Source of the DNA: a virus
Reading direction: 5' to 3' (one strand)
Length of the DNA: 64,000 nt
IMG/VR virus record: IMGVR_UViG_3300044859_002168
Coordinates: 25,854-89,853 of that record
Shown: positions 1 to 64,000 of the stretch, one piece after another
Numbering within the stretch: position 1 is the stretch's first letter
Layout: the number at the start of each line of letters is the position of its first letter
The notes under the pieces: model-generated
Told to the model about the DNA's origin: nothing
The model's input: the letters and a program-made list of their open reading frames with translations, nothing else
The model's database searches: none
Made by a program: the position numbers and the translations under genes

Positions 1-96
1 AAGGGAATCTTTCATTTTGTTGATAAAACTGTTGTTTCCTTGGTAGTTACGAACTTTCTCGGTGATTTTGATGGTGTCAGTCATGGTTGTTGTCAT
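1..96 (-). CDS. N-terminus of a truncated phage protein
   Basis: Only the first 32 codons are inside the window; the gene runs off the left edge. Two in-frame ATGs (96 and 84) could start it. A Bacteroidota-type promoter ends 9 bp upstream of the first ATG, so the second start gives the more comfortable leader. The visible protein has a polar segment followed by Asn-Asn-Ser-Phe-Ile-Asn, a pattern I recall from phage proteins carrying a short conserved DNA-associated motif, but this is too little for a function. Its first residues (TTTMTDTI) resemble those of the next gene upstream (TTTMTNTI), which may reflect a shared leader. Confidence 0.6.
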   Translation of the reverse strand, partial: MTTTMTDTIKITEKVRNYQGNNSFINKMKDSL

Positions 97-104
97 TTGT
101 TATA

Positions 105-134
105 CAAAGATACAAATAAACTTCATTCCCACAA
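105..134 (-). promoter_or_regulatory. Bacteroidota-type promoter
   Basis: Reading the minus strand there is TTG, 19 bases, then TATCTTTG (complement of 105-112). This matches the Bacteroidota -33/-7 consensus TTTG and TAnnTTTG. It points at the truncated gene at the left edge. The sequence just downstream (TATAACAAAT) is identical to that after the promoter of the large RNA near 4531. Confidence 0.7.
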
Positions 135-142
135 GCAAAAAG

Positions 143-175
143 AAAAAAAATCCCCTCTTTTTTTCAGAGGGGATT
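143..175 (-). terminator. Intrinsic terminator
   Basis: A 9-bp perfect stem, AATCCCCTC with GAGGGGATT (149-157 and 167-175), is followed on the minus strand by a run of eight T. It ends the transcript of the gene at 183-662. Confidence 0.85.
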
Positions 176-182
176 CTCACTC

Positions 183-662
183 TTAGTTTTGAGTGAAGGC
201 TTTGTCAGCCCAAGTTTTAGCTCCCATGAAGTCCCAAATATTCATGTCACACATGTTGGGGAAACTACTTCTCATGTCACCAACGGTCAACACATCCAAG
301 AAACCTTTATCGATTCCGTGCCACTTGTTTCCTTTAGTTGTGAAAACATTGTGCCATAATTCCATTCCATTGTCGTAAGTCACCTTAACTTGAACGTTTA
401 CCAAAGAGTTTTTCTTGTACCCTGCGATAACAGACTGAGCGGTACCTTTGGTGTCGTGGATGACGAGGAAACCCGCTCTACACTTAACAACGATACGGAA
501 TTCATATTCAGCGTTCACGTCTTTGATATGGTTAGAGACAGTAACAGACAGACGTTTGCCGTTGGTGGTGGTGTCAAAGGAGCCGTAGAATACGTCTCCT
601 GCCATTGTTCCTTCAGTAACTTTGATGATTGATTGGGTCGGGGTAGAGATTGTGTTTGTCAT
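183..662 (-). CDS. Hypothetical beta-rich protein, 159 aa
   Basis: I do not recognise this protein. I place the start at the ATG at 662: an upstream GTG at 683 would lie almost inside the promoter and could not be part of the transcript. The protein alternates short hydrophobic strands with polar turns, suggesting a small beta-rich soluble fold, and has no signal peptide or membrane segment. It is a single-gene unit with its own Bacteroidota-type promoter upstream and a strong terminator downstream, which suggests independent, probably early and strong expression. Codon use looks less AT-biased than most of its neighbours, as in highly expressed genes. A role in host takeover is possible but purely inferred. 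Confidence 0.75.
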   Translation of the reverse strand: MTNTISTPTQSIIKVTEGTMAGDVFYGSFDTTTNGKRLSVTVSNHIKDVNAEYEFRIVVKCRAGFLVIHDTKGTAQSVIAGYKKNSLVNVQVKVTYDNGMELWHNVFTTKGNKWHGIDKGFLDVLTVGDMRSSFPNMCDMNIWDFMGAKTWADKAFTQN

Positions 663-685
663 AGTAGTGGTTTTTTTTAACACTA

Positions 686-716
686 CAAAGATACGCGCAA
701 AATCCGAACTGCCAAA
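686..716 (-). promoter_or_regulatory. Bacteroidota-type promoter
   Basis: On the minus strand TTTG (713-716) is followed by exactly 19 bases and TATCTTTG (686-693), the full Bacteroidota consensus. It serves the gene starting at 662, giving a short leader of about 20 bases without a Shine-Dalgarno sequence. Confidence 0.8.
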
Positions 717-723
717 CTTTTTT

Positions 724-1452
724 TTATTTTAATCTTGACATCTTAAAAATGTAATCGTCATCAATAAAATGTACGGTCTTTGGATTTTCAGGTATCTCAT
801 CAGTAAAATAATATAACGCCAAAGAATATCTTGAGATGTTATCGGGTGTGTTCAAAGGAACAGGGTGCCCGTGAGGAGCATTTTCAATATCAAATATAAC
901 CGCTCTATTAAAAATTGGTGAAATCTTAACACACTCCCTTGAAAAGTCTTTTTCCCACAATTCTAAATCTCCCCCCCATTCTTTTTCCCAATTTTTATTT
1001 AAGTATATTAACAAATTGAGTTTTCTACGATGATTGGTTTCAGGATGTCTATTATAATCAGTATGAATTGATAACTTACCACCTCTATTGATTTTATGAA
1101 CACCACCACCCATTAAAATATCATCACAATATAAATTTGAGTGACCTGTCAATTCTTTAAGAAAATTTAAAAATTCAGGCGTGTTTAAATAATCAATAAC
1201 TAAAGAAGTGTGTGGTATTTGTTTTTTTAATTGTATTATATCAGTATCATGATTTGGTGTGTAGAATTTATTTACCTCATACTTTTCAACCCATTCTTGA
1301 TTATTGTGATACCAATAATCGTGTTGTTTTAATTCCGAAAGAACTCTCTTCAAAAGATAATCAGGTAAAAAATTATCAATTACCGTATAGGGGAATGGGT
1401 GCGCATTTTGATACACACAACTTAATTTTTTAGATAAACTATAATCAATCAT
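724..1452 (-). CDS. 2-oxoglutarate/Fe(II)-dependent oxygenase, prolyl-4-hydroxylase type
   Basis: The C-terminal half is a double-stranded beta-helix dioxygenase of the 2OG-FeII_Oxy_3 type. Visible signature residues are the His-x-Asp iron motif at H130/D132, the distal histidine at H194 (H196 is the alternative) in an Ala-Pro-His-Gly-His-Pro segment, and the 2-oxoglutarate-binding arginine at R208. The 242-residue length is normal for phage members. Such enzymes couple decarboxylation of 2-oxoglutarate to hydroxylation of a protein or small molecule; the substrate cannot be read here. It lies 5 bp downstream of the small zinc-binding gene on the same strand. The window also encodes collagen-like fibres, but their prolines sit mostly in the X position of G-X-Y, so a hydroxylase-substrate link is only speculative. 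Confidence 0.85.
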   Translation of the reverse strand: MIDYSLSKKLSCVYQNAHPFPYTVIDNFLPDYLLKRVLSELKQHDYWYHNNQEWVEKYEVNKFYTPNHDTDIIQLKKQIPHTSLVIDYLNTPEFLNFLKELTGHSNLYCDDILMGGGVHKINRGGKLSIHTDYNRHPETNHRRKLNLLIYLNKNWEKEWGGDLELWEKDFSRECVKISPIFNRAVIFDIENAPHGHPVPLNTPDNISRYSLALYYFTDEIPENPKTVHFIDDDYIFKMSRLK

Positions 1453-1457
1453 ATTTT

Positions 1458-1763
1458 TTAAATTCTACAAGAACCGTCACAAGTTTGTCCAACACCATCA
1501 ACATAACCTCTTCTTATATCAACGTGTGTGTTTTTGGTATAACTTGTTTTTCCACCACAAATAACACAACTATCATACTCATCGTCAGAACGTTCTTCAA
1601 TACCAACGACATGTCCGTAATCGTCAACAACTAACTTGACATGTTCATCAGAATTTTTTACAAGGTTATTAATCTCATTCCAATACTTTTCTCTAACGTA
1701 TTTTCCGAGTTCCAAATCATTTGGTCTTTCCAAAATTTCACGGGTTGCGATTTTTATTTCCAT
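1458..1763 (-). CDS. Small putative zinc-binding protein, 101 aa
   Basis: I do not recognise the family. Two cysteine pairs, C66-x2-C69 and C95-x3-C99, probably form a treble-clef or ribbon-like zinc site at the C-terminus. The N-terminal two thirds are mixed and acidic. The ATG at 1763 is preferred over one 24 bases upstream because the extra residues are AT-tract-encoded and hydrophobic and the AT-rich leader before 1763 is typical of Bacteroidota-type starts. It precedes the 2OG-oxygenase gene by 5 bp, so the two are probably cotranscribed. Confidence 0.7.
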   Translation of the reverse strand: MEIKIATREILERPNDLELGKYVREKYWNEINNLVKNSDEHVKLVVDDYGHVVGIEERSDDEYDSCVICGGKTSYTKNTHVDIRRGYVDGVGQTCDGSCRI

Positions 1764-1823
1764 TTTTATTTTAATAATACATACCAAATGTTGAAAAAAA
1801 ATACTATCAATTCAATTTTACGG

Positions 1824-1831
1824 TATTTATA
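1824..1831 (+). promoter_or_regulatory. TATTTATA motif upstream of plus-strand gene
   Basis: The octamer TATTTATA lies 14 bp before the GTG start at 1846. Similar octamers precede several other genes of the window at 12-19 bp (24762, 29163, 30541, 37850, 38882, 41724, 62181). It may be a phage-specific promoter element; the evidence is positional only. Confidence 0.35.
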
Positions 1832-1845
1832 TTAAAAGTCATACT

Positions 1846-2622
1846 GTGACCAACGAGAAAATTTATCAATTAGTTTTAAAATACTCTTACTTGTTTGACC
1901 AAACGCCAAACATACTTGACCTTATTACCGTACAAATTAATAAATTGTGGGATTGGGAGTATGGCGGAAGATTTAGGAGATTTACAAATGATGATGATTC
2001 CATATTTGCAATTATGTTATATCTACATAGAAAAGGATATTCCTATGACCAAATTATAAATAAAATTAAAAACAGTACCGCAATAGTTCTTGGTTACGAC
2101 AACGAAGAACGTGTTTTAGAAACGTGTGGTGATTGTGAGGGAAGTGGTCGTGAAGAATGTACAATTTGTGGTGGTAGTGGAACAGTTGAATGTAATGATT
2201 GTGATGGAACAGGAGAAGTGTCGGGTGAGCCTTGCGACTCGTGTCAAGGCGGAGGTGAATTTGATTGTGACGAATGTGATGGAGACGGTTATATTGAATG
2301 TCGTGAATGTGAGGGTGGTGGTGATGTCGAAAACCCCGACAAAACTAAATTTACAACAGTTACTTATCTAACCTTTAATCCTGTGGTTGCCAATTATTTT
2401 AGAGAAAATTTAAATGGTAGCGTTCCCGAAATTTCAAACTCAACTTTTGATAAATTACATAAATTGGATGAAAGTGATTTTGAAGTTGAATTACAAAGTA
2501 ATTATAAAAGGGTGTCCAATTATGTTATTGAGGTAACTTCAGACCCTGAGGAATTAATTGAATTTATTTCGGACGCAAAAAACCAAATTGAAAATAACTA
2601 CTTATGGACTTTAACGGTATAG
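1846..2622 (+). CDS. Protein with six DnaJ-type CxxCxGxG zinc motifs
   Basis: The centre of this 258-residue protein holds six CxxCxGxG-like repeats starting at C94, C105, C116, C130, C141 and C152, spaced 11-11-14-11-11. The DnaJ cysteine-rich domain has four such repeats binding two zinc ions; six would fit three. There is no J domain, so it is not a DnaJ protein; isolated domains of this kind bind unfolded proteins or act in disulfide chemistry. The N-terminus (1-90) is helical and the C-terminus (165-258) looks mixed alpha/beta. I chose the GTG at 1846 since no ATG precedes the conserved part. The next gene overlaps its end by 19 bp, indicating translational coupling. Confidence 0.8.
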   Translation: MTNEKIYQLVLKYSYLFDQTPNILDLITVQINKLWDWEYGGRFRRFTNDDDSIFAIMLYLHRKGYSYDQIINKIKNSTAIVLGYDNEERVLETCGDCEGSGREECTICGGSGTVECNDCDGTGEVSGEPCDSCQGGGEFDCDECDGDGYIECRECEGGGDVENPDKTKFTTVTYLTFNPVVANYFRENLNGSVPEISNSTFDKLHKLDESDFEVELQSNYKRVSNYVIEVTSDPEELIEFISDAKNQIENNYLWTLTV

Positions 2623-3143
2623 TAAAATTTTTAAAATCCCGAGGTGGATACCCTAACCCAAATATGAATTTATATTTGGAGATGTTTGACATGACTCAAT
2701 CAGAGTTTCTCATGTCCATGCACAAATCTTTAGGTGAAGAAGGTACCAAAACATTATTAACTAAATCAATCAAAAAATTAACTAAAGATGGACCATTTAA
2801 AATTGAAATAGACAGTTTAGAGGTTGGGTCATACGTTGAGTTAGATTTTAAAAATTCATCTGTTTATGTTGAAGAAATTAATGATGAAAGATATGCCACA
2901 GTATTAATAGAAAATTGGGACATACCAAATTCAAGTATAATTTACTTACATATAAATGACGATGGTGAAGAAGAGATGAAATATTTTGACATTGATGGTT
3001 TATTAGATTTTTTATGGGATGAAAACCCGTACGACTACTCCGACGCATTAAATGAATGGGTATCATTTATTGCAAAACAAATTAGTTCATATATGGGAAC
3101 CCCAATAGGATTGGCTGATAGAGCAAATAGAGCAAAAGAATAA
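2604..3143 (+). CDS. Hypothetical acidic protein, 179 aa
   Basis: I do not recognise this protein. It starts inside the end of the six-zinc-motif gene (19-bp overlap) and is followed directly by an intrinsic terminator, so the two form a bicistronic unit. The sequence is acidic, with a helical N-terminal third and a central stretch of alternating hydrophobic residues that suggests a beta sheet. No membrane segment or signal peptide is visible. Confidence 0.75.
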   Translation: MDFNGIVKFLKSRGGYPNPNMNLYLEMFDMTQSEFLMSMHKSLGEEGTKTLLTKSIKKLTKDGPFKIEIDSLEVGSYVELDFKNSSVYVEEINDERYATVLIENWDIPNSSIIYLHINDDGEEEMKYFDIDGLLDFLWDENPYDYSDALNEWVSFIAKQISSYMGTPIGLADRANRAKE

Positions 3144-3173
3144 AAAAGGTCAGCCGAAACTGACCTTTTCTTT
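3144..3173 (+). terminator. Intrinsic terminator
   Basis: A perfect 10-bp stem (AAAAGGTCAG with CTGACCTTTT, loop CCGAAA) is followed by TTTTCTTTT. It closes the plus-strand pair 1846-3143. Confidence 0.85.
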
Positions 3174-3208
3174 TGGGACTGACCGAATGACAGTCAATCA
3201 CTCCACCA

Positions 3209-3225
3209 CCTGACATTATGTCAGG
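3209..3225. repeat. 17-bp inverted repeat
   Basis: CCTGACAT and ATGTCAGG face each other around one central base. It lies just past the end of the minus-strand gene 3229-3522 and has no T-run, so it may be an operator or an mRNA 3'-end stabilising hairpin rather than a terminator. Confidence 0.5.
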
Positions 3226-3228
3226 AAA

Positions 3229-3522
3229 TTATTTGGTAACTAAAGCTTCCACCTTAGATTTCATATGTTCTGACAAACTAAGTTCACCAACTGTTGGTGT
3301 AACCAAGGAAGTCAAAACAATAGAATCAACCAAATACTTGTAAGGAATGTGAACCAAGAAGTCGGTACCATTGAAGAAATCTAAATCTCCTTTGAGTTCC
3401 AAACAACCGTGAACCATCTTCAAAAACAACTTAAACTGAACACCATCAACAAAGGTTTCATTCAAGAGGGTTCCGAACTTCTCGTTCTCAATCCGAATAT
3501 TGTATGTAAAATTTATTTTCAT
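3229..3522 (-). CDS. Hypothetical protein, 97 aa
   Basis: I do not recognise this protein. It is a small soluble protein with alternating hydrophobic residues in its first half and an amphipathic helix near the C-terminus. It has its own promoter at 3541-3572, whose -33 element overlaps the terminator of the large RNA upstream, so it is transcribed as an independent unit right after the RNA. Its leader would be about 15 bases with no Shine-Dalgarno sequence. Confidence 0.7.
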   Translation of the reverse strand: MKINFTYNIRIENEKFGTLLNETFVDGVQFKLFLKMVHGCLELKGDLDFFNGTDFLVHIPYKYLVDSIVLTSLVTPTVGELSLSEHMKSKVEALVTK

Positions 3523-3540
3523 ATCTGTTGTTTAACACTA

Positions 3541-3572
3541 CAAATATAAAAAGAACTTTCCATATAAACAAA
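3541..3572 (-). promoter_or_regulatory. Bacteroidota-type promoter
   Basis: The minus strand has TTTG (3569-3572), 20 bases, then TATATTTG (3541-3548), matching TTTG/TAnnTTTG. The -33 element lies in the T-run of the preceding terminator, a very compact arrangement. Confidence 0.65.
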
Positions 3573-3602
3573 AAAACCCGAAGATTTTTTTCTTCGGGTT
3601 TT
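3573..3602 (-). terminator. Intrinsic terminator of the large RNA
   Basis: A 9-bp stem (ACCCGAAGA with TCTTCGGGT, 3576-3584 and 3591-3599) has, on the minus strand, a run of seven T after it. No coding gene ends here, so it most likely closes the non-coding transcript that begins near 4526. Confidence 0.8.
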
Positions 3603-4526
3603 GGCACTTAGGTTGAGAATACACCTTTGATTGAGAATCTTTAGGAACATTATTGTTTCTTTCCGTTTCCACTATCTTTTGAATAGTAATTCTCAGTGAC
3701 GGTTCCTTAGGGGTACCACTCCTTGAGTTGTAGCTTACTCTCTTTTTACTTATTACTCTCCGAGGTTGCCACCCCAGTGAATCCTTGCGGGATTAGAGAA
3801 CGTTCTCAAGAATCGTGTGGGTCTTGGAAACCCACAACGGCAATGAACATCTCATTACTATGTAGTCACCTTTCACCTACAACTGACGGACACTTTTCCT
3901 TTGTCTTTTAGTATTTGCATACCTATAAAATGCAAAGTTTGTTGTTTGTGGATGGATGAAAGTAGTGGTCCGCCGACCAGCCAAGCCATCTTTTGAACGA
4001 CTCGATACTATACTACTCTCTGAGATATCCCTACCTCAACACTTCAAGACTACTTCGTGACTTATGTCTTGGTAGACAATGGTCAAGGATGATTTCGGCA
4101 CCACCCGTTTGTCATCATACCTTTCGGTTTTAAGTATCCTTTGATATTGAATCCCGCAGTTATAAGGTTGGATTACCCTATTTCCCACAACAATTCTACG
4201 AGTTATTCTTATTGTTCTTCCGAACTCAACCCAACGACCCACATCGCTGAGTCATATTTCCATTTCATCTACAGTGTCACCCTCGATTACTTAGGACTTA
4301 TGATATCCCGCTTGCCTACTCGAGTTAATAAAACCGAAGTTTTAAAAACCGCAATCTCTTTTAAACTTGAGAGACCACTTTATCCCACTTTCGTGGTTTA
4401 TTTATCGACCATAGGCGGCCGATTATCTTTTCTCAGTATTTTCTCAAAATCAACCCAAGGGTCTCATCATCAACATACTGATGGAATAATCAATAATTTA
4501 AAGAACGTTTCAGTTTCCTGATTTGT
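3573..4526 (-). ncRNA. Large structured non-coding RNA candidate (~950 nt), GOLLD/ROOL-like in size and setting
   Basis: This is the longest stretch without a convincing gene; it lies between a Bacteroidota-type promoter (4531-4560) and an intrinsic terminator, both on the minus strand. The minus strand contains many compact hairpins: CCAC-GAAA-GTGG (4385-4396) and ACC-GAAA-GGT (4119-4128), both with GNRA tetraloops that exist only in this orientation; an AAGGAT/ATCCTT helix enclosing the second; nested CTACC/GGTAG and CAAGAC/GTCTTG helices; AGTAGT/ACTACT enclosing GGTC-GGCG-GACC; TTTGCAT/ATGCAAA; and GTGGGT/ACCCAC. The base composition is less AT-rich than neighbouring intergenic DNA. Phage-encoded GOLLD and ROOL RNAs are of similar size and often lie beside tRNAs, as here. 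I see no group I or II intron, RNase P or tmRNA hallmarks. Family membership is inferred, not shown. Confidence 0.65.
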
Positions 4527-4530
4527 TATA

Positions 4531-4560
4531 CAAAGATACAACAGTTTTTCATTCTGTCAA
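4531..4560 (-). promoter_or_regulatory. Bacteroidota-type promoter of the large RNA
   Basis: The minus strand shows TTG (4558-4560), 19 bases and TATCTTTG (4531-4538). The -7 box plus the following bases (TATAACAAAT) are identical to the promoter at 105-134. No coding start follows, so it most plausibly drives the non-coding transcript. Confidence 0.75.
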
Positions 4561-4580
4561 GCACCTTCGTGTTTTTTTTG

Positions 4581-4653
4581 TAGCGGGAGAGGGAATCGAA
4601 CCCCCGACCTCAAGGTTATGAGCCTTGCGAGCTACCGCTGCTACTATCCCGCG
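4581..4653 (-). tRNA. tRNA-Met (anticodon CAU), possibly initiator type
   Basis: A cloverleaf is visible on the minus strand: acceptor CGCGGGA/TCCCGCT, anticodon stem CAAGG/CCTTG around loop CTCATAA (anticodon CAT), variable region AGGTC, T arm GGGGG-TTCGATT-CCCTC. The first base C opposes T at position 72, the unpaired 1:72 feature of bacterial initiator tRNAs. However, the anticodon stem has only two of the three consecutive G-C pairs of initiators, and the D stem fits imperfectly, with one extra base. CCA is not encoded. A lysidine-modified tRNA-Ile2 (CAU) cannot be excluded. Confidence 0.85.
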
Positions 4654-4676
4654 ATTTATTTTTAAGAACGTTCCCC

Positions 4677-4766
4677 GAAAAAAAGTCCCACAACTTATTG
4701 TATTCTCTCGAACACTCGTTGTAGGACTGTGAATTGAGGATTTAACTCCTCTTCTTCCGAGTGTCT
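4677..4766 (-). ncRNA. Candidate small RNA with terminator, upstream of the tRNA
   Basis: Between a promoter (4769-4799) and the tRNA lies a minus-strand segment with a GAGGA/TCCTC hairpin, then an 11-bp stem AGTCCTACAAC/GTTGTGGGACT (one G-T wobble; 4718-4728 and 4684-4694) followed by seven T, a terminator-like end. The loop of the long stem contains GAGTGT (4712-4717), complementary to ACACTC (4759-4764) at the very 5' end, which would form a pseudoknot. It could be an ~85-nt independent RNA, or a structured leader of the tRNA transcript. Confidence 0.45.
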
Positions 4767-4768
4767 CA

Positions 4769-4799
4769 CAAAGATAAAACAATTTTTTCAAATTGTCAA
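4769..4799 (-). promoter_or_regulatory. Bacteroidota-type promoter upstream of small RNA and tRNA
   Basis: The minus strand has TTG (4797-4799), 20 bases and TATCTTTG (4769-4776). Transcription would start near 4765 and run through the small-RNA candidate towards the tRNA. Confidence 0.65.
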
Positions 4800-4878
4800 A
4801 AGGGCTAAGTGAAACTTTTTTGTGGGGTGTTTCTACCTTTCGGTGGAGATTATAAATATAGACATACTATTGAAAAGT

Positions 4879-5307
4879 TCAATCTTTTTCAAAAATATTT
4901 TGTAAAATTGTTTTCAAATATACTCCTGTATCCATATTATTGACTTTATCCAAACCAAAATACCCACATTCAGTGTGTTCATGTCCATCTTGAGCGGTTT
5001 CAAGGTTAGGGTACATATACTCATGGGTATTCAACAAATAAACATACATCATACCTTTTATACTACCGTCAGTCTTTTTCTTTTTTGGTAGTATACCCAC
5101 AAAATCTAAATCGTAGTTATCTATGTTAATATCGGTCTCTTCGTAAAACTCTCTGTACGCAGCTTCTTTAGTTGATTCATCTTTTTCAACGTGTCCTGAA
5201 GGAATAGACCACATATTAGGGTAAGATGACTTACCGTTTCTTTTACACAATAAGCATTCACCGTTAACTTTAACGACCACACCACTCAACCTTTTATACT
5301 TTTCCAT
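4879..5307 (-). CDS. Nudix hydrolase
   Basis: This 142-residue protein contains the nudix box G-x5-E-x7-R-E-x2-E-E at residues 38-57 (G38, E44, R52, E53, E56, E57), which binds Mg2+ and hydrolyses a nucleoside diphosphate linked to another moiety. The usual glycine after EE-x is replaced by Asp (T58-D59). Length is typical of compact nudix enzymes. The substrate (oxidised dNTP, NAD, ADP-ribose, capped RNA) cannot be told. The gene starts at 5307, divergent from the DUF192 gene at 5322 with only 14 bp between the starts, an AT-rich TATTTATAAATA stretch. Confidence 0.9.
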   Translation of the reverse strand: MEKYKRLSGVVVKVNGECLLCKRNGKSSYPNMWSIPSGHVEKDESTKEAAYREFYEETDINIDNYDLDFVGILPKKKKTDGSIKGMMYVYLLNTHEYMYPNLETAQDGHEHTECGYFGLDKVNNMDTGVYLKTILQNIFEKD

Positions 5308-5321
5308 ATTTATAAATAATC

Positions 5322-5672
5322 ATGAAAGTTAAAATAGGCGATAACACCTTTACTGTAAAGGTTATGGACGATTACCGTAAACGTGCTGAAGGTATGATGA
5401 ACAAAACTTTTAACGAATATTTTAACGGTATGTTGTTTCTGATGACCGACCACACCAATTGTTTTTGGATGAAAAATTGTATAATACCTTTAGATATTAT
5501 CTACATTGACAACCAAATCATATCAAAGGTTCACCACAATTGCCCACCATGTGTTGATGAAGACTGTGAGAACTACTGTGGTAGAGGTTATCTTATATTA
5601 GAAGTTGAAGGGGGTACTTGTAAGAATCTTGGTATCAAAAAAGGGGACTCTGTTAAGTTTCTTATTAATTAA
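5322..5672 (+). CDS. DUF192 family protein
   Basis: The 116-residue sequence matches the DUF192 (UPF0127) pattern: an R-x-x-G-M-M segment near residue 22, G-M-L-F then F-W-M-K-N (residues 36-52), P-L-D-I-I-Y-I-D, and a C-terminal L-E-V-E-G-G-T. The family has a small beta-barrel-like fold and no established biochemical role. An insert with four cysteines (CPPCVDEDCENYC) may be a metal site not typical of the family. Most cellular members are exported, but this copy lacks a signal peptide and would be cytoplasmic. The end overlaps the convergent DHH gene by 4 bp. Confidence 0.85.
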   Translation: MKVKIGDNTFTVKVMDDYRKRAEGMMNKTFNEYFNGMLFLMTDHTNCFWMKNCIIPLDIIYIDNQIISKVHHNCPPCVDEDCENYCGRGYLILEVEGGTCKNLGIKKGDSVKFLIN

Positions 5673-7090
5673 CCTTCCTTTTTACTTTCCTGAATTTTTT
5701 CCTTTAAGACTTTAAAGAACTCTTGTCCAATCATCTTGACAAATTTGATGTACGGTGCATCATCTCTTTCAGGGTCATATCTATATGGTCCTGATGGTGG
5801 TCTTTTGGCCCTACCCAAATAATTAAGTCCTGAAATGTTGGTAATACATTTGTGTCCACCTGAATTGGCTTGAATCAAATCCCAAGCATTTACACCAATC
5901 TTATCCAACAATTCCATTTCAGGTTCACTTAACTCTGAGAATGGTTTGTCAATGATTGTTTTTAAATTATCTAATATTTGTTCTCCATTATCCATCATCA
6001 TAATATTACCACCATAAATGGCGTCAAAATCTTTGAATGTGAATCCAACCGATTCCGCACCCATACCTGATTCTGCAATATACTTGATTGTTGATAATGG
6101 AATTGTTCTATCTTGAAGTTGTGCTTTCCACTTATTCAAAACCTCGTCTTTAACTTCTCCAAGATTTACACCTTTGAGCTCTCTATCTTTTTTAAATGGA
6201 TTACAAGACGCTTGTACCAAACCTAAAGGCCACATGATAATTAAAAAGTCCGCATCAGGATTGTTTCTAAAAGGCGTATATCTATCGTAAGAACCAGTAC
6301 CTTTCAAAGTTCCCATACCATACTGAAGAATGATTCCATCTTCAACTTTCACATTTCGGTGATTCGCCATTGAGTCCATATAATCTTTGGCATTTCTTTG
6401 GAGTCTTTCAGGAGTCTCACGAGTGTTTTCACTCATCCAAGTTTTAATATTATTAAGGATTGAATAAAGTGACGGCTCAGAGTCCATCACCAAACTCTCT
6501 AAGAAACCTTTTTTGTTTTTAAACGCCAAGAGTAATTTGTTAGTTACTAAACCTAATAACATTTTATTTTTTGCCAGACCTTTCTCTTTATCTAATCTAA
6601 AAAGAAAATTAACAACTTCTTTTGTTGTTAAATCATGTTTTGCAAAGTCAGCCGAGTCAACTGTAGAAATCAAAAGAATGTCTGAACTTGGGAACAATTC
6701 TTTTGGTGAGATAATCTGAGAAATTGTTTCAACATTTGAACGAGCTTGTCTGAATGATTTTGAAGCATCCTTTTCAGCACCAACTTGAGTATCGTGGTGG
6801 TCTGTGTGAATGACAAACATCGGTTTACCGTGAGCAAAGTCTACTAACACAGGCATCACATCACCACTAGCATCAGGTTTCTTTACCGCAAACTCTTTCT
6901 CACCATATTGGATAACCTCAGAATCCACAACATCAATACCATTGTCTTCAAGGTATTTCTTCATCGCAATTGCTGTGGTAACACCATCTAAATCTTGGTG
7001 AAAATATATTTTAGCCTTTGGGTATCTTTTCGCCAAAGCTTTAATATCACGTAAACCTGATTCTTTGATAATCTTTTTCATTAGTCCCAA
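5669..7090 (-). CDS. DHH-family phosphoesterase (RecJ/NrnA-like)
   Basis: This 473-residue protein has an N-terminal H-x-D-x-D-G motif (H31, D33, D35), a V-D-F segment at D84 and the hallmark Asp-His-His (D97, H98, H99), which together bind two Mn2+ ions. Towards the C-terminus S-G-G-H resembles the substrate-binding G-G-H motif of DHHA1 domains. Members hydrolyse phosphodiesters: RecJ digests single-stranded DNA 5' to 3', NrnA short RNA oligonucleotides or pAp. The long helical middle is unlike minimal NrnA, so a DNA role in phage recombination is possible. It starts 10 bp inside the end of the preceding gene (overlap 7081-7090), indicating cotranslation. Confidence 0.85.
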   Translation of the reverse strand: MGLMKKIIKESGLRDIKALAKRYPKAKIYFHQDLDGVTTAIAMKKYLEDNGIDVVDSEVIQYGEKEFAVKKPDASGDVMPVLVDFAHGKPMFVIHTDHHDTQVGAEKDASKSFRQARSNVETISQIISPKELFPSSDILLISTVDSADFAKHDLTTKEVVNFLFRLDKEKGLAKNKMLLGLVTNKLLLAFKNKKGFLESLVMDSEPSLYSILNNIKTWMSENTRETPERLQRNAKDYMDSMANHRNVKVEDGIILQYGMGTLKGTGSYDRYTPFRNNPDADFLIIMWPLGLVQASCNPFKKDRELKGVNLGEVKDEVLNKWKAQLQDRTIPLSTIKYIAESGMGAESVGFTFKDFDAIYGGNIMMMDNGEQILDNLKTIIDKPFSELSEPEMELLDKIGVNAWDLIQANSGGHKCITNISGLNYLGRAKRPPSGPYRYDPERDDAPYIKFVKMIGQEFFKVLKEKIQESKKEG

Positions 7091-7488
7091 CCAAAGTAAT
7101 GTACAATTTTATCAAATAAATCGCCATAATCAGAAACACATTGTTTAAATATTAATTTATCCTTATCAGGCATCGCATCCATGGTATCTTCTCCCCAAAC
7201 ACCATCAACAGGATAAACATTAATCATTGATTGGTATTTGGCAACTGCCTGAGCACTTTTTGATTTTGGATAGTTACCGATTGAACCGTCAATTTTTAAT
7301 GGTTGACCGGCATCATCTTTAACACCTTTTTTATTTAAGAAACATTGGATTGCACTATTGTAGTTGTATCTGTCAATAGTAGTCATACCACTATTCAAAT
7401 CTTCTTTTAAATACTGTCTTGAAGTCGCACCAATGTGCATTCCAAGAATTCTATTTTTTTCTTCTTCAGTTATTACAAACTTTTTCAT
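7081..7488 (-). CDS. Putative peptidoglycan-binding-domain protein, 135 aa
   Basis: After an N-terminal helix of the form FVITEEEKNRILGMH, the middle (about residues 45-110) resembles a PG_binding_1 domain: a repetitive helical fold with I-D-G-S-I-G, A-V-A-K-Y-Q and V-D-G-V-W-G motifs. Such domains anchor proteins to peptidoglycan. There is no catalytic domain. The N-terminal helix resembles short terminal motifs on several other proteins here (330-aa product of 7861-8853, residues 1-20), so it may be a virion-targeting tag. It overlaps the DHH gene by 10 bp and is 1 bp from the Dps-like gene upstream. Confidence 0.65.
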   Translation of the reverse strand: MKKFVITEEEKNRILGMHIGATSRQYLKEDLNSGMTTIDRYNYNSAIQCFLNKKGVKDDAGQPLKIDGSIGNYPKSKSAQAVAKYQSMINVYPVDGVWGEDTMDAMPDKDKLIFKQCVSDYGDLFDKIVHYFGWD

Positions 7489-7489
7489 A

Positions 7490-7861
7490 TTAATATTTGA
7501 GAGTTAATAAATATTTTAATTTGTTAATTGATAACAACATTTCATCTCTAATATTCAATAAATCAGTATCCACTTTTGAATCTAAACCTTCAGTCATAGA
7601 TAATAAAAATTCACAGATACCATCAATGAAATTTTGCATTGATAGTTTATCAATGTCTTGAAACATGATAGAAAATTCTTCAGGGAATTTTGGTCTTCCG
7701 TACTTTCCCATCATACCTTCAACGAAGTCGTCAATTAAATCACCTAATCTATCATATACCTTACCATATGCTTTATGTTTAGCGTCAAACGTAGTTTGCC
7801 AATGTAAAAATCTAAATTGATTTTGAACTTGGACTAATTTTAAAATATATTCTTCTTTCAT
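7490..7861 (-). CDS. Dps/ferritin-like small helical protein
   Basis: The 123-residue protein is predicted all-helical and has the pattern H20-W21, H29, D44, E48. The spacing H29-x14-D44-x3-E48 equals that of the E. coli Dps ferroxidase ligands H63, D78 and E82, and the HW segment corresponds to the first histidine, though 9 rather than 12 residues separate the two histidines. Dps oxidises Fe2+ with peroxide, stores iron and binds DNA. At 123 residues it is shorter than Dps (~160), so at least one helix may be missing. I recall related phage proteins as an uncharacterised DUF family (possibly DUF5856). Its ATG shares one base with the stop of the upstream gene (TAATG). Confidence 0.65.
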   Translation of the reverse strand: MKEEYILKLVQVQNQFRFLHWQTTFDAKHKAYGKVYDRLGDLIDDFVEGMMGKYGRPKFPEEFSIMFQDIDKLSMQNFIDGICEFLLSMTEGLDSKVDTDLLNIRDEMLLSINKLKYLLTLKY

Positions 7862-8853
7862 TATACTGGACTCATTAATTTTGTTAATGCTGACGTAATC
7901 GGCGACATGGATATTTTTTCACCCACAGCAACTAAACTCTGTGGTGATACTTGAGTTGTTGTAGTTCCACCCAACTCAGTTTTTAAGGCTTCTTGACCCT
8001 CAGGAGTTGATTCATACTGTTTCATTGCCGCTAACATCTGTTCCTCACCCATCATACCTGAAAGTTCTTCAGGTCCAACAAAATTTCCAACACCCAATTT
8101 ATCTAAAAACCCAAGATAGAATTTTGTTTGACCCATTAGTACTCTTGTTCTTAAAGAACTTTTCCCAAACAGGTCAGAAAATCTACCTAAACCAAGACCA
8201 CCCCCATAAAGGAATCTTTGGAGGATATTTGGTTTACCTAATATTGCTGGGTCCATAAACTTTTCTCTTTTCAAAGCTGTTTCCAAACCTTGAACCAATT
8301 TCATTTGTTCTTGTGGTGTTTTATTTACCATTAAACGTCTAACACCCATGGACCTTCTTGACGCACTACTGAATAAGTTTACCCAACTTTGTAGAGTCTT
8401 TTTAAACCCTGATAATAATCCTCCCATATTTGGAATTTTATCAATTACTGTGTCAACTCTTGAAGTCCAATTTTGAGCGGTTTTAAATAATATGTTTGCA
8501 GGTCCTTCAACTTTTTCTAACATCTTAAGATTCTTGAGAGCCAATTCAGTATTACCAGCATTAATGGCTTTTTCAGCATTTCTAAGGTACTTAGTCCCTT
8601 GACTTCCGGCTTTCATGGTTCCTATAGCAGTTTTACCAACCACATCACCAATATATGGTACTGCGGATATTAAAGACAAAAACGCAAATAGGGTGTCACC
8701 TTGTTTATAATAAGAAATGGCATTTACAAAGTCAGTAATTCCTGTTGGGTCAACAATACCAACAACATCCAAAACAGTATTCAACCAATAAGCTTCATTA
8801 AGGTTTTGTTTCAACCCTTCAAGTTGATTTTCAGTTATCAAAATTTGACTCAT
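7861..8853 (-). CDS. Putative virion-associated protein with hydrophobic pre-toxin-like segment
   Basis: The 330-residue protein starts with an ILITENQLEGL helix, followed at residues 28-75 by a hydrophobic Asp-Pro-Thr-Gly...Ile-Gly-Asp region like those preceding toxin domains in polymorphic toxins and seen in phage structural proteins. The rest is helical, basic and low in known motifs, ending in a Thr-rich tail. No enzymatic domain is visible. This pattern suits a protein packaged in, or ejected from, the virion, but that is inference. It shares one base with the next gene. Confidence 0.5.
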   Translation of the reverse strand: MSQILITENQLEGLKQNLNEAYWLNTVLDVVGIVDPTGITDFVNAISYYKQGDTLFAFLSLISAVPYIGDVVGKTAIGTMKAGSQGTKYLRNAEKAINAGNTELALKNLKMLEKVEGPANILFKTAQNWTSRVDTVIDKIPNMGGLLSGFKKTLQSWVNLFSSASRRSMGVRRLMVNKTPQEQMKLVQGLETALKREKFMDPAILGKPNILQRFLYGGGLGLGRFSDLFGKSSLRTRVLMGQTKFYLGFLDKLGVGNFVGPEELSGMMGEEQMLAAMKQYESTPEGQEALKTELGGTTTTQVSPQSLVAVGEKISMSPITSALTKLMSPV

Positions 8854-8888
8854 GATTTTTTAAATAAAAATATCTACTTATAAATACT

Positions 8889-9041
8889 ATGATACAACTT
8901 AATATAAAGGTTGGTGACACAATTTTGATAGGTAGATTCAAAAATAAAAAGGTGATAGTAAAAACTATCACCCTTGACCAACATGGTTTACCATTGGTAA
9001 ACGGAAAACCAATTTGTAATTTTCGTTACTCAAAAGAGTAG
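8889..9041 (+). CDS. Small conserved phage protein, 50 aa
   Basis: A short open frame starts ATG at 8889 and ends TAG at 9041. The sequence has the pattern K-V-G-D-x-I-L-x-G-R-F-K-N-K-K, then D-x-x-G-x-P, then N-G and F-R, which I recognise as a recurring pattern of ~50-residue phage proteins of unknown function with a small SH3-like beta character. It lies between two minus-strand genes, and the terminator of the downstream methyltransferase lies on the opposite strand inside it (8951-8972), which also explains its hairpin-rich centre. Confidence 0.75.
   Translation: MIQLNIKVGDTILIGRFKNKKVIVKTITLDQHGLPLVNGKPICNFRYSKE
8946..8972 (-). terminator. Intrinsic terminator inside the antisense 50-aa gene
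   Basis: A perfect 9-bp stem (GGTGATAGT/ACTATCACC, 8951-8959 and 8964-8972) with a 4-nt loop is followed on the minus strand by TTTTTATTTTT. It would end the transcript of the methyltransferase gene that stops at 9052. Confidence 0.75.
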
Positions 9042-9051
9042 AACAGTTGGA

Positions 9052-9930
9052 TTAAACCACCTCAATTGGTTTTTCAGGAAATTCTATAACCTGTTGTCTT
9101 TTTTGTTGAACAAAAAACCCAACCCTTTCATTAGCCACTTTGGAGTAGTTAGAACTGATTTCAATACCAATCCAACGACGGTCTAAAGTCTCGGCAGCAA
9201 CCATACTTGTACCTGAACCAGCAAACGGGTCAAGGACAATATCATTCTTATATGTGAGAATCTTAATTGCCTTGGTTGGGATATCCATTGAGAAGGTCGC
9301 CTTTGTCAATGAACGAGTATCGGCAAAATAATTCCACTGTCCAAATACCAAATCAATAAACTCACGTTTCTGTTGTTCGGTATACATCATCTTGGGTCTC
9401 ATGTTACCGTCTTTACCTTCAACCTCACCCATCTCACCAACCCATTCAGGTTGTCCTTTAACAATCTTAATATGTTTCTTCTTATACGCCAAGATAACAC
9501 ATTCCTTTGGATTGTAGATGTAAGGTGCCGAGGGACTCATCCATGACCCCCAAGCTGTGGTACGACTTCTGTGTGGTGATTCTTCTTCAAGGTCCACAAC
9601 TCCGAAGAACTTGTAACCAATCTGTTTCATAATTTGCCATACCTCACTCAACATGAAGATTCTTCCACCCTTGGCTTGTCGGTTAATCTCATACGGGATA
9701 TTCAAAGCAATCCTGCCGTCATCTTTCAACACACGGTATGCTTGTTCCATCCAGGAATATGTAAATTTAACATATTCCTCCCAAACCATATCATCATCGT
9801 GAACATCATATTCAATCCCGACACCATATGGTGGTGATGTCACAATCAAATCTACAGACCCTTCTTCCATGGTCTTCATCACTTCAATACAATCTCCGTT
9901 TACTATTTTTCCTAAATAATTTTCTGTCAT
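9052..9930 (-). CDS. DNA methyltransferase, beta class (N6-adenine or N4-cytosine)
   Basis: This 292-residue enzyme carries the catalytic motif T-S-P-P-Y at residues 31-35 and the S-adenosylmethionine-binding motif D-P-F-A-G-S-G at 234-240; the order catalytic then cofactor motif defines the beta class. It methylates exocyclic amino groups in a short DNA target. S-P-P-Y occurs in both N4-cytosine and N6-adenine enzymes, so the base is undecided. No restriction endonuclease is next to it, so it is an orphan enzyme, probably shielding phage DNA. The first gene of the tiny-gene run lies 1 bp upstream of its start. Confidence 0.92.
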   Translation of the reverse strand: MTENYLGKIVNGDCIEVMKTMEEGSVDLIVTSPPYGVGIEYDVHDDDMVWEEYVKFTYSWMEQAYRVLKDDGRIALNIPYEINRQAKGGRIFMLSEVWQIMKQIGYKFFGVVDLEEESPHRSRTTAWGSWMSPSAPYIYNPKECVILAYKKKHIKIVKGQPEWVGEMGEVEGKDGNMRPKMMYTEQQKREFIDLVFGQWNYFADTRSLTKATFSMDIPTKAIKILTYKNDIVLDPFAGSGTSMVAAETLDRRWIGIEISSNYSKVANERVGFFVQQKRQQVIEFPEKPIEVV

Positions 9931-9931
9931 T

Positions 9932-10135
9932 TTAATATATTGTTACTTTGTGGTCTCTTACAATAATAGGATTTTCTGTTTCAAATTCCAACCATGCTTG
10001 ACCACCGTCTAAGAATGTTTTTGTTTTAACCGATACCTGAAATTCAAGACACCTGATTGTAAGTTTTTTATCCTCGGATTGTATTACCCAACCGACTTCC
10101 ATGGAACCTGTCGCAGCCAATCTGTACTTCATCAC
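9932..10135 (-). CDS. Hypothetical small protein, 67 aa
   Basis: No family recognised. The protein alternates hydrophobic residues, suggesting a small beta sandwich. Its layout (I-x4-K-x-L then L/I-E-F, a central G-G or D-D, and an ending I-x-x-x-V-x-I) parallels that of the 71-aa product of the next upstream gene, so the two may be paralogues. It overlaps that gene by 4 bp (ATGA) and the methyltransferase follows after 1 bp. Confidence 0.65.
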   Translation of the reverse strand: MMKYRLAATGSMEVGWVIQSEDKKLTIRCLEFQVSVKTKTFLDGGQAWLEFETENPIIVRDHKVTIY

Positions 10136-10347
10136 TCAATAACCAAACAACAATCTTCAATGGTAATTTTTTTAGCATTACAAGTAATATGACCTGTTTC
10201 TCTACCATCATCTCTATACCCGCTAGAAGAGTTTATCTGACACAGAAATTCTATTGAATCAACTTTTAAAAGTTGTTTATCAATAAACACTTTCCATGGT
10301 CTGTCTCCGTTTTTGTGGTTTGAATTATATCGTACCTCAACCAACAT
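10132..10347 (-). CDS. Hypothetical small protein, 71 aa
   Basis: No family recognised. It is a probable all-beta protein with two lone cysteines and a C-C pair near the end, similar in layout to the 67-aa neighbour. It overlaps the DUF3310 gene by 11 bp on one side and the 67-aa gene by 4 bp on the other, so it is part of a tightly coupled operon. Confidence 0.65.
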   Translation of the reverse strand: MLVEVRYNSNHKNGDRPWKVFIDKQLLKVDSIEFLCQINSSSGYRDDGRETGHITCNAKKITIEDCCLVIE

Positions 10348-10564
10348 TTTCTAAATTATCAATCTTCCTTTGAAGATACCAAAGAGCTTTTTTTAAGTCT
10401 TGTAATTCTTTATCACTACCTTTCTTACCAGCCCTTGAGATATACTTCACCGTATTCCCAAGATGGAAGTCAAGTTCCCAAGCCTCAATTACTTTGATGG
10501 CCTCATACATATTATCCTCACCCCCATAATGAACCGGGTGGTTTACCATTTCATTTAATGACAT
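10337..10564 (-). CDS. DUF3310 family protein
   Basis: The 75-residue sequence follows the DUF3310 pattern almost completely: N-H-P-x-H-Y at residues 8-13, E-A-I-K-V-I-E-x-W near 21-29, then G-N-T-V-K-Y-I-S-R-A-G-K-K, and D-L-K-K-A-x-W-Y-L. The family is widespread in phages, sometimes fused to nucleotide-metabolism enzymes, and is of unknown molecular function. Confidence 0.92.
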   Translation of the reverse strand: MSLNEMVNHPVHYGGEDNMYEAIKVIEAWELDFHLGNTVKYISRAGKKGSDKELQDLKKALWYLQRKIDNLENVG

Positions 10565-10565
10565 A

Positions 10566-10784
10566 TTATCTTAAAGTAATGTAATAATTTTTTAGTTTAA
10601 TTGATTTTTTGTATCCGTTCCTAACAGAAAACAAAGGGTTTTTAGTCCAACATATTTTGTATGAAAAGATTCCTATCCACCCATTTTCTTCTGACCTAAC
10701 CAAAGAAAAGATATATTTCTTTCCCCAAGTCAAATGAATCTCATTGATAAATTTATTCTTGAGTCGATATAGTTTTAATGACAT
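10566..10784 (-). CDS. Hypothetical basic protein, 72 aa
   Basis: No family recognised. It is rich in Lys and aromatic residues (four Trp, six Tyr) with a strand-like pattern. It overlaps the 66-aa gene upstream by 32 bp and is followed after 1 bp by the DUF3310 gene. The overlap is longer than usual, so one of the two small frames could start later than given. Confidence 0.55.
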   Translation of the reverse strand: MSLKLYRLKNKFINEIHLTWGKKYIFSLVRSEENGWIGIFSYKICWTKNPLFSVRNGYKKSIKLKNYYITLR

Positions 10785-10953
10785 AATATTTTGAAGCTAA
10801 TGGAGTTTCAATTATTAGACCCTGTGATACAAGGTCTTCCAAATACTTTTCTGTAGTCTCCAAGTCCTCCTTCAAAATATATCGTGAGATGTACGATATG
10901 TGAAGGGGTCTCCGTAGTTTTAAAAGGAGACTATTTAGTTTTTTTTCGTCCAT
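10753..10953 (-). CDS. Putative winged-helix protein, 66 aa
   Basis: Residues 12-52 look like a winged helix: L-x-I-S-Y-I-S-R-Y-I, then E-T-T-E-K-Y-L-E-D-L-V-x-Q-G-L-I, and a terminal strand pair. Such a domain would bind DNA as a small repressor or activator. It overlaps the genes on both sides (32 and 23 bp), so its role as a regulator is not supported by a separate promoter. Confidence 0.6.
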   Translation of the reverse strand: MDEKKLNSLLLKLRRPLHISYISRYILKEDLETTEKYLEDLVSQGLIIETPLASKYYVIKTISTQE

Positions 10954-11161
10954 AAGATTTCTTCTCTACTTCTTTTGATTTCTTTTTCTTTGGCTCCTCC
11001 ATCACAACCTCTTTCTCACCTGTTGAACCTTTAAACTCAGACTTGGAGATGTAATTCCAATATCCTGTTGATACTCTACGCTCAGCGTCTTTGTCTACAA
11101 CACGCAGCATGTGACCCTCTTTGTAAGGTCCTGTTGATTTTATCGCTTTAATACATTTCAT
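10931..11161 (-). CDS. Small phage protein with basic tail, 76 aa
   Basis: The first 45 residues (K-C-I-K-A-I-K-S-T-x-x-Y-K-E-G, R-V-V-x-K-x-A-E, G-Y-W-x-Y-I-x-K-S-E-F-K) match a pattern I have seen in small phage proteins of unknown function, with an SH3-like character. The last 25 residues are almost all Lys and Glu with a strongly basic end, suggesting nucleic-acid binding. It overlaps the 69-aa gene by 4 bp (ATGA). Confidence 0.65.
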   Translation of the reverse strand: MKCIKAIKSTGPYKEGHMLRVVDKDAERRVSTGYWNYISKSEFKGSTGEKEVVMEEPKKKKSKEVEKKSYGRKKTK

Positions 11162-11367
11162 AAAAATAAATTTTGGTTTTGTTTTTTAAGTGTGGAAAAG
11201 ATTTGAGATTCATCGTGACCCTGTTGAAATAAATTAAAAACATCAGATGATATGGTATCCATAAAAATAAAAGCATCCACCCTCGGAGAGAACAGAGTCT
11301 TTAAATCGGAATTTTCCAAATGAACTTTTACCGTCTTTTGGTCTACGAATCGTTTTGTGAATCCCAT
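11158..11367 (-). CDS. Hypothetical protein, 69 aa
   Basis: No family recognised. A mixed small protein with a phenylalanine-rich C-terminal half. It lies 9 bp after the 261-aa gene and shares ATGA with the following gene. Confidence 0.6.
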   Translation of the reverse strand: MGFTKRFVDQKTVKVHLENSDLKTLFSPRVDAFIFMDTISSDVFNLFQQGHDESQIFSTLKKQNQNLFL

Positions 11368-11376
11368 GAGACAATA

Positions 11377-12162
11377 TTAGGAAATAATTTTTAGACTGTC
11401 AAACGATTCCCAATCTTCTTTTGGAACACTTTGAAGGATATATGCCAATAGTTTTCTCTTTAACATCGGAACCAAAGTCTGTTCAAATGGGAAGTTTTCA
11501 TTGGTCTCTACCTCAAATATCGGTAACTTGGTGAAATCTACCAAGTCCTTCCACGATGTCGCATCTTTTACTAACGTGGTAACTCGTTGACCTTGGGGGT
11601 CACCACTCCATACCATATCAAAATAAATCTTGGCGTCTGATTTGGTTCTCTTCATCTTTCTAATTGAATACTCCCACAAAAATACTTGTTTCTTACTTTT
11701 GTTGGGGTAATAGATGTATCCGTGACCAAACCCCATATTGTCTTTGTTTTTCTTTAGATTGATTGCTGTTGATTCATATACTATGGACCAAATGGACTTT
11801 CCAATATTAAAAGTGTCCATCAATCTGTTACCAGAAAAAACCAATGTCTTTTCTAACTCACTGAAATCACTGTCTTGTAGTTCGGGTAACTTAAGTGGTT
11901 GAAGTTCTTTCAAGAGAATCTCATCATCACAAGATTCAAATTTCTTTTTTGTTTGTAGTAACCTTTTTTCTTTAACTAAAGATTGAACATTCGCTAAGTG
12001 AAGTGCCAACTCAACAAAATCAGGATAAATTTTAAACTCGTCAAAATTTTCCTCACATTTTTGAATGTAATTAAGTAAGGTATATTTGTTATACTCAAAA
12101 TCTATTGGTTGCGAGAGCATCCAATCAGGATTTAATTTAAATGATTTTTTCTTCCTCGCCAT
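11377..12162 (-). CDS. Hypothetical protein, 261 aa
   Basis: No family recognised. The N-terminus is strongly basic (ARKKKS), the middle is helical, and residues 130-215 contain aromatic strands with G-F-G-H-G-Y-I-Y-Y. No catalytic motif is obvious. It begins the operon of tiny genes that ends with the methyltransferase. Confidence 0.7.
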   Translation of the reverse strand: MARKKKSFKLNPDWMLSQPIDFEYNKYTLLNYIQKCEENFDEFKIYPDFVELALHLANVQSLVKEKRLLQTKKKFESCDDEILLKELQPLKLPELQDSDFSELEKTLVFSGNRLMDTFNIGKSIWSIVYESTAINLKKNKDNMGFGHGYIYYPNKSKKQVFLWEYSIRKMKRTKSDAKIYFDMVWSGDPQGQRVTTLVKDATSWKDLVDFTKLPIFEVETNENFPFEQTLVPMLKRKLLAYILQSVPKEDWESFDSLKIIS

Positions 12163-12189
12163 TTACATAAGAATAAAACACCATTTTAT

Positions 12190-13218
12190 TTATTCAACTC
12201 TTATGATAAAATAAAGAACACCCTCTACTTTTTGTTCATCAACTTTGCCATCATAATGAGACATTATCTCATAACCATCACTATCAATCCACCCTTCAAT
12301 TAACTCATCTTCATTAATAAAGTTTGAAAGTTCTAAATCCCATTCCCTAATAAAACTTAAACTATCGTCCATAACATCATTTACCCTCTCCTCAATTATT
12401 TGGTTAATTAAATCATCAGGAAAATCACCTTCAGGACTTTCTTCTATTTCTTCTATCTTTTGCTCAAACTCATAGATGGCATTATCTTCCAATTGGGATA
12501 TTTTATTTTCAAATACCCCACGTAATTCTCTTGGCGACTTTTCCATTAATTGTTGCAAATTAACAATCTCACCCTTAACTTTTTCAATCTGATAATTTAA
12601 ATACTTTATTTCATTATCTTGAACATATGAAGTTTCTCTCTGTGACTCGTCCAACCAACTTTCAGGGTCTTGGTAAATCAAATCATTGTACATGTCCTCA
12701 GCATATCTTTGAACACTATCATCATCAATATAATTTTCAAGAAAACTTTTTGAGAAAAAATTTATACCCTCACTTTCAATAATTTGTTTGGCGTATTCCT
12801 CAGCAGACCACTTTAATTCTCTTTCATTACCTATTGCATATTGGCTATTGTCCCATGAAGTTTCAAAAATTTCCATATTACTATAGAATTCTTCATTTTT
12901 TGGGGTAATATCGTACACATCGTAATAATCATCAAACTCAGATAACTCTTCATCAATTTGTTCTAACTGTTGTTGTAAACTAGTCTTTAACCCTTGAGTG
13001 TCATTCTGTATTTCATCCTCAATTTGACTTTTTCTTAACTCAAGTTGTTTTTTTCTTTCTTTACCTTCTTCATCCAATGCATTTATCTCATTACTATACA
13101 CCAAATGGTCAAATAAAGCATGTGCCATTAATCCTTCTTTGGGACAATCAGGTCCTAATTTCCACAGGTCCTTCTCTCTTCTTAATTCTGCACTGATATT
13201 ATTTACTTCTGAACTCAT
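12190..13218 (-). CDS. Acidic coiled-coil protein, 342 aa
   Basis: No family recognised. The protein is extremely acidic, with two coiled-coil stretches (about residues 55-95 and 205-255) where Leu/Ile recur with heptad spacing, separated by a Tyr/Asp-rich block. No signal peptide. It faces the plus-strand genes at 13285 and 13494, the second of which is equally acidic, so the two may be functionally related. Confidence 0.7.
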   Translation of the reverse strand: MSSEVNNISAELRREKDLWKLGPDCPKEGLMAHALFDHLVYSNEINALDEEGKERKKQLELRKSQIEDEIQNDTQGLKTSLQQQLEQIDEELSEFDDYYDVYDITPKNEEFYSNMEIFETSWDNSQYAIGNERELKWSAEEYAKQIIESEGINFFSKSFLENYIDDDSVQRYAEDMYNDLIYQDPESWLDESQRETSYVQDNEIKYLNYQIEKVKGEIVNLQQLMEKSPRELRGVFENKISQLEDNAIYEFEQKIEEIEESPEGDFPDDLINQIIEERVNDVMDDSLSFIREWDLELSNFINEDELIEGWIDSDGYEIMSHYDGKVDEQKVEGVLYFIIRVE

Positions 13219-13284
13219 TACAATTGATAAATATTAGGATATGTTTATATTTATAATCAATAAACCTTTAATTTAAATAAAGTC

Positions 13285-13428
13285 ATGGGATGCGGTTGTA
13301 AAAACAAAAACAACACTAACACAAATCAGATTCAAGCGCCAGTGGTTAAACCCCAGGCTCAACCTGTTAATGAAAACATCAAAGATGCCATTAAAAGAAC
13401 AGTAGAAAAGTATTACGTAAAGAAATAA
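13285..13428 (+). CDS. Small Cys/Asn-rich protein, 47 aa
   Basis: A short frame begins ATG at 13285 and ends TAA at 13428, followed 24 bp on by a clear terminator. The protein starts M-G-C-G-C-K, continues with an Asn/Thr-rich and a Pro/Gln-rich segment, and ends in an amphipathic helix K-D-A-I-K-R-T-V-E-K-Y-Y. Similar MGCGCK-starting peptides occur in phages. The function is unknown; the two cysteines could bind metal. Confidence 0.7.
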   Translation: MGCGCKNKNNTNTNQIQAPVVKPQAQPVNENIKDAIKRTVEKYYVKK

Positions 13429-13452
13429 ACTAATCTGAGATGTTTTTTAGTG

Positions 13453-13479
13453 AAGGGTGGAGAAATCTACCCTTTTTTT
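13453..13479 (+). terminator. Intrinsic terminator
   Basis: GGGT-g-GA, a GAAA loop, TC-t-ACCC, then seven T. It ends the small gene 13285-13428 and forces the next gene to start after it, at 13494. Confidence 0.8.
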
Positions 13480-13493
13480 GTATTTATAAAAAT

Positions 13494-14423
13494 ATGGCAC
13501 TTATTGATTTAGCAATTAAAGATTTCAACGAGGGTGATTACGACCTAATTGAAACAGCATTTAATGGCGATATATTCTCATTCTTTAATTATGCTGATAA
13601 AAGAGGTAAATTTGATGAAATTATTGCCGATGATTATAATCACAACGATTATGAAAACGATTACACTCTGTGGGTTTCTAATAACAAACCAGAAATTTTC
13701 CGTAAACTTATTGAAGACAAATTATCCGATGTGAAATACATTGATGGTAAATGGTATTTTATAACATCTGATAGGGGAGATTTATCCAAACTTTATTGTG
13801 ACAGTAGAGATATTAGTCGTGAAACAATAGAATCTATATTGTCAGGAGAATATGATAGTTCTGATTATTGGGATTCAGGAATAGATGTCTATGACAACGT
13901 AATTGATGATTTAAATGACCAAAACAAACAAACTTTAATTGAAAAATTATTAGAGGAATTGAAAGATGAAAGAATTACACCGTCAACAGATTTATTAGAA
14001 GAAATTGCATCGTCACAAGGTCATGATGAATATGTATCTTTAGATACTGAAACATTAAATAGAATAATAGATGATAAAGATTCTATAAAAGAAATCCTAC
14101 CCGATGATTTAGACAGTGAGTTAATAAGTTTATATTGGAGTGCATATAATGCCGCATATGAAGATGAACTCTACAAATCTATTTGGGGTGAACTTGATTC
14201 TATATTTGAAGGTAATGGTGAATGGACTCAAACACCATCCCCTTTTGATAAAAATAAATTTATCCAAGCATTTAAAATACCTTTTATTAATTTGGAATCA
14301 ATTGTAAAAGATTATCTTGAGGATAATCTTAGATATAGAGATAGAACCTTGGAGTATTGGGGTAACATCATTAATATAATAGATGATACTCACGATTGTT
14401 TAAGAGTTAGAGTCCCTGAATAG
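13494..14423 (+). CDS. Acidic protein, 309 aa, with in-frame TAG near its end
   Basis: No family recognised. The start is the ATG at 13494; an upstream in-frame ATG at 13440 lies before the terminator hairpin and is unlikely. The octamer TATTTATA lies 5 bp before the start. The protein is very rich in Asp, Glu, Tyr and Ile, apparently helical. It ends at TAG 14421-14423, but the same frame continues for 19 sense codons ([19 protein letters not shown]) to TAA at 14481-14483, and that tail has the same acidic composition. The TAG may be a recent nonsense mutation, an assembly error or a readthrough site. The longer form would overlap the convergent fibre gene by 4 bp. Confidence 0.7.
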   Translation: MALIDLAIKDFNEGDYDLIETAFNGDIFSFFNYADKRGKFDEIIADDYNHNDYENDYTLWVSNNKPEIFRKLIEDKLSDVKYIDGKWYFITSDRGDLSKLYCDSRDISRETIESILSGEYDSSDYWDSGIDVYDNVIDDLNDQNKQTLIEKLLEELKDERITPSTDLLEEIASSQGHDEYVSLDTETLNRIIDDKDSIKEILPDDLDSELISLYWSAYNAAYEDELYKSIWGELDSIFEGNGEWTQTPSPFDKNKFIQAFKIPFINLESIVKDYLEDNLRYRDRTLEYWGNIINIIDDTHDCLRVRVPE

Positions 14424-14479
14424 GCAGATTGGACTGATACTAAAGAAAATATTAATTCTCTTTACAACGATTACATTTC

Positions 14480-17400
14480 TTAAAGTAATCTTTTTTCTTT
14501 CGCCTTTACTACAAGTTTTTGAGCTCTGTCTTCAATTGAGTTAATAATAACTTCTTGCTCTTTTAAAGCTTCAATACACACGGCAATCATCTCTTTGTAT
14601 TTCATGGTGTAGTGTTTTTCTTCACTACCAGATACAAGTTCAGGGAAATATGGTAAAACTTCTTGAGCAATAAAACCAATGTTTTTATGTCCAAGTTTTT
14701 CTTTATCATCCCAATTATAATAGAATTCAACACCACGAATTTTAATTAAATTTTCAAGTGCAGATTCAATAGGTTCAATGTTTGTCTTTAATCTAATGTC
14801 GGATGGTCCTGTAGGTCCTGTAGCACCTTGTGCACCCGTATTACCCGTGGCTCCTTGTGCTCCTGTAGCACCTTGAGCACCAAAAGTAGAACCTGCCTTT
14901 CCTTGAGCACCTGTAGGTCCTTGAGCACCACCTGCACCAGGTCCTTGAGCACCTGTTGCACCTTGGGAACCTGTAGGTGCGGTACCTGGAAAACCTTGAG
15001 CACCTTGAGCACCCGCACCTTCAGAAGGAAAACCTTGAGCACCTTGTGTACCAACCGCACCTTGAGCACCTTGTCCTCCTTGTGGTCCTTGAGCACCTTG
15101 TGGTCCTTGAGTTCCTTGTCCACCCGCAGCACCTGTTGAGCCACCTCCACCCTGAGAACCTTGTCCTCCTTGAGTACCCTGAGCACCTTGTCCTCCCTGA
15201 GCTCCTTGTGAACCTTGTCCTCCTTGAGTACCTTGAGCACCTTGACCTCCTTGAGAACCTTGTGAACCTTGAGCACCTGTAGAGCCACCTCCACCTTGCG
15301 AACCTTGTCCTCCCTGAGCTCCTTGTGAACCTGTAGCACCTCCACCACCAGCACCACCTTGCGAACCTTGTCCTCCTTGAGCTCCTTGTGAACCTGTTGC
15401 ACCTCCACCGCCAGTTCCTCCTTGAGCACCTTGTCCTCCTGTTGGTCCTGTGGCACCTTTACCTCCTTGTGAACCTTGTCCTCCTTGTGAACCTTGTCCT
15501 CCTGTTGGTCCTGTGTCACCTTTACCTCCTTGTGAACCTTGTCCTCCTTGTGAACCTTGTCCTCCTGTAGACCCCTGAGCACCTTGAGCACCTTGTCCTC
15601 CTTGTGAACCTTGAGCACCTTTACCACCTTGAGAACCTTGAGAACCTGTAGCACCTCCACCACCAGTCCCACCTTGAGAACCTTGACCTCCTTGTGAACC
15701 TTGTGAACCTTGAGCACCTGTGGAACCACCTCCACCTTGAGAACCTTGACCTCCTTGTGAACCTTGAGCACCACCTCCACCTTGAGAACCTTGACCTCCT
15801 TGAGTTCCTTGTCCTCCTTGAGAACCTTGTCCTCCTTGTCCTCCTTGAGTACCTTGTGAACCTTGAGCACCCTGACTACCAACACCACCTATCGAACCTT
15901 GAGCTCCCTGACCACCTTGAGTACCTTGGAAACCTTGTCCTCCTTGAGCCCCTTGATTACCTGTTGCTCCTTGTGAACCGGTCGCTCCTTGGAAACCTTG
16001 TCCACCCTGAGCTCCTTGGGAACCAACCGCACCTTGAGAACCTTGTCCTCCTTGAGAACCTTGTCCTCCTTGTGAACCGACCGCTCCTTGCGAACCTTGC
16101 CCTCCTTGAACACCCTGAGCACCTTGTCCTCCTTGAGAACCTGTAGCACCTTGAGAACCCTGTCCTCCTTGAGTACCCTGAGCACCTTGTCCTCCTTGAG
16201 AACCTTGTGAACCAACCGCACCTTGTGAACCTTGAGCTCCCTGTACTCCTTGACCTCCTTGAGCACCTTGACCTCCTTGAGCACCTTGACCTCCTTGAGA
16301 ACCTTGAACTCCTTGACCCCCTTGAGCTCCTTGTGAACCTATATTACCTTGAGTTCCTTGAGTTCCTTGAGCTCCTTGTCCTCCTTGAGAACCTACAGGA
16401 CCTTGAGCACCTTGTCCTCCCTGAGTTCCCTGAACACCTTGACCTCCTTGAGAACCTTGTGAACCTATATTACCTTGAGCACCCTGTCCTCCTTGAGCAC
16501 CCTGTCCTCCTTGAGAACCTTGTCCTCCTTGTCCTCCTTGAGTACCTTGTGAACCTTGAGCCCCTTGACCTCCTTGAGCCCCAAGTGAACCAAGACTACC
16601 TTGTGAACCTTGACCTCCTTGAGTACCCTGTCCTCCTTGAGCGCCAACAGCTCCTTGTGAACCTTGACCTCCTTGAGTACCTTGAGCACCTTGTCCTCCT
16701 TGAGCACCTTGAGCTCCAATAGAACCTTGAGCTCCAATAGCACCTTGCGAACCTTGTCCCCCTTGAGCACCTTGATTACCTGTTGCTCCTTGTGAACCAA
16801 CCGCACCTTGAGCACCTTGTCCCCCTTGAGCACCTTGATTACCTGTTGCTCCTTGTGAACCAACCGCACCTTGTGAACCTTGTCCTCCCTGAGTACCTTG
16901 TGAACCTGTATTACCTTGAGCTCCAATAGGACCTTGAACACCCTGAGCGCCTTTAGCTCCTACATTACCTTGACTTCCTTGGCTTCCTTGACCTCCTTGA
17001 GCACCTTGACCTCCTTGAGCACCTTGCGAACCTACAGGACCTAAAAATCCTTGAGAACCTTGAGCGCCATCCGCACCTACCGAACCTTGAGCACCTATAC
17101 TACCTTGAGAACCTTGAGCACCCTGAGCTCCTTGTCCTCCTTGAGAACCTTGTGAACCTATATTACCCTGAGAACCTTGAGCACCCTGAGCTCCTTGTCC
17201 CCCTTGTGAACCCTGTCCTCCCTGAGTACCTTGTGCTCCTTGAGTACCTTGTGAACCCTGTCCTCCCTGAGTACCTTGTGAACCTACACTACCAACAGCA
17301 CCTTGTGAACCTTGTCCCCCTTGAGAACCCTGTCCTCCTTGAGTACCTTGTGAACCTTGAGGTCCTTTTCCACCTTGAGCACCTTGTCCTCCTTGAGAAC

Positions 17401-17779
17401 CAACATTACCTGTTGCACCTTGTGAACCAACATTACCTTGAGCACCTTTACCACCTTGAGAACCCTGAGCTCCCGCAGCACCTTGAGAACCCTGAGCTCC
17501 CGCAGCACCCTGAGCTCCTGTTGGTCCGGTATTTGCTGTACCCGTCCAAAGAGCATTATTAACTACCGTACCTGCAGTTGTTGCAATAGTACTAAAAACA
17601 TAAAGATTGTTAAAAAACAACCTAAATTTAGGTGAGGTATTAATAACTTTAAAATAAACAGTAGTACTGACTTTCCAATCAAGTACAGCACTGGAGTAAA
17701 CCCAAGTTGCCTTAGTATTATTTGTATCATACAACTCAACAGTTGCACTACCTGGTAATATAATGATATCCTTAGCCAC
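14480..17779 (-). CDS. Collagen-like fibre protein with S74 chaperone domain (1099 aa)
   Basis: Residues 1-84 form a beta-rich head domain beginning [10 protein letters not shown], probably the virion-attachment part. Residues about 85-992 are about 300 Gly-X-Y triplets, dominated by GAQ, GSQ and GGQ, giving a collagen triple helix. Residues 993-1099 form an S74-type intramolecular chaperone starting S-D-I-R-L-K-T-N-I and containing G-F-I-A-Q-E-V. In phage tailspikes this domain trimerises the fibre and is then cut off at its conserved first Ser. The start is GTG at 17779, overlapping the preceding fibre gene by 8 bp, so the three fibres are probably translated from one message. Interactions with the host surface are likely. 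Confidence 0.92.
15429..15554. repeat. 63-bp tandem duplication within collagen region
   Basis: Two nearly identical adjacent 63-bp units (15429-15491 and 15492-15554) each encode seven Gly-X-Y triplets. The one change seen (GGCACC versus GTCACC) indicates recent unequal recombination or slippage. Confidence 0.8.
16754..16879. repeat. 63-bp tandem duplication within collagen region
   Basis: The same 63-bp period recurs: units begin at 16754 and 16817 and share the bulk of their sequence, again seven triplets each. Confidence 0.75.
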
Positions 17780-20700
17780 CTATTTTTGTACTTAAATCTT
17801 TAAGAAAATTATTCAACACTTCAACTCTTTTTTGGTTTTCAATTAATGCTGATACACCAACCGAAACCAATAGTTCATATTGTAAATTCTTATAACCATA
17901 TTTATCTGTCCAAACTAAATCTGGATATTTTTCTTCAATTTCTTGAGCAATAAATCCAAGATTCGTACCTGTAATTAGATATCTGTACTCTGGTAAATAA
18001 TCTGATAATTGAGGAATGTCCTCAACCCAATCAAATTTAACACCTCTCATGCTAACAATGTTTTGTCTAACGTTTGTGAGAGGTTTAATATTTGTTTTAT
18101 ATCTGGCATCTGACGGTGGTCCTTGAGCACCTGTGGCACCTTGAGCACCTTGTGGTCCTTTACCACCTTGAGCACCTGTACCTCCACTCGGTCCTTTTGC
18201 ACCTTGAGAACCCTCAGCACCTTGAGCTCCGTTACCACTCGGTCCTTTTGTACCTTGAGCACCTTGTGAACCTTGTCCTCCTCCAGGTCCTTTTGGTCCT
18301 TGAGCACCTTGTGGGCCTGGCGTTGGTGGACCAATTGACCCTGCAGCACCTATAGTTCCTTGAGCTCCTGTATTTCCCGTGGAACCTGTATTTCCCGCAG
18401 CACCTTGAGCACCCTGAGTAGAACTCGCGCTACCTTGAGCACCTTGGGCTCCTTGAGCTCCTGTATTAGCACCCTGAGCACCTTGTGCTCCTTGAGTTGT
18501 ACTATTAGCTCCCTGAGCACCTGTATTACCTTGAGCACCTGTTGCACCTTGAGTAGAACCTTGAGCTCCTTGAGCTCCTGTGGAACCTCCACCACCTTGT
18601 GAACCCTGAGCACCTGTAACACTACTTTGAGCTCCTTGAGCACCTTGTCCTCCTTGAGAACCTTGACCTCCTTGTGCACCTTGTACAGAACTTTGAGCTC
18701 CTTGAGCACCTTGTCCTCCTTGAGAACCTTGACCTCCTTGTGCACCTGTACTAGCCCCTTGAGCTCCTTGTGAACCCTGAGCACCTTGGGCACCTGTAGC
18801 ACCTTGAGCTCCTGTACTAGCCCCTTGAGCTCCTTGTGAACCCTGAGCACCTTGTTTACCCGTAGCTCCTTGGTCACCTTGAACCGAACTTTGAGCACCC
18901 TGAGCACCTTGTCCACCTTGAGCACCTTGACCACCTTGAGCACCTGTATTAGCACCTTGAGCTCCTTGTGCACCTGTTGAACCTCCACCACCTTGGGAAC
19001 CCTGAGCACCTGTCACACTACTTTGAGCACCAGTACTTCCTTGTGAACCCTGAGCACCTGTACTTCCTTGAGCACCTGTAGGTCCTCCTTGAGCACCTTG
19101 TGCTCCTTGAGAACCTTGTTTACCAACAGCACCTTGAGCACCTGTAACTCCTCCTTGAGGACCTTGAGTACCTTGAGCACCTGTATTACCTGTAGCTCCT
19201 TGAGCGCCCGTATTACCTCCTTGAGCACCTGTACTACCTTGAGTACCTTGGGCTCCTTGAGCACCTTGGGCTCCTGTGTTAGCTCCTTGTGCCCCTTGTG
19301 CTCCTTGAGCTCCTTGAGCTCCTGTACTACCTTGAGCTCCTGTAACACCACCTTGAGCTCCTTGAGCACCTTGAGCTCCCGTATTACCTGTGGCACCTTG
19401 AGCTCCCGTGGTTCCACCTTGAGCTCCTTGAGCACCTTGAGCTCCCGTATTACCTGTGGCACCTTGAGCTCCCGTGGTTCCACCTTGAGCTCCTTGAGCT
19501 CCTTGTCCTCCTTGAGCACCTGTAACTCCCGTAGCACCCGCAGTACCTCCTTGAGCACCTATATTACCTTGGGCACCTGTATTACCTGTCGCACCTTGGG
19601 CACCCTGTACAGAACTTTGTGCACCTTGAGCTCCTTGAGCTCCTTGTGAACCTGTATTACCTTGAGCACCTTGAGAAGCTCCTTGAGCTCCTTGAGCTCC
19701 TTGAGCACCTGTATTACCTGTAGCACCTTGAGCACCTTGGACGGAACTTTGAGCTCCTTGAGCTCCTTGAGCTCCTTGAGCACCCGTACTACCTTGAGCA
19801 CCTGTAACACCACCTTGAGCTCCTTGAGCACCTTGGGCACCTTGTTTACCTATAGCTCCTTGAGCACCTGTACTAGCACCTTGAGCTCCTTGGAATCCTT
19901 GAGCACCTTGAGCACCCGTACTACCTTGAGCACCTGTAACACCACCTTGAGCTCCTTGAGCACCTTGAGCACCCGTGTTTCCTGTAGCACCTTGAGCACC
20001 TGTGACACTACTTTGAGCACCCACAGAACCTTGAGCACCTTGGGCTCCTTGAGCCCCTTGAGCTCCTGTGTTAGCTCCCTGAGCACCTTGAGCTCCTTTA
20101 GGTCCTTGAGCACCTTGAGCACCTTGAGCACCTGTATTAGCACCCTGAGCACCTTGGGAACCTGTTGGTCCTTGAGCTCCCTGAGCTCCTTGAGCTCCCG
20201 TACTAGCACCTTGAGCTCCTTGAGCTCCTTGTCCACCTTGTGAACCTTGCCCACCTTGAGCACCAGGAGTATCATCCGTACTACCCTGAGTACCTTGGGC
20301 TCCTTGTGCACCTGTACTACCTTGAGCTCCTGTACTCGCACCTTGAGCTCCCTGAGCACCTGTTGGTCCTTGAGAACCTTGTGCACCTGTTGGTCCGATT
20401 ACAATACTCGCAGTTCCTTGACTACCTTGGGCACCTTGGGCACCTGTATTACCTTGAGCACCCGTGCTAGCACCTTGAGCACCTTGGGCACCCTGAGCAC
20501 CTTGGGCACCTGTATTACCTTGAGCACCTTGTGTGGAACTGTTAGCACCTTGAGTTCCTTGAGCACCTTGGGCACCCGTTTTTCCTTGAGCACCTTGGAC
20601 TGAACTTTGAGCACCTTGAGTACCTTGTGCACCTTGAGCTCCCTGAGCACCTGTATTACCTTGAGCTCCCGTACTAGCGCCCTGTGCACCTTGAGCACCT

Positions 20701-21179
20701 TGTGTACCCTGAGCTCCTTGAGCACCTGTGTTAGCCCCTTGGGCTCCCTGTCCACCTTGTGTACCTTGAGCACCTTGTCCTCCCTGAGAACCTTGAGCCC
20801 CTTGTGCTCCTTGGGGTCCTTGTGTACCTTGAGCTCCTGTTGGTCCTTGTGTACCTTGAGCTCCTTGAGCTCCTTTAATATTGGCTTGTGAACCTATCCA
20901 TTCTCCAAGGTAGTTAATAATCTGAACATATGTAGAACTACCATCCCACGCGTAAATACCTTCACCACTACTTAGGTCATTAACAGAAAAACCTTTAGAA
21001 GTGACTGCTTGAGTACCAATACTACCTACAGAAGAATCTGTGGATGATGAAAATGTTAAATCACCATTAGCATTAACTTTTTGAACCAACTGATTACCAG
21101 TGGCATCCTCATAAATAATAAAAGGTACACCACCTGAAAAGGTGTTACCTGAAGGGTATATTATAATATCATTAGCCAT
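17772..21179 (-). CDS. Collagen-like fibre protein with interrupted triplets and S74 domain (1135 aa)
   Basis: The head domain (1-102) begins [11 protein letters not shown], sharing the M-x-x-[DN]-I-x-I start of its two neighbours. Residues 103-1022 are Gly-X-Y repeats, but unlike the neighbours they are broken more than thirty times by four-residue units such as GAST, GANT, GGVT or SSVQ, about every 25 residues, which would kink a triple helix regularly. Residues 1023-1135 form the S74 chaperone ([16 protein letters not shown]). The ATG at 21179 shares a base with the stop of the first fibre gene (TAATG). Predicted role: trimeric virion fibre. Confidence 0.92.
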
Positions 21180-24100
21180 TAGTAATTCTCAATATATTCC
21201 TCTAACATAGTTAATCTTTCATCAACAGATGCAATGTTATTTTGATGTTCTTTAATACCTTCCACTAAATATGCATTAAGTTGCGGATAAAGGATATAGT
21301 AATATCCATTTTCTCTCATTCTTACCACTTCAGGGATGTGTTCTCTAACTTGTTGAGCAACAAATCCTAAAGAGTGTGTTTTGTTATTTTGAAGGTAATA
21401 ATCATATTCAGGAGTATTTTCTGTCCAATCAAACTCAACAGGTTGTAACATCATCAATTTTGTTAATGAGCCCTCTAAAGTTATAACTTCATTTTTAAGT
21501 CTTAAATCTGAGAAACAACATACCAACGTACAAGTTACATCTACAGTGGCTTGATACTCCGCTATTACCAAATTAATAAGACTATCACAACCAGAACAGT
21601 CATCTATATCATAAACTTTATCATTTGAGGTACAGTTAGGCATCATCACATTCGAGTAAACATTTGGCATTCCCATCGGCGCTAGAAAATCACAATCTGG
21701 AAATAATCCAACAAAACCAACATCATAACACGCAGGTGCTGCTGGAGGCCCTGTCGCTCCTTGAGCACCTTGAGCTCCTTGAGGACCTTGTGTACCTGTT
21801 GCACCTTGGGCTCCTTGAAGACCTTGACCTCCTGTTTGTCCTTGAGCCCCTTGTGCACCAGGTGAACCAGGAATACCCGTACCACCTTGAGCCCCTTGAG
21901 CTCCTGTATTACCAACACTACCATTCACACCTTGAGCCCCTTGAGAACCTTGCGACGGCAATCCGTCAGGACCTTGAGCGCCTTGTCCTCCGGTAGCACC
22001 TTGAGCACCAGGACTAATTCCTGTACCTCCTTGAGAACCTTGTCCTCCTGTTGGTCCAAAACCTCCTTGAGCACCTTGAGCACCTGTACTACCTTGAGGT
22101 CCAAGATTACCAGTATTACCTGTAGGTCCTTTACCACCTTGAGCACCTTGTGAACCTGTGTCACCTCCACCACCTGTGGGACCAACCGCACCTACAGAAC
22201 CTACACCACCTTGAGAACCCTGAGCACCCGTGGAACCTTGAGGTCCTATATTACCCGTAGCACCTGCATTACCTTGTGCTCCGGTATTACCTGTATTACC
22301 TTGAGGTCCTATATTACCCGTAGCACCTTGAGGTCCTTGTGCCCCGGTATTACCTGTATTACCTTGAGCTCCTGAATGACCTGTAGCGCCCTGAGCTCCT
22401 GTGGAACCTCCTCCACCAATAGCACCTTGTGCACCTGAATGACCTGTAGCACCCTGAGCTCCTGTGGAACCTCCTCCACCAATAGCACCTTGTGCACCGG
22501 TGTGTCCTTGAGCACCTGTGTTACCTTGTGAACCTACAGGTCCTGTAGCACCTGTCGGACCTATATTACCTTGAGCTCCCGTATTACCTTGAGCTCCCGT
22601 ATTTCCTGTGGCACCTTGAGCACCTGTATGTCCTGTTGCACCGGCACCACCTTGAGAACCTTGAGCTCCTGTAGAACCCTGTGGTCCTATGGCACCTGTA
22701 TTACCTTGAGCACCCGTGGAACCTTGAAGTCCTGTTGCACCTTGTGGTCCTACCGCTCCTTGAGCTCCTTCATTACCAAATACACCTGTAGGTCCTGTAG
22801 CACCTTGTGGTCCTATTGGTCCTTGAGCACCTGTTGAACCTTGAGAACCTTGTGGTCCCGTGGCTCCTTGAGGTCCAATAGACCCCGTACCACCCTGAGC
22901 ACCTTGTGCACCTGTGTTTCCTGTTGCACCTTGAGCACCCGTGTTTCCTGTTGCACCCGTGTTTCCTGTTGCACCTTGTGGTCCCGTAGCACCTTGTGGT
23001 CCAATATTACCTTGAGCACCTGTTGAACCTTGAGAACCTGTTGGTCCTGTTGCACCTTGTGGTCCAATATTACCTTGAGCACCCGTTGAACCTTGAGAAC
23101 CTTGTGGTCCGATGGCACCTTGTGGTCCGATATTACCTTGAGCACCCGTTGGTCCTTGAGCTCCTTGTGGACCTTTAGGTCCTTGTGGGCCAATTGACCC
23201 TTGGCTTCCTGTATTACCTTGAGAACCTGTTGGCCCTATATTTCCTGTCGGTCCAAGGTTACCTTGAGCACCGGTATTACCTTGAGCACCTTGTGGTCCT
23301 ATATTACCTTGTGCACCTGTATTACCTTGAGCACCCGTTGAACCTTGAGAACCTGTTGGCCCTATATTCCCTGTGGGTCCAAGATTACCTTGAGCACCTA
23401 TATTACCTTGAGCACCAACGTTACCTACATTACCTTGAAGTCCCACCGCTCCTTGAGCACCTTCATTACCAAATACACCGGTGTTACCAGTCGCTCCTTG
23501 AGCTCCTGTATTACCTTGAGCCCCTTGTGGTCCTTGAGCACCTTGTGGCCCCGTATTTCCTTGTGGTCCTAAAGCACCTTGAGCACCTGTATTACCTTGT
23601 GAACCCGTTGGTCCTGTAGCACCTGTTGGTCCTACAGCACCTTGTGCACCTATATTACCTTGTGCACCCGTATTACCCGTGGCTCCTTGTGCTCCTGTAT
23701 GTCCCGTGTTACCTTGAGCCCCTTGTGCACCAGTATTACCCGTAGCTCCCTGAGCACCTGTATGTCCTGTATTACCTTGAGCCCCTTGAGCACCGGTATT
23801 ACCCGTGGCTCCTTGAGCACCTGTATTACCCTGAGCACCTGTATTACCCTGAGCACCTGTATTACCCTGAGCACCTGGAGGACCAATAGGTCCTTGTGCA
23901 CCTGTATTACCTTGTGCACCCGTATTACCCGTAGAACCTTGAGCTCCTGTATTGCCCGTAGAACCTTGTTTACCTTGAGCCCCTTGGTCTCCTTGAGCAC
24001 CTTGGTTACCAATTTTACCTTGAGCACCTATAGCTCCTTGAGCACCTGTATTACCTGCAGCTCCTTGAGCACCTGTGTTACCTTGAGCACCTATGTTACC

Positions 24101-24742
24101 CTGTGCACCCGTTGGTCCTTGAGCTCCTGTAAGTCCTTGAGCTCCTTGAGCCCCGATATTACCCTGTGCACCCGTTGGTCCTACCGCACCTGTTGGCCCA
24201 ATATTACCTGTTGCACCCTGTGCTCCGGTATTACCTTGAGCACCTGTATTTCCTACGGCTCCTTGAGCACCTGTATTACCAATGTTACCTTGAGCACCTG
24301 TATTACCCGTAGCTCCTTGAGCACCTGTGTGTCCTGTATTGCCTTGAGCACCTTGAGCACCAACGTTTCCTTGAGCACCTGTATTACCCACATTACCCTG
24401 AGCACCAATATTACCTGTATTACCCTGAGCACCAGTATTACCCGTAGCGCCTTGAGCTCCAACAATATTTGTAGTTGGACCTACCCATCCTTTAGTACCA
24501 TTTAAAACTTGAACACCATTAACAGATAAATTATCCGTAACGTTAAGATTTCTAATAGTAAATTCGGTATCAGATAATTTGAATATTGTGTTAACTCCGA
24601 CAATCCATTGGAAACTTGTTGTTGAACCACCTGTGGCAACCACACGACCTGTCATTGATGCTGTTCCACCATCAAAATAAAAATAAGGAACTGTTATACT
24701 TGAACCATCCCCCTCGGGATAAATAGTAATATTTTTAGGCAT
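21179..24742 (-). CDS. Collagen-like fibre protein with Cys-rich insert and S74 domain (1187 aa)
   Basis: The head domain (1-94) begins [11 protein letters not shown]. Residues 95 to about 1000 are Gly-X-Y repeats with more GNT, GPT and GPQ triplets than the other two fibres. A Cys-rich globular segment follows (about ten Cys, with C-Y-D, C-T, D-C-S-G-C-D and V-C-C), then the S74 chaperone at 1078-1187 ([16 protein letters not shown]). The Cys-rich knob would sit at the mature fibre tip after chaperone release, a plausible receptor-binding site. It is first in the three-gene unit, with TATTTATA 19 bp before the start. Confidence 0.92.
22371..22496. repeat. 63-bp tandem duplication within collagen region
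   Basis: Units 22371-22433 and 22434-22496 differ at one visible base (GCG versus GCA) and encode a seven-triplet block with a GGGGST stretch. Confidence 0.85.
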
Positions 24743-24761
24743 ATTTGGATTTTATACTCTC

Positions 24762-24769
24762 TATAAATA
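24762..24769 (-). promoter_or_regulatory. TATTTATA motif upstream of fibre operon
   Basis: On the minus strand TATTTATA lies 19 bp before the ATG of the first fibre gene; no Bacteroidota -7 box is present here. It may be a late promoter element read by a phage-modified polymerase. Confidence 0.4.
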
Positions 24770-24809
24770 CAAGGAGTTTTAAAACAAATCAAGAAAAAAC
24801 CATTAAAAT

Positions 24810-24834
24810 AAAAAAGGATGGTCACCCATCCTTC
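24810..24834 (-). terminator. Intrinsic terminator
   Basis: An 8-bp stem AAGGATGG/CCATCCTT (24814-24821, 24826-24833) followed on the minus strand by TTTTTTATTTT. It ends the glutaredoxin/thioredoxin transcript and separates it from the fibre operon. Confidence 0.85.
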
Positions 24835-24836
24835 AA

Positions 24837-25118
24837 TTATTTTATTAAATGTTTTTTTACTATGTCTAATGCCTCGGTGAGCTCATTATAATCTCTTTCG
24901 GGAGCATATAAAAATGATTTACGTTTTTCACCACCATCTTTAATAATCATAAGTGCGGGTATGTAATCATTTTCAGTCGCTTCAACAAACAAATTATATT
25001 CATCAGAGTATTTGTCAATGTCTCGGTCAATGAATCTAATTTTGTTTTCTTTGAGCATGTCCTTAAACTCCGTGCAGAAAGGACATCCCTTCATAGTATA
25101 AACAACAACCGTGGTCAT
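24837..25118 (-). CDS. Glutaredoxin-like protein
   Basis: A 93-residue thioredoxin-fold protein with the redox motif C12-P-F-C15 near the N-terminus and a cis-proline segment I-P-A-L around residue 54. Such proteins reduce ribonucleotide reductase or other disulfides using glutathione or thioredoxin reductase. Its ATG shares one base with the stop of the thioredoxin gene, so the pair is cotranslated, and a terminator follows. No ribonucleotide reductase gene lies in the window. Confidence 0.88.
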   Translation of the reverse strand: MTTVVVYTMKGCPFCTEFKDMLKENKIRFIDRDIDKYSDEYNLFVEATENDYIPALMIIKDGGEKRKSFLYAPERDYNELTEALDIVKKHLIK

Positions 25119-25429
25119 TAATACTGTTCCATAAGTTCCATTATCTGTTGTTGTGTCAAAACTCCTGAATTGGTTTTAACTACTTCACCATCTTTGAAAA
25201 TTTTTACTGTAGGTACAGAACGGATTCCCATCTCTGATGTTAGTTCACGGTCTGAATCCACATCATATTTGAACATCTCCATTGGGAGTTCTTGACCACT
25301 GTCTGCAAGTTTTTGCATATTTCCCATTAATACTTTACACGGCCCACACCAAGTGGCATACATGTCCAAAAAGAAAGTCTCTTTGTTTGAAATCTTTTCT
25401 CTAATCTCTTCTGCTGTAAGTTGTTTCAT
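25118..25429 (-). CDS. Thioredoxin
   Basis: A 103-residue protein with the canonical active site W27-C28-G29-P30-C31 and the cis-proline motif S-V-P-T about 40 residues on. The length is that of a single-domain thioredoxin. It donates electrons to ribonucleotide reductase; in T7 host thioredoxin is also a polymerase processivity factor. It overlaps the glutaredoxin gene by one base. Confidence 0.93.
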   Translation of the reverse strand: MKQLTAEEIREKISNKETFFLDMYATWCGPCKVLMGNMQKLADSGQELPMEMFKYDVDSDRELTSEMGIRSVPTVKIFKDGEVVKTNSGVLTQQQIMELMEQY

Positions 25430-25433
25430 AATT

Positions 25434-25748
25434 TTAAATATTTGTATTTTTTTTAGTTGTTAGACTTTTAATAAAGAAGTTTACGTCTGTTGTTTGTTCA
25501 GGATAAAAATAAATATCCATAGTATATGTTGGACCCCCACCTCTTTCGTAATGTAATATAAATCCGTTGATGGTCTTGTAAACAATCTCACGATATTCCT
25601 CTGAAGTGTGAACCTTATCAAAATAAAGACAGGTAATTTTACCACTGTCTGTATTTGGTAAACCACAATCTATACTTCTTATTACCGAAAATATTTTACC
25701 GGTAGACTCTTCAATTTTTCGTACAACGAAATGGTGTTTTGGAAACAT
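25434..25748 (-). CDS. Hypothetical protein, 104 aa
   Basis: No family recognised. Mixed strands with Tyr-rich segments and a basic C-terminal tail. It is the gene before thioredoxin, 4 bp away, and 10 bp after the PcfJ-like gene, so it belongs to the same transcript. Confidence 0.65.
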   Translation of the reverse strand: MFPKHHFVVRKIEESTGKIFSVIRSIDCGLPNTDSGKITCLYFDKVHTSEEYREIVYKTINGFILHYERGGGPTYTMDIYFYPEQTTDVNFFIKSLTTKKNTNI

Positions 25749-25758
25749 AGTTTTAAAG

Positions 25759-27402
25759 TTAAATTAAAAAATCAAAAAATGAAGATGAATTTCTATCCAT
25801 TTCAAAACCATTATCATCTACCCACTTAAACCCAAAACCATTCTCATTTGGTTTTAATTTATACTGATATGTTTTTGATTTGGTTTCTTTTTTCAAACCC
25901 ATAATAAAAACAAATTTACGGAGGTTTTTGTTTACCATGTCATCCACAAAGTTTAAGGCTTCGTTCCAACACTCATCCAAGTTCTTATTGTATTTTGCCA
26001 AGTATTGAACTCTTTTCATAAGATATTTTCCATGAGTTATTGAAACTTCGTATTCTACCGTAGCCCTTTCATCACCTTTTCTTAATGATAATACAAAAGA
26101 AGATGTTTTATCAACATACCCTCTGACGCAGTTATATTGATGAGAACTCTCCTCATTGAAATCGTCAGTAGTTAATAATACTTTAGGGTGATACTTCTCA
26201 CCGTTAATTTCAAACGATTTGAATTCATTTAAAAATCCATCAGAATAGATTCGTGTGAATTTACCAATAACATAAGATTGTTTCAGTTCAGACAAAAATT
26301 GATGTTCTTGTGAAAAGTCAACAATGTTTTTACTTTCCCATTTTACATCTTCACCAACTTCTTTGAGGTAGTTCAATAATTTGATATGGTCAACAAAGGT
26401 ACTGAAAGATGTCTTACTCCATATAAATTTTTTAAACATATCAAAACACCTTTTCTTTTCACCAATTGACCAGTTAGAAATACTGATATTTGTTTCACTA
26501 CTGCTAATCTGGTGTTGATTATTAAATAATTCCGTTAATAATTCATCGTCCTGATGAATCCATTCGGTACCAAATAAATTTATAGCAATTCTATACCAAC
26601 CCAAATTTACAAATGATATTTTATGTAGAACTTTTTTAACTTTATCACCTTTAAGATTATTACGGAGCATAAAGGCATCCACATACTTCATCTTTGTTTT
26701 CTTAAACTCCTTCATCGTTGGTAGGAAATCAAGTTTTCCGTGACCCGAGGTAAACAAATTTACATTGTTAGGGTATTTTATACCCTTTTTTGTCAGATAA
26801 AAAATATACAACAAATGAATGGGACTGGATGGTAAGAAAGTTCTACTTTCCATATGGGTAATCATTTCATACTTGAATATGTTTAACAAGTAATCAATAT
26901 ATTCATTTCTTTCATCTTTATCTTTAATATAAGGAAAAAAGAAATCCGAAAGAATACCAGGTAAAAAAGAGACTGTTGCATCGTAAAAACAATTTCTTCT
27001 TATATGTTTAGTTCGTTTTATTTTGTTTTGGTAGTTCAATAACTTTCCTTGGTAGAAATCACCTGTAACCAAATTTACAGTAATAAACCACATGTGTTTC
27101 TTTTCCTTAAAATAAGATGTACCCCTTGTTCGGGTTTTGAATTTTTCATACATCTTAATGGATAACTTATCACCCACTCTTTCAATATAAAAAGTCTTCG
27201 TATGACAACTCACACTCGCCATAGGGTCGGCAAAGTGTTTTACATACATCTCCTCGTCGTCATTATATTCTTGAGCCGTTCTGAATAACAGCTTTCCATC
27301 CTTACCATAACGTTTTGACGATATCGGATATGTATTGGATTCTTGGTGTAACCCAACCCAATATGTTTTACGTAAATCTGAAAAAATAACTTTTCTATCC
27401 AT
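25759..27402 (-). CDS. PcfJ-like protein
   Basis: The C-terminal part of this 547-residue protein contains the PcfJ-type pattern: a Q-Y-N-C-V-R-G-Y-V segment, then S-S-F-V-L-S-L-R, a T-V-E-Y-E-V strand and a V-Q-Y-L-A-K-Y-N-K-N ending. PcfJ-like proteins occur on conjugative plasmids and in large phages and have no firm function; a nuclease or nucleic-acid role has been suggested. The N-terminal 400 residues are helical and unassigned. A TATCTTTG box at 27432-27439 suggests its own promoter, heading an operon down to the glutaredoxin. Confidence 0.7.
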   Translation of the reverse strand: MDRKVIFSDLRKTYWVGLHQESNTYPISSKRYGKDGKLLFRTAQEYNDDEEMYVKHFADPMASVSCHTKTFYIERVGDKLSIKMYEKFKTRTRGTSYFKEKKHMWFITVNLVTGDFYQGKLLNYQNKIKRTKHIRRNCFYDATVSFLPGILSDFFFPYIKDKDERNEYIDYLLNIFKYEMITHMESRTFLPSSPIHLLYIFYLTKKGIKYPNNVNLFTSGHGKLDFLPTMKEFKKTKMKYVDAFMLRNNLKGDKVKKVLHKISFVNLGWYRIAINLFGTEWIHQDDELLTELFNNQHQISSSETNISISNWSIGEKKRCFDMFKKFIWSKTSFSTFVDHIKLLNYLKEVGEDVKWESKNIVDFSQEHQFLSELKQSYVIGKFTRIYSDGFLNEFKSFEINGEKYHPKVLLTTDDFNEESSHQYNCVRGYVDKTSSFVLSLRKGDERATVEYEVSITHGKYLMKRVQYLAKYNKNLDECWNEALNFVDDMVNKNLRKFVFIMGLKKETKSKTYQYKLKPNENGFGFKWVDDNGFEMDRNSSSFFDFLI

Positions 27403-27431
27403 CTTAAAAAAGTGCCATATCCAACACCTAA

Positions 27432-27439
27432 CAAAGATA
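27432..27439 (-). promoter_or_regulatory. Bacteroidota-type -7 box
   Basis: The minus strand has TATCTTTG about 30 bp before the PcfJ-like start. The -33 element is weak here (GTTT rather than TTTG), so the call is less sure than the other promoters. Confidence 0.5.
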
Positions 27440-27462
27440 ATGAAAAAAATTAAATGAAAAAC

Positions 27463-27741
27463 TTAGTTTAGAAAAATATTTCCGAATTTTGTTTCAAGTA
27501 TGAATGACTCAATTTTTGATTTCTTCTTAGAACCACCATTAATCATCACACAAATGTCAATAAGTTGTTTTTGAGTAAGGGATATTTCTTTACCTTCTTC
27601 AGCGTTGGAATCTGCAACCTCCCTAACCTTTTCATAAAAATCATCCTTTAGATTCAAAGGAATAAGATTTGCCAAGTCATCAGGGTTCTGATTGAAGAAC
27701 CTTTTGAATTCTGATAAATAGATTTGAACATCGACGTTCAT
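27463..27741 (-). CDS. Conserved small phage protein, 92 aa
   Basis: A helical protein with the pattern F-K-R-F-F-N-Q-N-P-D-D-L near residues 12-23 and L-T-Q-K-Q-L-I-D-I-C near residues 55-64, which I recall from other uncultured phage genomes without an assigned function. It lies 13 bp after the first LRR paralogue in the direction of transcription. Confidence 0.7.
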   Translation of the reverse strand: MNVDVQIYLSEFKRFFNQNPDDLANLIPLNLKDDFYEKVREVADSNAEEGKEISLTQKQLIDICVMINGGSKKKSKIESFILETKFGNIFLN

Positions 27742-27754
27742 AGTAAAAAATCAA

Positions 27755-29143
27755 TTATAAAGTTTCATCATCTTGTGAGAACTTGTCCCACATACCCGTT
27801 TCCATTTCAGACCAACCATTAGCTTCCAATGACTTAGGAGCCGATGATACCCCAGTATTCTTAAAGTTGATAAATTCCAAACTTTCCATAGTCGCCAAAC
27901 ATTCAGGTAAACTTGTCAATTTAGGGTTATCCATAACACCCAAAATGTTTAACTTACTTAACTGACAAACATAATCGGGTATAGAATCAACACAATTTAC
28001 TAACACTAAATGTTTAAGGTTTTGAAATCTTGTAATTGAAGATGGAATGTTAATGATAGCGTCACTGTCTCTATTTTTAATTTTAATTTGTTCCAAAGTT
28101 TCAGGTAAAGAATTAAATAGTTCTTCTAATCCAAAAATACTCACAAATTTACCAACTATACCGGAATTAAAACCGTCAATCTTTAGGTCCCTACCCGAAC
28201 CAACAACTAAAGATTTTGCAAATTCAGGCTTAAAAAATTCTTTAAGTTCAGGATTTTCTTTGAAGAAAGAATGTAAATTAATTTGGTCATCATCAGCATC
28301 CATAAATTGTTGGTCAGGAAAATGGAATTGGTATCTTTCCCCTGAAAGTCCACTTACTCTACCAACTTCATCTCCGAAACCACCAAAAATTCTTGGTTGG
28401 TTAGGAATAATAACAAAAAGTGGACCTTTACTAATATAATATTTAAAATTTCTATCATAACCCGGAGATGATGTGCACCAATCTGTTTCACCCTGACCAG
28501 GTCCTAACATATTTCCGCCATAATAACATGCGGCATCTCGACCTAATTCATCACCACGTGAAATTTTAACGATAGTCCACTTCGGTCCTCTATAAACAAC
28601 ATCAGCACCAGGATGTTCATATGTTCTTGAGGCGACTTTCTTTTCATCTCTTGTGGCTTTTTCTTTCTCTAAAGAAAAACTTGAGACTAAGTTTTCTAAT
28701 GTATCTATAGATAACTTATCAATATTCCTAAATTCAACATCTAATCTATTTTTGAACCTATCAAACTTCCTCAAATTTTGTGTAACCTTTATTAAGTCCT
28801 CCCAAAATAATCGTTTAGTCTTTTTTAATTGTTCTTTATACAATTTACTATTTGGTTCAATAATTTGACCATCTTCATCTGTAGGTTTAAGGTTAAGATA
28901 TTGTTTAATAATCCATTGAACATACGGACCCGTTTTTTTAAAACTTGACCAATCACCATCAAAATTGTCAATGTCAACACCTTCTTCAACTTTAGTCAAG
29001 GGGTCTGCCACGGCAAGTGCAAAAAGTTCTTCCGCTGTTAATAAAGATTCCTTTCCTTTTATGGGTTTCAAAAATTTATTAGATAAAACGTCTATTCTTG
29101 CATCTTCAAGAATAACGTTTTTTAAAATTTCATAGAATTTCAT
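27755..29143 (-). CDS. Leucine-rich-repeat protein with WCT domain, paralogue 1
   Basis: This 462-residue protein and the next gene are paralogues along their whole length. Three parts are visible: an N-terminal helix MKFYEILKNVILEDARIDVL; a central domain (about residues 175-300) with H-P-G-A-D, A-C-Y-Y-G-G-N, T-D-W-C-T-S-S-P-G and G-P-L-F-V-I-I; and a C-terminal leucine-rich-repeat region (about 345-440) with L-E-Q-I-K-I, L-K-H-L-V-L-V-N-C and L-T-S-L-P-E-C-L segments. LRRs usually mediate protein binding. The WCT domain recurs in the gene at 48376. A virion-packaged effector or adhesin is possible; no function is proven. TATTTATT lies 19 bp upstream. Confidence 0.75.
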   Translation of the reverse strand: MKFYEILKNVILEDARIDVLSNKFLKPIKGKESLLTAEELFALAVADPLTKVEEGVDIDNFDGDWSSFKKTGPYVQWIIKQYLNLKPTDEDGQIIEPNSKLYKEQLKKTKRLFWEDLIKVTQNLRKFDRFKNRLDVEFRNIDKLSIDTLENLVSSFSLEKEKATRDEKKVASRTYEHPGADVVYRGPKWTIVKISRGDELGRDAACYYGGNMLGPGQGETDWCTSSPGYDRNFKYYISKGPLFVIIPNQPRIFGGFGDEVGRVSGLSGERYQFHFPDQQFMDADDDQINLHSFFKENPELKEFFKPEFAKSLVVGSGRDLKIDGFNSGIVGKFVSIFGLEELFNSLPETLEQIKIKNRDSDAIINIPSSITRFQNLKHLVLVNCVDSIPDYVCQLSKLNILGVMDNPKLTSLPECLATMESLEFINFKNTGVSSAPKSLEANGWSEMETGMWDKFSQDDETL

Positions 29144-29193
29144 AAAATTGAAAGTTTACATTAATAAATAGTCAGATAAAACTAATCTAATTA

Positions 29194-30525
29194 TTATACT
29201 TCATCATCTTGTGAGAACTTATCCCACATACCAGTTTCCATTTCAGACCAACCATTAGATTCTAATGACTTTGGTGCGGATGCTCCTGTGTCCTTGAAGT
29301 TAATGAATTCCAAGTTTTCCATTGTTCCTAAACATTCAGGTAAACTTGTTAGTTGAGGGTTACTCATAACACCTAAAATATTCAAGTTGTTCAACTGACA
29401 AATATAATCAGGTACATTATTAATACAATTTACCAACACCAAGTGTTTAAGATTTTTGAACCTTGTAATTGAAGGTGGAATATTAATGATTGTACCAGCG
29501 TTGTCTCTATTTTTAATTTTGATTTGTTCCAAACTATCAGGTAATGAATTAAACAATTCTTCTAACCCATAAAGACCAACAAATTTACCAACAGAACCTG
29601 AACCAAAACCATCAATCTTCAAATCTTTACCAGAACCTGCCGTCAAACCTTTTGCAAATTCAGGTTTGAAGTATTGTTTAAGTTCCGCCATAGGACCGTT
29701 CAATAAGTCCACCAAATTAACACTTCTATCATCTTTATCCATGAATTGATTAGAAGGGAAGTGGAATTGATACCTTTCAATAGGTAATCCTGTTTGTGGT
29801 GATATCTTAGGGTCGTTTGGATTATACACAACATATAAAGGTCCATCCTTGATGTAGTTGTTAAACCAACTCAAACCAGGTGCGGAAGTACACCATCTTG
29901 TCTCTTGTTGATTACCACCATAGAAACATGCAGCTTCTTTACCTCTTTCACCTTTATCTTCAATTTTTACGACTTTCCATGTCTCACCATCATAACTTGA
30001 GTCAGCACCAGGGTGAACAGGAAGACTCTTTCTCTCAGCCTTTGTTGTTGTCGCCAACGTTAAATCAAAGTCCTTAACTGCATCATATAATGCATCTGTA
30101 CTTAATTTATTAATATCTCTCTGTTCAACAGGAAGTCTACCCTTGAATCTATTAAACTTTTTCAAGTCATCCGTAACCTTATAAAGGTCTTCCATGAAAC
30201 GGTCTTTCATGACCTTCACTTCTTGGTCATATCCATAATCACCAAATGCACGTTCTGTTGTTGGATTTAAATATTGTTTGATTAACCATGGTGTGTATTC
30301 ACCAACTTTAACCTTTTCCAAGTCTTCTTTAGTTGCATTGTCCAAATCAACATTATTCAACCTTGATGTTGGGTCGGCATTAATAAGTTTGTAAAGCTCC
30401 TCTTTTTTCATTTTTGGAGCAATAACCTTTTCCCCTTTTTTCTTTGGTTTTACAAATTTGTCCATCAAGACTTCAAATCTTGATTGTTCTAAAATAATCT
30501 CCTTTAATACAGACGTGAATTTCAT
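29194..30525 (-). CDS. Leucine-rich-repeat protein with WCT domain, paralogue 2
   Basis: The start is set at the ATG at 30525 (443 aa) rather than an ORF start at 30561, because the MKFTSVLKEIILEQSRFEVL beginning aligns with the start of paralogue 1 and TATTTATA lies 15 bp upstream of it. The central domain (T-R-W-C-T-S-A-P-G, G-P-L-Y-V-V) and the LRR tail match paralogue 1 closely, the last ~110 residues being nearly identical apart from conservative changes, while the N-terminal 150 residues have diverged. The tandem arrangement indicates local duplication followed by divergence of the N-terminal half. Confidence 0.75.
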   Translation of the reverse strand: MKFTSVLKEIILEQSRFEVLMDKFVKPKKKGEKVIAPKMKKEELYKLINADPTSRLNNVDLDNATKEDLEKVKVGEYTPWLIKQYLNPTTERAFGDYGYDQEVKVMKDRFMEDLYKVTDDLKKFNRFKGRLPVEQRDINKLSTDALYDAVKDFDLTLATTTKAERKSLPVHPGADSSYDGETWKVVKIEDKGERGKEAACFYGGNQQETRWCTSAPGLSWFNNYIKDGPLYVVYNPNDPKISPQTGLPIERYQFHFPSNQFMDKDDRSVNLVDLLNGPMAELKQYFKPEFAKGLTAGSGKDLKIDGFGSGSVGKFVGLYGLEELFNSLPDSLEQIKIKNRDNAGTIINIPPSITRFKNLKHLVLVNCINNVPDYICQLNNLNILGVMSNPQLTSLPECLGTMENLEFINFKDTGASAPKSLESNGWSEMETGMWDKFSQDDEV

Positions 30526-30540
30526 CTTTATATGTTTATC

Positions 30541-30548
30541 TATAAATA
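30541..30548 (-). promoter_or_regulatory. TATTTATA motif upstream of LRR paralogue 2
   Basis: The minus strand shows TATTTATA 15 bp before the ATG at 30525. Paralogue 1 has TATTTATT (29163-29170) at 19 bp. Confidence 0.35.
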
Positions 30549-30567
30549 CACAATAACTCAAGAAATA

Positions 30568-31407
30568 TTAATAATTCATTATCAATAACTCTTCCCCCAT
30601 GTTTTGGGTCTTACCTTTCTTAGCGGCAGCTGCTTTAACAAACTCTTTTTTAACCCATCTATATTGGTCTTCAGGAAACCACTGATGTAGTAATTCAAAA
30701 TCATAATACGATAACGAAAACTTACCCGTCACATTATGTAATACGTTTGCAAGTCGTTCATGGTCCTCACGGTCAAAGTCATGATTTGAATAATAGTTCT
30801 CAGTCTTCCAATATGGTGGGTCCAAATAAATGTAGGTAGTTGGTGAATCATACTTAGTAATCACATCTGCAAAGTCCATGTTTTCAAAGTTAGTTATTCT
30901 AATAAACTTATCCAACCATTTTGGGTTGATTAGTTTGTCACGGAAGGTAAGATATTTGGACTTGTATTTACCCTTTAGGTCAATATAAGAACTTGATTCA
31001 GGTTTGGAACCACTAAAGACCTGAGTTAGAATATATGCATACTGTGCCGCTATCATATAATCAGGTGTCTTCAATTTTAAATCACTACTAAAAAGTGTTT
31101 GTTGGTAGTTCTTGAATAAAATTGGGTATAATTCAGGTGTTTTTTCAATACCAAATTCCTGACAGGGTATTGAGTTTATTGCCTTGAGTAGTTCTGTTGG
31201 GTTTTGAAGACAGTTAAATAGATTATGATTTAGTGGATTAAAATCATTATACACCACTGTCTTAAGATTTGGAAACTTACTCAAATCCATATTATAAAAA
31301 CACCAAAACATTCCTCCGAATGTTTCTACATAGGTTTCCATGTCCTGTGGGTACTCCCCAACAATCCATTTACCTATCTTACTTTTTCCACCAATATATG
31401 ATAACAT
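30568..31407 (-). CDS. D12-class (Dam-type) N6-adenine DNA methyltransferase
   Basis: This 279-residue enzyme has the N-terminal Y-I-G-G-K-S-K motif (residues 4-10) and E-T-F-G-G (28-32) forming the cofactor site, Y-N-D-F near 53-56, and the catalytic D-P-P-Y motif at 196-199, the alpha-class order. Family members such as Dam methylate adenine in short palindromes; the target is not visible. Together with the beta-class enzyme at 9052 it gives the phage two methyltransferases without partner nucleases. It has a Bacteroidota-type promoter (31441-31470) back to back with that of the secreted protein. Confidence 0.92.
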   Translation of the reverse strand: MLSYIGGKSKIGKWIVGEYPQDMETYVETFGGMFWCFYNMDLSKFPNLKTVVYNDFNPLNHNLFNCLQNPTELLKAINSIPCQEFGIEKTPELYPILFKNYQQTLFSSDLKLKTPDYMIAAQYAYILTQVFSGSKPESSSYIDLKGKYKSKYLTFRDKLINPKWLDKFIRITNFENMDFADVITKYDSPTTYIYLDPPYWKTENYYSNHDFDREDHERLANVLHNVTGKFSLSYYDFELLHQWFPEDQYRWVKKEFVKAAAAKKGKTQNMGEELLIMNY

Positions 31408-31440
31408 ATTTTAAAATATAAGAGATTTATTACTTTAATA

Positions 31441-31470
31441 CAAATGTAGGTCATAATCACAACAAAGCAA
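31441..31470 (-). promoter_or_regulatory. Bacteroidota-type promoter of the Dam-type gene
   Basis: Minus strand TTG (31468-31470), 19 bases, TACATTTG (31441-31448), giving a leader of about 30 bases. Confidence 0.7.
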
Positions 31471-31498
31471 GTTTCCAATGTTAAATTTTTCATCTGAC

Positions 31499-31528
31499 TT
31501 GTCTTATGTGTGGTAAATGTTATATTTA
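31499..31528 (+). promoter_or_regulatory. Probable divergent promoter of the secreted protein
   Basis: Plus strand TTG (31499-31501), 19 bases, TATATTTA (31521-31528), which matches TAnnTTTG in all but the last base. Confidence 0.5.
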
Positions 31529-31537
31529 TGTTAAGAG

Positions 31538-31549
31538 AGTGTTAACACT
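31538..31549. promoter_or_regulatory. 12-bp palindrome, possible operator
   Basis: The perfect palindrome AGTGTTAACACT lies about 10 bp after the -7 box of the plus-strand promoter, over the expected transcription start, the usual place for a repressor site. Confidence 0.45.
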
Positions 31550-31577
31550 TTCCATAAACCACAAACAATATTTACAT

Positions 31578-31811
31578 ATGAAAAAGTTATTTTTGGTTTT
31601 GATGATGGGATTAATTATGTTACCATCATTCGCTCAGGACGGGAAAGGAAAGAAGAAACACAGAAGAAACAACAATACAGAAGTTGTATCAGAAGTGCGA
31701 CCAATTCACAGAGAACGTTGGGTTGAAAAAGATGGTGATAATTACGTGATAGTTTCACGAACAACCATTACTAAATCGGATTATTTAAAGATAAGAAACG
31801 CTCCAAGGTAA
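31578..31811 (+). CDS. Small exported protein with signal peptide, 77 aa
   Basis: The start is the ATG at 31578, which begins a textbook signal peptide: M-K-K, a hydrophobic core L-F-L-V-L-M-M-G-L-I-M-L, then P-S-F-A-Q with cleavage expected after Ala or Gln at residue 19 or 20. The mature part (~57 residues) is very basic at first (GKGKKKHRRNNN) and ends in a short strand-rich segment. It would act in the periplasm. Phage periplasmic proteins often block superinfection or alter envelope enzymes, but nothing here shows which. The gene has its own promoter, a palindromic operator candidate and a terminator, so it is an independently controlled unit. Confidence 0.75.
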   Translation: MKKLFLVLMMGLIMLPSFAQDGKGKKKHRRNNNTEVVSEVRPIHRERWVEKDGDNYVIVSRTTITKSDYLKIRNAPR

Positions 31812-32699
31812 TTACTTGTAGCAATTCTTGTAGGGTCTACAAGAAGCTTTTTGACTAAACCCCATGGAACCACATGGGGTTTTTTCACAATATGACTTAT
31901 CATACTTTCTTGGTTTCTTGAACTTACTTTCTTCTTTAAGTTCATCACCAGACTTATAATTTTTAATATCTGTAGCAATTTCAATTACGGTTGAATATAA
32001 CATCTTAAGGAATTCCCCCCACATTTCAGGGTTATTTGCCTTGAGAAGCATTAAAACTTGAATTACATGTGGTAACTCCTCACCTAAAGATTCTGATGAA
32101 ATATCTAACAGAACATTTTTAGCAGTCTCGTCAGCTTCACCTTCAACAGCAAAATATTTCACTAAAGATTTTAAACTGTTCAATATTTCTTCCTTTGTTT
32201 TAACACCTAAAAGACTTTTATACTCATTGACAATCCCTTCTAAAATTTCGTTGGTGTATGCCCTGAATTCAAAGTCGTGCCCCCAATATTCATCACTACC
32301 AGCACTTTTATATTTCTCTATTTGTTTAGGGTTTAAATAAAGAGTTGTGTTCAAATCAATCATGTGTTGAATTTCGTGATAGATTACATTGTATAGGGAC
32401 TTCTTATTTGGTATTAAAACTTTATCAGGATTGACAATCATAAAAAGATTATCCAAAGAACGTGGTTTGGTTTGGTCTTGTTGGAAAACAGCACCCTGTT
32501 CACTAAAGTCACTTAAATAATATACCGGTATATCAAACTCAGCACCTGATGGGTCATTGACATAAATCGTACCTTTCAACGGATTTTCATCATCCAAGTC
32601 TTCATAGTCTTTCCAAATAACATCAATAACATTTTTGATGTCGGATATGGTTCTTTGATTTAACTTAACTCTTTTGGAACCCTCGTTGATTGTTTTCAT
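31812..32699 (-). CDS. Putative HExxH zinc metallopeptidase
   Basis: Residues 105-115 contain the zincin motif H108-E109-I-Q-H112, followed by D-F-E-F-R-A-Y near 142, whose glutamate may be the third zinc ligand as in gluzincins. The C-terminal 30 residues hold four cysteines (C-E-K-T-P-C, C-R-P-Y-K-N-C) in a pattern with F-S-Q-K-A-S-C that I recall as a tail on other phage proteins. No signal peptide, so it acts in the cell or in the virion. A role in head maturation or host protein cleavage is possible. Its end is convergent with the secreted-protein gene, whose terminator lies inside its 3' coding sequence. Confidence 0.7.
   Translation of the reverse strand: MKTINEGSKRVKLNQRTISDIKNVIDVIWKDYEDLDDENPLKGTIYVNDPSGAEFDIPVYYLSDFSEQGAVFQQDQTKPRSLDNLFMIVNPDKVLIPNKKSLYNVIYHEIQHMIDLNTTLYLNPKQIEKYKSAGSDEYWGHDFEFRAYTNEILEGIVNEYKSLLGVKTKEEILNSLKSLVKYFAVEGEADETAKNVLLDISSESLGEELPHVIQVLMLLKANNPEMWGEFLKMLYSTVIEIATDIKNYKSGDELKEESKFKKPRKYDKSYCEKTPCGSMGFSQKASCRPYKNCYK
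31858..31885 (+). terminator. Intrinsic terminator inside convergent gene
   Basis: A perfect 9-bp stem AACCCCATG/CATGGGGTT followed by TTTT on the plus strand. It ends the secreted-protein transcript about 45 bp after its stop, within codons of the metallopeptidase on the other strand. Confidence 0.8.
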
Positions 32700-32715
32700 A
32701 CAATCATAAATACCC

Positions 32716-33642
32716 TCAATTAGATTTCAAATCAGATTTGTTGAACTTAACTCTTAATTTAACATACATATCCCCTGTTGGATAACCTTTCCCTTTAAGT
32801 CTTAAAGGTTTGTTTGTATCAAATTCATTTGGTGACGGAATTTTAATATCACCATCAGGGTGTGGGATATGATATACATCATTTTTAAGCTCATCATAAT
32901 TGAACTCTAAATTATAAATCAAATCATTACCCATCTTTTGAAACTCTTTTGTATTGTCCATAACCACTTGAATTATCAAATCACCATAGAAACCATATGA
33001 GAAATCACCCTTTTGAGAAATGCGTAGGAACTGCCCATCATCAACATTCTTTGGGATAGTAATTTTTATGGTTTCAAATTTTGGTTTGGTACCTACACCA
33101 CTACATGAATTACAATATTTTGTTAGAATTGAACCTGTTGCGCCACAGTGTCCACATCCACGTCTAACAACTTGTTGTAAGAATCCTGAACCCATGACTT
33201 GAGTAGTGAATCCTTGACCTTGACAGTGATGACAAGTGACTCTATCACCACCATTACCCCCACAATCACCACACGGATGGTTTCGTTGGAAGTTTAAGTC
33301 TTTATCCATACCCTTATATGAATCTATCGGTGTGACGTTTAGTTTGACAATCTTATCGGCATTTTTTCTCGGACCTTGTGGTCTTTGACCCCCACTAAAC
33401 ATGTTTTTAAAGAAATCCTCAAATTCAGTTCCATTAAATGGGTTGTTTTTTTGGCTTAAGTAGTTATTCTTTTTAGTGGGGTCTGAAAGAACGTCGTAGG
33501 CTTCGGCTATTTCACGAAATTTTTCACCACCCTCAGGATTAACATCAGGATGGTATTGTTTAGACAATTTTCTATAAGCACGTTTAAGTTCTTCATCAGT
33601 GGCATTTTCCTGTACGCCTAATATTTCATAGTAATCTTTCAT
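32716..33642 (-). CDS. dnaJ: DnaJ co-chaperone
   Basis: This 308-residue protein has a complete J domain (1-65) with the H31-P32-D33 motif that stimulates Hsp70, a short G/F-like linker, a zinc domain with four CxxCxGxG motifs ([32 protein letters not shown]), and a C-terminal substrate-binding region. It is shorter than cellular type I DnaJ (~375) mainly in the linker and C-terminal domain II. It probably directs host DnaK to phage proteins during assembly. Its ATG overlaps that of the divergent gene at 33641 by 2 bp. Confidence 0.95.
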
Positions 33643-34288
33643 GTTAGTAAATCCAAAGTATCAAATAGTTCTTTTCAAAGATAAGGTTAAAAAAAAGATA
33701 ATAAAGAAGTTTAACAATTTCAAAAATTGTGAAAACTTTTTTAATTTATTAATGGAAGAATCTGACAAAGTTATCTTCCCAAAACAAATTGAAGGTACTG
33801 TTGAATGTAAATTTGAATTGGGTATCCTACAAGATGGTTACAAGTCTGATATTCCACAATACACCACCGATGAATTTGGTAGAAATGTTAAAATACAATT
33901 GATTGATAATAAATGGGGACTAATTAAGGTGTCCGTATACAATCAAGAAGAAACGATTTACGACATTAAAAACAAAAAGAAGGTTACAGTAGCTCAATTA
34001 ATTTCAAAACATCTAAATGGTGACGGTCTAAAAATGATTAACTCACTACACAATAAAGTTATCATACAAAAAGATGATAATTTTTCAGTATTCACAACTA
34101 AGTCACCATCTGAGACATCAAGATTACTTGATTGTCTTACCGAACACTTTATAAATTCGCAAAAGAAAGACTGTCTTATTGTAAAAGACACATCAACGGC
34201 TCAGAAAAAATACTTAATAGATTTTTTAAATAGTAATGGGTTTGATAAAAAACTACTTTACAGACAATACACTACTTTTCCTCGGTAG
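33641..34288 (+). CDS. Conserved phage protein of unknown function, 215 aa
   Basis: The N-terminal half ([19 protein letters not shown], later K-F-E-L-G-I-L) follows a pattern I recall from large phages of aquatic Bacteroidota without function. No ATG fits better than 33641, since the conserved part starts at once; the next is at residue 38. Its start codon overlaps the DnaJ start on the other strand, so its promoter must lie inside dnaJ. The end overlaps the convergent 95-aa gene by 17 bp. Confidence 0.7.
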
Positions 34289-34559
34289 GTTCCTCAGGAG
34301 CTTCTTCAGAAACTTCCTTAGGAGTTTCCTCAACCTCTTTTTTCAACATGAAGTAAAACTCAACACCTGAGATATCAATCAAGAACTGTTTGTGATGTCT
34401 ATCAATCTCCCTGAAATGACCTATGATTTTGTCGTATTCAGGTTTATCTAATTCAAAAACCATCATCCTATCATAATTTGGGAATAGGTCATTGATTGCG
34501 TCAGATAACAACGCTAATTTTTCTAATTCCCCCAAAGGAGCTTCTGTATTCTTTTCCAT
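34272..34559 (-). CDS. Hypothetical protein with acidic tail, 95 aa
   Basis: No family recognised. A helical N-terminal two thirds is followed by a Glu/Pro/Thr-rich disordered tail. It overlaps the upstream 60-aa gene by 37 bp and the convergent 215-aa gene by 17 bp. Confidence 0.65.
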   Translation of the reverse strand: MEKNTEAPLGELEKLALLSDAINDLFPNYDRMMVFELDKPEYDKIIGHFREIDRHHKQFLIDISGVEFYFMLKKEVEETPKEVSEEAPEEPTEEK

Positions 34560-34705
34560 ATTGAATTTTTCGGTTTTTGAAATAAATCAGTTTTTTTCAT
34601 TTGAATGAGTTGTTGAGTAAATCTTTCCTTTTCCCTCATCAACTCAGCTTGGTCTTTTTGTTTTTCCTTATTCAGCCAGTCCAATAGTCTCTCCCTGTGG
34701 TTCAT
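34523..34705 (-). CDS. Small coiled-coil protein, 60 aa
   Basis: The frame bridges the genes on both sides with overlaps of 37 and about 38 bp. I place the start at the ATG at 34705. The protein is a long charged helix (L-L-D-W-L-N-K-E-K, then E-K-E-R-F) ending in W-K-R-I-Q-K-L-L-W-G. This charged helix with a Trp-rich end recurs, as far as I remember, in other large phages; the function is unknown. Confidence 0.65.
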   Translation of the reverse strand: MNHRERLLDWLNKEKQKDQAELMREKERFTQQLIQMKKTDLFQKPKNSIWKRIQKLLWGN

Positions 34706-35096
34706 CTGTCTCAACATTTAAATTCGCAGTTTCATCAAAACCAATTGAAAGATTTTGTAAATGTTTTAAATCAGTTTTTTCAAACGTCTTTTTTAACTCT
34801 GCAACTACATTATGAAATAGTCTTTCTTTTTCTTCCCTTTCTCGGTTCAACTTAATCACCTTGAGAATCATCTCAACGTTTTTCTGAACAGTCTTTTCAT
34901 CAAACTCACAAACAAAACTCATTCCTCTCCAACCTTCTTCCTTATAATCAAAAGGAACTACTTGAAATTCTGTTGTAGTACTCTTTGGCATTGACCAGTT
35001 AGCAGGAAATTTAACATCCAAACTAATATGGGTCTCAAGTCGTCTTATTGCGACGAAAAAATTTTCAAACTGATTTAATACTGTATAAAGTGTCAT
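34668..35096 (-). CDS. Conserved phage protein of unknown function, 142 aa
   Basis: Features include N-F-F and R-R-L-E-T near the N-terminus, L-D-V-K-F-P-x-N-W, and a charged helix R-E-R-E-E-K-E-R-L-F in the second half. I recall homologous patterns in uncultured phages, function unknown. Its ATG overlaps the stop of the small membrane protein gene (ATGA). Confidence 0.7.
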   Translation of the reverse strand: MTLYTVLNQFENFFVAIRRLETHISLDVKFPANWSMPKSTTTEFQVVPFDYKEEGWRGMSFVCEFDEKTVQKNVEMILKVIKLNREREEKERLFHNVVAELKKTFEKTDLKHLQNLSIGFDETANLNVETDEPQGETIGLAE

Positions 35097-35272
35097 GTCC
35101 TAATAATATAAGTGATAATATAACTCAAGGAAAGTCCAAAAAACAAAAGGTCCCTACTGGAGAAATCAATTTCTTTCCCCAATAGGGTACCTATGAGTTT
35201 AATGAAATTTTTGAATAGGACCAACAAAGAAAAAATAAAAATAAATAAGAACAGTGTGTCCGTATTAAACAT
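35093..35272 (-). CDS. Small membrane protein, 59 aa
   Basis: A short frame begins ATG at 35272, 1 bp after the stop of the histone-like gene, and ends TGA overlapping the next ATG (ATGA). It encodes two hydrophobic segments, L-F-L-F-I-F-I-F-S-L-L-V-L-F (about 7-20) and L-L-F-F-G-L-S-L-S-Y-I-I-T-Y-I-I (about 42-57), joined by a basic/polar loop, so it is probably an inner-membrane hairpin. The tight spacing supports it being real. A terminator-like hairpin (35149-35191) lies inside it, which could limit expression downstream. Confidence 0.6.
   Translation of the reverse strand: MFNTDTLFLFIFIFSLLVLFKNFIKLIGTLLGKEIDFSSRDLLFFGLSLSYIITYIIRT
35143..35191 (-). promoter_or_regulatory. Terminator-like hairpin inside a coding region
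   Basis: An imperfect stem of about 14 pairs (GGT-CCCTA-TGG-AAA with its complement) closes an 8-10 nt loop and is followed on the minus strand by TTTTGTTTTTT. It lies between the histone-like gene and the 142-aa gene, within the small membrane-protein frame, and may attenuate transcription. Confidence 0.55.
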
Positions 35273-35273
35273 A

Positions 35274-35447
35274 TTAGTCTTTTTTTGAATGTTCCAAAAT
35301 TTCAGCTCTCAATTGTTGCAGTAAACTCTTAAGTTCTTGAGCAGATTTACGAGCTCTTGTACCAGCGCTCTTGTTACCTTTGTAGAACTTTTCTGAATCA
35401 ACAGATAGAGTTTCACAAGCTTCCTTAATTTTTTGTAATGTTTCCAT
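35274..35447 (-). CDS. Histone H1-like (Hc1-type) DNA-binding protein, 57 aa
   Basis: A short frame from ATG 35447 to TAA 35274 encodes a 57-residue protein with the pattern K-I-K-E-A...F-Y-K-G-N-K-S-A-G-T-R-A-R-K-S-A-Q-E-L-K...L-R-A-E-I. This matches the small Hc1-like histone H1 proteins common in Bacteroidota (GNK-AAGTR-RK-x-x-Q-x-x-K core). These bind DNA non-specifically through the basic core. In a phage it could compact or protect DNA or displace host nucleoid proteins. It is 1 bp from the next gene, and an AT-rich leader precedes it. The close match suggests capture from a Bacteroidota host. Confidence 0.85.
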   Translation of the reverse strand: METLQKIKEACETLSVDSEKFYKGNKSAGTRARKSAQELKSLLQQLRAEILEHSKKD

Positions 35448-35505
35448 AAATTATTTTAAATTATTTTAAATTAAAAATAGTGGATTATGTTCTCTCGTCA
35501 ATAGA

Positions 35506-35952
35506 TTAACCAACATGAATTACTTTATTTTGTAATGTTTTGTATAATTCGGTTAAAATATCTAAATCAGATTTTGCGAACGGTTTATTTAAATCAAACA
35601 ACTCCTCAATAAATTCAGGAATTGCCTCCCGATAATCAATTTGAGATTGTGAGTAAAAACTATCGTGAAAGAAATTCCACAAATATTCTTTGTGTTCACC
35701 ATCGGAGTCAATTAATATATTTTCTTTTTCATAATCTTTTATCATTTTACTCCAACACCAATCAAAATGGTTCTTCTTATCGTGGCTGGATAATATTACT
35801 TTAGTTTCGTGACTTTCCTCACCAAAATAAGTATCAATTATTAAAATCGCCAAAGAATTGAATATATCACCAAAGAGTTCAACTCTTTCTGGTATGATGT
35901 TATGCACACTGAACCATATATCAACTTCACTGAATGGGAGTGGCTTGGACAT
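35506..35952 (-). CDS. Hypothetical protein, 148 aa
   Basis: No family recognised. Two ATGs are possible: at 35973, which lies inside the stem of a 13-bp hairpin, or at 35952, after it. I prefer 35952 because the hairpin with following T-run looks like the terminator of the preceding gene. The protein is acidic and rich in aromatic residues, with a central D-S-D-G-E-H segment. Confidence 0.65.
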   Translation of the reverse strand: MSKPLPFSEVDIWFSVHNIIPERVELFGDIFNSLAILIIDTYFGEESHETKVILSSHDKKNHFDWCWSKMIKDYEKENILIDSDGEHKEYLWNFFHDSFYSQSQIDYREAIPEFIEELFDLNKPFAKSDLDILTELYKTLQNKVIHVG

Positions 35953-35962
35953 CCAATTATAA

Positions 35963-35993
35963 AAATTCTCCATAGGGTCTCTATGGAGAATTT
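35963..35993 (-). terminator. 13-bp perfect hairpin, terminator and possible translational control element
   Basis: AAATTCTCCATAG and CTATGGAGAATTT flank a 5-nt loop. On the minus strand it is followed by TTTTTAT, so it can terminate the 604-aa gene transcript. One arm holds an in-frame ATG (35971-35973) of the next gene, which would be sequestered when folded. Confidence 0.7.
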
Positions 35994-36018
35994 AATATAA
36001 AATTAAAATTATTAAAGA

Positions 36019-37833
36019 TTATTGAGTTTTTTGGTTGTATCCAACGATATTCATCATTCTTGAAATCTGCTCATTCATAAGATTTGTTTTCTTATCTTCT
36101 TTAGATTCCAATTGTTTGAAAATCTTTTCGGATTTTTGAGAACCCTTTTTCAACTTCAAATCACCATCTTCAGTTGCTTCACCAGCTTGGTCTACAGGTT
36201 GAGGATATCTCTTATAAGATGCGTTCATTTGTTCTGCGCCATATACGTTATCCTTGAAGTTTTTATACATTTTTTCACCAAGTTCAGATGATACAACATT
36301 ACCTAAGTCGTTACCGTCTTTATCTTTTGTTGCGTTTCCTGTTTTTGAAGAACCTTTCAAGTTAGCTTCAATCCACTCATCATTTGGTTTGATTTCATCA
36401 TAAACCAAATTTGTTTGACCAGGGTAAGCAAACGCATCAATATACTCTTCAACAGCATCTGAAGGTTTGTAAGCCTTCTTGTCCATCTCTTTCATTTCAC
36501 CGTTACCTTTTGGGAAATGTTTAGGTTCTGTGGTGTATCCTTCAACATTACTATCTTTAGACCATTTTTCAAGTTTTTCCTTAGTCGCCTTTAAACTCTC
36601 TTGGTTTGTATTTTTGTTTTGTTTAGATACTTTCTTTAAGTCAGTTTGAGCAGCAATTTTGTTTTGTTCCATAACAAGTCTTTCAATTAATTCAATAACT
36701 TCAGATTCTGTCATTTGAACACTCTCGTGTTTAGCTCCCTTGAATCCTCCGATGTTTTTAGCAAAATTAGCCATCTTAACAACTTTACTGTCATCTGACT
36801 TCATTGCTTTATCAATACATTTTTTAGTAACTTCACCATCTTTATCCAAACCTTCTTTTTTACACCAATCACCGAATTTACCTGAAGTACCTTTCTTTTC
36901 CATTTTCTTGGTTGCTTTTTGAATGAACTTTTCTTCTTTCTTTTCTTCACCAATCCACATGTGTGACGCATACTCATCATCCTCAAATTCGTCAAAGTCA
37001 TCATGTTTCTTCATATCAACCTTCATTTCTTCTTTATCTTTCTTTGGGAATAATCTCGTATTTCTTTTTAGAGCATCTTTAACAAATTTAGATAAGAAAT
37101 CGTGGTCATCACTTTTCTCAGGGAAAACCTGACCTTCTTTAACTTCATAAGTTTTACCGTCAACTTCAAAAGAGGATTTACCTTCTTCTTTAGCTTTTGC
37201 TAACGCTCCTGAAAATGCGTTACCTTCTTCAGTTTCTCCTTGTTCTTCCATTCTTTTTTTACGTAATTTCAATGGTCCCCATTTGTCACGATATGCGTTA
37301 AATATTCTTCTACCACTATCACTTTGGTCTCCACTTTGAAACCACCTTTGATTGCCAGCCTTTTCAGTAAATGAATCATAATCATCAAACTCTTCCTCGT
37401 CATAATCAAAATCAAAACCACCAGTGTACTCTCTATCCCTTTCATCAGTCCAATACTCTTTATCACCTCTGTTTTGACCTAAAAATTTACTTTCATTGAA
37501 TTCTTTAGCAACTTTCTTTTCGTAATTGTATCCTACATTTTTAACCTTACCTACTTTTTTAGGACTGTCTGTTGAGAAATCTCCATAAGGTTCAACTTTT
37601 TCAATTTGGTCGTCACCCATAGTGTATTCTTTCATGTCTTTTTTAGTTCTTAATTTTTTGAAGTCAGCGGCGGTAATTTTACCTTTTGGCTCTGCAACAT
37701 CAATTTTGTGTTGTTTACCATGTAACTTAGATTTTTTTTCAATCTCAGATACAAGATTGTCAACTTTTTTATTTAAAGTTTCATCAAGGACTTGTTTTAC
37801 AACTTTATCCAAATATTTTTCAAATCTATCCAT
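36019..37833 (-). CDS. Probable virion or prohead-associated protein, 604 aa
   Basis: The protein is highly charged and apparently mostly disordered, with helical patches. Near residue 370 it contains Q-M-T-E-S-E-V-I-E-L-I-E-R-L, a short helix like those at the N-termini of other proteins here. About residues 320-365 hold S-G-K-F-G-D-W-C-K-K-E-G-L and A-N-F-A-K-N-I-G-G, a motif I recall from phage structural proteins (a K/C-rich module with two cysteines). Such composition suits a scaffold or internal head protein. TATTTATA lies 16 bp before the start; a hairpin terminator follows the stop. Confidence 0.6.
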   Translation of the reverse strand: MDRFEKYLDKVVKQVLDETLNKKVDNLVSEIEKKSKLHGKQHKIDVAEPKGKITAADFKKLRTKKDMKEYTMGDDQIEKVEPYGDFSTDSPKKVGKVKNVGYNYEKKVAKEFNESKFLGQNRGDKEYWTDERDREYTGGFDFDYDEEEFDDYDSFTEKAGNQRWFQSGDQSDSGRRIFNAYRDKWGPLKLRKKRMEEQGETEEGNAFSGALAKAKEEGKSSFEVDGKTYEVKEGQVFPEKSDDHDFLSKFVKDALKRNTRLFPKKDKEEMKVDMKKHDDFDEFEDDEYASHMWIGEEKKEEKFIQKATKKMEKKGTSGKFGDWCKKEGLDKDGEVTKKCIDKAMKSDDSKVVKMANFAKNIGGFKGAKHESVQMTESEVIELIERLVMEQNKIAAQTDLKKVSKQNKNTNQESLKATKEKLEKWSKDSNVEGYTTEPKHFPKGNGEMKEMDKKAYKPSDAVEEYIDAFAYPGQTNLVYDEIKPNDEWIEANLKGSSKTGNATKDKDGNDLGNVVSSELGEKMYKNFKDNVYGAEQMNASYKRYPQPVDQAGEATEDGDLKLKKGSQKSEKIFKQLESKEDKKTNLMNEQISRMMNIVGYNQKTQ

Positions 37834-37849
37834 AACGGTCGTTTTAATC

Positions 37850-37857
37850 TATAAATA
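37850..37857 (-). promoter_or_regulatory. TATTTATA motif upstream of the 604-aa gene
   Basis: Minus-strand TATTTATA, 16 bp before the ATG. A second copy (38882-38889) lies 15 bp before the 81-aa gene at 38866, inside the end of the preceding gene. Confidence 0.35.
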
Positions 37858-37875
37858 TCTAAACTTATAGAATGA

Positions 37876-38616
37876 TTACTTTTTCTTCTTTTTAAAATGA
37901 TTATAAAGAATCCTTTTTATTATTTGTTCTTCAACACCCAATCTTGTACTCACATTTTTAATTGCCTCATCTAAAGATGACTTATTTTTGTAAACAACAG
38001 CACCAGCCCCTTGATTACAATATGGGAATGTTAAACACTTCTTTTTAACTTGAGCGAACTTGCCACCTTTGTAAATTGGTTTTTTACCACCTCTCCAATT
38101 CTTATCGTTTTTAGCAACAAATGCCGGTGTGGAATATTGACCTGAAGACGCTGTGGTGGTCGCTTCTGTAGCTTCAATTTTCTTTAAATTATCGTAATAA
38201 TTTGGGTCTTCAAAAAGATGGTCTTTAGCAATTTCCATCGCAAAATCAACACTATTGGTGTGTTCCATTTCAACTTTGATACCTTTCATCAATTGACTCT
38301 TCAAATGTTTTAACATATCGTCAATATGGTTATACCCTTTCTTGTCGTGTTTTTTTGCAATGTCTTTTAATGTTTTGTTTTTTGAAAGACCTCCAGGTAT
38401 TTTCTCCTCTTCTTTAGTTTCTTCCTTGGTGAATAATGGTGATGAAAATGCTCCCGCAGAAGCGGCTCCTGTAGCTTCAGTGGTTTCCTCATTTTCAGTC
38501 ATTTCATCAGAATACTTATCTAAATCTGACACAACATCAATATCTTTTGATATTGTCGGGTCGTTTATGTAAGCCTTTTCAAGACTCTGTTTGAATAAAT
38601 TAGATGATGATTTCAT
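37876..38616 (-). CDS. Probable virion-associated protein with duplicated linker motif, 246 aa
   Basis: A central region has M-K-G-I-K-V-E-M-E-H-T then A-M-E-I-A-K-D-H-L-F-E-D-P-x-Y-Y-D-N-L, a pattern I associate with DUF5661-type phage proteins. The motif E-A-T-x3-A-S-x-G-x-[FY]-S-x-P-x-F appears twice (about residues 47-61 and 148-162). The C-terminal part has K-K-K-C-L-T-F-P-Y-C-N-Q-G, also known from large phages, and a basic tail. No enzyme motif. It precedes the 604-aa gene, 42 bp apart, suggesting a shared head or assembly role. Confidence 0.6.
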   Translation of the reverse strand: MKSSSNLFKQSLEKAYINDPTISKDIDVVSDLDKYSDEMTENEETTEATGAASAGAFSSPLFTKEETKEEEKIPGGLSKNKTLKDIAKKHDKKGYNHIDDMLKHLKSQLMKGIKVEMEHTNSVDFAMEIAKDHLFEDPNYYDNLKKIEATEATTTASSGQYSTPAFVAKNDKNWRGGKKPIYKGGKFAQVKKKCLTFPYCNQGAGAVVYKNKSSLDEAIKNVSTRLGVEEQIIKRILYNHFKKKKK

Positions 38617-38620
38617 TTGA

Positions 38621-38866
38621 TTATGCGTTCTTTAATCTTGGCTCCCAATAACTTCTATTCATCCACATAAATTGATAGAATTCTCGGAACATTCTAAGTG
38701 TAATATCTTTAATATCACCCTCAAGTTTACCTCGTTTAATTTCTTTAGCAATCTTATCAATTAACTTATCTTCAAATTGTTTTAATGTATTACTCTCCAA
38801 GAAACTTTTCATCTCTTTTCTAATTAATACTTCAACTTCTTTTACCTCTGAACTAGTTAGTGCCAT
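38621..38866 (-). CDS. Conserved small helical phage protein, 81 aa
   Basis: An all-helical protein ending in F-Y-x-F-M-W-M-N-R-S-Y-W, a Trp/Tyr-rich motif I recall from conserved phage proteins of unknown role. It is 4 bp upstream of the 246-aa gene and 2 bp after the spanin-like gene; TATTTATA lies 15 bp upstream. Confidence 0.7.
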   Translation of the reverse strand: MALTSSEVKEVEVLIRKEMKSFLESNTLKQFEDKLIDKIAKEIKRGKLEGDIKDITLRMFREFYQFMWMNRSYWEPRLKNA

Positions 38867-38868
38867 AG

Positions 38869-39300
38869 TTATTTTGTTATGTATAAATAGGTTAATGTAC
38901 CAATTAAAACTCCTGAAATTATATTAGTGAAAGTTCTTTTAGCTTTAATTCTCTTTAATTCTTTTTGGGTAAACTTGAGTTCTTTTTGATAAATCTCTAT
39001 TTTCTTTCTTTCGTCTGATATAATCAAATTGTAATTCTCTTCTTTCAACTTCATTTTATCAATTACAGAATCTTTTAAAGAAACCATGTTCTCAAGTTCA
39101 ATAATATGTTGATTAGACATTTTCAATTGAGCAAATGCTGAATCCCCCCTCAATAAATCAATCACTATTTGTTTTGCCACAGGGACTGACAAAACTATCT
39201 TTTGTGTATCAGTATAACTCTTTGTAACGGTCTGCGAAAAACATGTCGAGCTCAACATGACCATACTTAGAAGCATCACTAATTTTTTTACTAAACTCAT
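38869..39300 (-). CDS. Exported coiled-coil protein with C-terminal membrane anchor, spanin-like
   Basis: The 143-residue protein starts with a signal sequence (K-K-L-V-M-L-L-S-M-V-M-L-S-S-T-C-F-S-Q), continues with a long coiled coil (about 60-120) and ends in a membrane segment (I-I-S-G-V-L-I-G-T-L-T-Y-L-Y). A cysteine at residue 20 could be lipidated, though the preceding S-S-T is not a classical lipobox. An N-terminal outer-membrane anchor plus a C-terminal inner-membrane helix is the plan of unimolecular spanins. It overlaps the 124-aa coiled-coil membrane gene upstream by 92 bp, recalling nested Rz/Rz1 pairs. The amidase is two genes upstream. Confidence 0.6.
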   Translation of the reverse strand: MSLVKKLVMLLSMVMLSSTCFSQTVTKSYTDTQKIVLSVPVAKQIVIDLLRGDSAFAQLKMSNQHIIELENMVSLKDSVIDKMKLKEENYNLIISDERKKIEIYQKELKFTQKELKRIKAKRTFTNIISGVLIGTLTYLYITK

Positions 39301-39583
39301 TTCCTACTTGGGTTTTTGTTTCTTTTATGGTTTCAACTCTTGTCTCCACTACCTTTATTTCTTCATTTACTTTATCAATGTCTGATTGAATTAGTTGTTG
39401 GTTAAACTCAACCATTTCTATATGGGACTGTAAAGAATCAAGTTCTCTTTTACTTTCTTTTGATATCTTAACTACTGTTGTTATTTGTATCAAATACCAA
39501 AGTATCACTAAAACAAGAATAACCTTGAGAACATTTTTCAAGGTTAAATCTTTTTTATCAAATATTTGATTAGGACTAATCAT
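39209..39583 (-). CDS. Membrane-anchored coiled-coil protein, i-spanin-like, 124 aa
   Basis: The start at ATG 39583 overlaps the preceding stop by 8 bp; a longer frame to 39646 lies inside the previous gene. After a short cytoplasmic part comes a membrane helix (V-L-K-V-I-L-V-L-V-I-L-W-Y-L-I-Q), then a periplasmic coiled coil of about 70 residues. This is the plan of an Rz-type inner-membrane spanin. It sits among amidase and membrane-protein genes and overlaps the next gene by 92 bp in another frame, typical of spanin pairs. The C-terminus lacks the Pro-rich tail seen in some o-spanin partners. Confidence 0.6.
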   Translation of the reverse strand: MISPNQIFDKKDLTLKNVLKVILVLVILWYLIQITTVVKISKESKRELDSLQSHIEMVEFNQQLIQSDIDKVNEEIKVVETRVETIKETKTQVGNEFSKKISDASKYGHVELDMFFADRYKELY

Positions 39584-40160
39584 AATCTTCAGGTGCTTGT
39601 TTTCTTGCTGCCAATACTTTAGACCACTTGGATTTAAACTTTTCATAAAAAGTCTTCAACTTATTAATCATCTCTAAAGTTGAATCGTCAATTTTTAACA
39701 TGTCACCATTGATATAGATTCCACTGTCTTCCCCAATAGTATAAATGAACTCAACGTCACTGTCAATGATTTTACCTGACCATTCCACCGTGTTCGGATA
39801 AACATTCAATTGATTGAAATCAACCAAGTCAGATACTTCTTCAGTGAATTCATCAATGGTGTCTTGGAATGCAACTTTATCATCCGAAGTAATATCGGTT
39901 TCAGATTTTGTTTTACCATGAATCGCCATTATTGAACCAGAAATTTTATATCTCTGTACAAAATTAGTTTCTTCTTCCTCACCTCTGTTTTTTGGTTTTT
40001 CAATGGCGGTTTCAAATGTGTTATCATCAATACTTGCTTCAATGTCAGCTGCAACATTTATTGGCCCAAGTTTTTCGGCGTTAAGTTGTTCATTGATTAG
40101 TCTTGCTCTTTTGACTAAATCTTTAATAGAGTCATACCTCTCGTTCATATAATTGTTCAT
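39576..40160 (-). CDS. Hypothetical protein, 194 aa
   Basis: No confident family. The N-terminal 35 residues form a charged helix, and the rest is mixed with I-S-G-S-I-M-A-I and E-W-S-G-K-I-I strands. It lies between amidase and spanin-like genes with overlaps of 29 and 8 bp. A second ATG at codon 5 could be the true start. It may be virion rather than lysis related. Confidence 0.65.
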   Translation of the reverse strand: MNNYMNERYDSIKDLVKRARLINEQLNAEKLGPINVAADIEASIDDNTFETAIEKPKNRGEEEETNFVQRYKISGSIMAIHGKTKSETDITSDDKVAFQDTIDEFTEEVSDLVDFNQLNVYPNTVEWSGKIIDSDVEFIYTIGEDSGIYINGDMLKIDDSTLEMINKLKTFYEKFKSKWSKVLAARKQAPEDYD

Positions 40161-40749
40161 TTTCTAGTTCTTTTTTAAAGGTATCAAAATCAAATGCAGG
40201 ACTAACATCTGTATATCTTTGATGGTAATTACTTCTTGTTGTTACACCTTGAAATAATTCTATACCGTCAACTTTTACATTGTGTCCCACGAATTTATTA
40301 GGAATTTCCAAATCTTTACACAACGTCTTACATAACTGAGCTGTTTTAATAATCTGCTCGTTTGTATATGGTTGCCAAAAATTATAATCTCTCCATTTTT
40401 TTTCGTAAACCTCTTGTTTATAAATATTACCAAACCAATTAAGGTAAAAAGATGATAATGGTTTTTTATTTAACCAACCCAAATTTTCAAGGACAATTGA
40501 AATCCCCCCACTTTTCATTGAATTTTCTGAAAAGAATTCTGAACTGTATTTCGGATTTAACAACTCATAAATTACACCTTCCTGTGAAATTACATAGTTA
40601 GGTATCTTTTTATACTTACCATTATACCTAAATTTAAGAGAGGTCAAGTATTCACCGACCTCCCTTGAAGTATGACAAAGAATTATTTGTCTTTTTTTCT
40701 TGGGTTTACCAAACCCTTTAAAATTACCATATTTGATAATATCAACCAT
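40132..40749 (-). CDS. N-acetylmuramoyl-L-alanine amidase (endolysin)
   Basis: The 205-residue protein fits the Amidase_2 fold: I-I-L-C-H26-T-S near the N-terminus (first zinc ligand), Y-V-I-S-Q-E-G-V-I-Y-E, V-L-E-N-L-G-W, G-H156-N (second ligand) and T-D181-V-S-P-A-F-D-F (third ligand; Asp in place of the Cys found in T7 lysozyme). It cuts the bond between muramic acid and the stem peptide. No signal peptide and no separate cell-wall-binding domain are visible, so export would need a holin. It overlaps the 4-TM gene by 8 bp and the next gene by 29 bp. Confidence 0.85.
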   Translation of the reverse strand: MVDIIKYGNFKGFGKPKKKRQIILCHTSREVGEYLTSLKFRYNGKYKKIPNYVISQEGVIYELLNPKYSSEFFSENSMKSGGISIVLENLGWLNKKPLSSFYLNWFGNIYKQEVYEKKWRDYNFWQPYTNEQIIKTAQLCKTLCKDLEIPNKFVGHNVKVDGIELFQGVTTRSNYHQRYTDVSPAFDFDTFKKELENEQLYEREV

Positions 40750-41452
40750 TTCTACCAGTATATCTTAATACTTTTTTCTCAGGTTGTGTAATGTTTTCAT
40801 CTTCTTCCTCTGTTAATACAGAAAACTTATTGGATGTGATATGTTGTAATACATCCTCAAGTTTTTCTAAATCTTCAGGTGTTGGGTTAATTTTTTCAGG
40901 TTCTTCATTCAATAATTCACCTTCCTTCTTACCAGCATCTTTAGAAATTTTCTCAATATCAACATCTTCTATTGGGTTAACATTGTTTTTTCCTGACTCT
41001 TCAAACTTGACTAACATATGTAGGAATGATAATGAAATAAGTGGTAACATACCACCGGAAAACAACGCTAAGAATCTTTTATGTGAAACCATACTACCTG
41101 ATTCAACACCAATATAAGAAACTATTGGGTCAACCATCTCTACCCAACTTTGGAATGACGCTGAGTTAATATCTATGTACTGATAAGCAAAGAAGATATT
41201 ACCTAAGAACTGAATTAACGTAACAATACCAAATGGGAAATATACTTTATTTCCCATCTGTGCCGATATTGCCGCAAGAGCCGCTAATGCCGCAATTTCA
41301 ATACCAACTGACAAATATATTGCCCAACTAATTGGGTTTGTTATACCATACCAAGTTGTTACGTGAGATATTGAAACAAACGCAACTGTTAATATTGGTA
41401 CTAAAAACGCAATATAGATTATGGTTTTAAATTTTTTCTGAAACCAATTCAT
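40742..41452 (-). CDS. Four-helix membrane protein of the lysis cluster, 236 aa
   Basis: Four hydrophobic segments are visible in the first 150 residues (about 10-30, 42-64, 70-92 and 128-150), followed by an acidic cytoplasmic tail of 80 residues ending R-Y-T-G-R-N-G. It overlaps the amidase by 8 bp, so a holin or pore role is possible, but it is larger than most holins and could instead be an envelope modifier. No catalytic motif is apparent. Confidence 0.6.
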   Translation of the reverse strand: MNWFQKKFKTIIYIAFLVPILTVAFVSISHVTTWYGITNPISWAIYLSVGIEIAALAALAAISAQMGNKVYFPFGIVTLIQFLGNIFFAYQYIDINSASFQSWVEMVDPIVSYIGVESGSMVSHKRFLALFSGGMLPLISLSFLHMLVKFEESGKNNVNPIEDVDIEKISKDAGKKEGELLNEEPEKINPTPEDLEKLEDVLQHITSNKFSVLTEEEDENITQPEKKVLRYTGRNG

Positions 41453-41456
41453 TTAT

Positions 41457-41711
41457 TTATTTTTTGCTTTTTAATGCGTTTACTGAAATCTTTTCTTTGT
41501 CTGAAATTTCTTCAATTCTAAGACTTTCCCACATTACGGTGGTTTCAAAAACATTTTGAACGTCTTGCTTAGTCATCAATGAATCTTCAAGAACTTGAAC
41601 TCTCTTACCTAATTTAGATAGTTCTCTTGAGTCCCCACAACTTTTGAATAAACCTAATACTGCAATCACTAAAACGATTACGGTGAAGTTCTTTTTGATA
41701 AATTCTTTCAT
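41457..41711 (-). CDS. Small single-pass membrane protein, 84 aa
   Basis: One membrane helix (V-I-V-L-V-I-A-V-L-G-L-F) at residues 11-22 followed by S-C-G-D and a coiled-coil-like tail of about 55 residues. It begins the lysis cluster, 20 bp after the sigma-factor gene, and could be a small holin, a pinholin or another spanin-type protein. TATTTATT lies 12 bp upstream. Confidence 0.6.
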   Translation of the reverse strand: MKEFIKKNFTVIVLVIAVLGLFKSCGDSRELSKLGKRVQVLEDSLMTKQDVQNVFETTVMWESLRIEEISDKEKISVNALKSKK

Positions 41712-41731
41712 AGTTTTTTTATTAATAAATA

Positions 41732-42532
41732 TTATAGATACTCAAACAGGTCGTTGGACTCATTACGGAGTTTACGCAATGCCTTTTCCTTGATTTGTCG
41801 TACACGTTCTTTTGTCAATTTGAAGTCATTACCAATATCCTCTAAAGTTCTTGTTTGACCTGACAAACCAAAGTAATCTTCAATAATAATTTTTTCTCTA
41901 TCATCCAAGATTCCCAAAATTTCTTTTAATTTCTCTTTGAGTATTTCCTTTGTGTCAAATACTGAGTCAGGTAATTCCGCATCAGGATTCTTAATCAAAT
42001 CCAATAACGTATCACCTTCTTCATTTAGAGGTGCATCATAATTTATTGTCGTTGGGAGATTAACAAATTTATCAGGTAAATCCGCTCCGTTTTTTTCAAT
42101 TTCTTTCTTGGCCTTCTGAAGTTCTTGTACGACGTTAACCGGAAGTCGGATAGTACGAGCATTTTCATTCAAAGATTGAAGAATTGATTGACGAATCCAC
42201 CAAACTGCGTATGAAATAAAACGTAGTTCTTTAGTCCAATCAAAATTCTTAACCGCCTTTAATAGTCCCAAATTACCCTCAGCAATCAAATCTGATAATT
42301 CAAGACCTTGGTTTTGATACTGTTTAGCAACAGTTATAACAAATCTCAAATTACCAATTAAAAGTTCCTGTTCAATTTGTTTCTTTTCTGATTCTGTAAT
42401 ATTATCCGATAGGATTTTTTGAGCTAATGTACGCTCTCTCTCAACTGTCATAACTTTAATCTTGCGAATATCTTTAAGATATGTCGCAATTTCTTCTTGA
42501 TTAATTGGGATTGTAGATAGTTTGTCTTTCAT
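41732..42532 (-). CDS. Sigma-70 family RNA polymerase sigma factor, RpoD-like
   Basis: The 266-residue protein has sigma region 2 (about 59-128: N-L-R-F-V-I-T-V-A-K-Q-Y-Q, D-L-I-A-E-G-N-L-G-L, F-I-S-Y-A-V-W-W-I-R-Q-S-I), region 3 and region 4 (about 205-262: L-D-D-R-E-K, L-E-D-I-G, L-T-K-E-R-V-R-Q-I-K-E-K-A-L). It lacks region 1.1, as do Bacteroidota RpoD proteins, which it resembles strongly. It would guide host polymerase to phage promoters, a candidate reader of the TATTTATA class. It lies 1 bp downstream of the 178-aa gene and just before the lysis cluster. Confidence 0.93.
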   Translation of the reverse strand: MKDKLSTIPINQEEIATYLKDIRKIKVMTVERERTLAQKILSDNITESEKKQIEQELLIGNLRFVITVAKQYQNQGLELSDLIAEGNLGLLKAVKNFDWTKELRFISYAVWWIRQSILQSLNENARTIRLPVNVVQELQKAKKEIEKNGADLPDKFVNLPTTINYDAPLNEEGDTLLDLIKNPDAELPDSVFDTKEILKEKLKEILGILDDREKIIIEDYFGLSGQTRTLEDIGNDFKLTKERVRQIKEKALRKLRNESNDLFEYL

Positions 42533-42533
42533 G

Positions 42534-43070
42534 TTATTTAGATAGTTTTTGTAGTAATTTTTTTTCGTTTTCAGTTAAAGAGTTAAGACCAAATTCTGTG
42601 ATTTTATCCAATAGGTCATCCAAAGATAGTGTATTCTTTTTAGATTTTTGAATAATTGTTTTAATTTCATCCTCATCATCATCGTCATCATCCTCTTCCA
42701 TCATGTCCATCATCTCCTGTTGTAGTTTTTCAAAACCACTATACATTTTAACAGTATCGGGTTGAACATTGGAGTTTTCAATCTCTTGTTCTAAATCCGT
42801 TAAATGACTTACAAAGTCATTATCGGCAAGTATGGTAACATTTTCCGAAGGTGAGACTATAACCATATCAACTTGATTATTTAAAACATCTTTAATGTAA
42901 CTAGTGATATAGTCTAAATCCCAGTCAGATTCAAAATGTGATATAATAAAAGTATCTGATTTTGAAATTTTCAACTCTTTTGAGCTAACCATAGGTGCGA
43001 GACAAATATTAATTGCCCTAACTTTATCACTGTCTTGGAAATCACCAAACATTGTAATTAAATAATTCAT
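42534..43070 (-). CDS. Hypothetical protein with Bacteroidota-type C-terminal motif, 178 aa
   Basis: The N-terminal 110 residues look like an alpha/beta domain; an Asp/Glu run follows, then a C-terminal helix pair S-L-D-D-L-L-D-K-I-T-E-F-G-L-x-S-L-T-E-N-E-K-K-L-L. This ending resembles the C-terminal motif of many Bacteroidota proteins (for example rhomboid-type proteins). It lies 1 bp from the sigma-factor gene and may be its partner. A Bacteroidota-type promoter lies at 43089. Confidence 0.7.
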   Translation of the reverse strand: MNYLITMFGDFQDSDKVRAINICLAPMVSSKELKISKSDTFIISHFESDWDLDYITSYIKDVLNNQVDMVIVSPSENVTILADNDFVSHLTDLEQEIENSNVQPDTVKMYSGFEKLQQEMMDMMEEDDDDDDEDEIKTIIQKSKKNTLSLDDLLDKITEFGLNSLTENEKKLLQKLSK

Positions 43071-43088
43071 ATGTCTTTTTATTTACCA

Positions 43089-43121
43089 CAAAGGTAATAC
43101 CAAAACGTCACTATTTCCAAA
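43089..43121 (-). promoter_or_regulatory. Bacteroidota-type promoter
   Basis: Minus-strand TTTG, 21 bases, then TACCTTTG (43089-43096), about 18 bp before the ATG at 43070. It would drive the 178-aa gene, the sigma factor and perhaps the lysis cluster. Confidence 0.6.
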
Positions 43122-43122
43122 C

Positions 43123-43650
43123 CTACTTGTGAAAAATCCAACAATTATCCATAATCATCTTGTCAGGAAACTTTTCATCTACCGCCCTAACTACACCTGG
43201 CCAGTCATTTTCATAGTCATGTCCGGCCAACAATCCACCCTTCTTAACTTTTGGTAACCAAAGTTCAATGTCCTGTTTGACAGATTCATAGGTATGTGTT
43301 AAATCTATAAAAACAACATCAAGACTTTCATCTTCAAATTGATTCACAACTTCAGATGAAAGTCCACGGATAGATTTGTAACTTCTTTCCCCCATGTTTT
43401 TTTTGAAAACTTCATAGATATCAACTTGGGTTGCCAATTGGTGTGTTGATGTTAATTCGTTGGGAGAACCTTTCCACGAATCAATTATAATTACATTCCT
43501 ATCAACAGCATAGTCTACCAAATATGATGACGATTTACCTAACCATGCGCCAAGTTCAACAATAGTTCCACCTTCAGGACAGTTCTCAATCAGGTAATCA
43601 TATGTTGTTAAATGGTTGAACCAACCTTGTATATCTTTGTAAGTTTTCAT
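43123..43650 (-). CDS. Class I SAM-dependent methyltransferase (Methyltransf_24 type)
   Basis: Residues 29-44 carry the cofactor motif T-I-V-E-L-G-A-W-L-G-K-S, residues 55-59 the acidic I-I-I-D-S, and the middle has V-V-F-I-D-L-T-H-T-Y-E-S-V, then G-G-L-L-A-G-H-D-Y. This pattern fits Methyltransf_24/TylF-like enzymes, which often act on sugars or small molecules rather than DNA. The target is unknown; surface-glycan modification would match the glycan genes at the right edge. It overlaps the SbcC-like gene by 1 bp. Confidence 0.85.
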   Translation of the reverse strand: MKTYKDIQGWFNHLTTYDYLIENCPEGGTIVELGAWLGKSSSYLVDYAVDRNVIIIDSWKGSPNELTSTHQLATQVDIYEVFKKNMGERSYKSIRGLSSEVVNQFEDESLDVVFIDLTHTYESVKQDIELWLPKVKKGGLLAGHDYENDWPGVVRAVDEKFPDKMIMDNCWIFHK

Positions 43651-46022
43651 TATTGTATTACTTTAGATATATTTTCTTCTTTCTTAATCCTCACAACACT
43701 ATCCGCCCAATTAGTAACCAAGGGATTGTGAGTAATAACAAATATTTTTTCAAAGTATTCTTTAATCTTACCGAAGAATTCACCAACAAGTTCAAGGTTG
43801 TCGTTTGAAATTTTTCCAAACACCTCATCCCAAACAATGATATTTGGTTTTGGTAATGAACATATCTTGCTCAACACGGCTCTCAGTGCCATGCTCGCAA
43901 TTGTTCTTTCATAACCTGAACCTGATGACATCAACTTTTCAATACCTGTTGAATTGTCAATCATGATAAACTCAACTTCATTCTTGTCGTTGATTCTAAT
44001 CTCCAAATTAAAGTAACAAGAATCTTGTAACAATCTTTGAAGTTCTTGATTAATCAATGGCATCATGGTTTTCATGATGATTTTTGAAATACCGTTCTTA
44101 CCAAACAATTCCAAGTAGATTTTATAAATCTTTTCCTTCTCAAATTCAACTTTAATCTTTTCAATTATTTCAGAATTTGTTTGAATCTTGGCCGTTGCTG
44201 AATTAATATCATTGCTGTTATTGGTTTGAGCCCTTTCAAGTTCTCTCTTTCGGTTAATCAATTCATCAATACGTAATTGAGCCTTAATAATCTTTGCCTC
44301 AAGTTCTTGGTTCTTCTTAATCTTTTCTTGAGACTCAATATATCTTTTAAGCACATCTTGTTTTTTCTCAAGTTTAAGTTTTTCAGCTTCTAATCCAACC
44401 TCAAATTTTTCCTTGATAAGTTTGTTACGTTCATACTCATCAAAGTCTTTTTTGAGTTGTGTATAGGATTTTTCTTTGGAGTCAAGGTCTTTCCATTGTT
44501 TTGATAACTTATCAACCTTCTTCTCCCAATCACTTAATTCATCAATCTTTTTCTTTGTCAACGCGGCCTCCATCAATTTGATTCCACAGTGCTCACATTG
44601 AATTCCATCTCCAAACTTCTTAACCAATTCTTCAATATCTTCAACTTTTTTCTGAGCAAGAATGAGTTCACCGTTTGTGGTTTTCATCCCATCTTTAATC
44701 TCATCATGTTTGTCCTCATGATAGTATGATGTGGGTTCCTTAATAATAACACCATTGATTTGGATTTTAATTTTTTCACATTCCCTTTCTGAGTTTGAAA
44801 TTTCACTCTGTATGTTGATTGGATTTAAACCCAAAAGCTCTTTGTCTATGTCAGAGTATTTCGCATTTAACAAACCGTCTTTATATTCTTGGCCAGTTGA
44901 TAATCTTTCGGTAACATCAACAATTTCCTTTTCAACATCAACATTAGTCTGTTGAAGGGTGATGATTTTTTCTTTCAACAAATCAATATCACCCTTTAAT
45001 GTCTCAGTATTGTAGACGTTAGACATCATACTTTTGGTAAAGGTAGAAACAATTTCTTTACCCGTTTCTTCCTTTATTTTCAAGAATTCAAGACCCATAA
45101 ACCTACTCAGGACTTGTCCACGAGCAGTTGGTTTAGAATCAATGAGTTCCTCCAAATTAGTAGATGTTGTTAAAATAGTCATCAAAAAGTCATCCATCTC
45201 ACCAATAGAATTCTTAATAAACTTCTCAGTTTCTCTTCTTTGTTCTCCTGTGAAGTTTTGGTAAGAACCATCCCCCAATTTTTTTAAGAAGTCCAATTCA
45301 GTTTTGACATTCCAATCACCAGACTTAGACTTCTTTCTTTCAATTGTACGAGATACCACATACTCATCACCATCAATAACGATGTCACCCCTAACCTGTA
45401 CTTTGTTAGAGTCACGAAACCTATTGAAAATTTCTTCCGATTTCTGTGTTTTAGTTGTGGTGTTAAAGAATAGGAACATCAATAAGTCCACAGTTAAAAC
45501 TGTTTTACCACCAAAGTTCGGTGGGTCTGATTCCACAACAGTTATACCGTTACACTTCTCAAAGTCCAACACTTGATTGTCACCATAACTCAAAAAGTTA
45601 GAGAAGTGAATCTTCTTAATATACCATTTTTGAAATGGTGTAACCTCAACATTCTGTTGAATTAACTTATTCTCAACCGCCTCATCAATCTTTACGATGT
45701 CATCATACTTGTCACCACTACCCTTACTCTCCAAGAAAGATTTCATCAACTCACGTTGATAGTTCTTATCCATAATGTTAAATGAAACATCCACAGTTTG
45801 TTGTCCTGTTTCAGTTTGTTTTGACTTGGTAATGACATTAACATTTAATGAATTGTATTTCTTTTGGAAATAAGTCTTCACACTCTTGATTCTCTCTTGA
45901 GTGAGGTTTTCAGGTGCGTCTTCCCAAACAACCTGAACGTAGGGATTTTCGTATTCTTCTAATTTTATTCTTTCTGACATAGTAGTTAAATCGTAATTAA
46001 TTGGTGGATTAAATAAGTCCAT
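43650..46022 (-). CDS. SbcC/Rad50-like recombination ATPase (T4 gp46-like)
   Basis: This 790-residue protein has an ATP-binding segment N-F-G-G-K-T at 169-174, long coiled-coil arms, a zinc hook C476-E-H-C479, an ABC signature S-S-G-S-G-Y-E at 699-705, Walker B I-I-V-W-D-E at 730-735 and an H-loop V-I-T-H at 764-767. With the SbcD-like nuclease at 47389 it forms the complex that resects DNA ends for recombination-dependent replication. T4 gp46 (~560 aa) begins directly with the ATPase; here about 130 extra residues come first, an unusual added domain. An ATG at codon 15 is an alternative start. Confidence 0.93.
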   Translation of the reverse strand: MDLFNPPINYDLTTMSERIKLEEYENPYVQVVWEDAPENLTQERIKSVKTYFQKKYNSLNVNVITKSKQTETGQQTVDVSFNIMDKNYQRELMKSFLESKGSGDKYDDIVKIDEAVENKLIQQNVEVTPFQKWYIKKIHFSNFLSYGDNQVLDFEKCNGITVVESDPPNFGGKTVLTVDLLMFLFFNTTTKTQKSEEIFNRFRDSNKVQVRGDIVIDGDEYVVSRTIERKKSKSGDWNVKTELDFLKKLGDGSYQNFTGEQRRETEKFIKNSIGEMDDFLMTILTTSTNLEELIDSKPTARGQVLSRFMGLEFLKIKEETGKEIVSTFTKSMMSNVYNTETLKGDIDLLKEKIITLQQTNVDVEKEIVDVTERLSTGQEYKDGLLNAKYSDIDKELLGLNPINIQSEISNSERECEKIKIQINGVIIKEPTSYYHEDKHDEIKDGMKTTNGELILAQKKVEDIEELVKKFGDGIQCEHCGIKLMEAALTKKKIDELSDWEKKVDKLSKQWKDLDSKEKSYTQLKKDFDEYERNKLIKEKFEVGLEAEKLKLEKKQDVLKRYIESQEKIKKNQELEAKIIKAQLRIDELINRKRELERAQTNNSNDINSATAKIQTNSEIIEKIKVEFEKEKIYKIYLELFGKNGISKIIMKTMMPLINQELQRLLQDSCYFNLEIRINDKNEVEFIMIDNSTGIEKLMSSGSGYERTIASMALRAVLSKICSLPKPNIIVWDEVFGKISNDNLELVGEFFGKIKEYFEKIFVITHNPLVTNWADSVVRIKKEENISKVIQ

Positions 46023-46026
46023 AACA

Positions 46027-46212
46027 TTATTGTCCTGACATCACAAATCCTGTGTTTTCTTCTGTGGTACCTGTTGAAGCCTGTTCTCTTAGGTCTTCCA
46101 AATACTTTTTCAATTGCTCATTGTAAAGTTTTTCATAGGTACGTTGAGCACCTTTGATTTTTTGGTTGCGAGCAGCAACTTTTTTCCTGTGTTCTTTTTC
46201 TCTTTTTCCCAT
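46027..46212 (-). CDS. Small basic protein, 61 aa
   Basis: The start is taken at ATG 46212, 1 bp after the previous stop. The first half is a basic helix M-G-K-R-E-K-E-H-R-K-K-V-A-A-R-N, the rest Gln/Glu-rich. Similar MGKREKEHRKK starts occur in large phages. It may bind nucleic acid; the function is unknown. Confidence 0.65.
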   Translation of the reverse strand: MGKREKEHRKKVAARNQKIKGAQRTYEKLYNEQLKKYLEDLREQASTGTTEENTGFVMSGQ

Positions 46213-46213
46213 T

Positions 46214-46534
46214 TTATTTTTTGTTTTCAAACCATTCAATGATTGAGTTCACCGCCCATACGCCTCCTGAAGCTAATAGTCCGTCAAAGAACCATGAAAT
46301 CCATGTTGGCATGTCATACAAGAAACTTGTAGGTGAAAATACGGTTAGACCCAAGAAGAATCCAACCCATGTTGATGTACACATCATACAAGAGATAAGA
46401 CCTGAGACGAATTTCAAAATTGGTGAAAGTTCCGCCCAAGCGTGAATCCATTGTCTTTGTGTGTCAAAGATAGAACCGTAAACCAAAATTTGGCTCAGTC
46501 CATACGCTAAAATAATCCAAGTGAATATTATCAT
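46214..46534 (-). CDS. Small membrane protein, DUF1360-like, 106 aa
   Basis: Three hydrophobic segments are visible (about 2-20, 42-62 and 80-98). The middle has C-M-M-C-T-S-T-W-V-G-F, similar to the C-x-x-C-x-x-x-W motif of DUF1360 membrane proteins in phages and Firmicutes. The function is unknown. It is in the middle of the recombination cluster without being obviously part of it. Confidence 0.6.
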   Translation of the reverse strand: MIIFTWIILAYGLSQILVYGSIFDTQRQWIHAWAELSPILKFVSGLISCMMCTSTWVGFFLGLTVFSPTSFLYDMPTWISWFFDGLLASGGVWAVNSIIEWFENKK

Positions 46535-46537
46535 AAT

Positions 46538-47389
46538 TTATTTATAAAGTTTATTGTCCAAGTTAGAACCTTTTAAATATAAGGCTTTTTGGTCTTGTTG
46601 TAACTTGTTTAGTTCGTTAATTTTACTTTTTAATTCAGAAATTTCAACATCTCTATCAATTACTTGTTGCCGAATTTTTTGTAAGGTATCTTGAAGTTTA
46701 TTTGTGTTATCAGGTTTGTCTGTTTTTTGTTTAAGTTCATCTAAAGAATGTCTAAGTTCATCTAGTTCTTCAACCTTTTTAGACATTCTATTTTGGAAAA
46801 TATTCTCGTTTTCAGTGGTTATAGTGGAAAATTTTTGTCTTAATGACTCAATTTCACTCTCTTTAGTGGAAAATTTTTGTCTAAGTTCATCTAGTTCTAA
46901 ACTACTTTTAGACATTTCAGTTTCCAACTGTTGTATTTTTGACAACAGTTCGTTTACCTCTTTATCATCAGTCACATAGACTTCCCGTTCAACTACTCGG
47001 TCTACCGGAATTTCTTTGATGACTTCCTTGATAACAACTTTCTCAACCGGTATTTCTTTAGTAATTTCAACAATCTTTTCAACCACTTTTTCAACCGGAA
47101 CTTCTTTGATGATTTCTTTTTCAACTATAATTTCAATTATTTTTTCAACCTCTCTAATAACCTCAACGGGCACTTCCACTCGTATTTCTTTTATTACCTC
47201 TTTTTCCACCCATTTTTCTTGAACTCCGCCCGTTTTACTCAACAATCCATACTTTTCAATATGGTAACCTTGTTTGAATGAATCCTTTATTAAAGTATCA
47301 ATATCCAAACCATTTAGAGCACAGAAGGATTCTAAGTCTTTTAACTCTTCCTTAGTTAATACTATCCCCTTCTCTACCCCAAAACTCAT
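46538..47389 (-). CDS. Charged coiled-coil protein with V-x-K-E-V repeats, 283 aa
   Basis: Residues 60-145 repeat short Val/Ile-Glu-Lys units (K-E-V-P-V-E-K-V-V-E-K-I-V) that are probably an extended beta or coiled rod; residues 150-270 form a long heptad coiled coil with Leu spacing. Similar EKEV-rich proteins occur in large phages. A structural or tethering role is inferred. It shares one base with the SbcD-like gene (47389). Confidence 0.65.
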   Translation of the reverse strand: MSFGVEKGIVLTKEELKDLESFCALNGLDIDTLIKDSFKQGYHIEKYGLLSKTGGVQEKWVEKEVIKEIRVEVPVEVIREVEKIIEIIVEKEIIKEVPVEKVVEKIVEITKEIPVEKVVIKEVIKEIPVDRVVEREVYVTDDKEVNELLSKIQQLETEMSKSSLELDELRQKFSTKESEIESLRQKFSTITTENENIFQNRMSKKVEELDELRHSLDELKQKTDKPDNTNKLQDTLQKIRQQVIDRDVEISELKSKINELNKLQQDQKALYLKGSNLDNKLYK

Positions 47390-48168
47390 TATACGTTTGC
47401 CAATTTTTCCTTACCTGTCTCTAAGTCCTCATAAGAAGATATCTTGAAAGACAAGAAAGGTTTTGGGTTTGGTAAATCAATGAAAATGTATTTGTCCTCC
47501 AAAACATCATAAATACCGTACCCATGTTTGTCTAACGTTTCCCCAAAGTTTTGTTGAATCGTTGAACCAACCATGTAAGCTTTCTTTTTGCCGGGAATAT
47601 CAAATACCTGACGTTTATGGATGTCACCACATAGAACCAAATCCAAACCTGAGAAATTATTACTATCAAACCCATCTTCAAATTTGTAACCAATGTCTGT
47701 TGAAAGCCCGATAACAGGTCCATGAAATAATCCAATCTTAACCCTATCAGTTTGAGGAATCTCAGGTTTAATGTTGTGGTCCATAAGCGAATAAACCACC
47801 CACTCAATGTTCTCATCTTCGTAAGAACCTCTGTTTTTATAGTAGACAATGTTTTCATTTTTAAGTGAATCAATAATTGGTGACAAAGCATCCAACCTTG
47901 ATTGGTTATTTTCAAGGAAGTCGTGGTTACCAATAATTAGAACGGTTTTAGTAATTGATGCACATTCGGTTAAAATCCAAGCAACAAACTCTACCAATTC
48001 AGGTGTCATTTGATTCTTAGAATGTACCAAATCACCAGTGAAAACAATACGGTCAGGTTTCAACGCTTTCCACTCACTTAAAGCTTGTGTCAAGATTTGT
48101 TTATACAAGTCGTGGTCTTTGAATAGACGCACGTGTAAATCCGAAAAGTGAACTAATCTTTTTATCAT
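47389..48168 (-). CDS. SbcD/Mre11-like nuclease (T4 gp47-like)
   Basis: A 259-residue calcineurin-like phosphoesterase with H-F-S-D-L-H near the start, V-F-T-G-D-L-V-H, I-I-G-N-H-D, L-F-H-G-P and L-C-G-D-I-H, the five metal-binding motifs of Mre11/SbcD. I chose the ATG at 48168, which overlaps the previous stop as ATGA, instead of an earlier one at 48204. Together with the SbcC-like ATPase it processes DNA ends. Confidence 0.93.
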   Translation of the reverse strand: MIKRLVHFSDLHVRLFKDHDLYKQILTQALSEWKALKPDRIVFTGDLVHSKNQMTPELVEFVAWILTECASITKTVLIIGNHDFLENNQSRLDALSPIIDSLKNENIVYYKNRGSYEDENIEWVVYSLMDHNIKPEIPQTDRVKIGLFHGPVIGLSTDIGYKFEDGFDSNNFSGLDLVLCGDIHKRQVFDIPGKKKAYMVGSTIQQNFGETLDKHGYGIYDVLEDKYIFIDLPNPKPFLSFKISSYEDLETGKEKLANV

Positions 48169-48371
48169 TCGGGCATTGCAAATTCTGAGTTTATGTGACC
48201 ACAACTGTCACACTTATAGATTGGGAACGGAACAATTCCGTCGTTCATTGAACCAGTCATAAGTTTAGACACTTTTTTGAATTGGAATGCTTCAACAAAA
48301 GTGGTGTTTTCACACTGTTCACAATTAAGTGTTTCAGCGTCTTTTAGATTTATAGTTAATTTTTGTTCCAT
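48165..48371 (-). CDS. Zinc-ribbon protein, 68 aa
   Basis: Two cysteine pairs, C17-x2-C20 and C54-x2-C57, with V-P-F-P-I-Y-K-C before the second, form a zinc ribbon of a type seen in T4-like and Bacteroidota phages; the middle K-V-S-K-L is also typical. The start at 48371 follows the preceding stop after 4 bp. Possibly a late-gene or recombination accessory factor; function unknown. It shares ATGA with the SbcD-like gene. Confidence 0.75.
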   Translation of the reverse strand: MEQKLTINLKDAETLNCEQCENTTFVEAFQFKKVSKLMTGSMNDGIVPFPIYKCDSCGHINSEFAMPE

Positions 48372-48375
48372 ATTA

Positions 48376-49248
48376 TTAGAAATTTTCAATTTTTGTTATC
48401 ATTTGTTTCATAACTCGTTCAATCATATTGATAACGTCATCTTGGTTATCACCATCGTGTCGTTTTACGATTTTCAAATCTTGTTTAAGTTCTTCCAAAT
48501 CCAAGTTTTTAATAAGTCCAATCTTCTTATCAACGTTGTTCTTAGCTTTACGATATTGGAACTTGTTAAGTGCTTCAACACGATACATAAACATGAACTT
48601 AGTTAAGTCTTCATAATCCCACCCATTTTTGTTAACCAAGTTATCTTCAATAGAGTTGTCTACCTGATTGTAAATTTGAACAGTACCACCAAGGGGATTT
48701 TGAGTTTCTTCAGTAAAGAACGCCAACTTATTATAGTTACTATTCTTTTGCTCACCTTTTCTAATTAGATATGCCAAGAAACCATTTTTGGTATATCTGG
48801 CAAAAGAAAAATTATCAGTTTTTGCCGCGGTACACCACCTCGTATTAGAACCGTATTTCAAGGAACCTGTTCTAGTTAGAGGTTCTAAAAACAAATATTT
48901 TTTATCCTCATAGAGAACTCGTATGTGTTCATCACGATTGAACTCAGAATCAAATTTTTTTTCTTTAGCAGTTTCAACAACATACAATAATGTTTCCAAA
49001 GATTTGTATTTCATGTCATACAAATCTTTTTCTTCAATCAAATGAATGTGTGATTCAAAATCTTTTACCGCTTCAATAATATCTTTACTACTGTAGGTTA
49101 AATTTTCCATTTTTCTAATAACCCACATACTACAAAAGTATTTTAAATACTTCGTGGTTTGAGTATTGTCCGCATTGGAAAACTTATTAAACATCGCCTT
49201 TCCAATCTGCGTTTCATATTGTTGTCTTAATTCATCTCTTTTAGACAT
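48376..49248 (-). CDS. Protein with WCT domain, 290 aa
   Basis: The central part (about 128-200) has T-R-W-C-T-A-A, F-A-R-Y-T-K-N-G and L-A-Y-L-I, the same WCT domain as in the two LRR proteins at 27755 and 29194, but without an LRR tail. The N-terminal third is helical and the C-terminus is a charged helix. Three copies in one window suggest a phage domain of some importance. It is placed in the recombination cluster, next to the zinc-ribbon gene. Confidence 0.65.
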   Translation of the reverse strand: MSKRDELRQQYETQIGKAMFNKFSNADNTQTTKYLKYFCSMWVIRKMENLTYSSKDIIEAVKDFESHIHLIEEKDLYDMKYKSLETLLYVVETAKEKKFDSEFNRDEHIRVLYEDKKYLFLEPLTRTGSLKYGSNTRWCTAAKTDNFSFARYTKNGFLAYLIRKGEQKNSNYNKLAFFTEETQNPLGGTVQIYNQVDNSIEDNLVNKNGWDYEDLTKFMFMYRVEALNKFQYRKAKNNVDKKIGLIKNLDLEELKQDLKIVKRHDGDNQDDVINMIERVMKQMITKIENF

Positions 49249-49283
49249 AATTTGATTTTTTAAAAAATATACAAAACTTTTTT

Positions 49284-50144
49284 TTACTTACCAAGTATAG
49301 TTTTCATATCCATGTTCATAATAGTTGACATAATATCTTTTGGAACTCGGAACTCTTGATAGGTCTCATCGTCTTTGAGTAATACTACAATACATCCCAA
49401 TAGTTTGATGTTCTCATATTTTGTCCCTTCCAACATCTTAACCAATAACTTACCGTAAAAAGGTAGTTGAAGATAGTAGTGACCCAATGCGTTGTTTGGG
49501 TATGAATCAAACGGAGCGTACATTGATTTTGTAAACCTATTGGTTTCAAAGTTTTTTTCTTTGTTTGTCTTCCAATCCGTAATTAACAAACCAAACTCAT
49601 CACCTTTAGCATTCACAGTCAACCATACCTTATCGGGTTGTCCTGTATAACCCAACTCAGGATGACCCAATACCATTTCCGTATCTAACAAAGCCAAACC
49701 TCGTTGTTCTGACAAATCAAGGTAATGTTTACCAGCACGAATCATGGAGTCACTTTTCGCTTGAGCAAAAATGTCACACTCAAAAACAGGTTGACGAACT
49801 TCCTTATAACCCCCATTTCGGGCAATGGTCTCAGTTTCCAAATGAAAGTGGGTTCTACTTCCCAAGTTGGTGGATTCAAGCCCAAGTTGTTTCCACTCTT
49901 CCATCAAACGTTCGGCTTCAATGTAGTCACCACCCGACTTTTTAAATGCAGCCTCTTCAGTTGGGAACTCATCATAAAACTTCTTCAACACCTTTGATAC
50001 TGATGGAAAGTTATCACGGACGTTACCATCCAAATCTTTCATCAAGTATTTGTGCTCATCTTCAAAGAACTCTAATCCAAATTCTTCTCGTTTCTTCTCA
50101 ATAATCAAACGGATGTCTTCCGCAGTCTCGTTTAGGTTTATCAT
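49284..50144 (-). CDS. PD-(D/E)XK nuclease (RecB/Cas4-like)
   Basis: The 286-residue protein has L-G-S-R-T-H-F-H-L-E near 94-103, G-Y-T-G-Q-P-D171-K-V near 165-173 and L-I-T-D190-W-K192, i.e. the H, D and D-x-K pattern of RecB-like nucleases. It would resect or process DNA, alongside SbcCD and the resolvase. No iron-sulfur cysteine cluster is visible, so it is closer to phage RecB/lambda-exo-like proteins than to Cas4. It overlaps the primase gene by 4 bp (ATGA). Confidence 0.85.
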   Translation of the reverse strand: MINLNETAEDIRLIIEKKREEFGLEFFEDEHKYLMKDLDGNVRDNFPSVSKVLKKFYDEFPTEEAAFKKSGGDYIEAERLMEEWKQLGLESTNLGSRTHFHLETETIARNGGYKEVRQPVFECDIFAQAKSDSMIRAGKHYLDLSEQRGLALLDTEMVLGHPELGYTGQPDKVWLTVNAKGDEFGLLITDWKTNKEKNFETNRFTKSMYAPFDSYPNNALGHYYLQLPFYGKLLVKMLEGTKYENIKLLGCIVVLLKDDETYQEFRVPKDIMSTIMNMDMKTILGK

Positions 50145-51055
50145 TTTATTTCGTAGTAGTATTCGTCAATCTTGCCTTTTAAGTCACATACGTCCTTATC
50201 CTTCGGCAATTTAAGGATTTTAATTCTATTATACAAGCGTCCACCGTTTAAGTTGTGATAGACTCTAAGTGCGTTTTCCCAAGCGTCACCATCCAAACAA
50301 ATGTGGATATCACCCTGAACTTTTTCATATAGGGTGGTAAACAAATTCTCAGATAACATCTTTCCTAACATAGGGATTGGGTTGGGTAAAAAGAAACCGT
50401 CAAATACACCTTCACAAAGATACACATCTTTTGTCCAATCTATTCTACTTTCATTAAAAATAATTTCATCTTTTGGAACTGATGGGTTTTTATATTTCAT
50501 TTTCTTCGGTGTCCACGCTCGGGCAACAAAGTAATTCAGTTTACCTTCCATGTCATATGACGGAACAATAATCCTGTAGGCGTAATCACCGGTGACTGTA
50601 TATCCAATGTCGTATTTCTGAATTATATCATCAGTGATACCACGAGAATAAAGATAGGTAATCGCCTCACGGTGTGGTATGAACCTTATGTTAGAGTCTT
50701 CAAACTTTTTATAACCTTCAGGTAGTCGTGCCCATACTTTTGGTTTTTCTCTAACAAACTCTTCAGGTGGACGGATAAGTTCGTATGTCTTCTTTTGTTG
50801 TTTGGTCCCAAAATGGTCAAGTAACTTACCGAGGGGTCCTTGGGTTCCGTTAGTTTCGGAACAAGCCCAACATTTGTAAACCCCTCGGATGTAATTGATT
50901 TCCAAGTTACCCTTACCATCAGACTCAAGACCCTTTTCTTGGGCACATACGGGACAGTCAAAAGATATCTGTCCCTTTGACTCATAGTGTTGTTTCTCAT
51001 TACCCAATACGTCAATGAGAAGTTCTACTATTACGTCGTTTTCTTGAGTCATCAT
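50141..51055 (-). CDS. DNA primase (zinc finger plus Toprim)
   Basis: Residues 34-65 carry a zinc ribbon C34-P-V-C37 and C62-W-A-C65; residues 211-256 the Toprim core with E215 (L-C-E-G-V-F-D-G) and D254/D256 (C-L-D-G-D). This is the layout of DnaG/T7-type primases, here a stand-alone 304-residue protein without a helicase domain. It makes RNA primers for replication. A Bacteroidota-type promoter ends only a few bases before its ATG-ATG start, so the message would be nearly leaderless. Confidence 0.9.
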   Translation of the reverse strand: MMTQENDVIVELLIDVLGNEKQHYESKGQISFDCPVCAQEKGLESDGKGNLEINYIRGVYKCWACSETNGTQGPLGKLLDHFGTKQQKKTYELIRPPEEFVREKPKVWARLPEGYKKFEDSNIRFIPHREAITYLYSRGITDDIIQKYDIGYTVTGDYAYRIIVPSYDMEGKLNYFVARAWTPKKMKYKNPSVPKDEIIFNESRIDWTKDVYLCEGVFDGFFLPNPIPMLGKMLSENLFTTLYEKVQGDIHICLDGDAWENALRVYHNLNGGRLYNRIKILKLPKDKDVCDLKGKIDEYYYEIK

Positions 51056-51056
51056 T

Positions 51057-51088
51057 CAAAGATAGTAAAGTTTACCATCAATTCCAAA
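51057..51088 (-). promoter_or_regulatory. Bacteroidota-type promoter of primase
   Basis: Minus-strand TTTG (51085-51088), 20 bases, TATCTTTG (51057-51064), directly adjoining the first ATG at 51055. Confidence 0.65.
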
Positions 51089-51458
51089 TAATATTTTTGA
51101 TTTTGAAAGAACCGTAATGTTTTACGTTCAAACCAACTAGCTCACAAAATGACTCTACAGAATCTTCAAGTTTCCTTCTGAAGAATTTATTCAGTTTAAC
51201 CTTGGATATACCTGATTTAGTGAGAATATCATTATTCAACCATTCAGATTTTCCACCTACACTAGCATAAATTTTACCTTGAAAAATAACATCTACTTCG
51301 TGAAAGTAAGGGGCCCAACTGTAATCAGTTTTGTACTTACGAATTTTTTTGAATTTAAGTACACCGTCAAGTTGATTATTAGAAACCAAAACACCTTTTT
51401 TACTCAATTTTTGGACTATGGTGTTGAGTTTTGGGTCTTTGATGAGTTCCTTTTCCAT
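51078..51458 (-). CDS. Hypothetical protein, 126 aa
   Basis: No family recognised. Basic, with Trp- and Tyr-containing strands (Y-S-W-A-P-Y-F-H-E-V-D-V-I-F) and a basic C-terminal half, so nucleic-acid binding is possible. It is transcribed towards the primase, 22 bp away, from its own promoter. Confidence 0.65.
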   Translation of the reverse strand: MEKELIKDPKLNTIVQKLSKKGVLVSNNQLDGVLKFKKIRKYKTDYSWAPYFHEVDVIFQGKIYASVGGKSEWLNNDILTKSGISKVKLNKFFRRKLEDSVESFCELVGLNVKHYGSFKIKNIIWN

Positions 51459-51462
51459 ACCT

Positions 51463-51494
51463 CAAAGGTATGACAAGTTTTTTAAACTACCAAA
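51463..51494 (-). promoter_or_regulatory. Bacteroidota-type promoter
   Basis: Minus-strand TTTG (51491-51494), 20 bases, TACCTTTG (51463-51470), four bases before the ATG at 51458. The -33 element lies inside the end of the resolvase gene. Confidence 0.65.
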
Positions 51495-52083
51495 TTTTTT
51501 CTGTATTCATATACCCAAGAACACAAGTATATGAATCACTCATATCAAAGTTTTCCTTCTTAAGTGTATTGTTCTTAGTATAGAGCCAAGTAATTTGTGG
51601 TTCTTTCTTAGCAACTTGTTGCCAAATGATTTCTTTCTTGTCGGCGTTTTTGGGATACCCACCAAATAAAACAAACTTGTTCTTATCGTTCTTTTGAACC
51701 AATTCAGGAAATGCAGCCTTACGAGCGTTGTACGTTGAAATAAGTTCAGGTATAACACCCAACACATCCCACACCTCTTTACAGATTAGAGTGTTGTATC
51801 TCATAAGAGTTCCTACAGTATAAACATTATTTGAGTTCAACAATGGTTCCTCAATAATAACTTTTGTAATACCCAAATCTTTATATTCAATTAATTTTTG
51901 ACGAAAAATTTCACTCTTACGAATTAGTTCCTCAATCTTATTTTCACTCTTTGGTTTTGGTACCGGTGATACGTGAGTTAATTCCAATAATTGTTGGGAT
52001 GGTATATCAAAAAGTGCAATACCGATTGTTTTAGTACTCACATCTAAACCAAGTACTTTTGGTGTGTTTTGGAATTTTGTCAT
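51487..52083 (-). CDS. RuvC-like Holliday junction resolvase
   Basis: The 198-residue protein has the RNase H-fold pattern: L-G-L-D14-V-S-T-K-T-I-G-I-A near the start, V-I-I-E78-E-P around 76-80 and a C-terminal D180-M-S-D183-S-Y, i.e. the four acidic residues that hold two Mg2+ ions. It most likely cleaves branched recombination intermediates before packaging, working with the SbcCD-like proteins. It lies 1 bp after the virion gene at 52085. Confidence 0.85.
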   Translation of the reverse strand: MTKFQNTPKVLGLDVSTKTIGIALFDIPSQQLLELTHVSPVPKPKSENKIEELIRKSEIFRQKLIEYKDLGITKVIIEEPLLNSNNVYTVGTLMRYNTLICKEVWDVLGVIPELISTYNARKAAFPELVQKNDKNKFVLFGGYPKNADKKEIIWQQVAKKEPQITWLYTKNNTLKKENFDMSDSYTCVLGYMNTEKIW

Positions 52084-52084
52084 A

Positions 52085-54274
52085 TTAAAAGTCTAACTTC
52101 ACCACAAACTGTTGAATACCCTGTCTTTTAACAGGAGATTGTAGCTTAGAAATAACTATAAGGTCTTTGGCGGAATCGTAAAGTCCAATTTCCGTAATAT
52201 AGGGATTTGTACCAAATACATACGATGGATTTGATGAAGAAGTAAACTGATTTTGCCCCAAATTAATCAAATACTTCATTTCATAAATGGTTGCTTGAAT
52301 ATCTGTTTCTAAATTACCATAGAAGAAATACTCATCACCAAAGTTCAAAACATTTGGTTCATTTAACTCAGGTAAGTCAATATAATTCGCCAAGTTGTAA
52401 GTTGTTGCTCCTGTGTAATCTTCAAGTGATACTTGGAACACTTGACCTGTTACTCCACTCACAGGAATAAATCCATTAACCAAAGTTATCTGACTTGTTA
52501 CATCAATTTCTTTCCATGCGGTAGCACTTGGTTTTGTGTCACCCGATATTTTTTGAACCAACAACTTCATTGAAGTTGCAGTAAATCCTGTTAGTGGGTC
52601 TTCACCCATAAATGGAAACTCATCTCCGAATCTAACGGCAACATTCTGTGAAATTGTACCAACAGTTTTAATAGGTCCTGAAATCTTAGAGTAGTAATTA
52701 CAATGTAATGAGTCTGTGAATCCTGTAGTATCAAATCTATATGTTAACCATAATTTATCAGCCTCATTATCCAATATACCTGTAGATGTCTCATCAGTGA
52801 AACAAGAGTTTGGTGTTAATAAACTTAATTGTGGTGCAGGTAATGTCCAGTTTCTATTTGCTTTGTATGACATTGCAGCAATAACTTCCTCATCATCAAT
52901 AATCACAATTTCTTGGTCAGGGAAGACTTTACCAATACGATTCAAATTACCATTAGCATTGGCATTTAAATCATATAAATGATAGTATCTAATACCCGGG
53001 TCATTCATGTCAGCATTCTCAGTTGACTTTATGTATTGAGGATAACACAAGTCATAACCTGGAGGGTCAATATAAAACACTTCACCAATTGTAGTTCCTG
53101 TGGTTTTGTGCCACATCAATGTAGGAATTGTCAATTTAAAACTTCTTGCTAATCCTGGGTCAGTTGTTGGATTCTGTGGGTCAAATGGATTTGTCGCAAA
53201 TTTCTCACCATAAACATTATCAATAGATTGATTTGTGTAGTGAATAATTGCAATGGCTTTTTGTTCTCTTGGTTCAACAATAATCTTATCATTAAATGAA
53301 TTGTAATAGAACGTAGAACTTGTATCAGTTTGACCACTATTTTGTTGGTAACCCAAATATTCTTTAGTTCCAATATAATCCACCGAACCATAATATGGAT
53401 ATGATTCATAAAGGTTTGAGAATACACCTGCAGGGCTTTCACTCCATGGAATATTCATATTCCAAATAGGTGTTATCTCACGTTGGGATACATCACACGG
53501 ACTTTCAAAATTAAATGAATCGTTTTGCCAATAAGGTGCCGGTGTTACAGTATCATACAACTGAGTCATTCCTGAAGGGTAAATTAATACTCTACCAATG
53601 GTTCCACCAGGTAAACTTGAATAATCAGGTACCGGCCTATCCAAAGTCAAATTCCAAGTTGTTGTTCCTGTAGTTCCTGTTGTAGGGTTTAAACTAAGAA
53701 TTTGATAAGTTAAAATTGGTGATGTTGTAAACTCACCTGTATTACTACCATTACCATCCAAATACATAACGATGATATCACCAATACTTGGTGTTCCTGA
53801 TGTGGTCGCCGCAAAGTCATAATTGATAGTTACACCACTTGTTTGACCCGTTAAGGTTCCCATATCAACAATATAATTTGATGTTACGGTATAGGCTGAT
53901 GAAGTTTGTGCTGAGAAGGGATATGAGGAACCTGTGAAAAATCCTAAAGGCGATTGTGAATTGTAAATAGGTTCAACTTGAGCATCCATGAATGGAATAC
54001 CATATGTGTTACCTGAAGTACCATCAACATATAACGGATATTTAATATTTTGTTTGTTTGATTGTGGTGAACCGGTATCATTTTGAGCATTAAATGCCGG
54101 CATTAAAATACTGTTATTTGTTAAATTATAATTCGGTACTGCAGTATAATTAACCTCACTATCACCGATTGAAAAATATGATACTACGAAATTACCCTGC
54201 GATATATTTCTTCTACCAACATCAGTGATTCTTGTGTTGATTAACCCCGCGGTATTTTTGATAATGTATGCCAT
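52085..54274 (-). CDS. Virion structural protein (tail or baseplate), 729 aa
   Basis: The protein is beta-rich with many Gly, Ser, Thr and Tyr residues and begins M-A-Y-I-I-K-N-T-A-G-L-I-N-T-R-I-T-D-V-G-R-R, a type of start I recall from phage tail proteins. No enzyme motif. Its C-terminal region (about 690-729) ends Q-Q-F-V-V-K-L-D-F. It precedes four Thr-Pro/cysteine-bead genes on the same strand, so it may attach them to the tail. The assignment rests on composition and context. Confidence 0.6.
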   Translation of the reverse strand: MAYIIKNTAGLINTRITDVGRRNISQGNFVVSYFSIGDSEVNYTAVPNYNLTNNSILMPAFNAQNDTGSPQSNKQNIKYPLYVDGTSGNTYGIPFMDAQVEPIYNSQSPLGFFTGSSYPFSAQTSSAYTVTSNYIVDMGTLTGQTSGVTINYDFAATTSGTPSIGDIIVMYLDGNGSNTGEFTTSPILTYQILSLNPTTGTTGTTTWNLTLDRPVPDYSSLPGGTIGRVLIYPSGMTQLYDTVTPAPYWQNDSFNFESPCDVSQREITPIWNMNIPWSESPAGVFSNLYESYPYYGSVDYIGTKEYLGYQQNSGQTDTSSTFYYNSFNDKIIVEPREQKAIAIIHYTNQSIDNVYGEKFATNPFDPQNPTTDPGLARSFKLTIPTLMWHKTTGTTIGEVFYIDPPGYDLCYPQYIKSTENADMNDPGIRYYHLYDLNANANGNLNRIGKVFPDQEIVIIDDEEVIAAMSYKANRNWTLPAPQLSLLTPNSCFTDETSTGILDNEADKLWLTYRFDTTGFTDSLHCNYYSKISGPIKTVGTISQNVAVRFGDEFPFMGEDPLTGFTATSMKLLVQKISGDTKPSATAWKEIDVTSQITLVNGFIPVSGVTGQVFQVSLEDYTGATTYNLANYIDLPELNEPNVLNFGDEYFFYGNLETDIQATIYEMKYLINLGQNQFTSSSNPSYVFGTNPYITEIGLYDSAKDLIVISKLQSPVKRQGIQQFVVKLDF

Positions 54275-54300
54275 CTATATTAAATACTTATAAAGAAATT

Positions 54301-56292
54301 TTATACCCCACCACCAGCTTGATTAGCCCCAAGAGTGTGTTGCATTATTGCAGTTCCTTCACTACTTACAACAGCACAACATATACATCCTGATATAGAC
54401 TGATTGGTTGTTGATACTGTAATATTTTGTTTAAGGACAGTTGCACATCCCTGAACAATTCTTGGGAGAGTAACTTCCATATCAGATACTGATGTACCAC
54501 TCACAACATCGTTATAACCCATTGTAATTGTTGTATAGGTTGAAATATCAACGGTTTGTGTTTGAGTATTTGGTGAACAATATGGTCTATTAGTTGTTGA
54601 TGAACTTGATACTGGTGTGGTTGTTAATGTTGCGTTGTTTTTCTTAACTACATTTGTATAATCAATTATACCGTCACCAGGTCTCTGAACCAATTGGTCA
54701 TTATTAATTAATAAATCAAATGTAATTTGTGTACCTTGTGGGATTGGTGGTATAATATTAACCTTCCAAGTCATTGACTCTTGATTTACTCCAATTGGAT
54801 TTGATAGTTTTTGAATTCCAATACTATAAGTTGTTGTCAATCCTTGGTTTGCCACAGTTGTTACTTGTGAGTATTCGTCACCGTTACTGTCTTTAACAAC
54901 CACACTATAACTTCCACCACATAAATTGGAGAAGATATTTGAACTTTGGAATGTTGTTCCATTGTTAATTGAATATTGGTATGGTGCGGTTCCACCTATT
55001 GGATTTATAAGGATTGAACCGTTACAAACATTTTCACAGTTTGCCAAACTTGTTAAGATTTGAGCTGATAAGAACACGGCAGTTGAACAAGATTCATCCT
55101 GAACACTTACTGTTGCAGGGATTTCAGAACCAACTGAATACCAACCACTCAATGGTGGTACTGTTGGTGATTGTGAGTTAAGTGTTCCACCATATGCTGT
55201 GTATCCACTCGTTACCCACACACCTTGATTTGGGTTCCAAATAACATTATATCCTGAACCATTAGTCCAAGATGGTTTGCCATTAACAACACCATTTGGT
55301 GTAAACTCAATTTGAACAGGAACTTGTTCTTGCCAAATAATATTAAAACACAAAGTAGGATAAACTGGTGAAGGTGTTGGTGTCATGGTTGGTGTTAATG
55401 TTGGTGTTGGAGTTGGTGACGGAACTATCATTGAACATGTAGTTGTTGCCGTAAAATCTTTATAGTAATCAACAACAGTTACCGTATAGTCTCCACCACC
55501 TAAATTAAATAGGTATGGTGTTTTTTGTCCACCCTCCCAAGTAATATTATAAGGAGCAGTTCCACCTGTTATTCTCAAATACAATTTTCCATCGTAACTT
55601 GTTGAAGACGATGGGTTGGTTCCATAACATTCAACCCCAAGTGGAAACAATGTAATTACATCACAATTGTTTGCCAATTTTGTGAAGGATTGATTACTTG
55701 GAGTAATCGTTGGAGTAGGTGTTAAAGTTGGTGTGGGTGTTGGTGTCTTTGTATTTGTCGGTGTTGGCGTAAGAGTATTTGTTGCCGTTATTGAAGGTGT
55801 CGGTGTTGGTGTTACACAAGACGTTGACGCTGGTACCCCCAATTTAACAACACCGTTGTATGGCTTTGTGTAATCAAAAATAATTGCGGTTTCTTCTCCG
55901 TTCCCTTCTTGGAACACTCCACAACAATCATAATAATAATATTGTCCTGTGGTATAACCTGAACCACAAACTATTGATGTTGGTGTGGGTGTGTGGTTTG
56001 GAGTTCTTGTTGGGAATGGACTTGGGGTAAAAGAAGGTTCAGGAGTATCCTCACAAGGATAAAGTAATATACCCTCAAAATTAATATAACCTGTTCCACC
56101 ATTTTCAATATAAACATCCTCAGAATCTGAGTAAGCACCGCTTTCTTGACAACCACAAACACTGTAAAAATTACCAGGTTGGACTGTTGCACTTTGTAAT
56201 GTTGTACCATCGTTGCAGGAGTATGAGTAAAAAATCTGAGGTAAATCAGATTCGTTCCACACCATCCATCTAATACAAGTAGTACAAGCCAT
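54301..56292 (-). CDS. Thr-Pro-linker protein with cysteine-rich domains (663 aa)
   Basis: The start at ATG 56292 shares a base with the preceding stop (TGATG). Domains alternate with Thr-Pro linkers: a Cys-rich N-terminal module (1-90), a TP linker, another module, longer linkers around residues 160-200 and 290-310, then two Ig-like beta modules (about 310-620) containing S-V-V-V-K-D-S-N-G-D-E and P-I-G-G-T-A-P-Y-x-Y-S-I-N-N-G-T-T. It is probably an extended adhesin or tail fibre. Confidence 0.75.
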   Translation of the reverse strand: MACTTCIRWMVWNESDLPQIFYSYSCNDGTTLQSATVQPGNFYSVCGCQESGAYSDSEDVYIENGGTGYINFEGILLYPCEDTPEPSFTPSPFPTRTPNHTPTPTSIVCGSGYTTGQYYYYDCCGVFQEGNGEETAIIFDYTKPYNGVVKLGVPASTSCVTPTPTPSITATNTLTPTPTNTKTPTPTPTLTPTPTITPSNQSFTKLANNCDVITLFPLGVECYGTNPSSSTSYDGKLYLRITGGTAPYNITWEGGQKTPYLFNLGGGDYTVTVVDYYKDFTATTTCSMIVPSPTPTPTLTPTMTPTPSPVYPTLCFNIIWQEQVPVQIEFTPNGVVNGKPSWTNGSGYNVIWNPNQGVWVTSGYTAYGGTLNSQSPTVPPLSGWYSVGSEIPATVSVQDESCSTAVFLSAQILTSLANCENVCNGSILINPIGGTAPYQYSINNGTTFQSSNIFSNLCGGSYSVVVKDSNGDEYSQVTTVANQGLTTTYSIGIQKLSNPIGVNQESMTWKVNIIPPIPQGTQITFDLLINNDQLVQRPGDGIIDYTNVVKKNNATLTTTPVSSSSTTNRPYCSPNTQTQTVDISTYTTITMGYNDVVSGTSVSDMEVTLPRIVQGCATVLKQNITVSTTNQSISGCICCAVVSSEGTAIMQHTLGANQAGGGV

Positions 56293-56939
56293 CAGGGACA
56301 AATAATAAAGTCAATTATGATTCCTGTTGAATCTATTTGTACCGCATATGTACTAGCACCAAATGTCATTTTTCTCCACCTATTAATTTGATTTACCGGA
56401 TTGTATAAAATACCTCCAAGATTTGTTGAATAAACCTCTACACCCAATACAGGTATTGTTGGTGTATCAACATAATAAGTATAGTATTGAGTTACCAAAA
56501 GTGAATCATCACAAACACCTGAATAACCAACATATAGATTAGCACCTATGGTGTGTCCATATACAAGTGGTGTTGGAGTTGGGGTTGGCGTTTTAGTTGG
56601 TGTTGGAGTTGGTGATGCAGCAATACTTGTTGATACCGATGGAGTTACTGTTGGAGTAACAGTTTTTGTTGGCGTGGGTGTTGGAGTCTTTGAAGACGTA
56701 GGTGTCATTGTTGGTGTTGGGGTAGGTGTTATCGCTACCGTGTGGTAAATAATACAACCAGCAACATCTACAATTTTGATTGTAAAATTTTCTGTGGCAT
56801 ATGTGTCATCAACTTCAAACACATACGGTGCATTTGCAACAGTTGAGACATAGGTACAACTACCACTTAAAGCATCACAAACATACACCTCAAAAGGAGT
56901 GTTAGCTGTAATTGTAGTTATTTCTATATTAACTGGCAT
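56292..56939 (-). CDS. Thr-Pro-linker protein, 215 aa
   Basis: The N-terminal module (1-75: F-E-V-Y-V-C-D...[13 protein letters not shown]) is clearly homologous to residues 1-75 of the next upstream gene's product. A TP linker (76-130) separates it from a C-terminal beta module. It overlaps the 663-aa gene by one base. The shared module suggests a common mode of attachment. Confidence 0.75.
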
Positions 56940-56956
56940 CAGTTATAAATAATATT

Positions 56957-58216
56957 TTATTGGTATTTTATGTATACCGGTTGATTAACAACAAAATTTA
57001 TTGGCGAACCCGAAATCAACACAAGTTGTCCCGCTTGAAGTGGTGCGGTTTCATCGTGGAAGAAGTTAAAACCATCAATAGCAAAACTAACCGTATTACC
57101 ACTATATGTTGCCGTCGCCCCACTTTGAGTAAATGTAATTGAATAAAAATTGGTTGTTAACAAATCAGAGTAATAACTGTATCTGTTTACACCATCCATA
57201 TCCACATAACTCCAATATACCGCCCTATCAGAAACTGCGAATTGGTTTGGTGTGGTGATTCCTGTTGATGTAATATAATTTAAGAATACCGTATCACCTG
57301 TTGGTGGTAGGTTGAAGTTTGTGTTTAACATATAACCAAAACCAACTATAGGTCCTGATGACGGAGTTGGTGTTGGTGTTACAGTACTACTTGGGGTTAA
57401 TCCCGGTGTTACTGACGGTGTTGGTGTAGGCGATTGAGTAGCCTCAGGAGTAATTGAAGGTGTTACCGAAGATGTTGGTGTCGGACTTACAATTAAGGAA
57501 CTAGTTGGGGTTATAGTGTTTGTTGGAGTAACTGATGGACTTACTGTTATACTTGGTGTAATAGTTTGAGTTGGTGTTAACGAATTTGTCGGAGTTACTG
57601 TTGGGGTTACTGTAACTGTTGAAGTTGGTGTTATTGTTGGAGTTGGCGTTTGAGTTGATGTCGGTGTTTGGGTTGGAGTTTCAGTTGGGGTTGGAGTTTG
57701 AGTCGTTGTTTGTGAAGGTGTGTTAGTTGGTGTGTATGTTGGAGTAACTGTAGGAGTTGGTGTTTTACTTGTTGTTGGGGTAAGTGAATTTGTTGGTGTT
57801 ACTGTAGGCGTTAACGAATTTGTTGGGGTTGAAGTTTTAGTAGGTGTAACGGTTGGGGTTGAAGTTTTGGTTACAGTTGGTGTCGGTGTTTGTGTTGTAG
57901 TACTAGTTTGAGTTACTGTGCTTGTTGGTGTAATCGATGGAGTTAAACTTATTGACGGTGTAACAGTCGGCGTTGGTGTAGGAGTTACGGTATAAGCAAT
58001 TGATGTGATACCTGTTATCACACAATTTTCATCATCCACAACTTTAACCATGTAACTATCACCATTGTTATATGGTGATGGTATATCAAATATGTACGGT
58101 AAATCACCAGTTACAATAGTTGATATGTAAAAGCACGAGGTACCACCACTTTGACAGATATAAACGTCATATGGTGACGTTCCTGTAAGAGAATTGATTG
58201 TAACTTTTATTGCCAT
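56957..58216 (-). CDS. Thr-Pro-linker protein, 419 aa
   Basis: The N-terminal module (1-75: [21 protein letters not shown]) is paralogous to that of the 215-aa protein. About residues 78-290 are an almost uninterrupted Thr-Pro-rich linker, and the last 125 residues a beta-rich globular domain with F-N-L-P-P-T-G and a V-Y-I-K-Y-Q ending. It is an elongated stalk with a terminal knob, probably a virion fibre. Confidence 0.75.
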
Positions 58217-58217
58217 T

Positions 58218-61200
58218 TTAACACTCCGTAATTGTTGATGGTGTAATTGATTTAACCCTCAGAACACTTCTTGATACCGTGCTCGGTAATGATGTATTTT
58301 GACAAAACTCACAAGTTGATGAAACATAAGTTTTAGAACCTGAGGTCTGACCTTGTTGAATAAATACTGTTAAGTCTTCCGTGGTATTACCCAAACAATC
58401 AAATCTTTCAATTTCAAATACAATTTTAACTTGTTGAATTGCCGAAACAACAATGTTATTATTTGTTAAGAACACAGTTATTTTATTAGATGTTGTTGTG
58501 TAACCACCACATTGGTCAGGTAGATTGTTACCAAAGTTTTCATCCGTCCAAGTAATACACCCAGTTTGAATAGTACCCGAATTTGAAGTCGCACAAGACT
58601 CACAATTTTCATATACAACAGTACTTAAACCATTGAAGTAATTACCACTATAATTAACAATATTTGTGTTACCAACAGGGTAGTAACTTTGATATTGTCC
58701 AACATAATTCCAACAGTTTCCTTCAGCATCTTGGAATGAACCACCATTGGTAATTGCGAATTCTACAAATGAAGTTTGAAGAACGGTTGTTTGTGGATAA
58801 TCAAATCCGTTTAATGTACAAGTTTGAAATACGTAAATCCAAGCCACGTTAGTTGATGAAGGTGTAGGCGTTATTGTTGGTGTAACCGTTGGTGAAGGTG
58901 TTATTGTTGGTGTAACCGTTGGAGTTGGAGTGAAAGCAACTTCACAATTCACACAATTACCATACATGGCTTTAATTTGAGTAACATTTGAGTTAGCCGA
59001 AACATTGTCATCGTTTCTAACATAAGTTAAACAGAAGTCGTAACCATCCAACACTCCCAAGAATGTAGTTCCAACAACCAAAGGTGTTCCACTGAATACC
59101 AACGAATCATTTGTATAGAACTCAAGGTCACTTTGACAATCCTTAAGAACTTTAGTTGTGACACATGTGAATGTTTCGTCAATAAATCTATAGGTTACCG
59201 CTCCAGCAACATCCACAGTTCTTGTCGGACTTAAAGATAATGTTGGAGTTGGTGATGGAGTTTCAGGTAAGAATCTTTCAAAATCAAAATCAATACCCGT
59301 ATTACATGTAGGTGTTGATGGTGTCGGTGTTGGCGTAACTGCAAACTTGGTAAATTCAAAATTAACTACGTCACAAGTTATTGATGGTGTTGGTGACGGA
59401 TATGGGACATAATCACAATCAAAATACGCAACAAAATCTAAAGTGTTACAATTTATTGGTGAAGGTGTTGGTGTTGGACAAGGTCCTGTTGTAAAGTAGT
59501 TGGCTGAAATGTCAGGACAAGGATTATAACATGGGTGTGCTCCCTCCAATAAACAACTACCACCCAAAGTATCACTTAAACACCAAAATGAACCTGTGTA
59601 GTAAATGTAACCTGTTGTAACACTGTCTCCTGTATAATAATATCTTGAGTTATATGTTCCCCCAATTTCATAGTTACCTGAGTAATCTACCAAATCAGGT
59701 AGACTGGTTCTCAAACAAAATTCTGTAGTTGCACATACACCCACCGATGGTGTTGGTGTTGGTGTTGCGTTTGGTGTTCTTGTTGGGCTTGGTGTAGGAT
59801 TAATCACACAAATACCTGTTTGAACCACAATTACCTCAGAAGGTGCAATTATAGTATCTTCACAAACACAATATGTTGTCACCTCTAAAGGTGCCAATTC
59901 AACGGTCAATTCATTTCCATAACAATCAATATAACTAACTTCAGCAAAGGTAGTGTCACTAGTATTTGTTATATCATATTCCAAACAATTACAAAGAATT
60001 GTTGGGGTGTCTGTTACTGAAGGTGTGATAGTTGGTGTAACCGAAACACTTGGTGTTATAGATACTGATGGTGTAACTGTTGGAGTTGTTGTTGGAGTAA
60101 CTGTTGGTGTTTTTGTAACTGATGGTGTAACAGAAACCGAAGGAGTTACCGACACAGAAGGTGTAATTGATACTGTAGGTGTTAGTGTCGGTGTAATAGA
60201 AACCGAAGGAGTTACCGACACAGAAGGTGTAATTGATACTGTAGGTGTTAGTGTCGGTGTTAGTGTTGGTGTAGGTGTAACTGATGATGTAGGTGTTAGT
60301 GTCGGTGTTTGTGTTTGAGTTGGTGTGGGTGTTGATGAAGGACAGACATATGGTTGATTAGTAAAACAGTCATTACAAGTTAATTGATATGTGAATATGT
60401 GTCCTGTACCGTTGTATAACGGTCCACTTGCAACATAAGGTATTATTGTTGCACAACCTGTAAATGAAGGTCCTGTAATACCATAGGTATCACCCTCATT
60501 TAAAATACCCGATACATTTTGGAATCTAAATAAATTTGTTGCATCACAACAATCTTGGAACAAATACACATCATACGGTTCTGACGATGACGGAGTCATT
60601 GTATTCGTGGGAGTTACAGTATTTGTAGGTGTATTTGTAGGTGTAATTGAAGGTGTTGGTGTTTGTGTTGGAGTATCTGTTGGAGTGATTGAGGGCGTTA
60701 CAGTTGGGGTATTCGTTGGTGTTGCAGTTGGGGTTTCTGTTGGAGTAACCGATGGTGTTACAGTTGAAGTAATTGATGAAGTAGGAGTTATTGTATTAGT
60801 TGGTGTTATTGTATTAGTTGGAGTTGTTGTATGGGTTGGTGTAACTGTTGGTGTTAAAGATTCTGTCGGACTTACTGACGGTGTATTGGTTGGTGTTGTA
60901 GATGGTGTTAATGGTGGTGTACCTGTTGGTGTAACAGAAGATGTTGGAGTTATGGTATTAGTTGGCGTAATTGTTGGAGTAATAGTGTTGGTTGGTGTAA
61001 CACTATTTGTAGGAGTCACCGTTGGAGTTACGGATTCTGTTGGTGTCACAGTAACTGACGGTGTTAAAGAACTTGTTGGCGTAAGTGAAGGTGTATTTGT
61101 AGGAGTATTGGTTGGTGTAAGTGAAGGCGTATTGGTTGGTGTAAGTGTTGGAGTATTCGATGGTGTGTTTGTTGGAGTATTTGTTGGAGTATTTGTTGGT

Positions 61201-62165
61201 GTTAAACTATTTGTTGGTGTATTGGTAGGAGTATTGGTAGGTGTGATGGTTGGTGTATTGGTTGGTGTCTCAGTCGGTGTTGGTGTTGGAGATGGACAAA
61301 TAACACACTCAGAACAATTTGAGAAAATTTCTTTAGATTGTATCAAAACAGAACCTGTACCACCTAAAGTAACACTCTGAACTTCCCAACAAGTACCTAA
61401 GTAAGATATTACATTTCCATTAACAGGAACTGTACATCCCGCAGCATCAATTGATGATGTATTTGTACCGTCACAACAATCTGTTAATGTTGCGGTCCAA
61501 TCAAAACAAGGATTAACTCCTTCACACTCAACACAACCATTATGGAACGTGTTGTAAACACCAATAGACTCACCAGGTGTTCCTGAAATAATTTCAAAAC
61601 AACATCCATCAACATCATATACAAGTCCAACACTTGAATTCGCATTTGGTACCGTAATTGTTAGTTGTACCGTACCAGTACAACAATCTTCTACTAAAAC
61701 ATCTGTCAAAGTTTGTCCTGGCGATACTGTTGGTGTTGGCGTTTGTGTCGGAGTCTTTGTAACCGTTGGTGTTACAGTCGGCGTTTTTGTTTGAGTAGGT
61801 GTAACTGAAGGTGTTATTGTTGGTGTTGTTGTTGGAGTTCTTGTTGGAGTTGGTGAGGTAGGTATTGAGTTTAAAGCAACATTACAACTAACCGCAGTAC
61901 ATTGAGGGTCACTACAATTAGTTGGAACTAAAACAAGTCCTGTAACGGCGGGTTTTAAAGTATCTGTTGCCGAAGGAGCGCCACCACTAGGTCCGTTGTA
62001 AATTACTTCCAAACATAAACCAGAAACACCTACCCCTACAGTTGTAAAGACATCACCAACAATACTAAATTCTACGTCATTATACAAGGCATTACCGAAA
62101 GGGATTTGAACCCTACGGCTTGTTCCTAAACAACACCTTAAAACAACAATATCCCCTACACTCAT
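58218..62165 (-). CDS. Giant Thr-Pro-linker protein with about seven cysteine-rich modules (1315 aa)
   Basis: Globular modules of 60-90 residues rich in cysteine lie at about 1-98, 153-214, 224-290, 529-608, 723-788, 985-1076 and 1107-1192. Several share a layout of a D-C-C or L-x-D-C opening, a central G-x-C-[FW]/D-F-C and a closing N-C-x-x-C or S-E-C. They are separated by Thr-Pro linkers, the longest spanning about 291-528. A further Cys-rich part fills 810-965. This beads-on-a-string design is that of an elongated adhesin; cysteines may bind metal or form disulfides. TATTTATT lies 15 bp before the start, so this gene probably heads the four-gene set. Confidence 0.75.
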
Positions 62166-62180
62166 TAATTAATTCTTTTC

Positions 62181-62188
62181 AATAAATA
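62181..62188 (-). promoter_or_regulatory. TATTTATT motif upstream of giant Thr-Pro gene
   Basis: Minus-strand TATTTATT, 15 bp before the ATG at 62165. Confidence 0.35.
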
Positions 62189-62218
62189 CCCAAATGATAT
62201 TTTTCATCAAAAAAAGAT

Positions 62219-62452
62219 ATGTTGTTTATGTTATTAATAAAGGAATTCTTCAATATATTTATAATTGTGAGACTTTTAAAAACAATAAAGAAAGTAATTG
62301 AGGAGGCTGAGGATAGATATCTCTCAGCATGTGAAAATAATGTTCCATTAAAAGAGTTGGACAAACTTGAGGAAAATTATAAAAAATCACTAAAGTTGAT
62401 GGAGATGTTAGAAACAAAATCTCTTGAAAAAACAATCAAAAAGAAATTTTAA
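62219..62452 (+). CDS. Small membrane-anchored coiled-coil protein, 77 aa
   Basis: An N-terminal hydrophobic segment (L-F-M-L-L-I-K-E-F-F-N-I-F-I-I-V) is followed by a charged helix with heptad spacing to the end. The start is uncertain: ATG at 62219 or 62228, or GTG at 62267 just after a TATTTATA (62256-62263), which would remove the hydrophobic segment. The end overlaps the sugar-kinase gene by 17 bp convergently. Function unknown. Confidence 0.5.
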   Translation: MLFMLLIKEFFNIFIIVRLLKTIKKVIEEAEDRYLSACENNVPLKELDKLEENYKKSLKLMEMLETKSLEKTIKKKF

Positions 62453-63212
62453 ATTTCTTATCAGGTAAGGATACTCCCTTTTTACTTACCACATCAGAAC
62501 ACACTTCATTCGCAAAATTAATAGACACTTTAATGTCCGTTGTCTTATAATACATTAAAGTAAATGCGGAAATAAAACTATCACCAGCACCACTAACATC
62601 AATCGTTTCTTGTGGTTTATTGGAACCAAAAACTTCATTCAAAAACATCGCACCTTTTGAACCAAGAGTAATCACAAATTTTTCAAGGTTATCACTGACG
62701 AGTTGTTTGTTTTGATTGTATTCAATCTCATTCAACTTAACAAAATTCAGATTTTCAATACTTTTTTCTGTCAGTCTTTTTTTAGAATCCATTACAGAAA
62801 ATTTTGACTTTTCAGTAATTTTACTAATAATATCTTCACTCAGATATCCTTTATTATAATCACTTATAATAACAATATCACTTCTTAGAATCTTACCAAT
62901 TATCTCAGTATCTAACGATAATAAAGGTGAAATACCGTTGGTTTCACCCTCATCTAATCTCATAAACATGTGATTACTCTTTTGTTCAACATATCTGGTC
63001 TTAACAATATTTTCTATTTGGTGGATATGTTCAACATGAACGTCATCAGATAAACTTTTTAAGTTTTCCACTACGTTTCCTGCCATACCATAATTCTCAA
63101 CTATGGTTGTTGGTTTAAGAATTGGGACGGGTGCTTCAGGTGAAAGTCTTTCAACATTTCCATAAACATACTTGTCGGTACAAAGTTCGCCGAAAACTAA
63201 AATCTTTATCAT
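62436..63212 (-). CDS. PfkB-family sugar kinase, heptose-kinase (HldE/RfaE)-like
   Basis: The 258-residue protein starts with V-F-G-E-L-C-T-D-K-Y-V-Y-G, then R-L-S-P-E-A-P-V-P-I, G-M-A-G-N-V and a C-terminal D-V-S-G-A-G-D (catalytic D211). The R-L-S-P-E-A-P-V-P motif is characteristic of the kinase domain of HldE (RfaE), which phosphorylates D-glycero-D-manno-heptose 7-phosphate in lipopolysaccharide core synthesis. It is shorter than that domain (~310). With the neighbouring GT-D glycosyltransferase it suggests sugar activation or surface-glycan remodelling. It overlaps that gene by 1 bp. Confidence 0.85.
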   Translation of the reverse strand: MIKILVFGELCTDKYVYGNVERLSPEAPVPILKPTTIVENYGMAGNVVENLKSLSDDVHVEHIHQIENIVKTRYVEQKSNHMFMRLDEGETNGISPLLSLDTEIIGKILRSDIVIISDYNKGYLSEDIISKITEKSKFSVMDSKKRLTEKSIENLNFVKLNEIEYNQNKQLVSDNLEKFVITLGSKGAMFLNEVFGSNKPQETIDVSGAGDSFISAFTLMYYKTTDIKVSINFANEVCSDVVSKKGVSLPDKKFKISF

Positions 63213-63991
63213 TACAGTAATAGATGTTCTTGTGATTGTCCTTTATTAAACCATGGTCTACTAATAATACCAGACCAAGCATCCATTGTCGCCCCCATGT
63301 CAATTGCGATTTTACCAAACTCATCTCTGAGAATCACACCATAGTCTTTCTGTAAACCAACACCTAACAAAACAACGTCTTCTTTTATTTTTTCAAATGA
63401 TTTCAAAAATTCATCTCTATTTCTAAAGTTCACACCTTGTGAGTGATGGGTAAATCCAACCTCGGTTTCTAATCTTTTTTCCAATTGTTTAGGAATTAAA
63501 ATTTCAGTGTTTGGAGAGATAATATTTACCGAGTGTCCGTTCAATACTTTTTTCATTGAGTCTATATTACCCAACTCTAAACTTCGGGAAATCATATGGT
63601 CACATATTTTAATGTCTTTAATATTTCTCCCCCATAGTTCCGCTTTATATTTTTCAATTGACCATATATTGTAAGTATAAAGTACTCTTACAACTTTGGT
63701 ATTTGGGTCCATCAGACCAACCACATCAGATTCAACAAATGCCTTTTTGATTATTTTTGAAGCGTCGGTAACAAAATTATCCGATTCTTCAGGAAAACGG
63801 TAACCCCAAAGTTTACAATTCAATTCTAAAAATTCTTTGGAATAATTATTATTTAAGATGTAAATTTCACCATCACCAAATCTTGTTAGTGCAAACGGTG
63901 TCTTACTTTCAATTTTTTCTTTGATTAATTGAACCGTATCAACAATTGATATGTTTGGTGTTAGAAAATTAATATTAGAAACTGATGTCAT
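63212..63991 (-). CDS. GT-D fold glycosyltransferase (DUF1792-like)
   Basis: The N-terminal T-R37-F-G-D-G-E42 motif and the C-terminal G-K-I-A-I-D-M-G-A segment fit the GT-D glycosyltransferase family (formerly DUF1792), whose D-x-E motif binds metal and the sugar nucleotide. The length of 259 is normal. It could decorate host glycans or phage fibres. The gene ends 1 bp inside the start of the kinase gene and begins 9 bp from the right edge, so its promoter lies outside the window. Confidence 0.75.
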   Translation of the reverse strand: MTSVSNINFLTPNISIVDTVQLIKEKIESKTPFALTRFGDGEIYILNNNYSKEFLELNCKLWGYRFPEESDNFVTDASKIIKKAFVESDVVGLMDPNTKVVRVLYTYNIWSIEKYKAELWGRNIKDIKICDHMISRSLELGNIDSMKKVLNGHSVNIISPNTEILIPKQLEKRLETEVGFTHHSQGVNFRNRDEFLKSFEKIKEDVVLLGVGLQKDYGVILRDEFGKIAIDMGATMDAWSGIISRPWFNKGQSQEHLLL

Positions 63992-64000
63992 ATTTTTTAA

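Follow-up and report, generated by a model that had tools for sequence, protein, structure and literature searches.

An RpoD-like sigma factor with a shortened region 3, a possible middle tier of transcription in T4-superfamily jumbo phages of Bacteroidota

The textbook example of a stepwise takeover of the host RNA polymerase comes from T4-like phages, and the late promoter of T4 gp55 is TATAAATA. In PMC2988020, gp55 is described as the T4 late sigma factor. According to Iyer and co-workers (PMC7824862), sigma factors of a minimal and an RpoD-like type are encoded by every group 2 jumbo phage, these phages likely use the host polymerase, and group 2.2 includes phages of Bacteroidetes. An RpoD-like factor having already been reported there, its presence in such phages is not new. 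Relative to the portion of that account considered here, the promoter classes, the deletion in region 3 and the putative middle-gene role come from the present analysis; deletion, promoter class and division of labour are, in our reading, what it adds. A likeness to T4 MotA and AsiA may also be drawn, partly on the basis of PMC7824862, in that an early-made phage factor would redirect the host polymerase to replication genes; MotA/AsiA works through host sigma70, whereas a separate sigma factor is proposed here. The likeness to T4 gp55 consists of a gp55-like protein and a promoter without a -35 box on head and tail genes, and the differences are that the gp55-like gene is distinct from the RpoD-like sigma gene and that the promoter motif, TATTTATA, lies on the sense strand.

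The window, meaning the whole 64,000-nucleotide stretch that was analysed, comprises bases 25854-89853 of a fragmentary IMG/VR record of 89,853 bases. At 41732..42532 its minus strand carries an intact 266-codon open reading frame for a sigma70-family, RpoD-like factor of 266 aa whose region 3 is shorter by some 20 aa. Pfam finds both region 2 (Sigma70_r2, PF04542, 58.9 bits against a cut-off of 24) and region 4 (Sigma70_r4, PF04545, 54.0 bits against 24.1), while region 1.2 (PF00140) scores 21.4 bits, just under its cut-off of 22. The best NCBIfam match is the RpoD model, although partial and, at 188.5 bits, far under the cut-off of 572. The protein gave no row for phrog_234, the T4 gp55 family, and aligned to T4 gp55 by hhalign only at E 0.11 (probability 0.6). 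Like Bacteroidota RpoD (sigma-ABfr), it has no region 1.1 and shares FISYAVWW(I/V)(R/K)QSI in region 2.3 and ERVRQIKEKA in region 4.2; unlike it, the phage protein has the shortened region 3, K in place of R at 241, and region 1.2 residues of its own. The resemblance of the region 2 and 4 motifs to Bacteroidota RpoD, put forward in the earlier note on this DNA, is thus borne out by the reading frame, both Pfam domains and the Bacteroidota identity of the nearest cellular relatives. The deletion in region 3, the gene next upstream, the gp55-like factor and the third class of promoter described below go beyond that note.

No region 3 family is among the Pfam matches, and the full domain is absent. 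Taking region 3 length as the number of residues between two fixed motifs that flank it, we found 89 aa in all 18 phage sigma factors included in the tree and in 61 of 63 analysed later (two not measurable), as compared with 108-110 aa in 77 of 78 host sigma factors (one not measurable). Two structure models of moderate confidence (pLDDT 70 and 73) were used, and in the one for the sigma factor (pLDDT 70) region 3 is a single long helix. Regions 2.3, 2.4 and 4.2, those that contact promoters, rank among the most conserved parts of the phage protein, and LTKERVRQI, the helix of region 4 that reads the -35 box, is kept in 62 of the 63 distinct phage proteins. That the protein is a promoter-recognising factor for the host core RNA polymerase is a proposal we judge together with the three-tier reading given below, the case for the pair being evenly poised.

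Cellular loci nearest to the window's sigma factor, judged on the best 80 of 586 from 84,980 species genomes, come nearly all from Bacteroidota or close phyla at 42-47% identity, with one of those 80 labelled Polynucleobacter. Long matches in the phage and plasmid records of other groups are mostly 24-41% identical. Much closer are the phage relatives: 23 loci at 64-97% identity in a first scan and, in a profile scan of IMG/VR, at least 80 loci, the best 80 being 68-94% identical; further relatives counted in that scan may include sigma factors of other kinds. The family is frequently encountered in IMG/VR. A tree of 58 proteins places 18 distinct phage sigma factors in one clade (support 100/100) outside Bacteroidota RpoD, itself a separate group (97/93). 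The phage clade falls on the Bacteroidota side of the tree split (100/99), with a stem 2.2 changes per column long that drew a long-branch warning from the tree tool; because of that warning, a single old acquisition is likely rather than certain. The separate clade is, we think, probably an old one. At 18 columns that split Bacteroidota from six canonical-type sigma factors, the phage proteins agree with Bacteroidota at 12, with the canonical type at three (T127, I128 and L252) and with neither at three. The earlier note had called the protein a copy of a Bacteroidota primary sigma factor and had named deep separation from Bacteroidota RpoD as what would speak against this. The Bacteroidota affinity stands, by the 12 diagnostic columns; the notion of a copy fares worse, given a separate clade and a fixed deletion in region 3. 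The separation is indeed deep, although among cellular proteins it is still those of Bacteroidota that come closest. As judged from these comparisons, the phage sigma does not look like a recent capture or a simple copy of the primary sigma.

Directly upstream of the sigma gene, at 42534..43070 on the minus strand, a partner gene encodes 178 aa with an acidic stretch and a C-terminal tail of the Bacteroidota DUF6576 type. A partner-type reading frame (162-202 aa) precedes the sigma gene in 63 of 63 distinct loci, a pattern search recognising its tail in 56 and inspection by eye in the remaining seven, and the protein may be a sigma partner or an anti-sigma factor. SbcC-, SbcD-, exonuclease- and primase-like genes make up the neighbourhood, among them, all on the minus strand, the SbcC-like (gp46-like) gene at 43650..46022, the SbcD-like (gp47-like) gene at 47389..48204 and the DNA primase (gp61-like) gene at 50141..51055. 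Near 52 kb of the window the GC skew changes sign, with genes lying mostly on the minus strand to both sides.

Upstream of the sigma operon lies a host-type promoter, here P1, of the form TAHHTTTG or, more fully, TTTG-N19/20-TAHHTTTG, which agrees with the Flavobacterium johnsoniae promoter as reported in PMC6847099. Its copy in the window, TTTG-N21-TACCTTTG, occupies 43089..43121 on the minus strand. TAHHTTTG was found upstream of the operon in five of five genomes and in 56 of 63 distinct loci, which upholds the earlier claim of host-type promoters, and the fuller motif is sharply spaced in phage DNA and hence real; the TTTG -33 box (N18-21) accompanies only 19 of the 63 operons. Of the two classes treated below, P3 occurs in six of the 63 operon leaders and P2 in none. 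Further P1-type sites on the minus strand of the window precede the genes at 51078-51458 (site 51463..51494), 3229-3522 (3541..3572) and 183-662 (686..716). Another, at the primase gene (51057..51088, minus strand), ends 1 nt before the ATG, so the true start of that gene may be downstream.

The phages that carry this sigma factor belong to the T4 superfamily. Matches to gp20 portal, gp23 capsid, terminase and sheath were obtained in all four large sigma-bearing contigs, G001, G002, G012 and G013 (282-322 kb), the sheath exceeding its cut-off in two; the window's own 90-kb record, a fragment, gave no match to these head and tail markers. All four large contigs encode, besides the RpoD-like sigma, a gp55-like protein of 249-260 aa. 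It matches the PHROG late sigma family phrog_234 in 11 of 24 members (best E 9e-4), is weakly homologous to T4 gp55 (hhalign probability 16.5), has no match to region 4 and, when its model was searched with Foldseek, placed sigma factors on top (best E 0.007, none below E 0.001); we treat it as a late-sigma candidate. The 90-kb fragment yielded no gp55-like gene (best E 0.31). An ECF-type sigma factor of 181 aa is encoded in that record outside the window, at 7745-8290 of the record, and was not seen in 11 related records, mostly fragments. The RNA polymerase beta-prime family PF04998 was found in none of ten records, several of them fragments, in keeping, for the multisubunit type only, with the earlier suggestion that the phage has no polymerase of its own. 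No protein exceeded the cut-off for the gp45 clamp family PF09116 in five records. Searches with 162 cluster profiles gave no match to MotA or AsiA; since the same search missed gp32 and gp43, absence of MotA, AsiA, gp33 or gp45 from its results is not evidence.

Head and tail genes are preceded by TATTTATA, which has no -35 box and is designated P3. It is enriched on the coding strand ahead of genes (z of 11, 22 and 29 in three records), which establishes it as a real motif, one of the two that the earlier note names. Among the papers that a literature search listed, none was found to describe TATTTATA promoters, or the sigma factor of a Bacteroidota phage together with its promoters, although this is a weak negative. 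Some 14-17 nt upstream of P3 lies a nearly A/T-only stretch with no -35 box, and P3 often comes right after a terminator-like U tract, as judged by eye. Because PHROGs gave almost nothing for the genes that carry it, naming a function for one of ten proteins (the portal), T4 orthologues were assigned with our own profiles among 82 T4 proteins, the weakest match used having E 3e-5. For the orthologues of T4 genes 13, 17, 18, 19, 20, 21, 23 and 25, P3 was found in 31 of 32 gene-by-genome cells, 24 times in the gene's own leader and seven times at the head of its operon, and its distance is nearly unchanged between many orthologues. Among tail-tube leaders, P3 is present in 61 of 62, TAHHTTTG in four and P2 in none of 62; in most of 15 such leaders a second, similar block, approximately AGTAAATAGAAAAATTTTT, precedes TATTTATA. 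In G001 and G002, the spacing of TATTTATA from the ATG has two favoured ranges, about -21 to -24 and -11 to -12; the latter would give leaderless or nearly leaderless mRNAs.

P3 sites within the window, all on the minus strand, precede genes at 7861-8853 (site 8879..8886), 29194-30525 (30541..30548; three of four orthologues have P3 at nearly equal distance), 36019-37833 (37850..37857), 38621-38866 (38882..38889) and 56292-56939 (56944..56951, 4 nt from the ATG, a leaderless-type spacing), as well as the collagen-like tail fibre gene at 21179-24742 (24762..24769). Two overlapping P3 sites in opposite orientation lie at 5307..5318, between the divergent genes 4879-5307 (minus) and 5322-5672 (plus). 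Three consecutive collagen-like tail fibre genes (1099-1187 aa) fill 14480-24742, a stretch of about 50% G+C as compared with about 35% for the phage. At 7490-7861 a small protein matches the PHROG annotation "starvation-inducible transcriptional regulator".

The third class, P2, is TTGACA-N17-TATATT, found by an unbiased dyad count as TTTGAC-N17/18-TATAYTT in the five records from which the first counts also came. Over 1.33 Mb of phage DNA, 35 sites scoring at least 17 have N18 after TTTGAC, as compared with 3-14 sites at each other spacing from 10 to 26. P2 precedes four of four SSB/gp32 orthologues and four of four copies of a gene of 146-156 aa, with diverged spacers. Seven P2 genes were searched in Pfam, which named gp32, DNA_pol_B, HSP70, IMPDH and cyclophilin and left two without a match; for IMPDH and cyclophilin, P2 was seen in one genome each. 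The DNA polymerase gene has P2 in four of four genomes at a relaxed score only and in two of four by pattern, with P3 beside it. Among gp32-like leaders from contigs beyond the discovery set, relaxed P2 is present in 43 of 44 distinct cases (strict P2 in 29 of 44), and in 23 of 24 when restricted to leaders under 80% identity; none of the 44 has relaxed P2 at any other spacing from 13 to 23.

The majority form of 23 representative gp32 sites, TTGAC(A in 17, T in 6)-N17 (in 21 of 23)-TATA(T/A)T, is close to a canonical sigma70 promoter, with the canonical -35 box and 17-bp spacer that a sigma factor with intact region 4.2 would need. E. coli promoters differ from the Bacteroidetes consensus, according to PMC6847099. 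What chiefly sets P2 apart from P1 is GAC in the -35 box together with a relaxed last base; TTTG at the host spacing and TAHHTTT are kept. The G that completes the host -7 box is present in seven of the 23 representative sites, and among the 44 gp32 leaders six have a full P1 match and 13 have TATTTAT[ATC], all of which implies that the host sigma might read P2.

Promoter class and gene function match imperfectly: a gp41-like helicase has P3 in three of four genomes, against a purely late role, the DNA polymerase is mixed, and the 146-aa gene with P2 sits among head genes. As a gauge of chance matches, strand counts for the class patterns were 248 sense against 104 reverse complement (late) and 123 against 60 (host) in 622 leaders, and 37 against 16 for P2 in 668 leaders, a control that is not clean because divergent genes share leaders. 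An excess of the k-mer ATAAATA in unassigned leaders proved to be an artefact of removing TATTTATA from one strand only.

The named phages that match the portal well include Flavobacterium phage vB_FspM_immuto and Microcystis phage Mel-JY01, which resemble the sigma-bearing phages in their T4-superfamily head genes (portal 38-39% identity), an SSB orthologue, a gp55-like protein (E 6e-16 in immuto, 2e-13 in Mel-JY01) and TATTTATA before several virion genes. They differ in that an RpoD-like sigma was not found (best E 0.46 and 0.2, respectively). P3 lies within 75 nt of six of the nine virion genes examined in immuto (portal, terminase, sheath, tube, hub and tape, and not capsid, scaffold or baseplate assembly); in Mel-JY01 the same holds for terminase, portal and tube, but not for sheath, capsid or three further genes of that region. 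P3 therefore does not need the RpoD-like sigma. The P2 peak is missing, with no N18 site in immuto, one in Mel-JY01 and none at the SSB gene of either; the four large sigma-bearing contigs have 6-15 such sites, the next highest spacing having 2-5. On this small sample of two relatives with other recorded hosts, P2 therefore goes with the RpoD-like sigma. P1 with the -33 TTTG at N19/20 is likewise sharp in all four large contigs and peakless in both relatives, so that the phage sigma could equally read P1. Eight genomes of the host phylum, Bacteroidota, showed no P2 spacing peak (seven of 59 matches at N18); the P1 positive control in the same genomes was weak, N19 having 22 matches and N18 17 where seven other spacings averaged 15, and the host absence of P2 therefore carries little weight. 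A further upstream motif, CGTATATT(T), is common to immuto and Mel-JY01 and may extend a -7 box of the TATATTTG type.

In the reading we prefer, for and against which the arguments are about equally strong, transcription in Bacteroidota jumbo phages of the T4 superfamily would run in three tiers, the phage sigma serving the middle one. The host sigma would read P1, TAHHTTTG, and the sigma operon would be made early. The phage sigma, with RpoD-like domains 2 and 4 and most of domain 3 gone, would then bind host core and read the -35-dependent P2 on SSB/gp32, DNA polymerase, chaperone and nucleotide genes, possibly together with P1 sites that have the -33 TTTG, thus filling the role of T4 MotA and AsiA. 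Lastly, the gp55-like factor would read TATTTATA on head and tail genes. A sigma factor without domain 3 should depend on the -35 box, and P2 fits that expectation. Core binding, the assignment of sigma factors to promoters and the timing we infer from sequence. Directly observed there are the protein with its domains and deletion, its relatives and the tree they form, and three classes of promoter, including how far these are conserved on orthologues and which relatives have or lack them. For the origin of this arrangement we can offer only a tentative suggestion: an old relative of Bacteroidota RpoD, having lost most of domain 3, may have replaced the T4 middle-promoter scheme as a dedicated sigma that reads P2, a code largely left by the host, thereby opening a private channel between host-read early and gp55-read late promoters.

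In a rival reading, in line with the idea of the earlier note, the phage sigma reads the P1 promoters of host RpoD and thereby keeps early-type genes on, or makes them better competitors, when the host sigma is limiting. The agreement with Bacteroidota RpoD at two-thirds of the diagnostic columns speaks for this, as does the restriction of sharp -33-box P1 to the sigma-bearing contigs, but the host sigma must read P1 first because the sigma operon itself has TAHHTTTG, the -33 box is found at fewer than a third of the sigma operons, and P2, peakless in the sigma-lacking relatives, is left unexplained; we consider it doubtful, if still a serious candidate. If instead P2 were simply a strong host promoter read by the host sigma, and the targets of the phage sigma minor or different, the host-spaced TTTG, the TAHHTTT and the full P1 matches of some gp32 leaders would follow easily. 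Yet no TTTGAC among 44 leaders (the five discovery records) has TAHHTTTG 14-34 nt further on, and the P2 peak is absent from the two relatives and, for what that control is worth, from the Bacteroidota genomes, which makes this explanation unlikely.

Much less probable again is that the phage protein mainly takes core from the host sigma and reads few or no promoters. A missing region 3 could weaken promoter opening, and early expression would suit a takeover factor, but a pure competitor would not need promoter-contacting regions, so the strong conservation of 2.3, 2.4 and 4.2 counts against it. Least credible is a late role for the RpoD-like sigma as reader of TATTTATA, a template on which the earlier note had proposed trying it: sigma and motif are both abundant in the same phages, and the sigma gene adjoins gp46/47-like genes much as T4 gp55 lies about 3 kb from 47, but P3 lacks a -35 box although region 4 of the phage sigma is intact, and TATTTATA persists on virion genes of immuto and Mel-JY01, which have a gp55-like protein and no RpoD-like sigma. 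These two relatives largely refute the late role, and for the same reason TATTTATA is unlikely to be a promoter of this factor.

If the three-tier reading is true, the middle step of takeover in these phages would be run by a real sigma factor and not by remodelling of the host sigma. A sigma factor without most of domain 3 would then be a natural test of that domain's job, since its promoters should be strictly -35 dependent, and the phages would offer a ready-made second pair of promoter and sigma factor for Bacteroidota, whose promoter code differs from that of E. coli.
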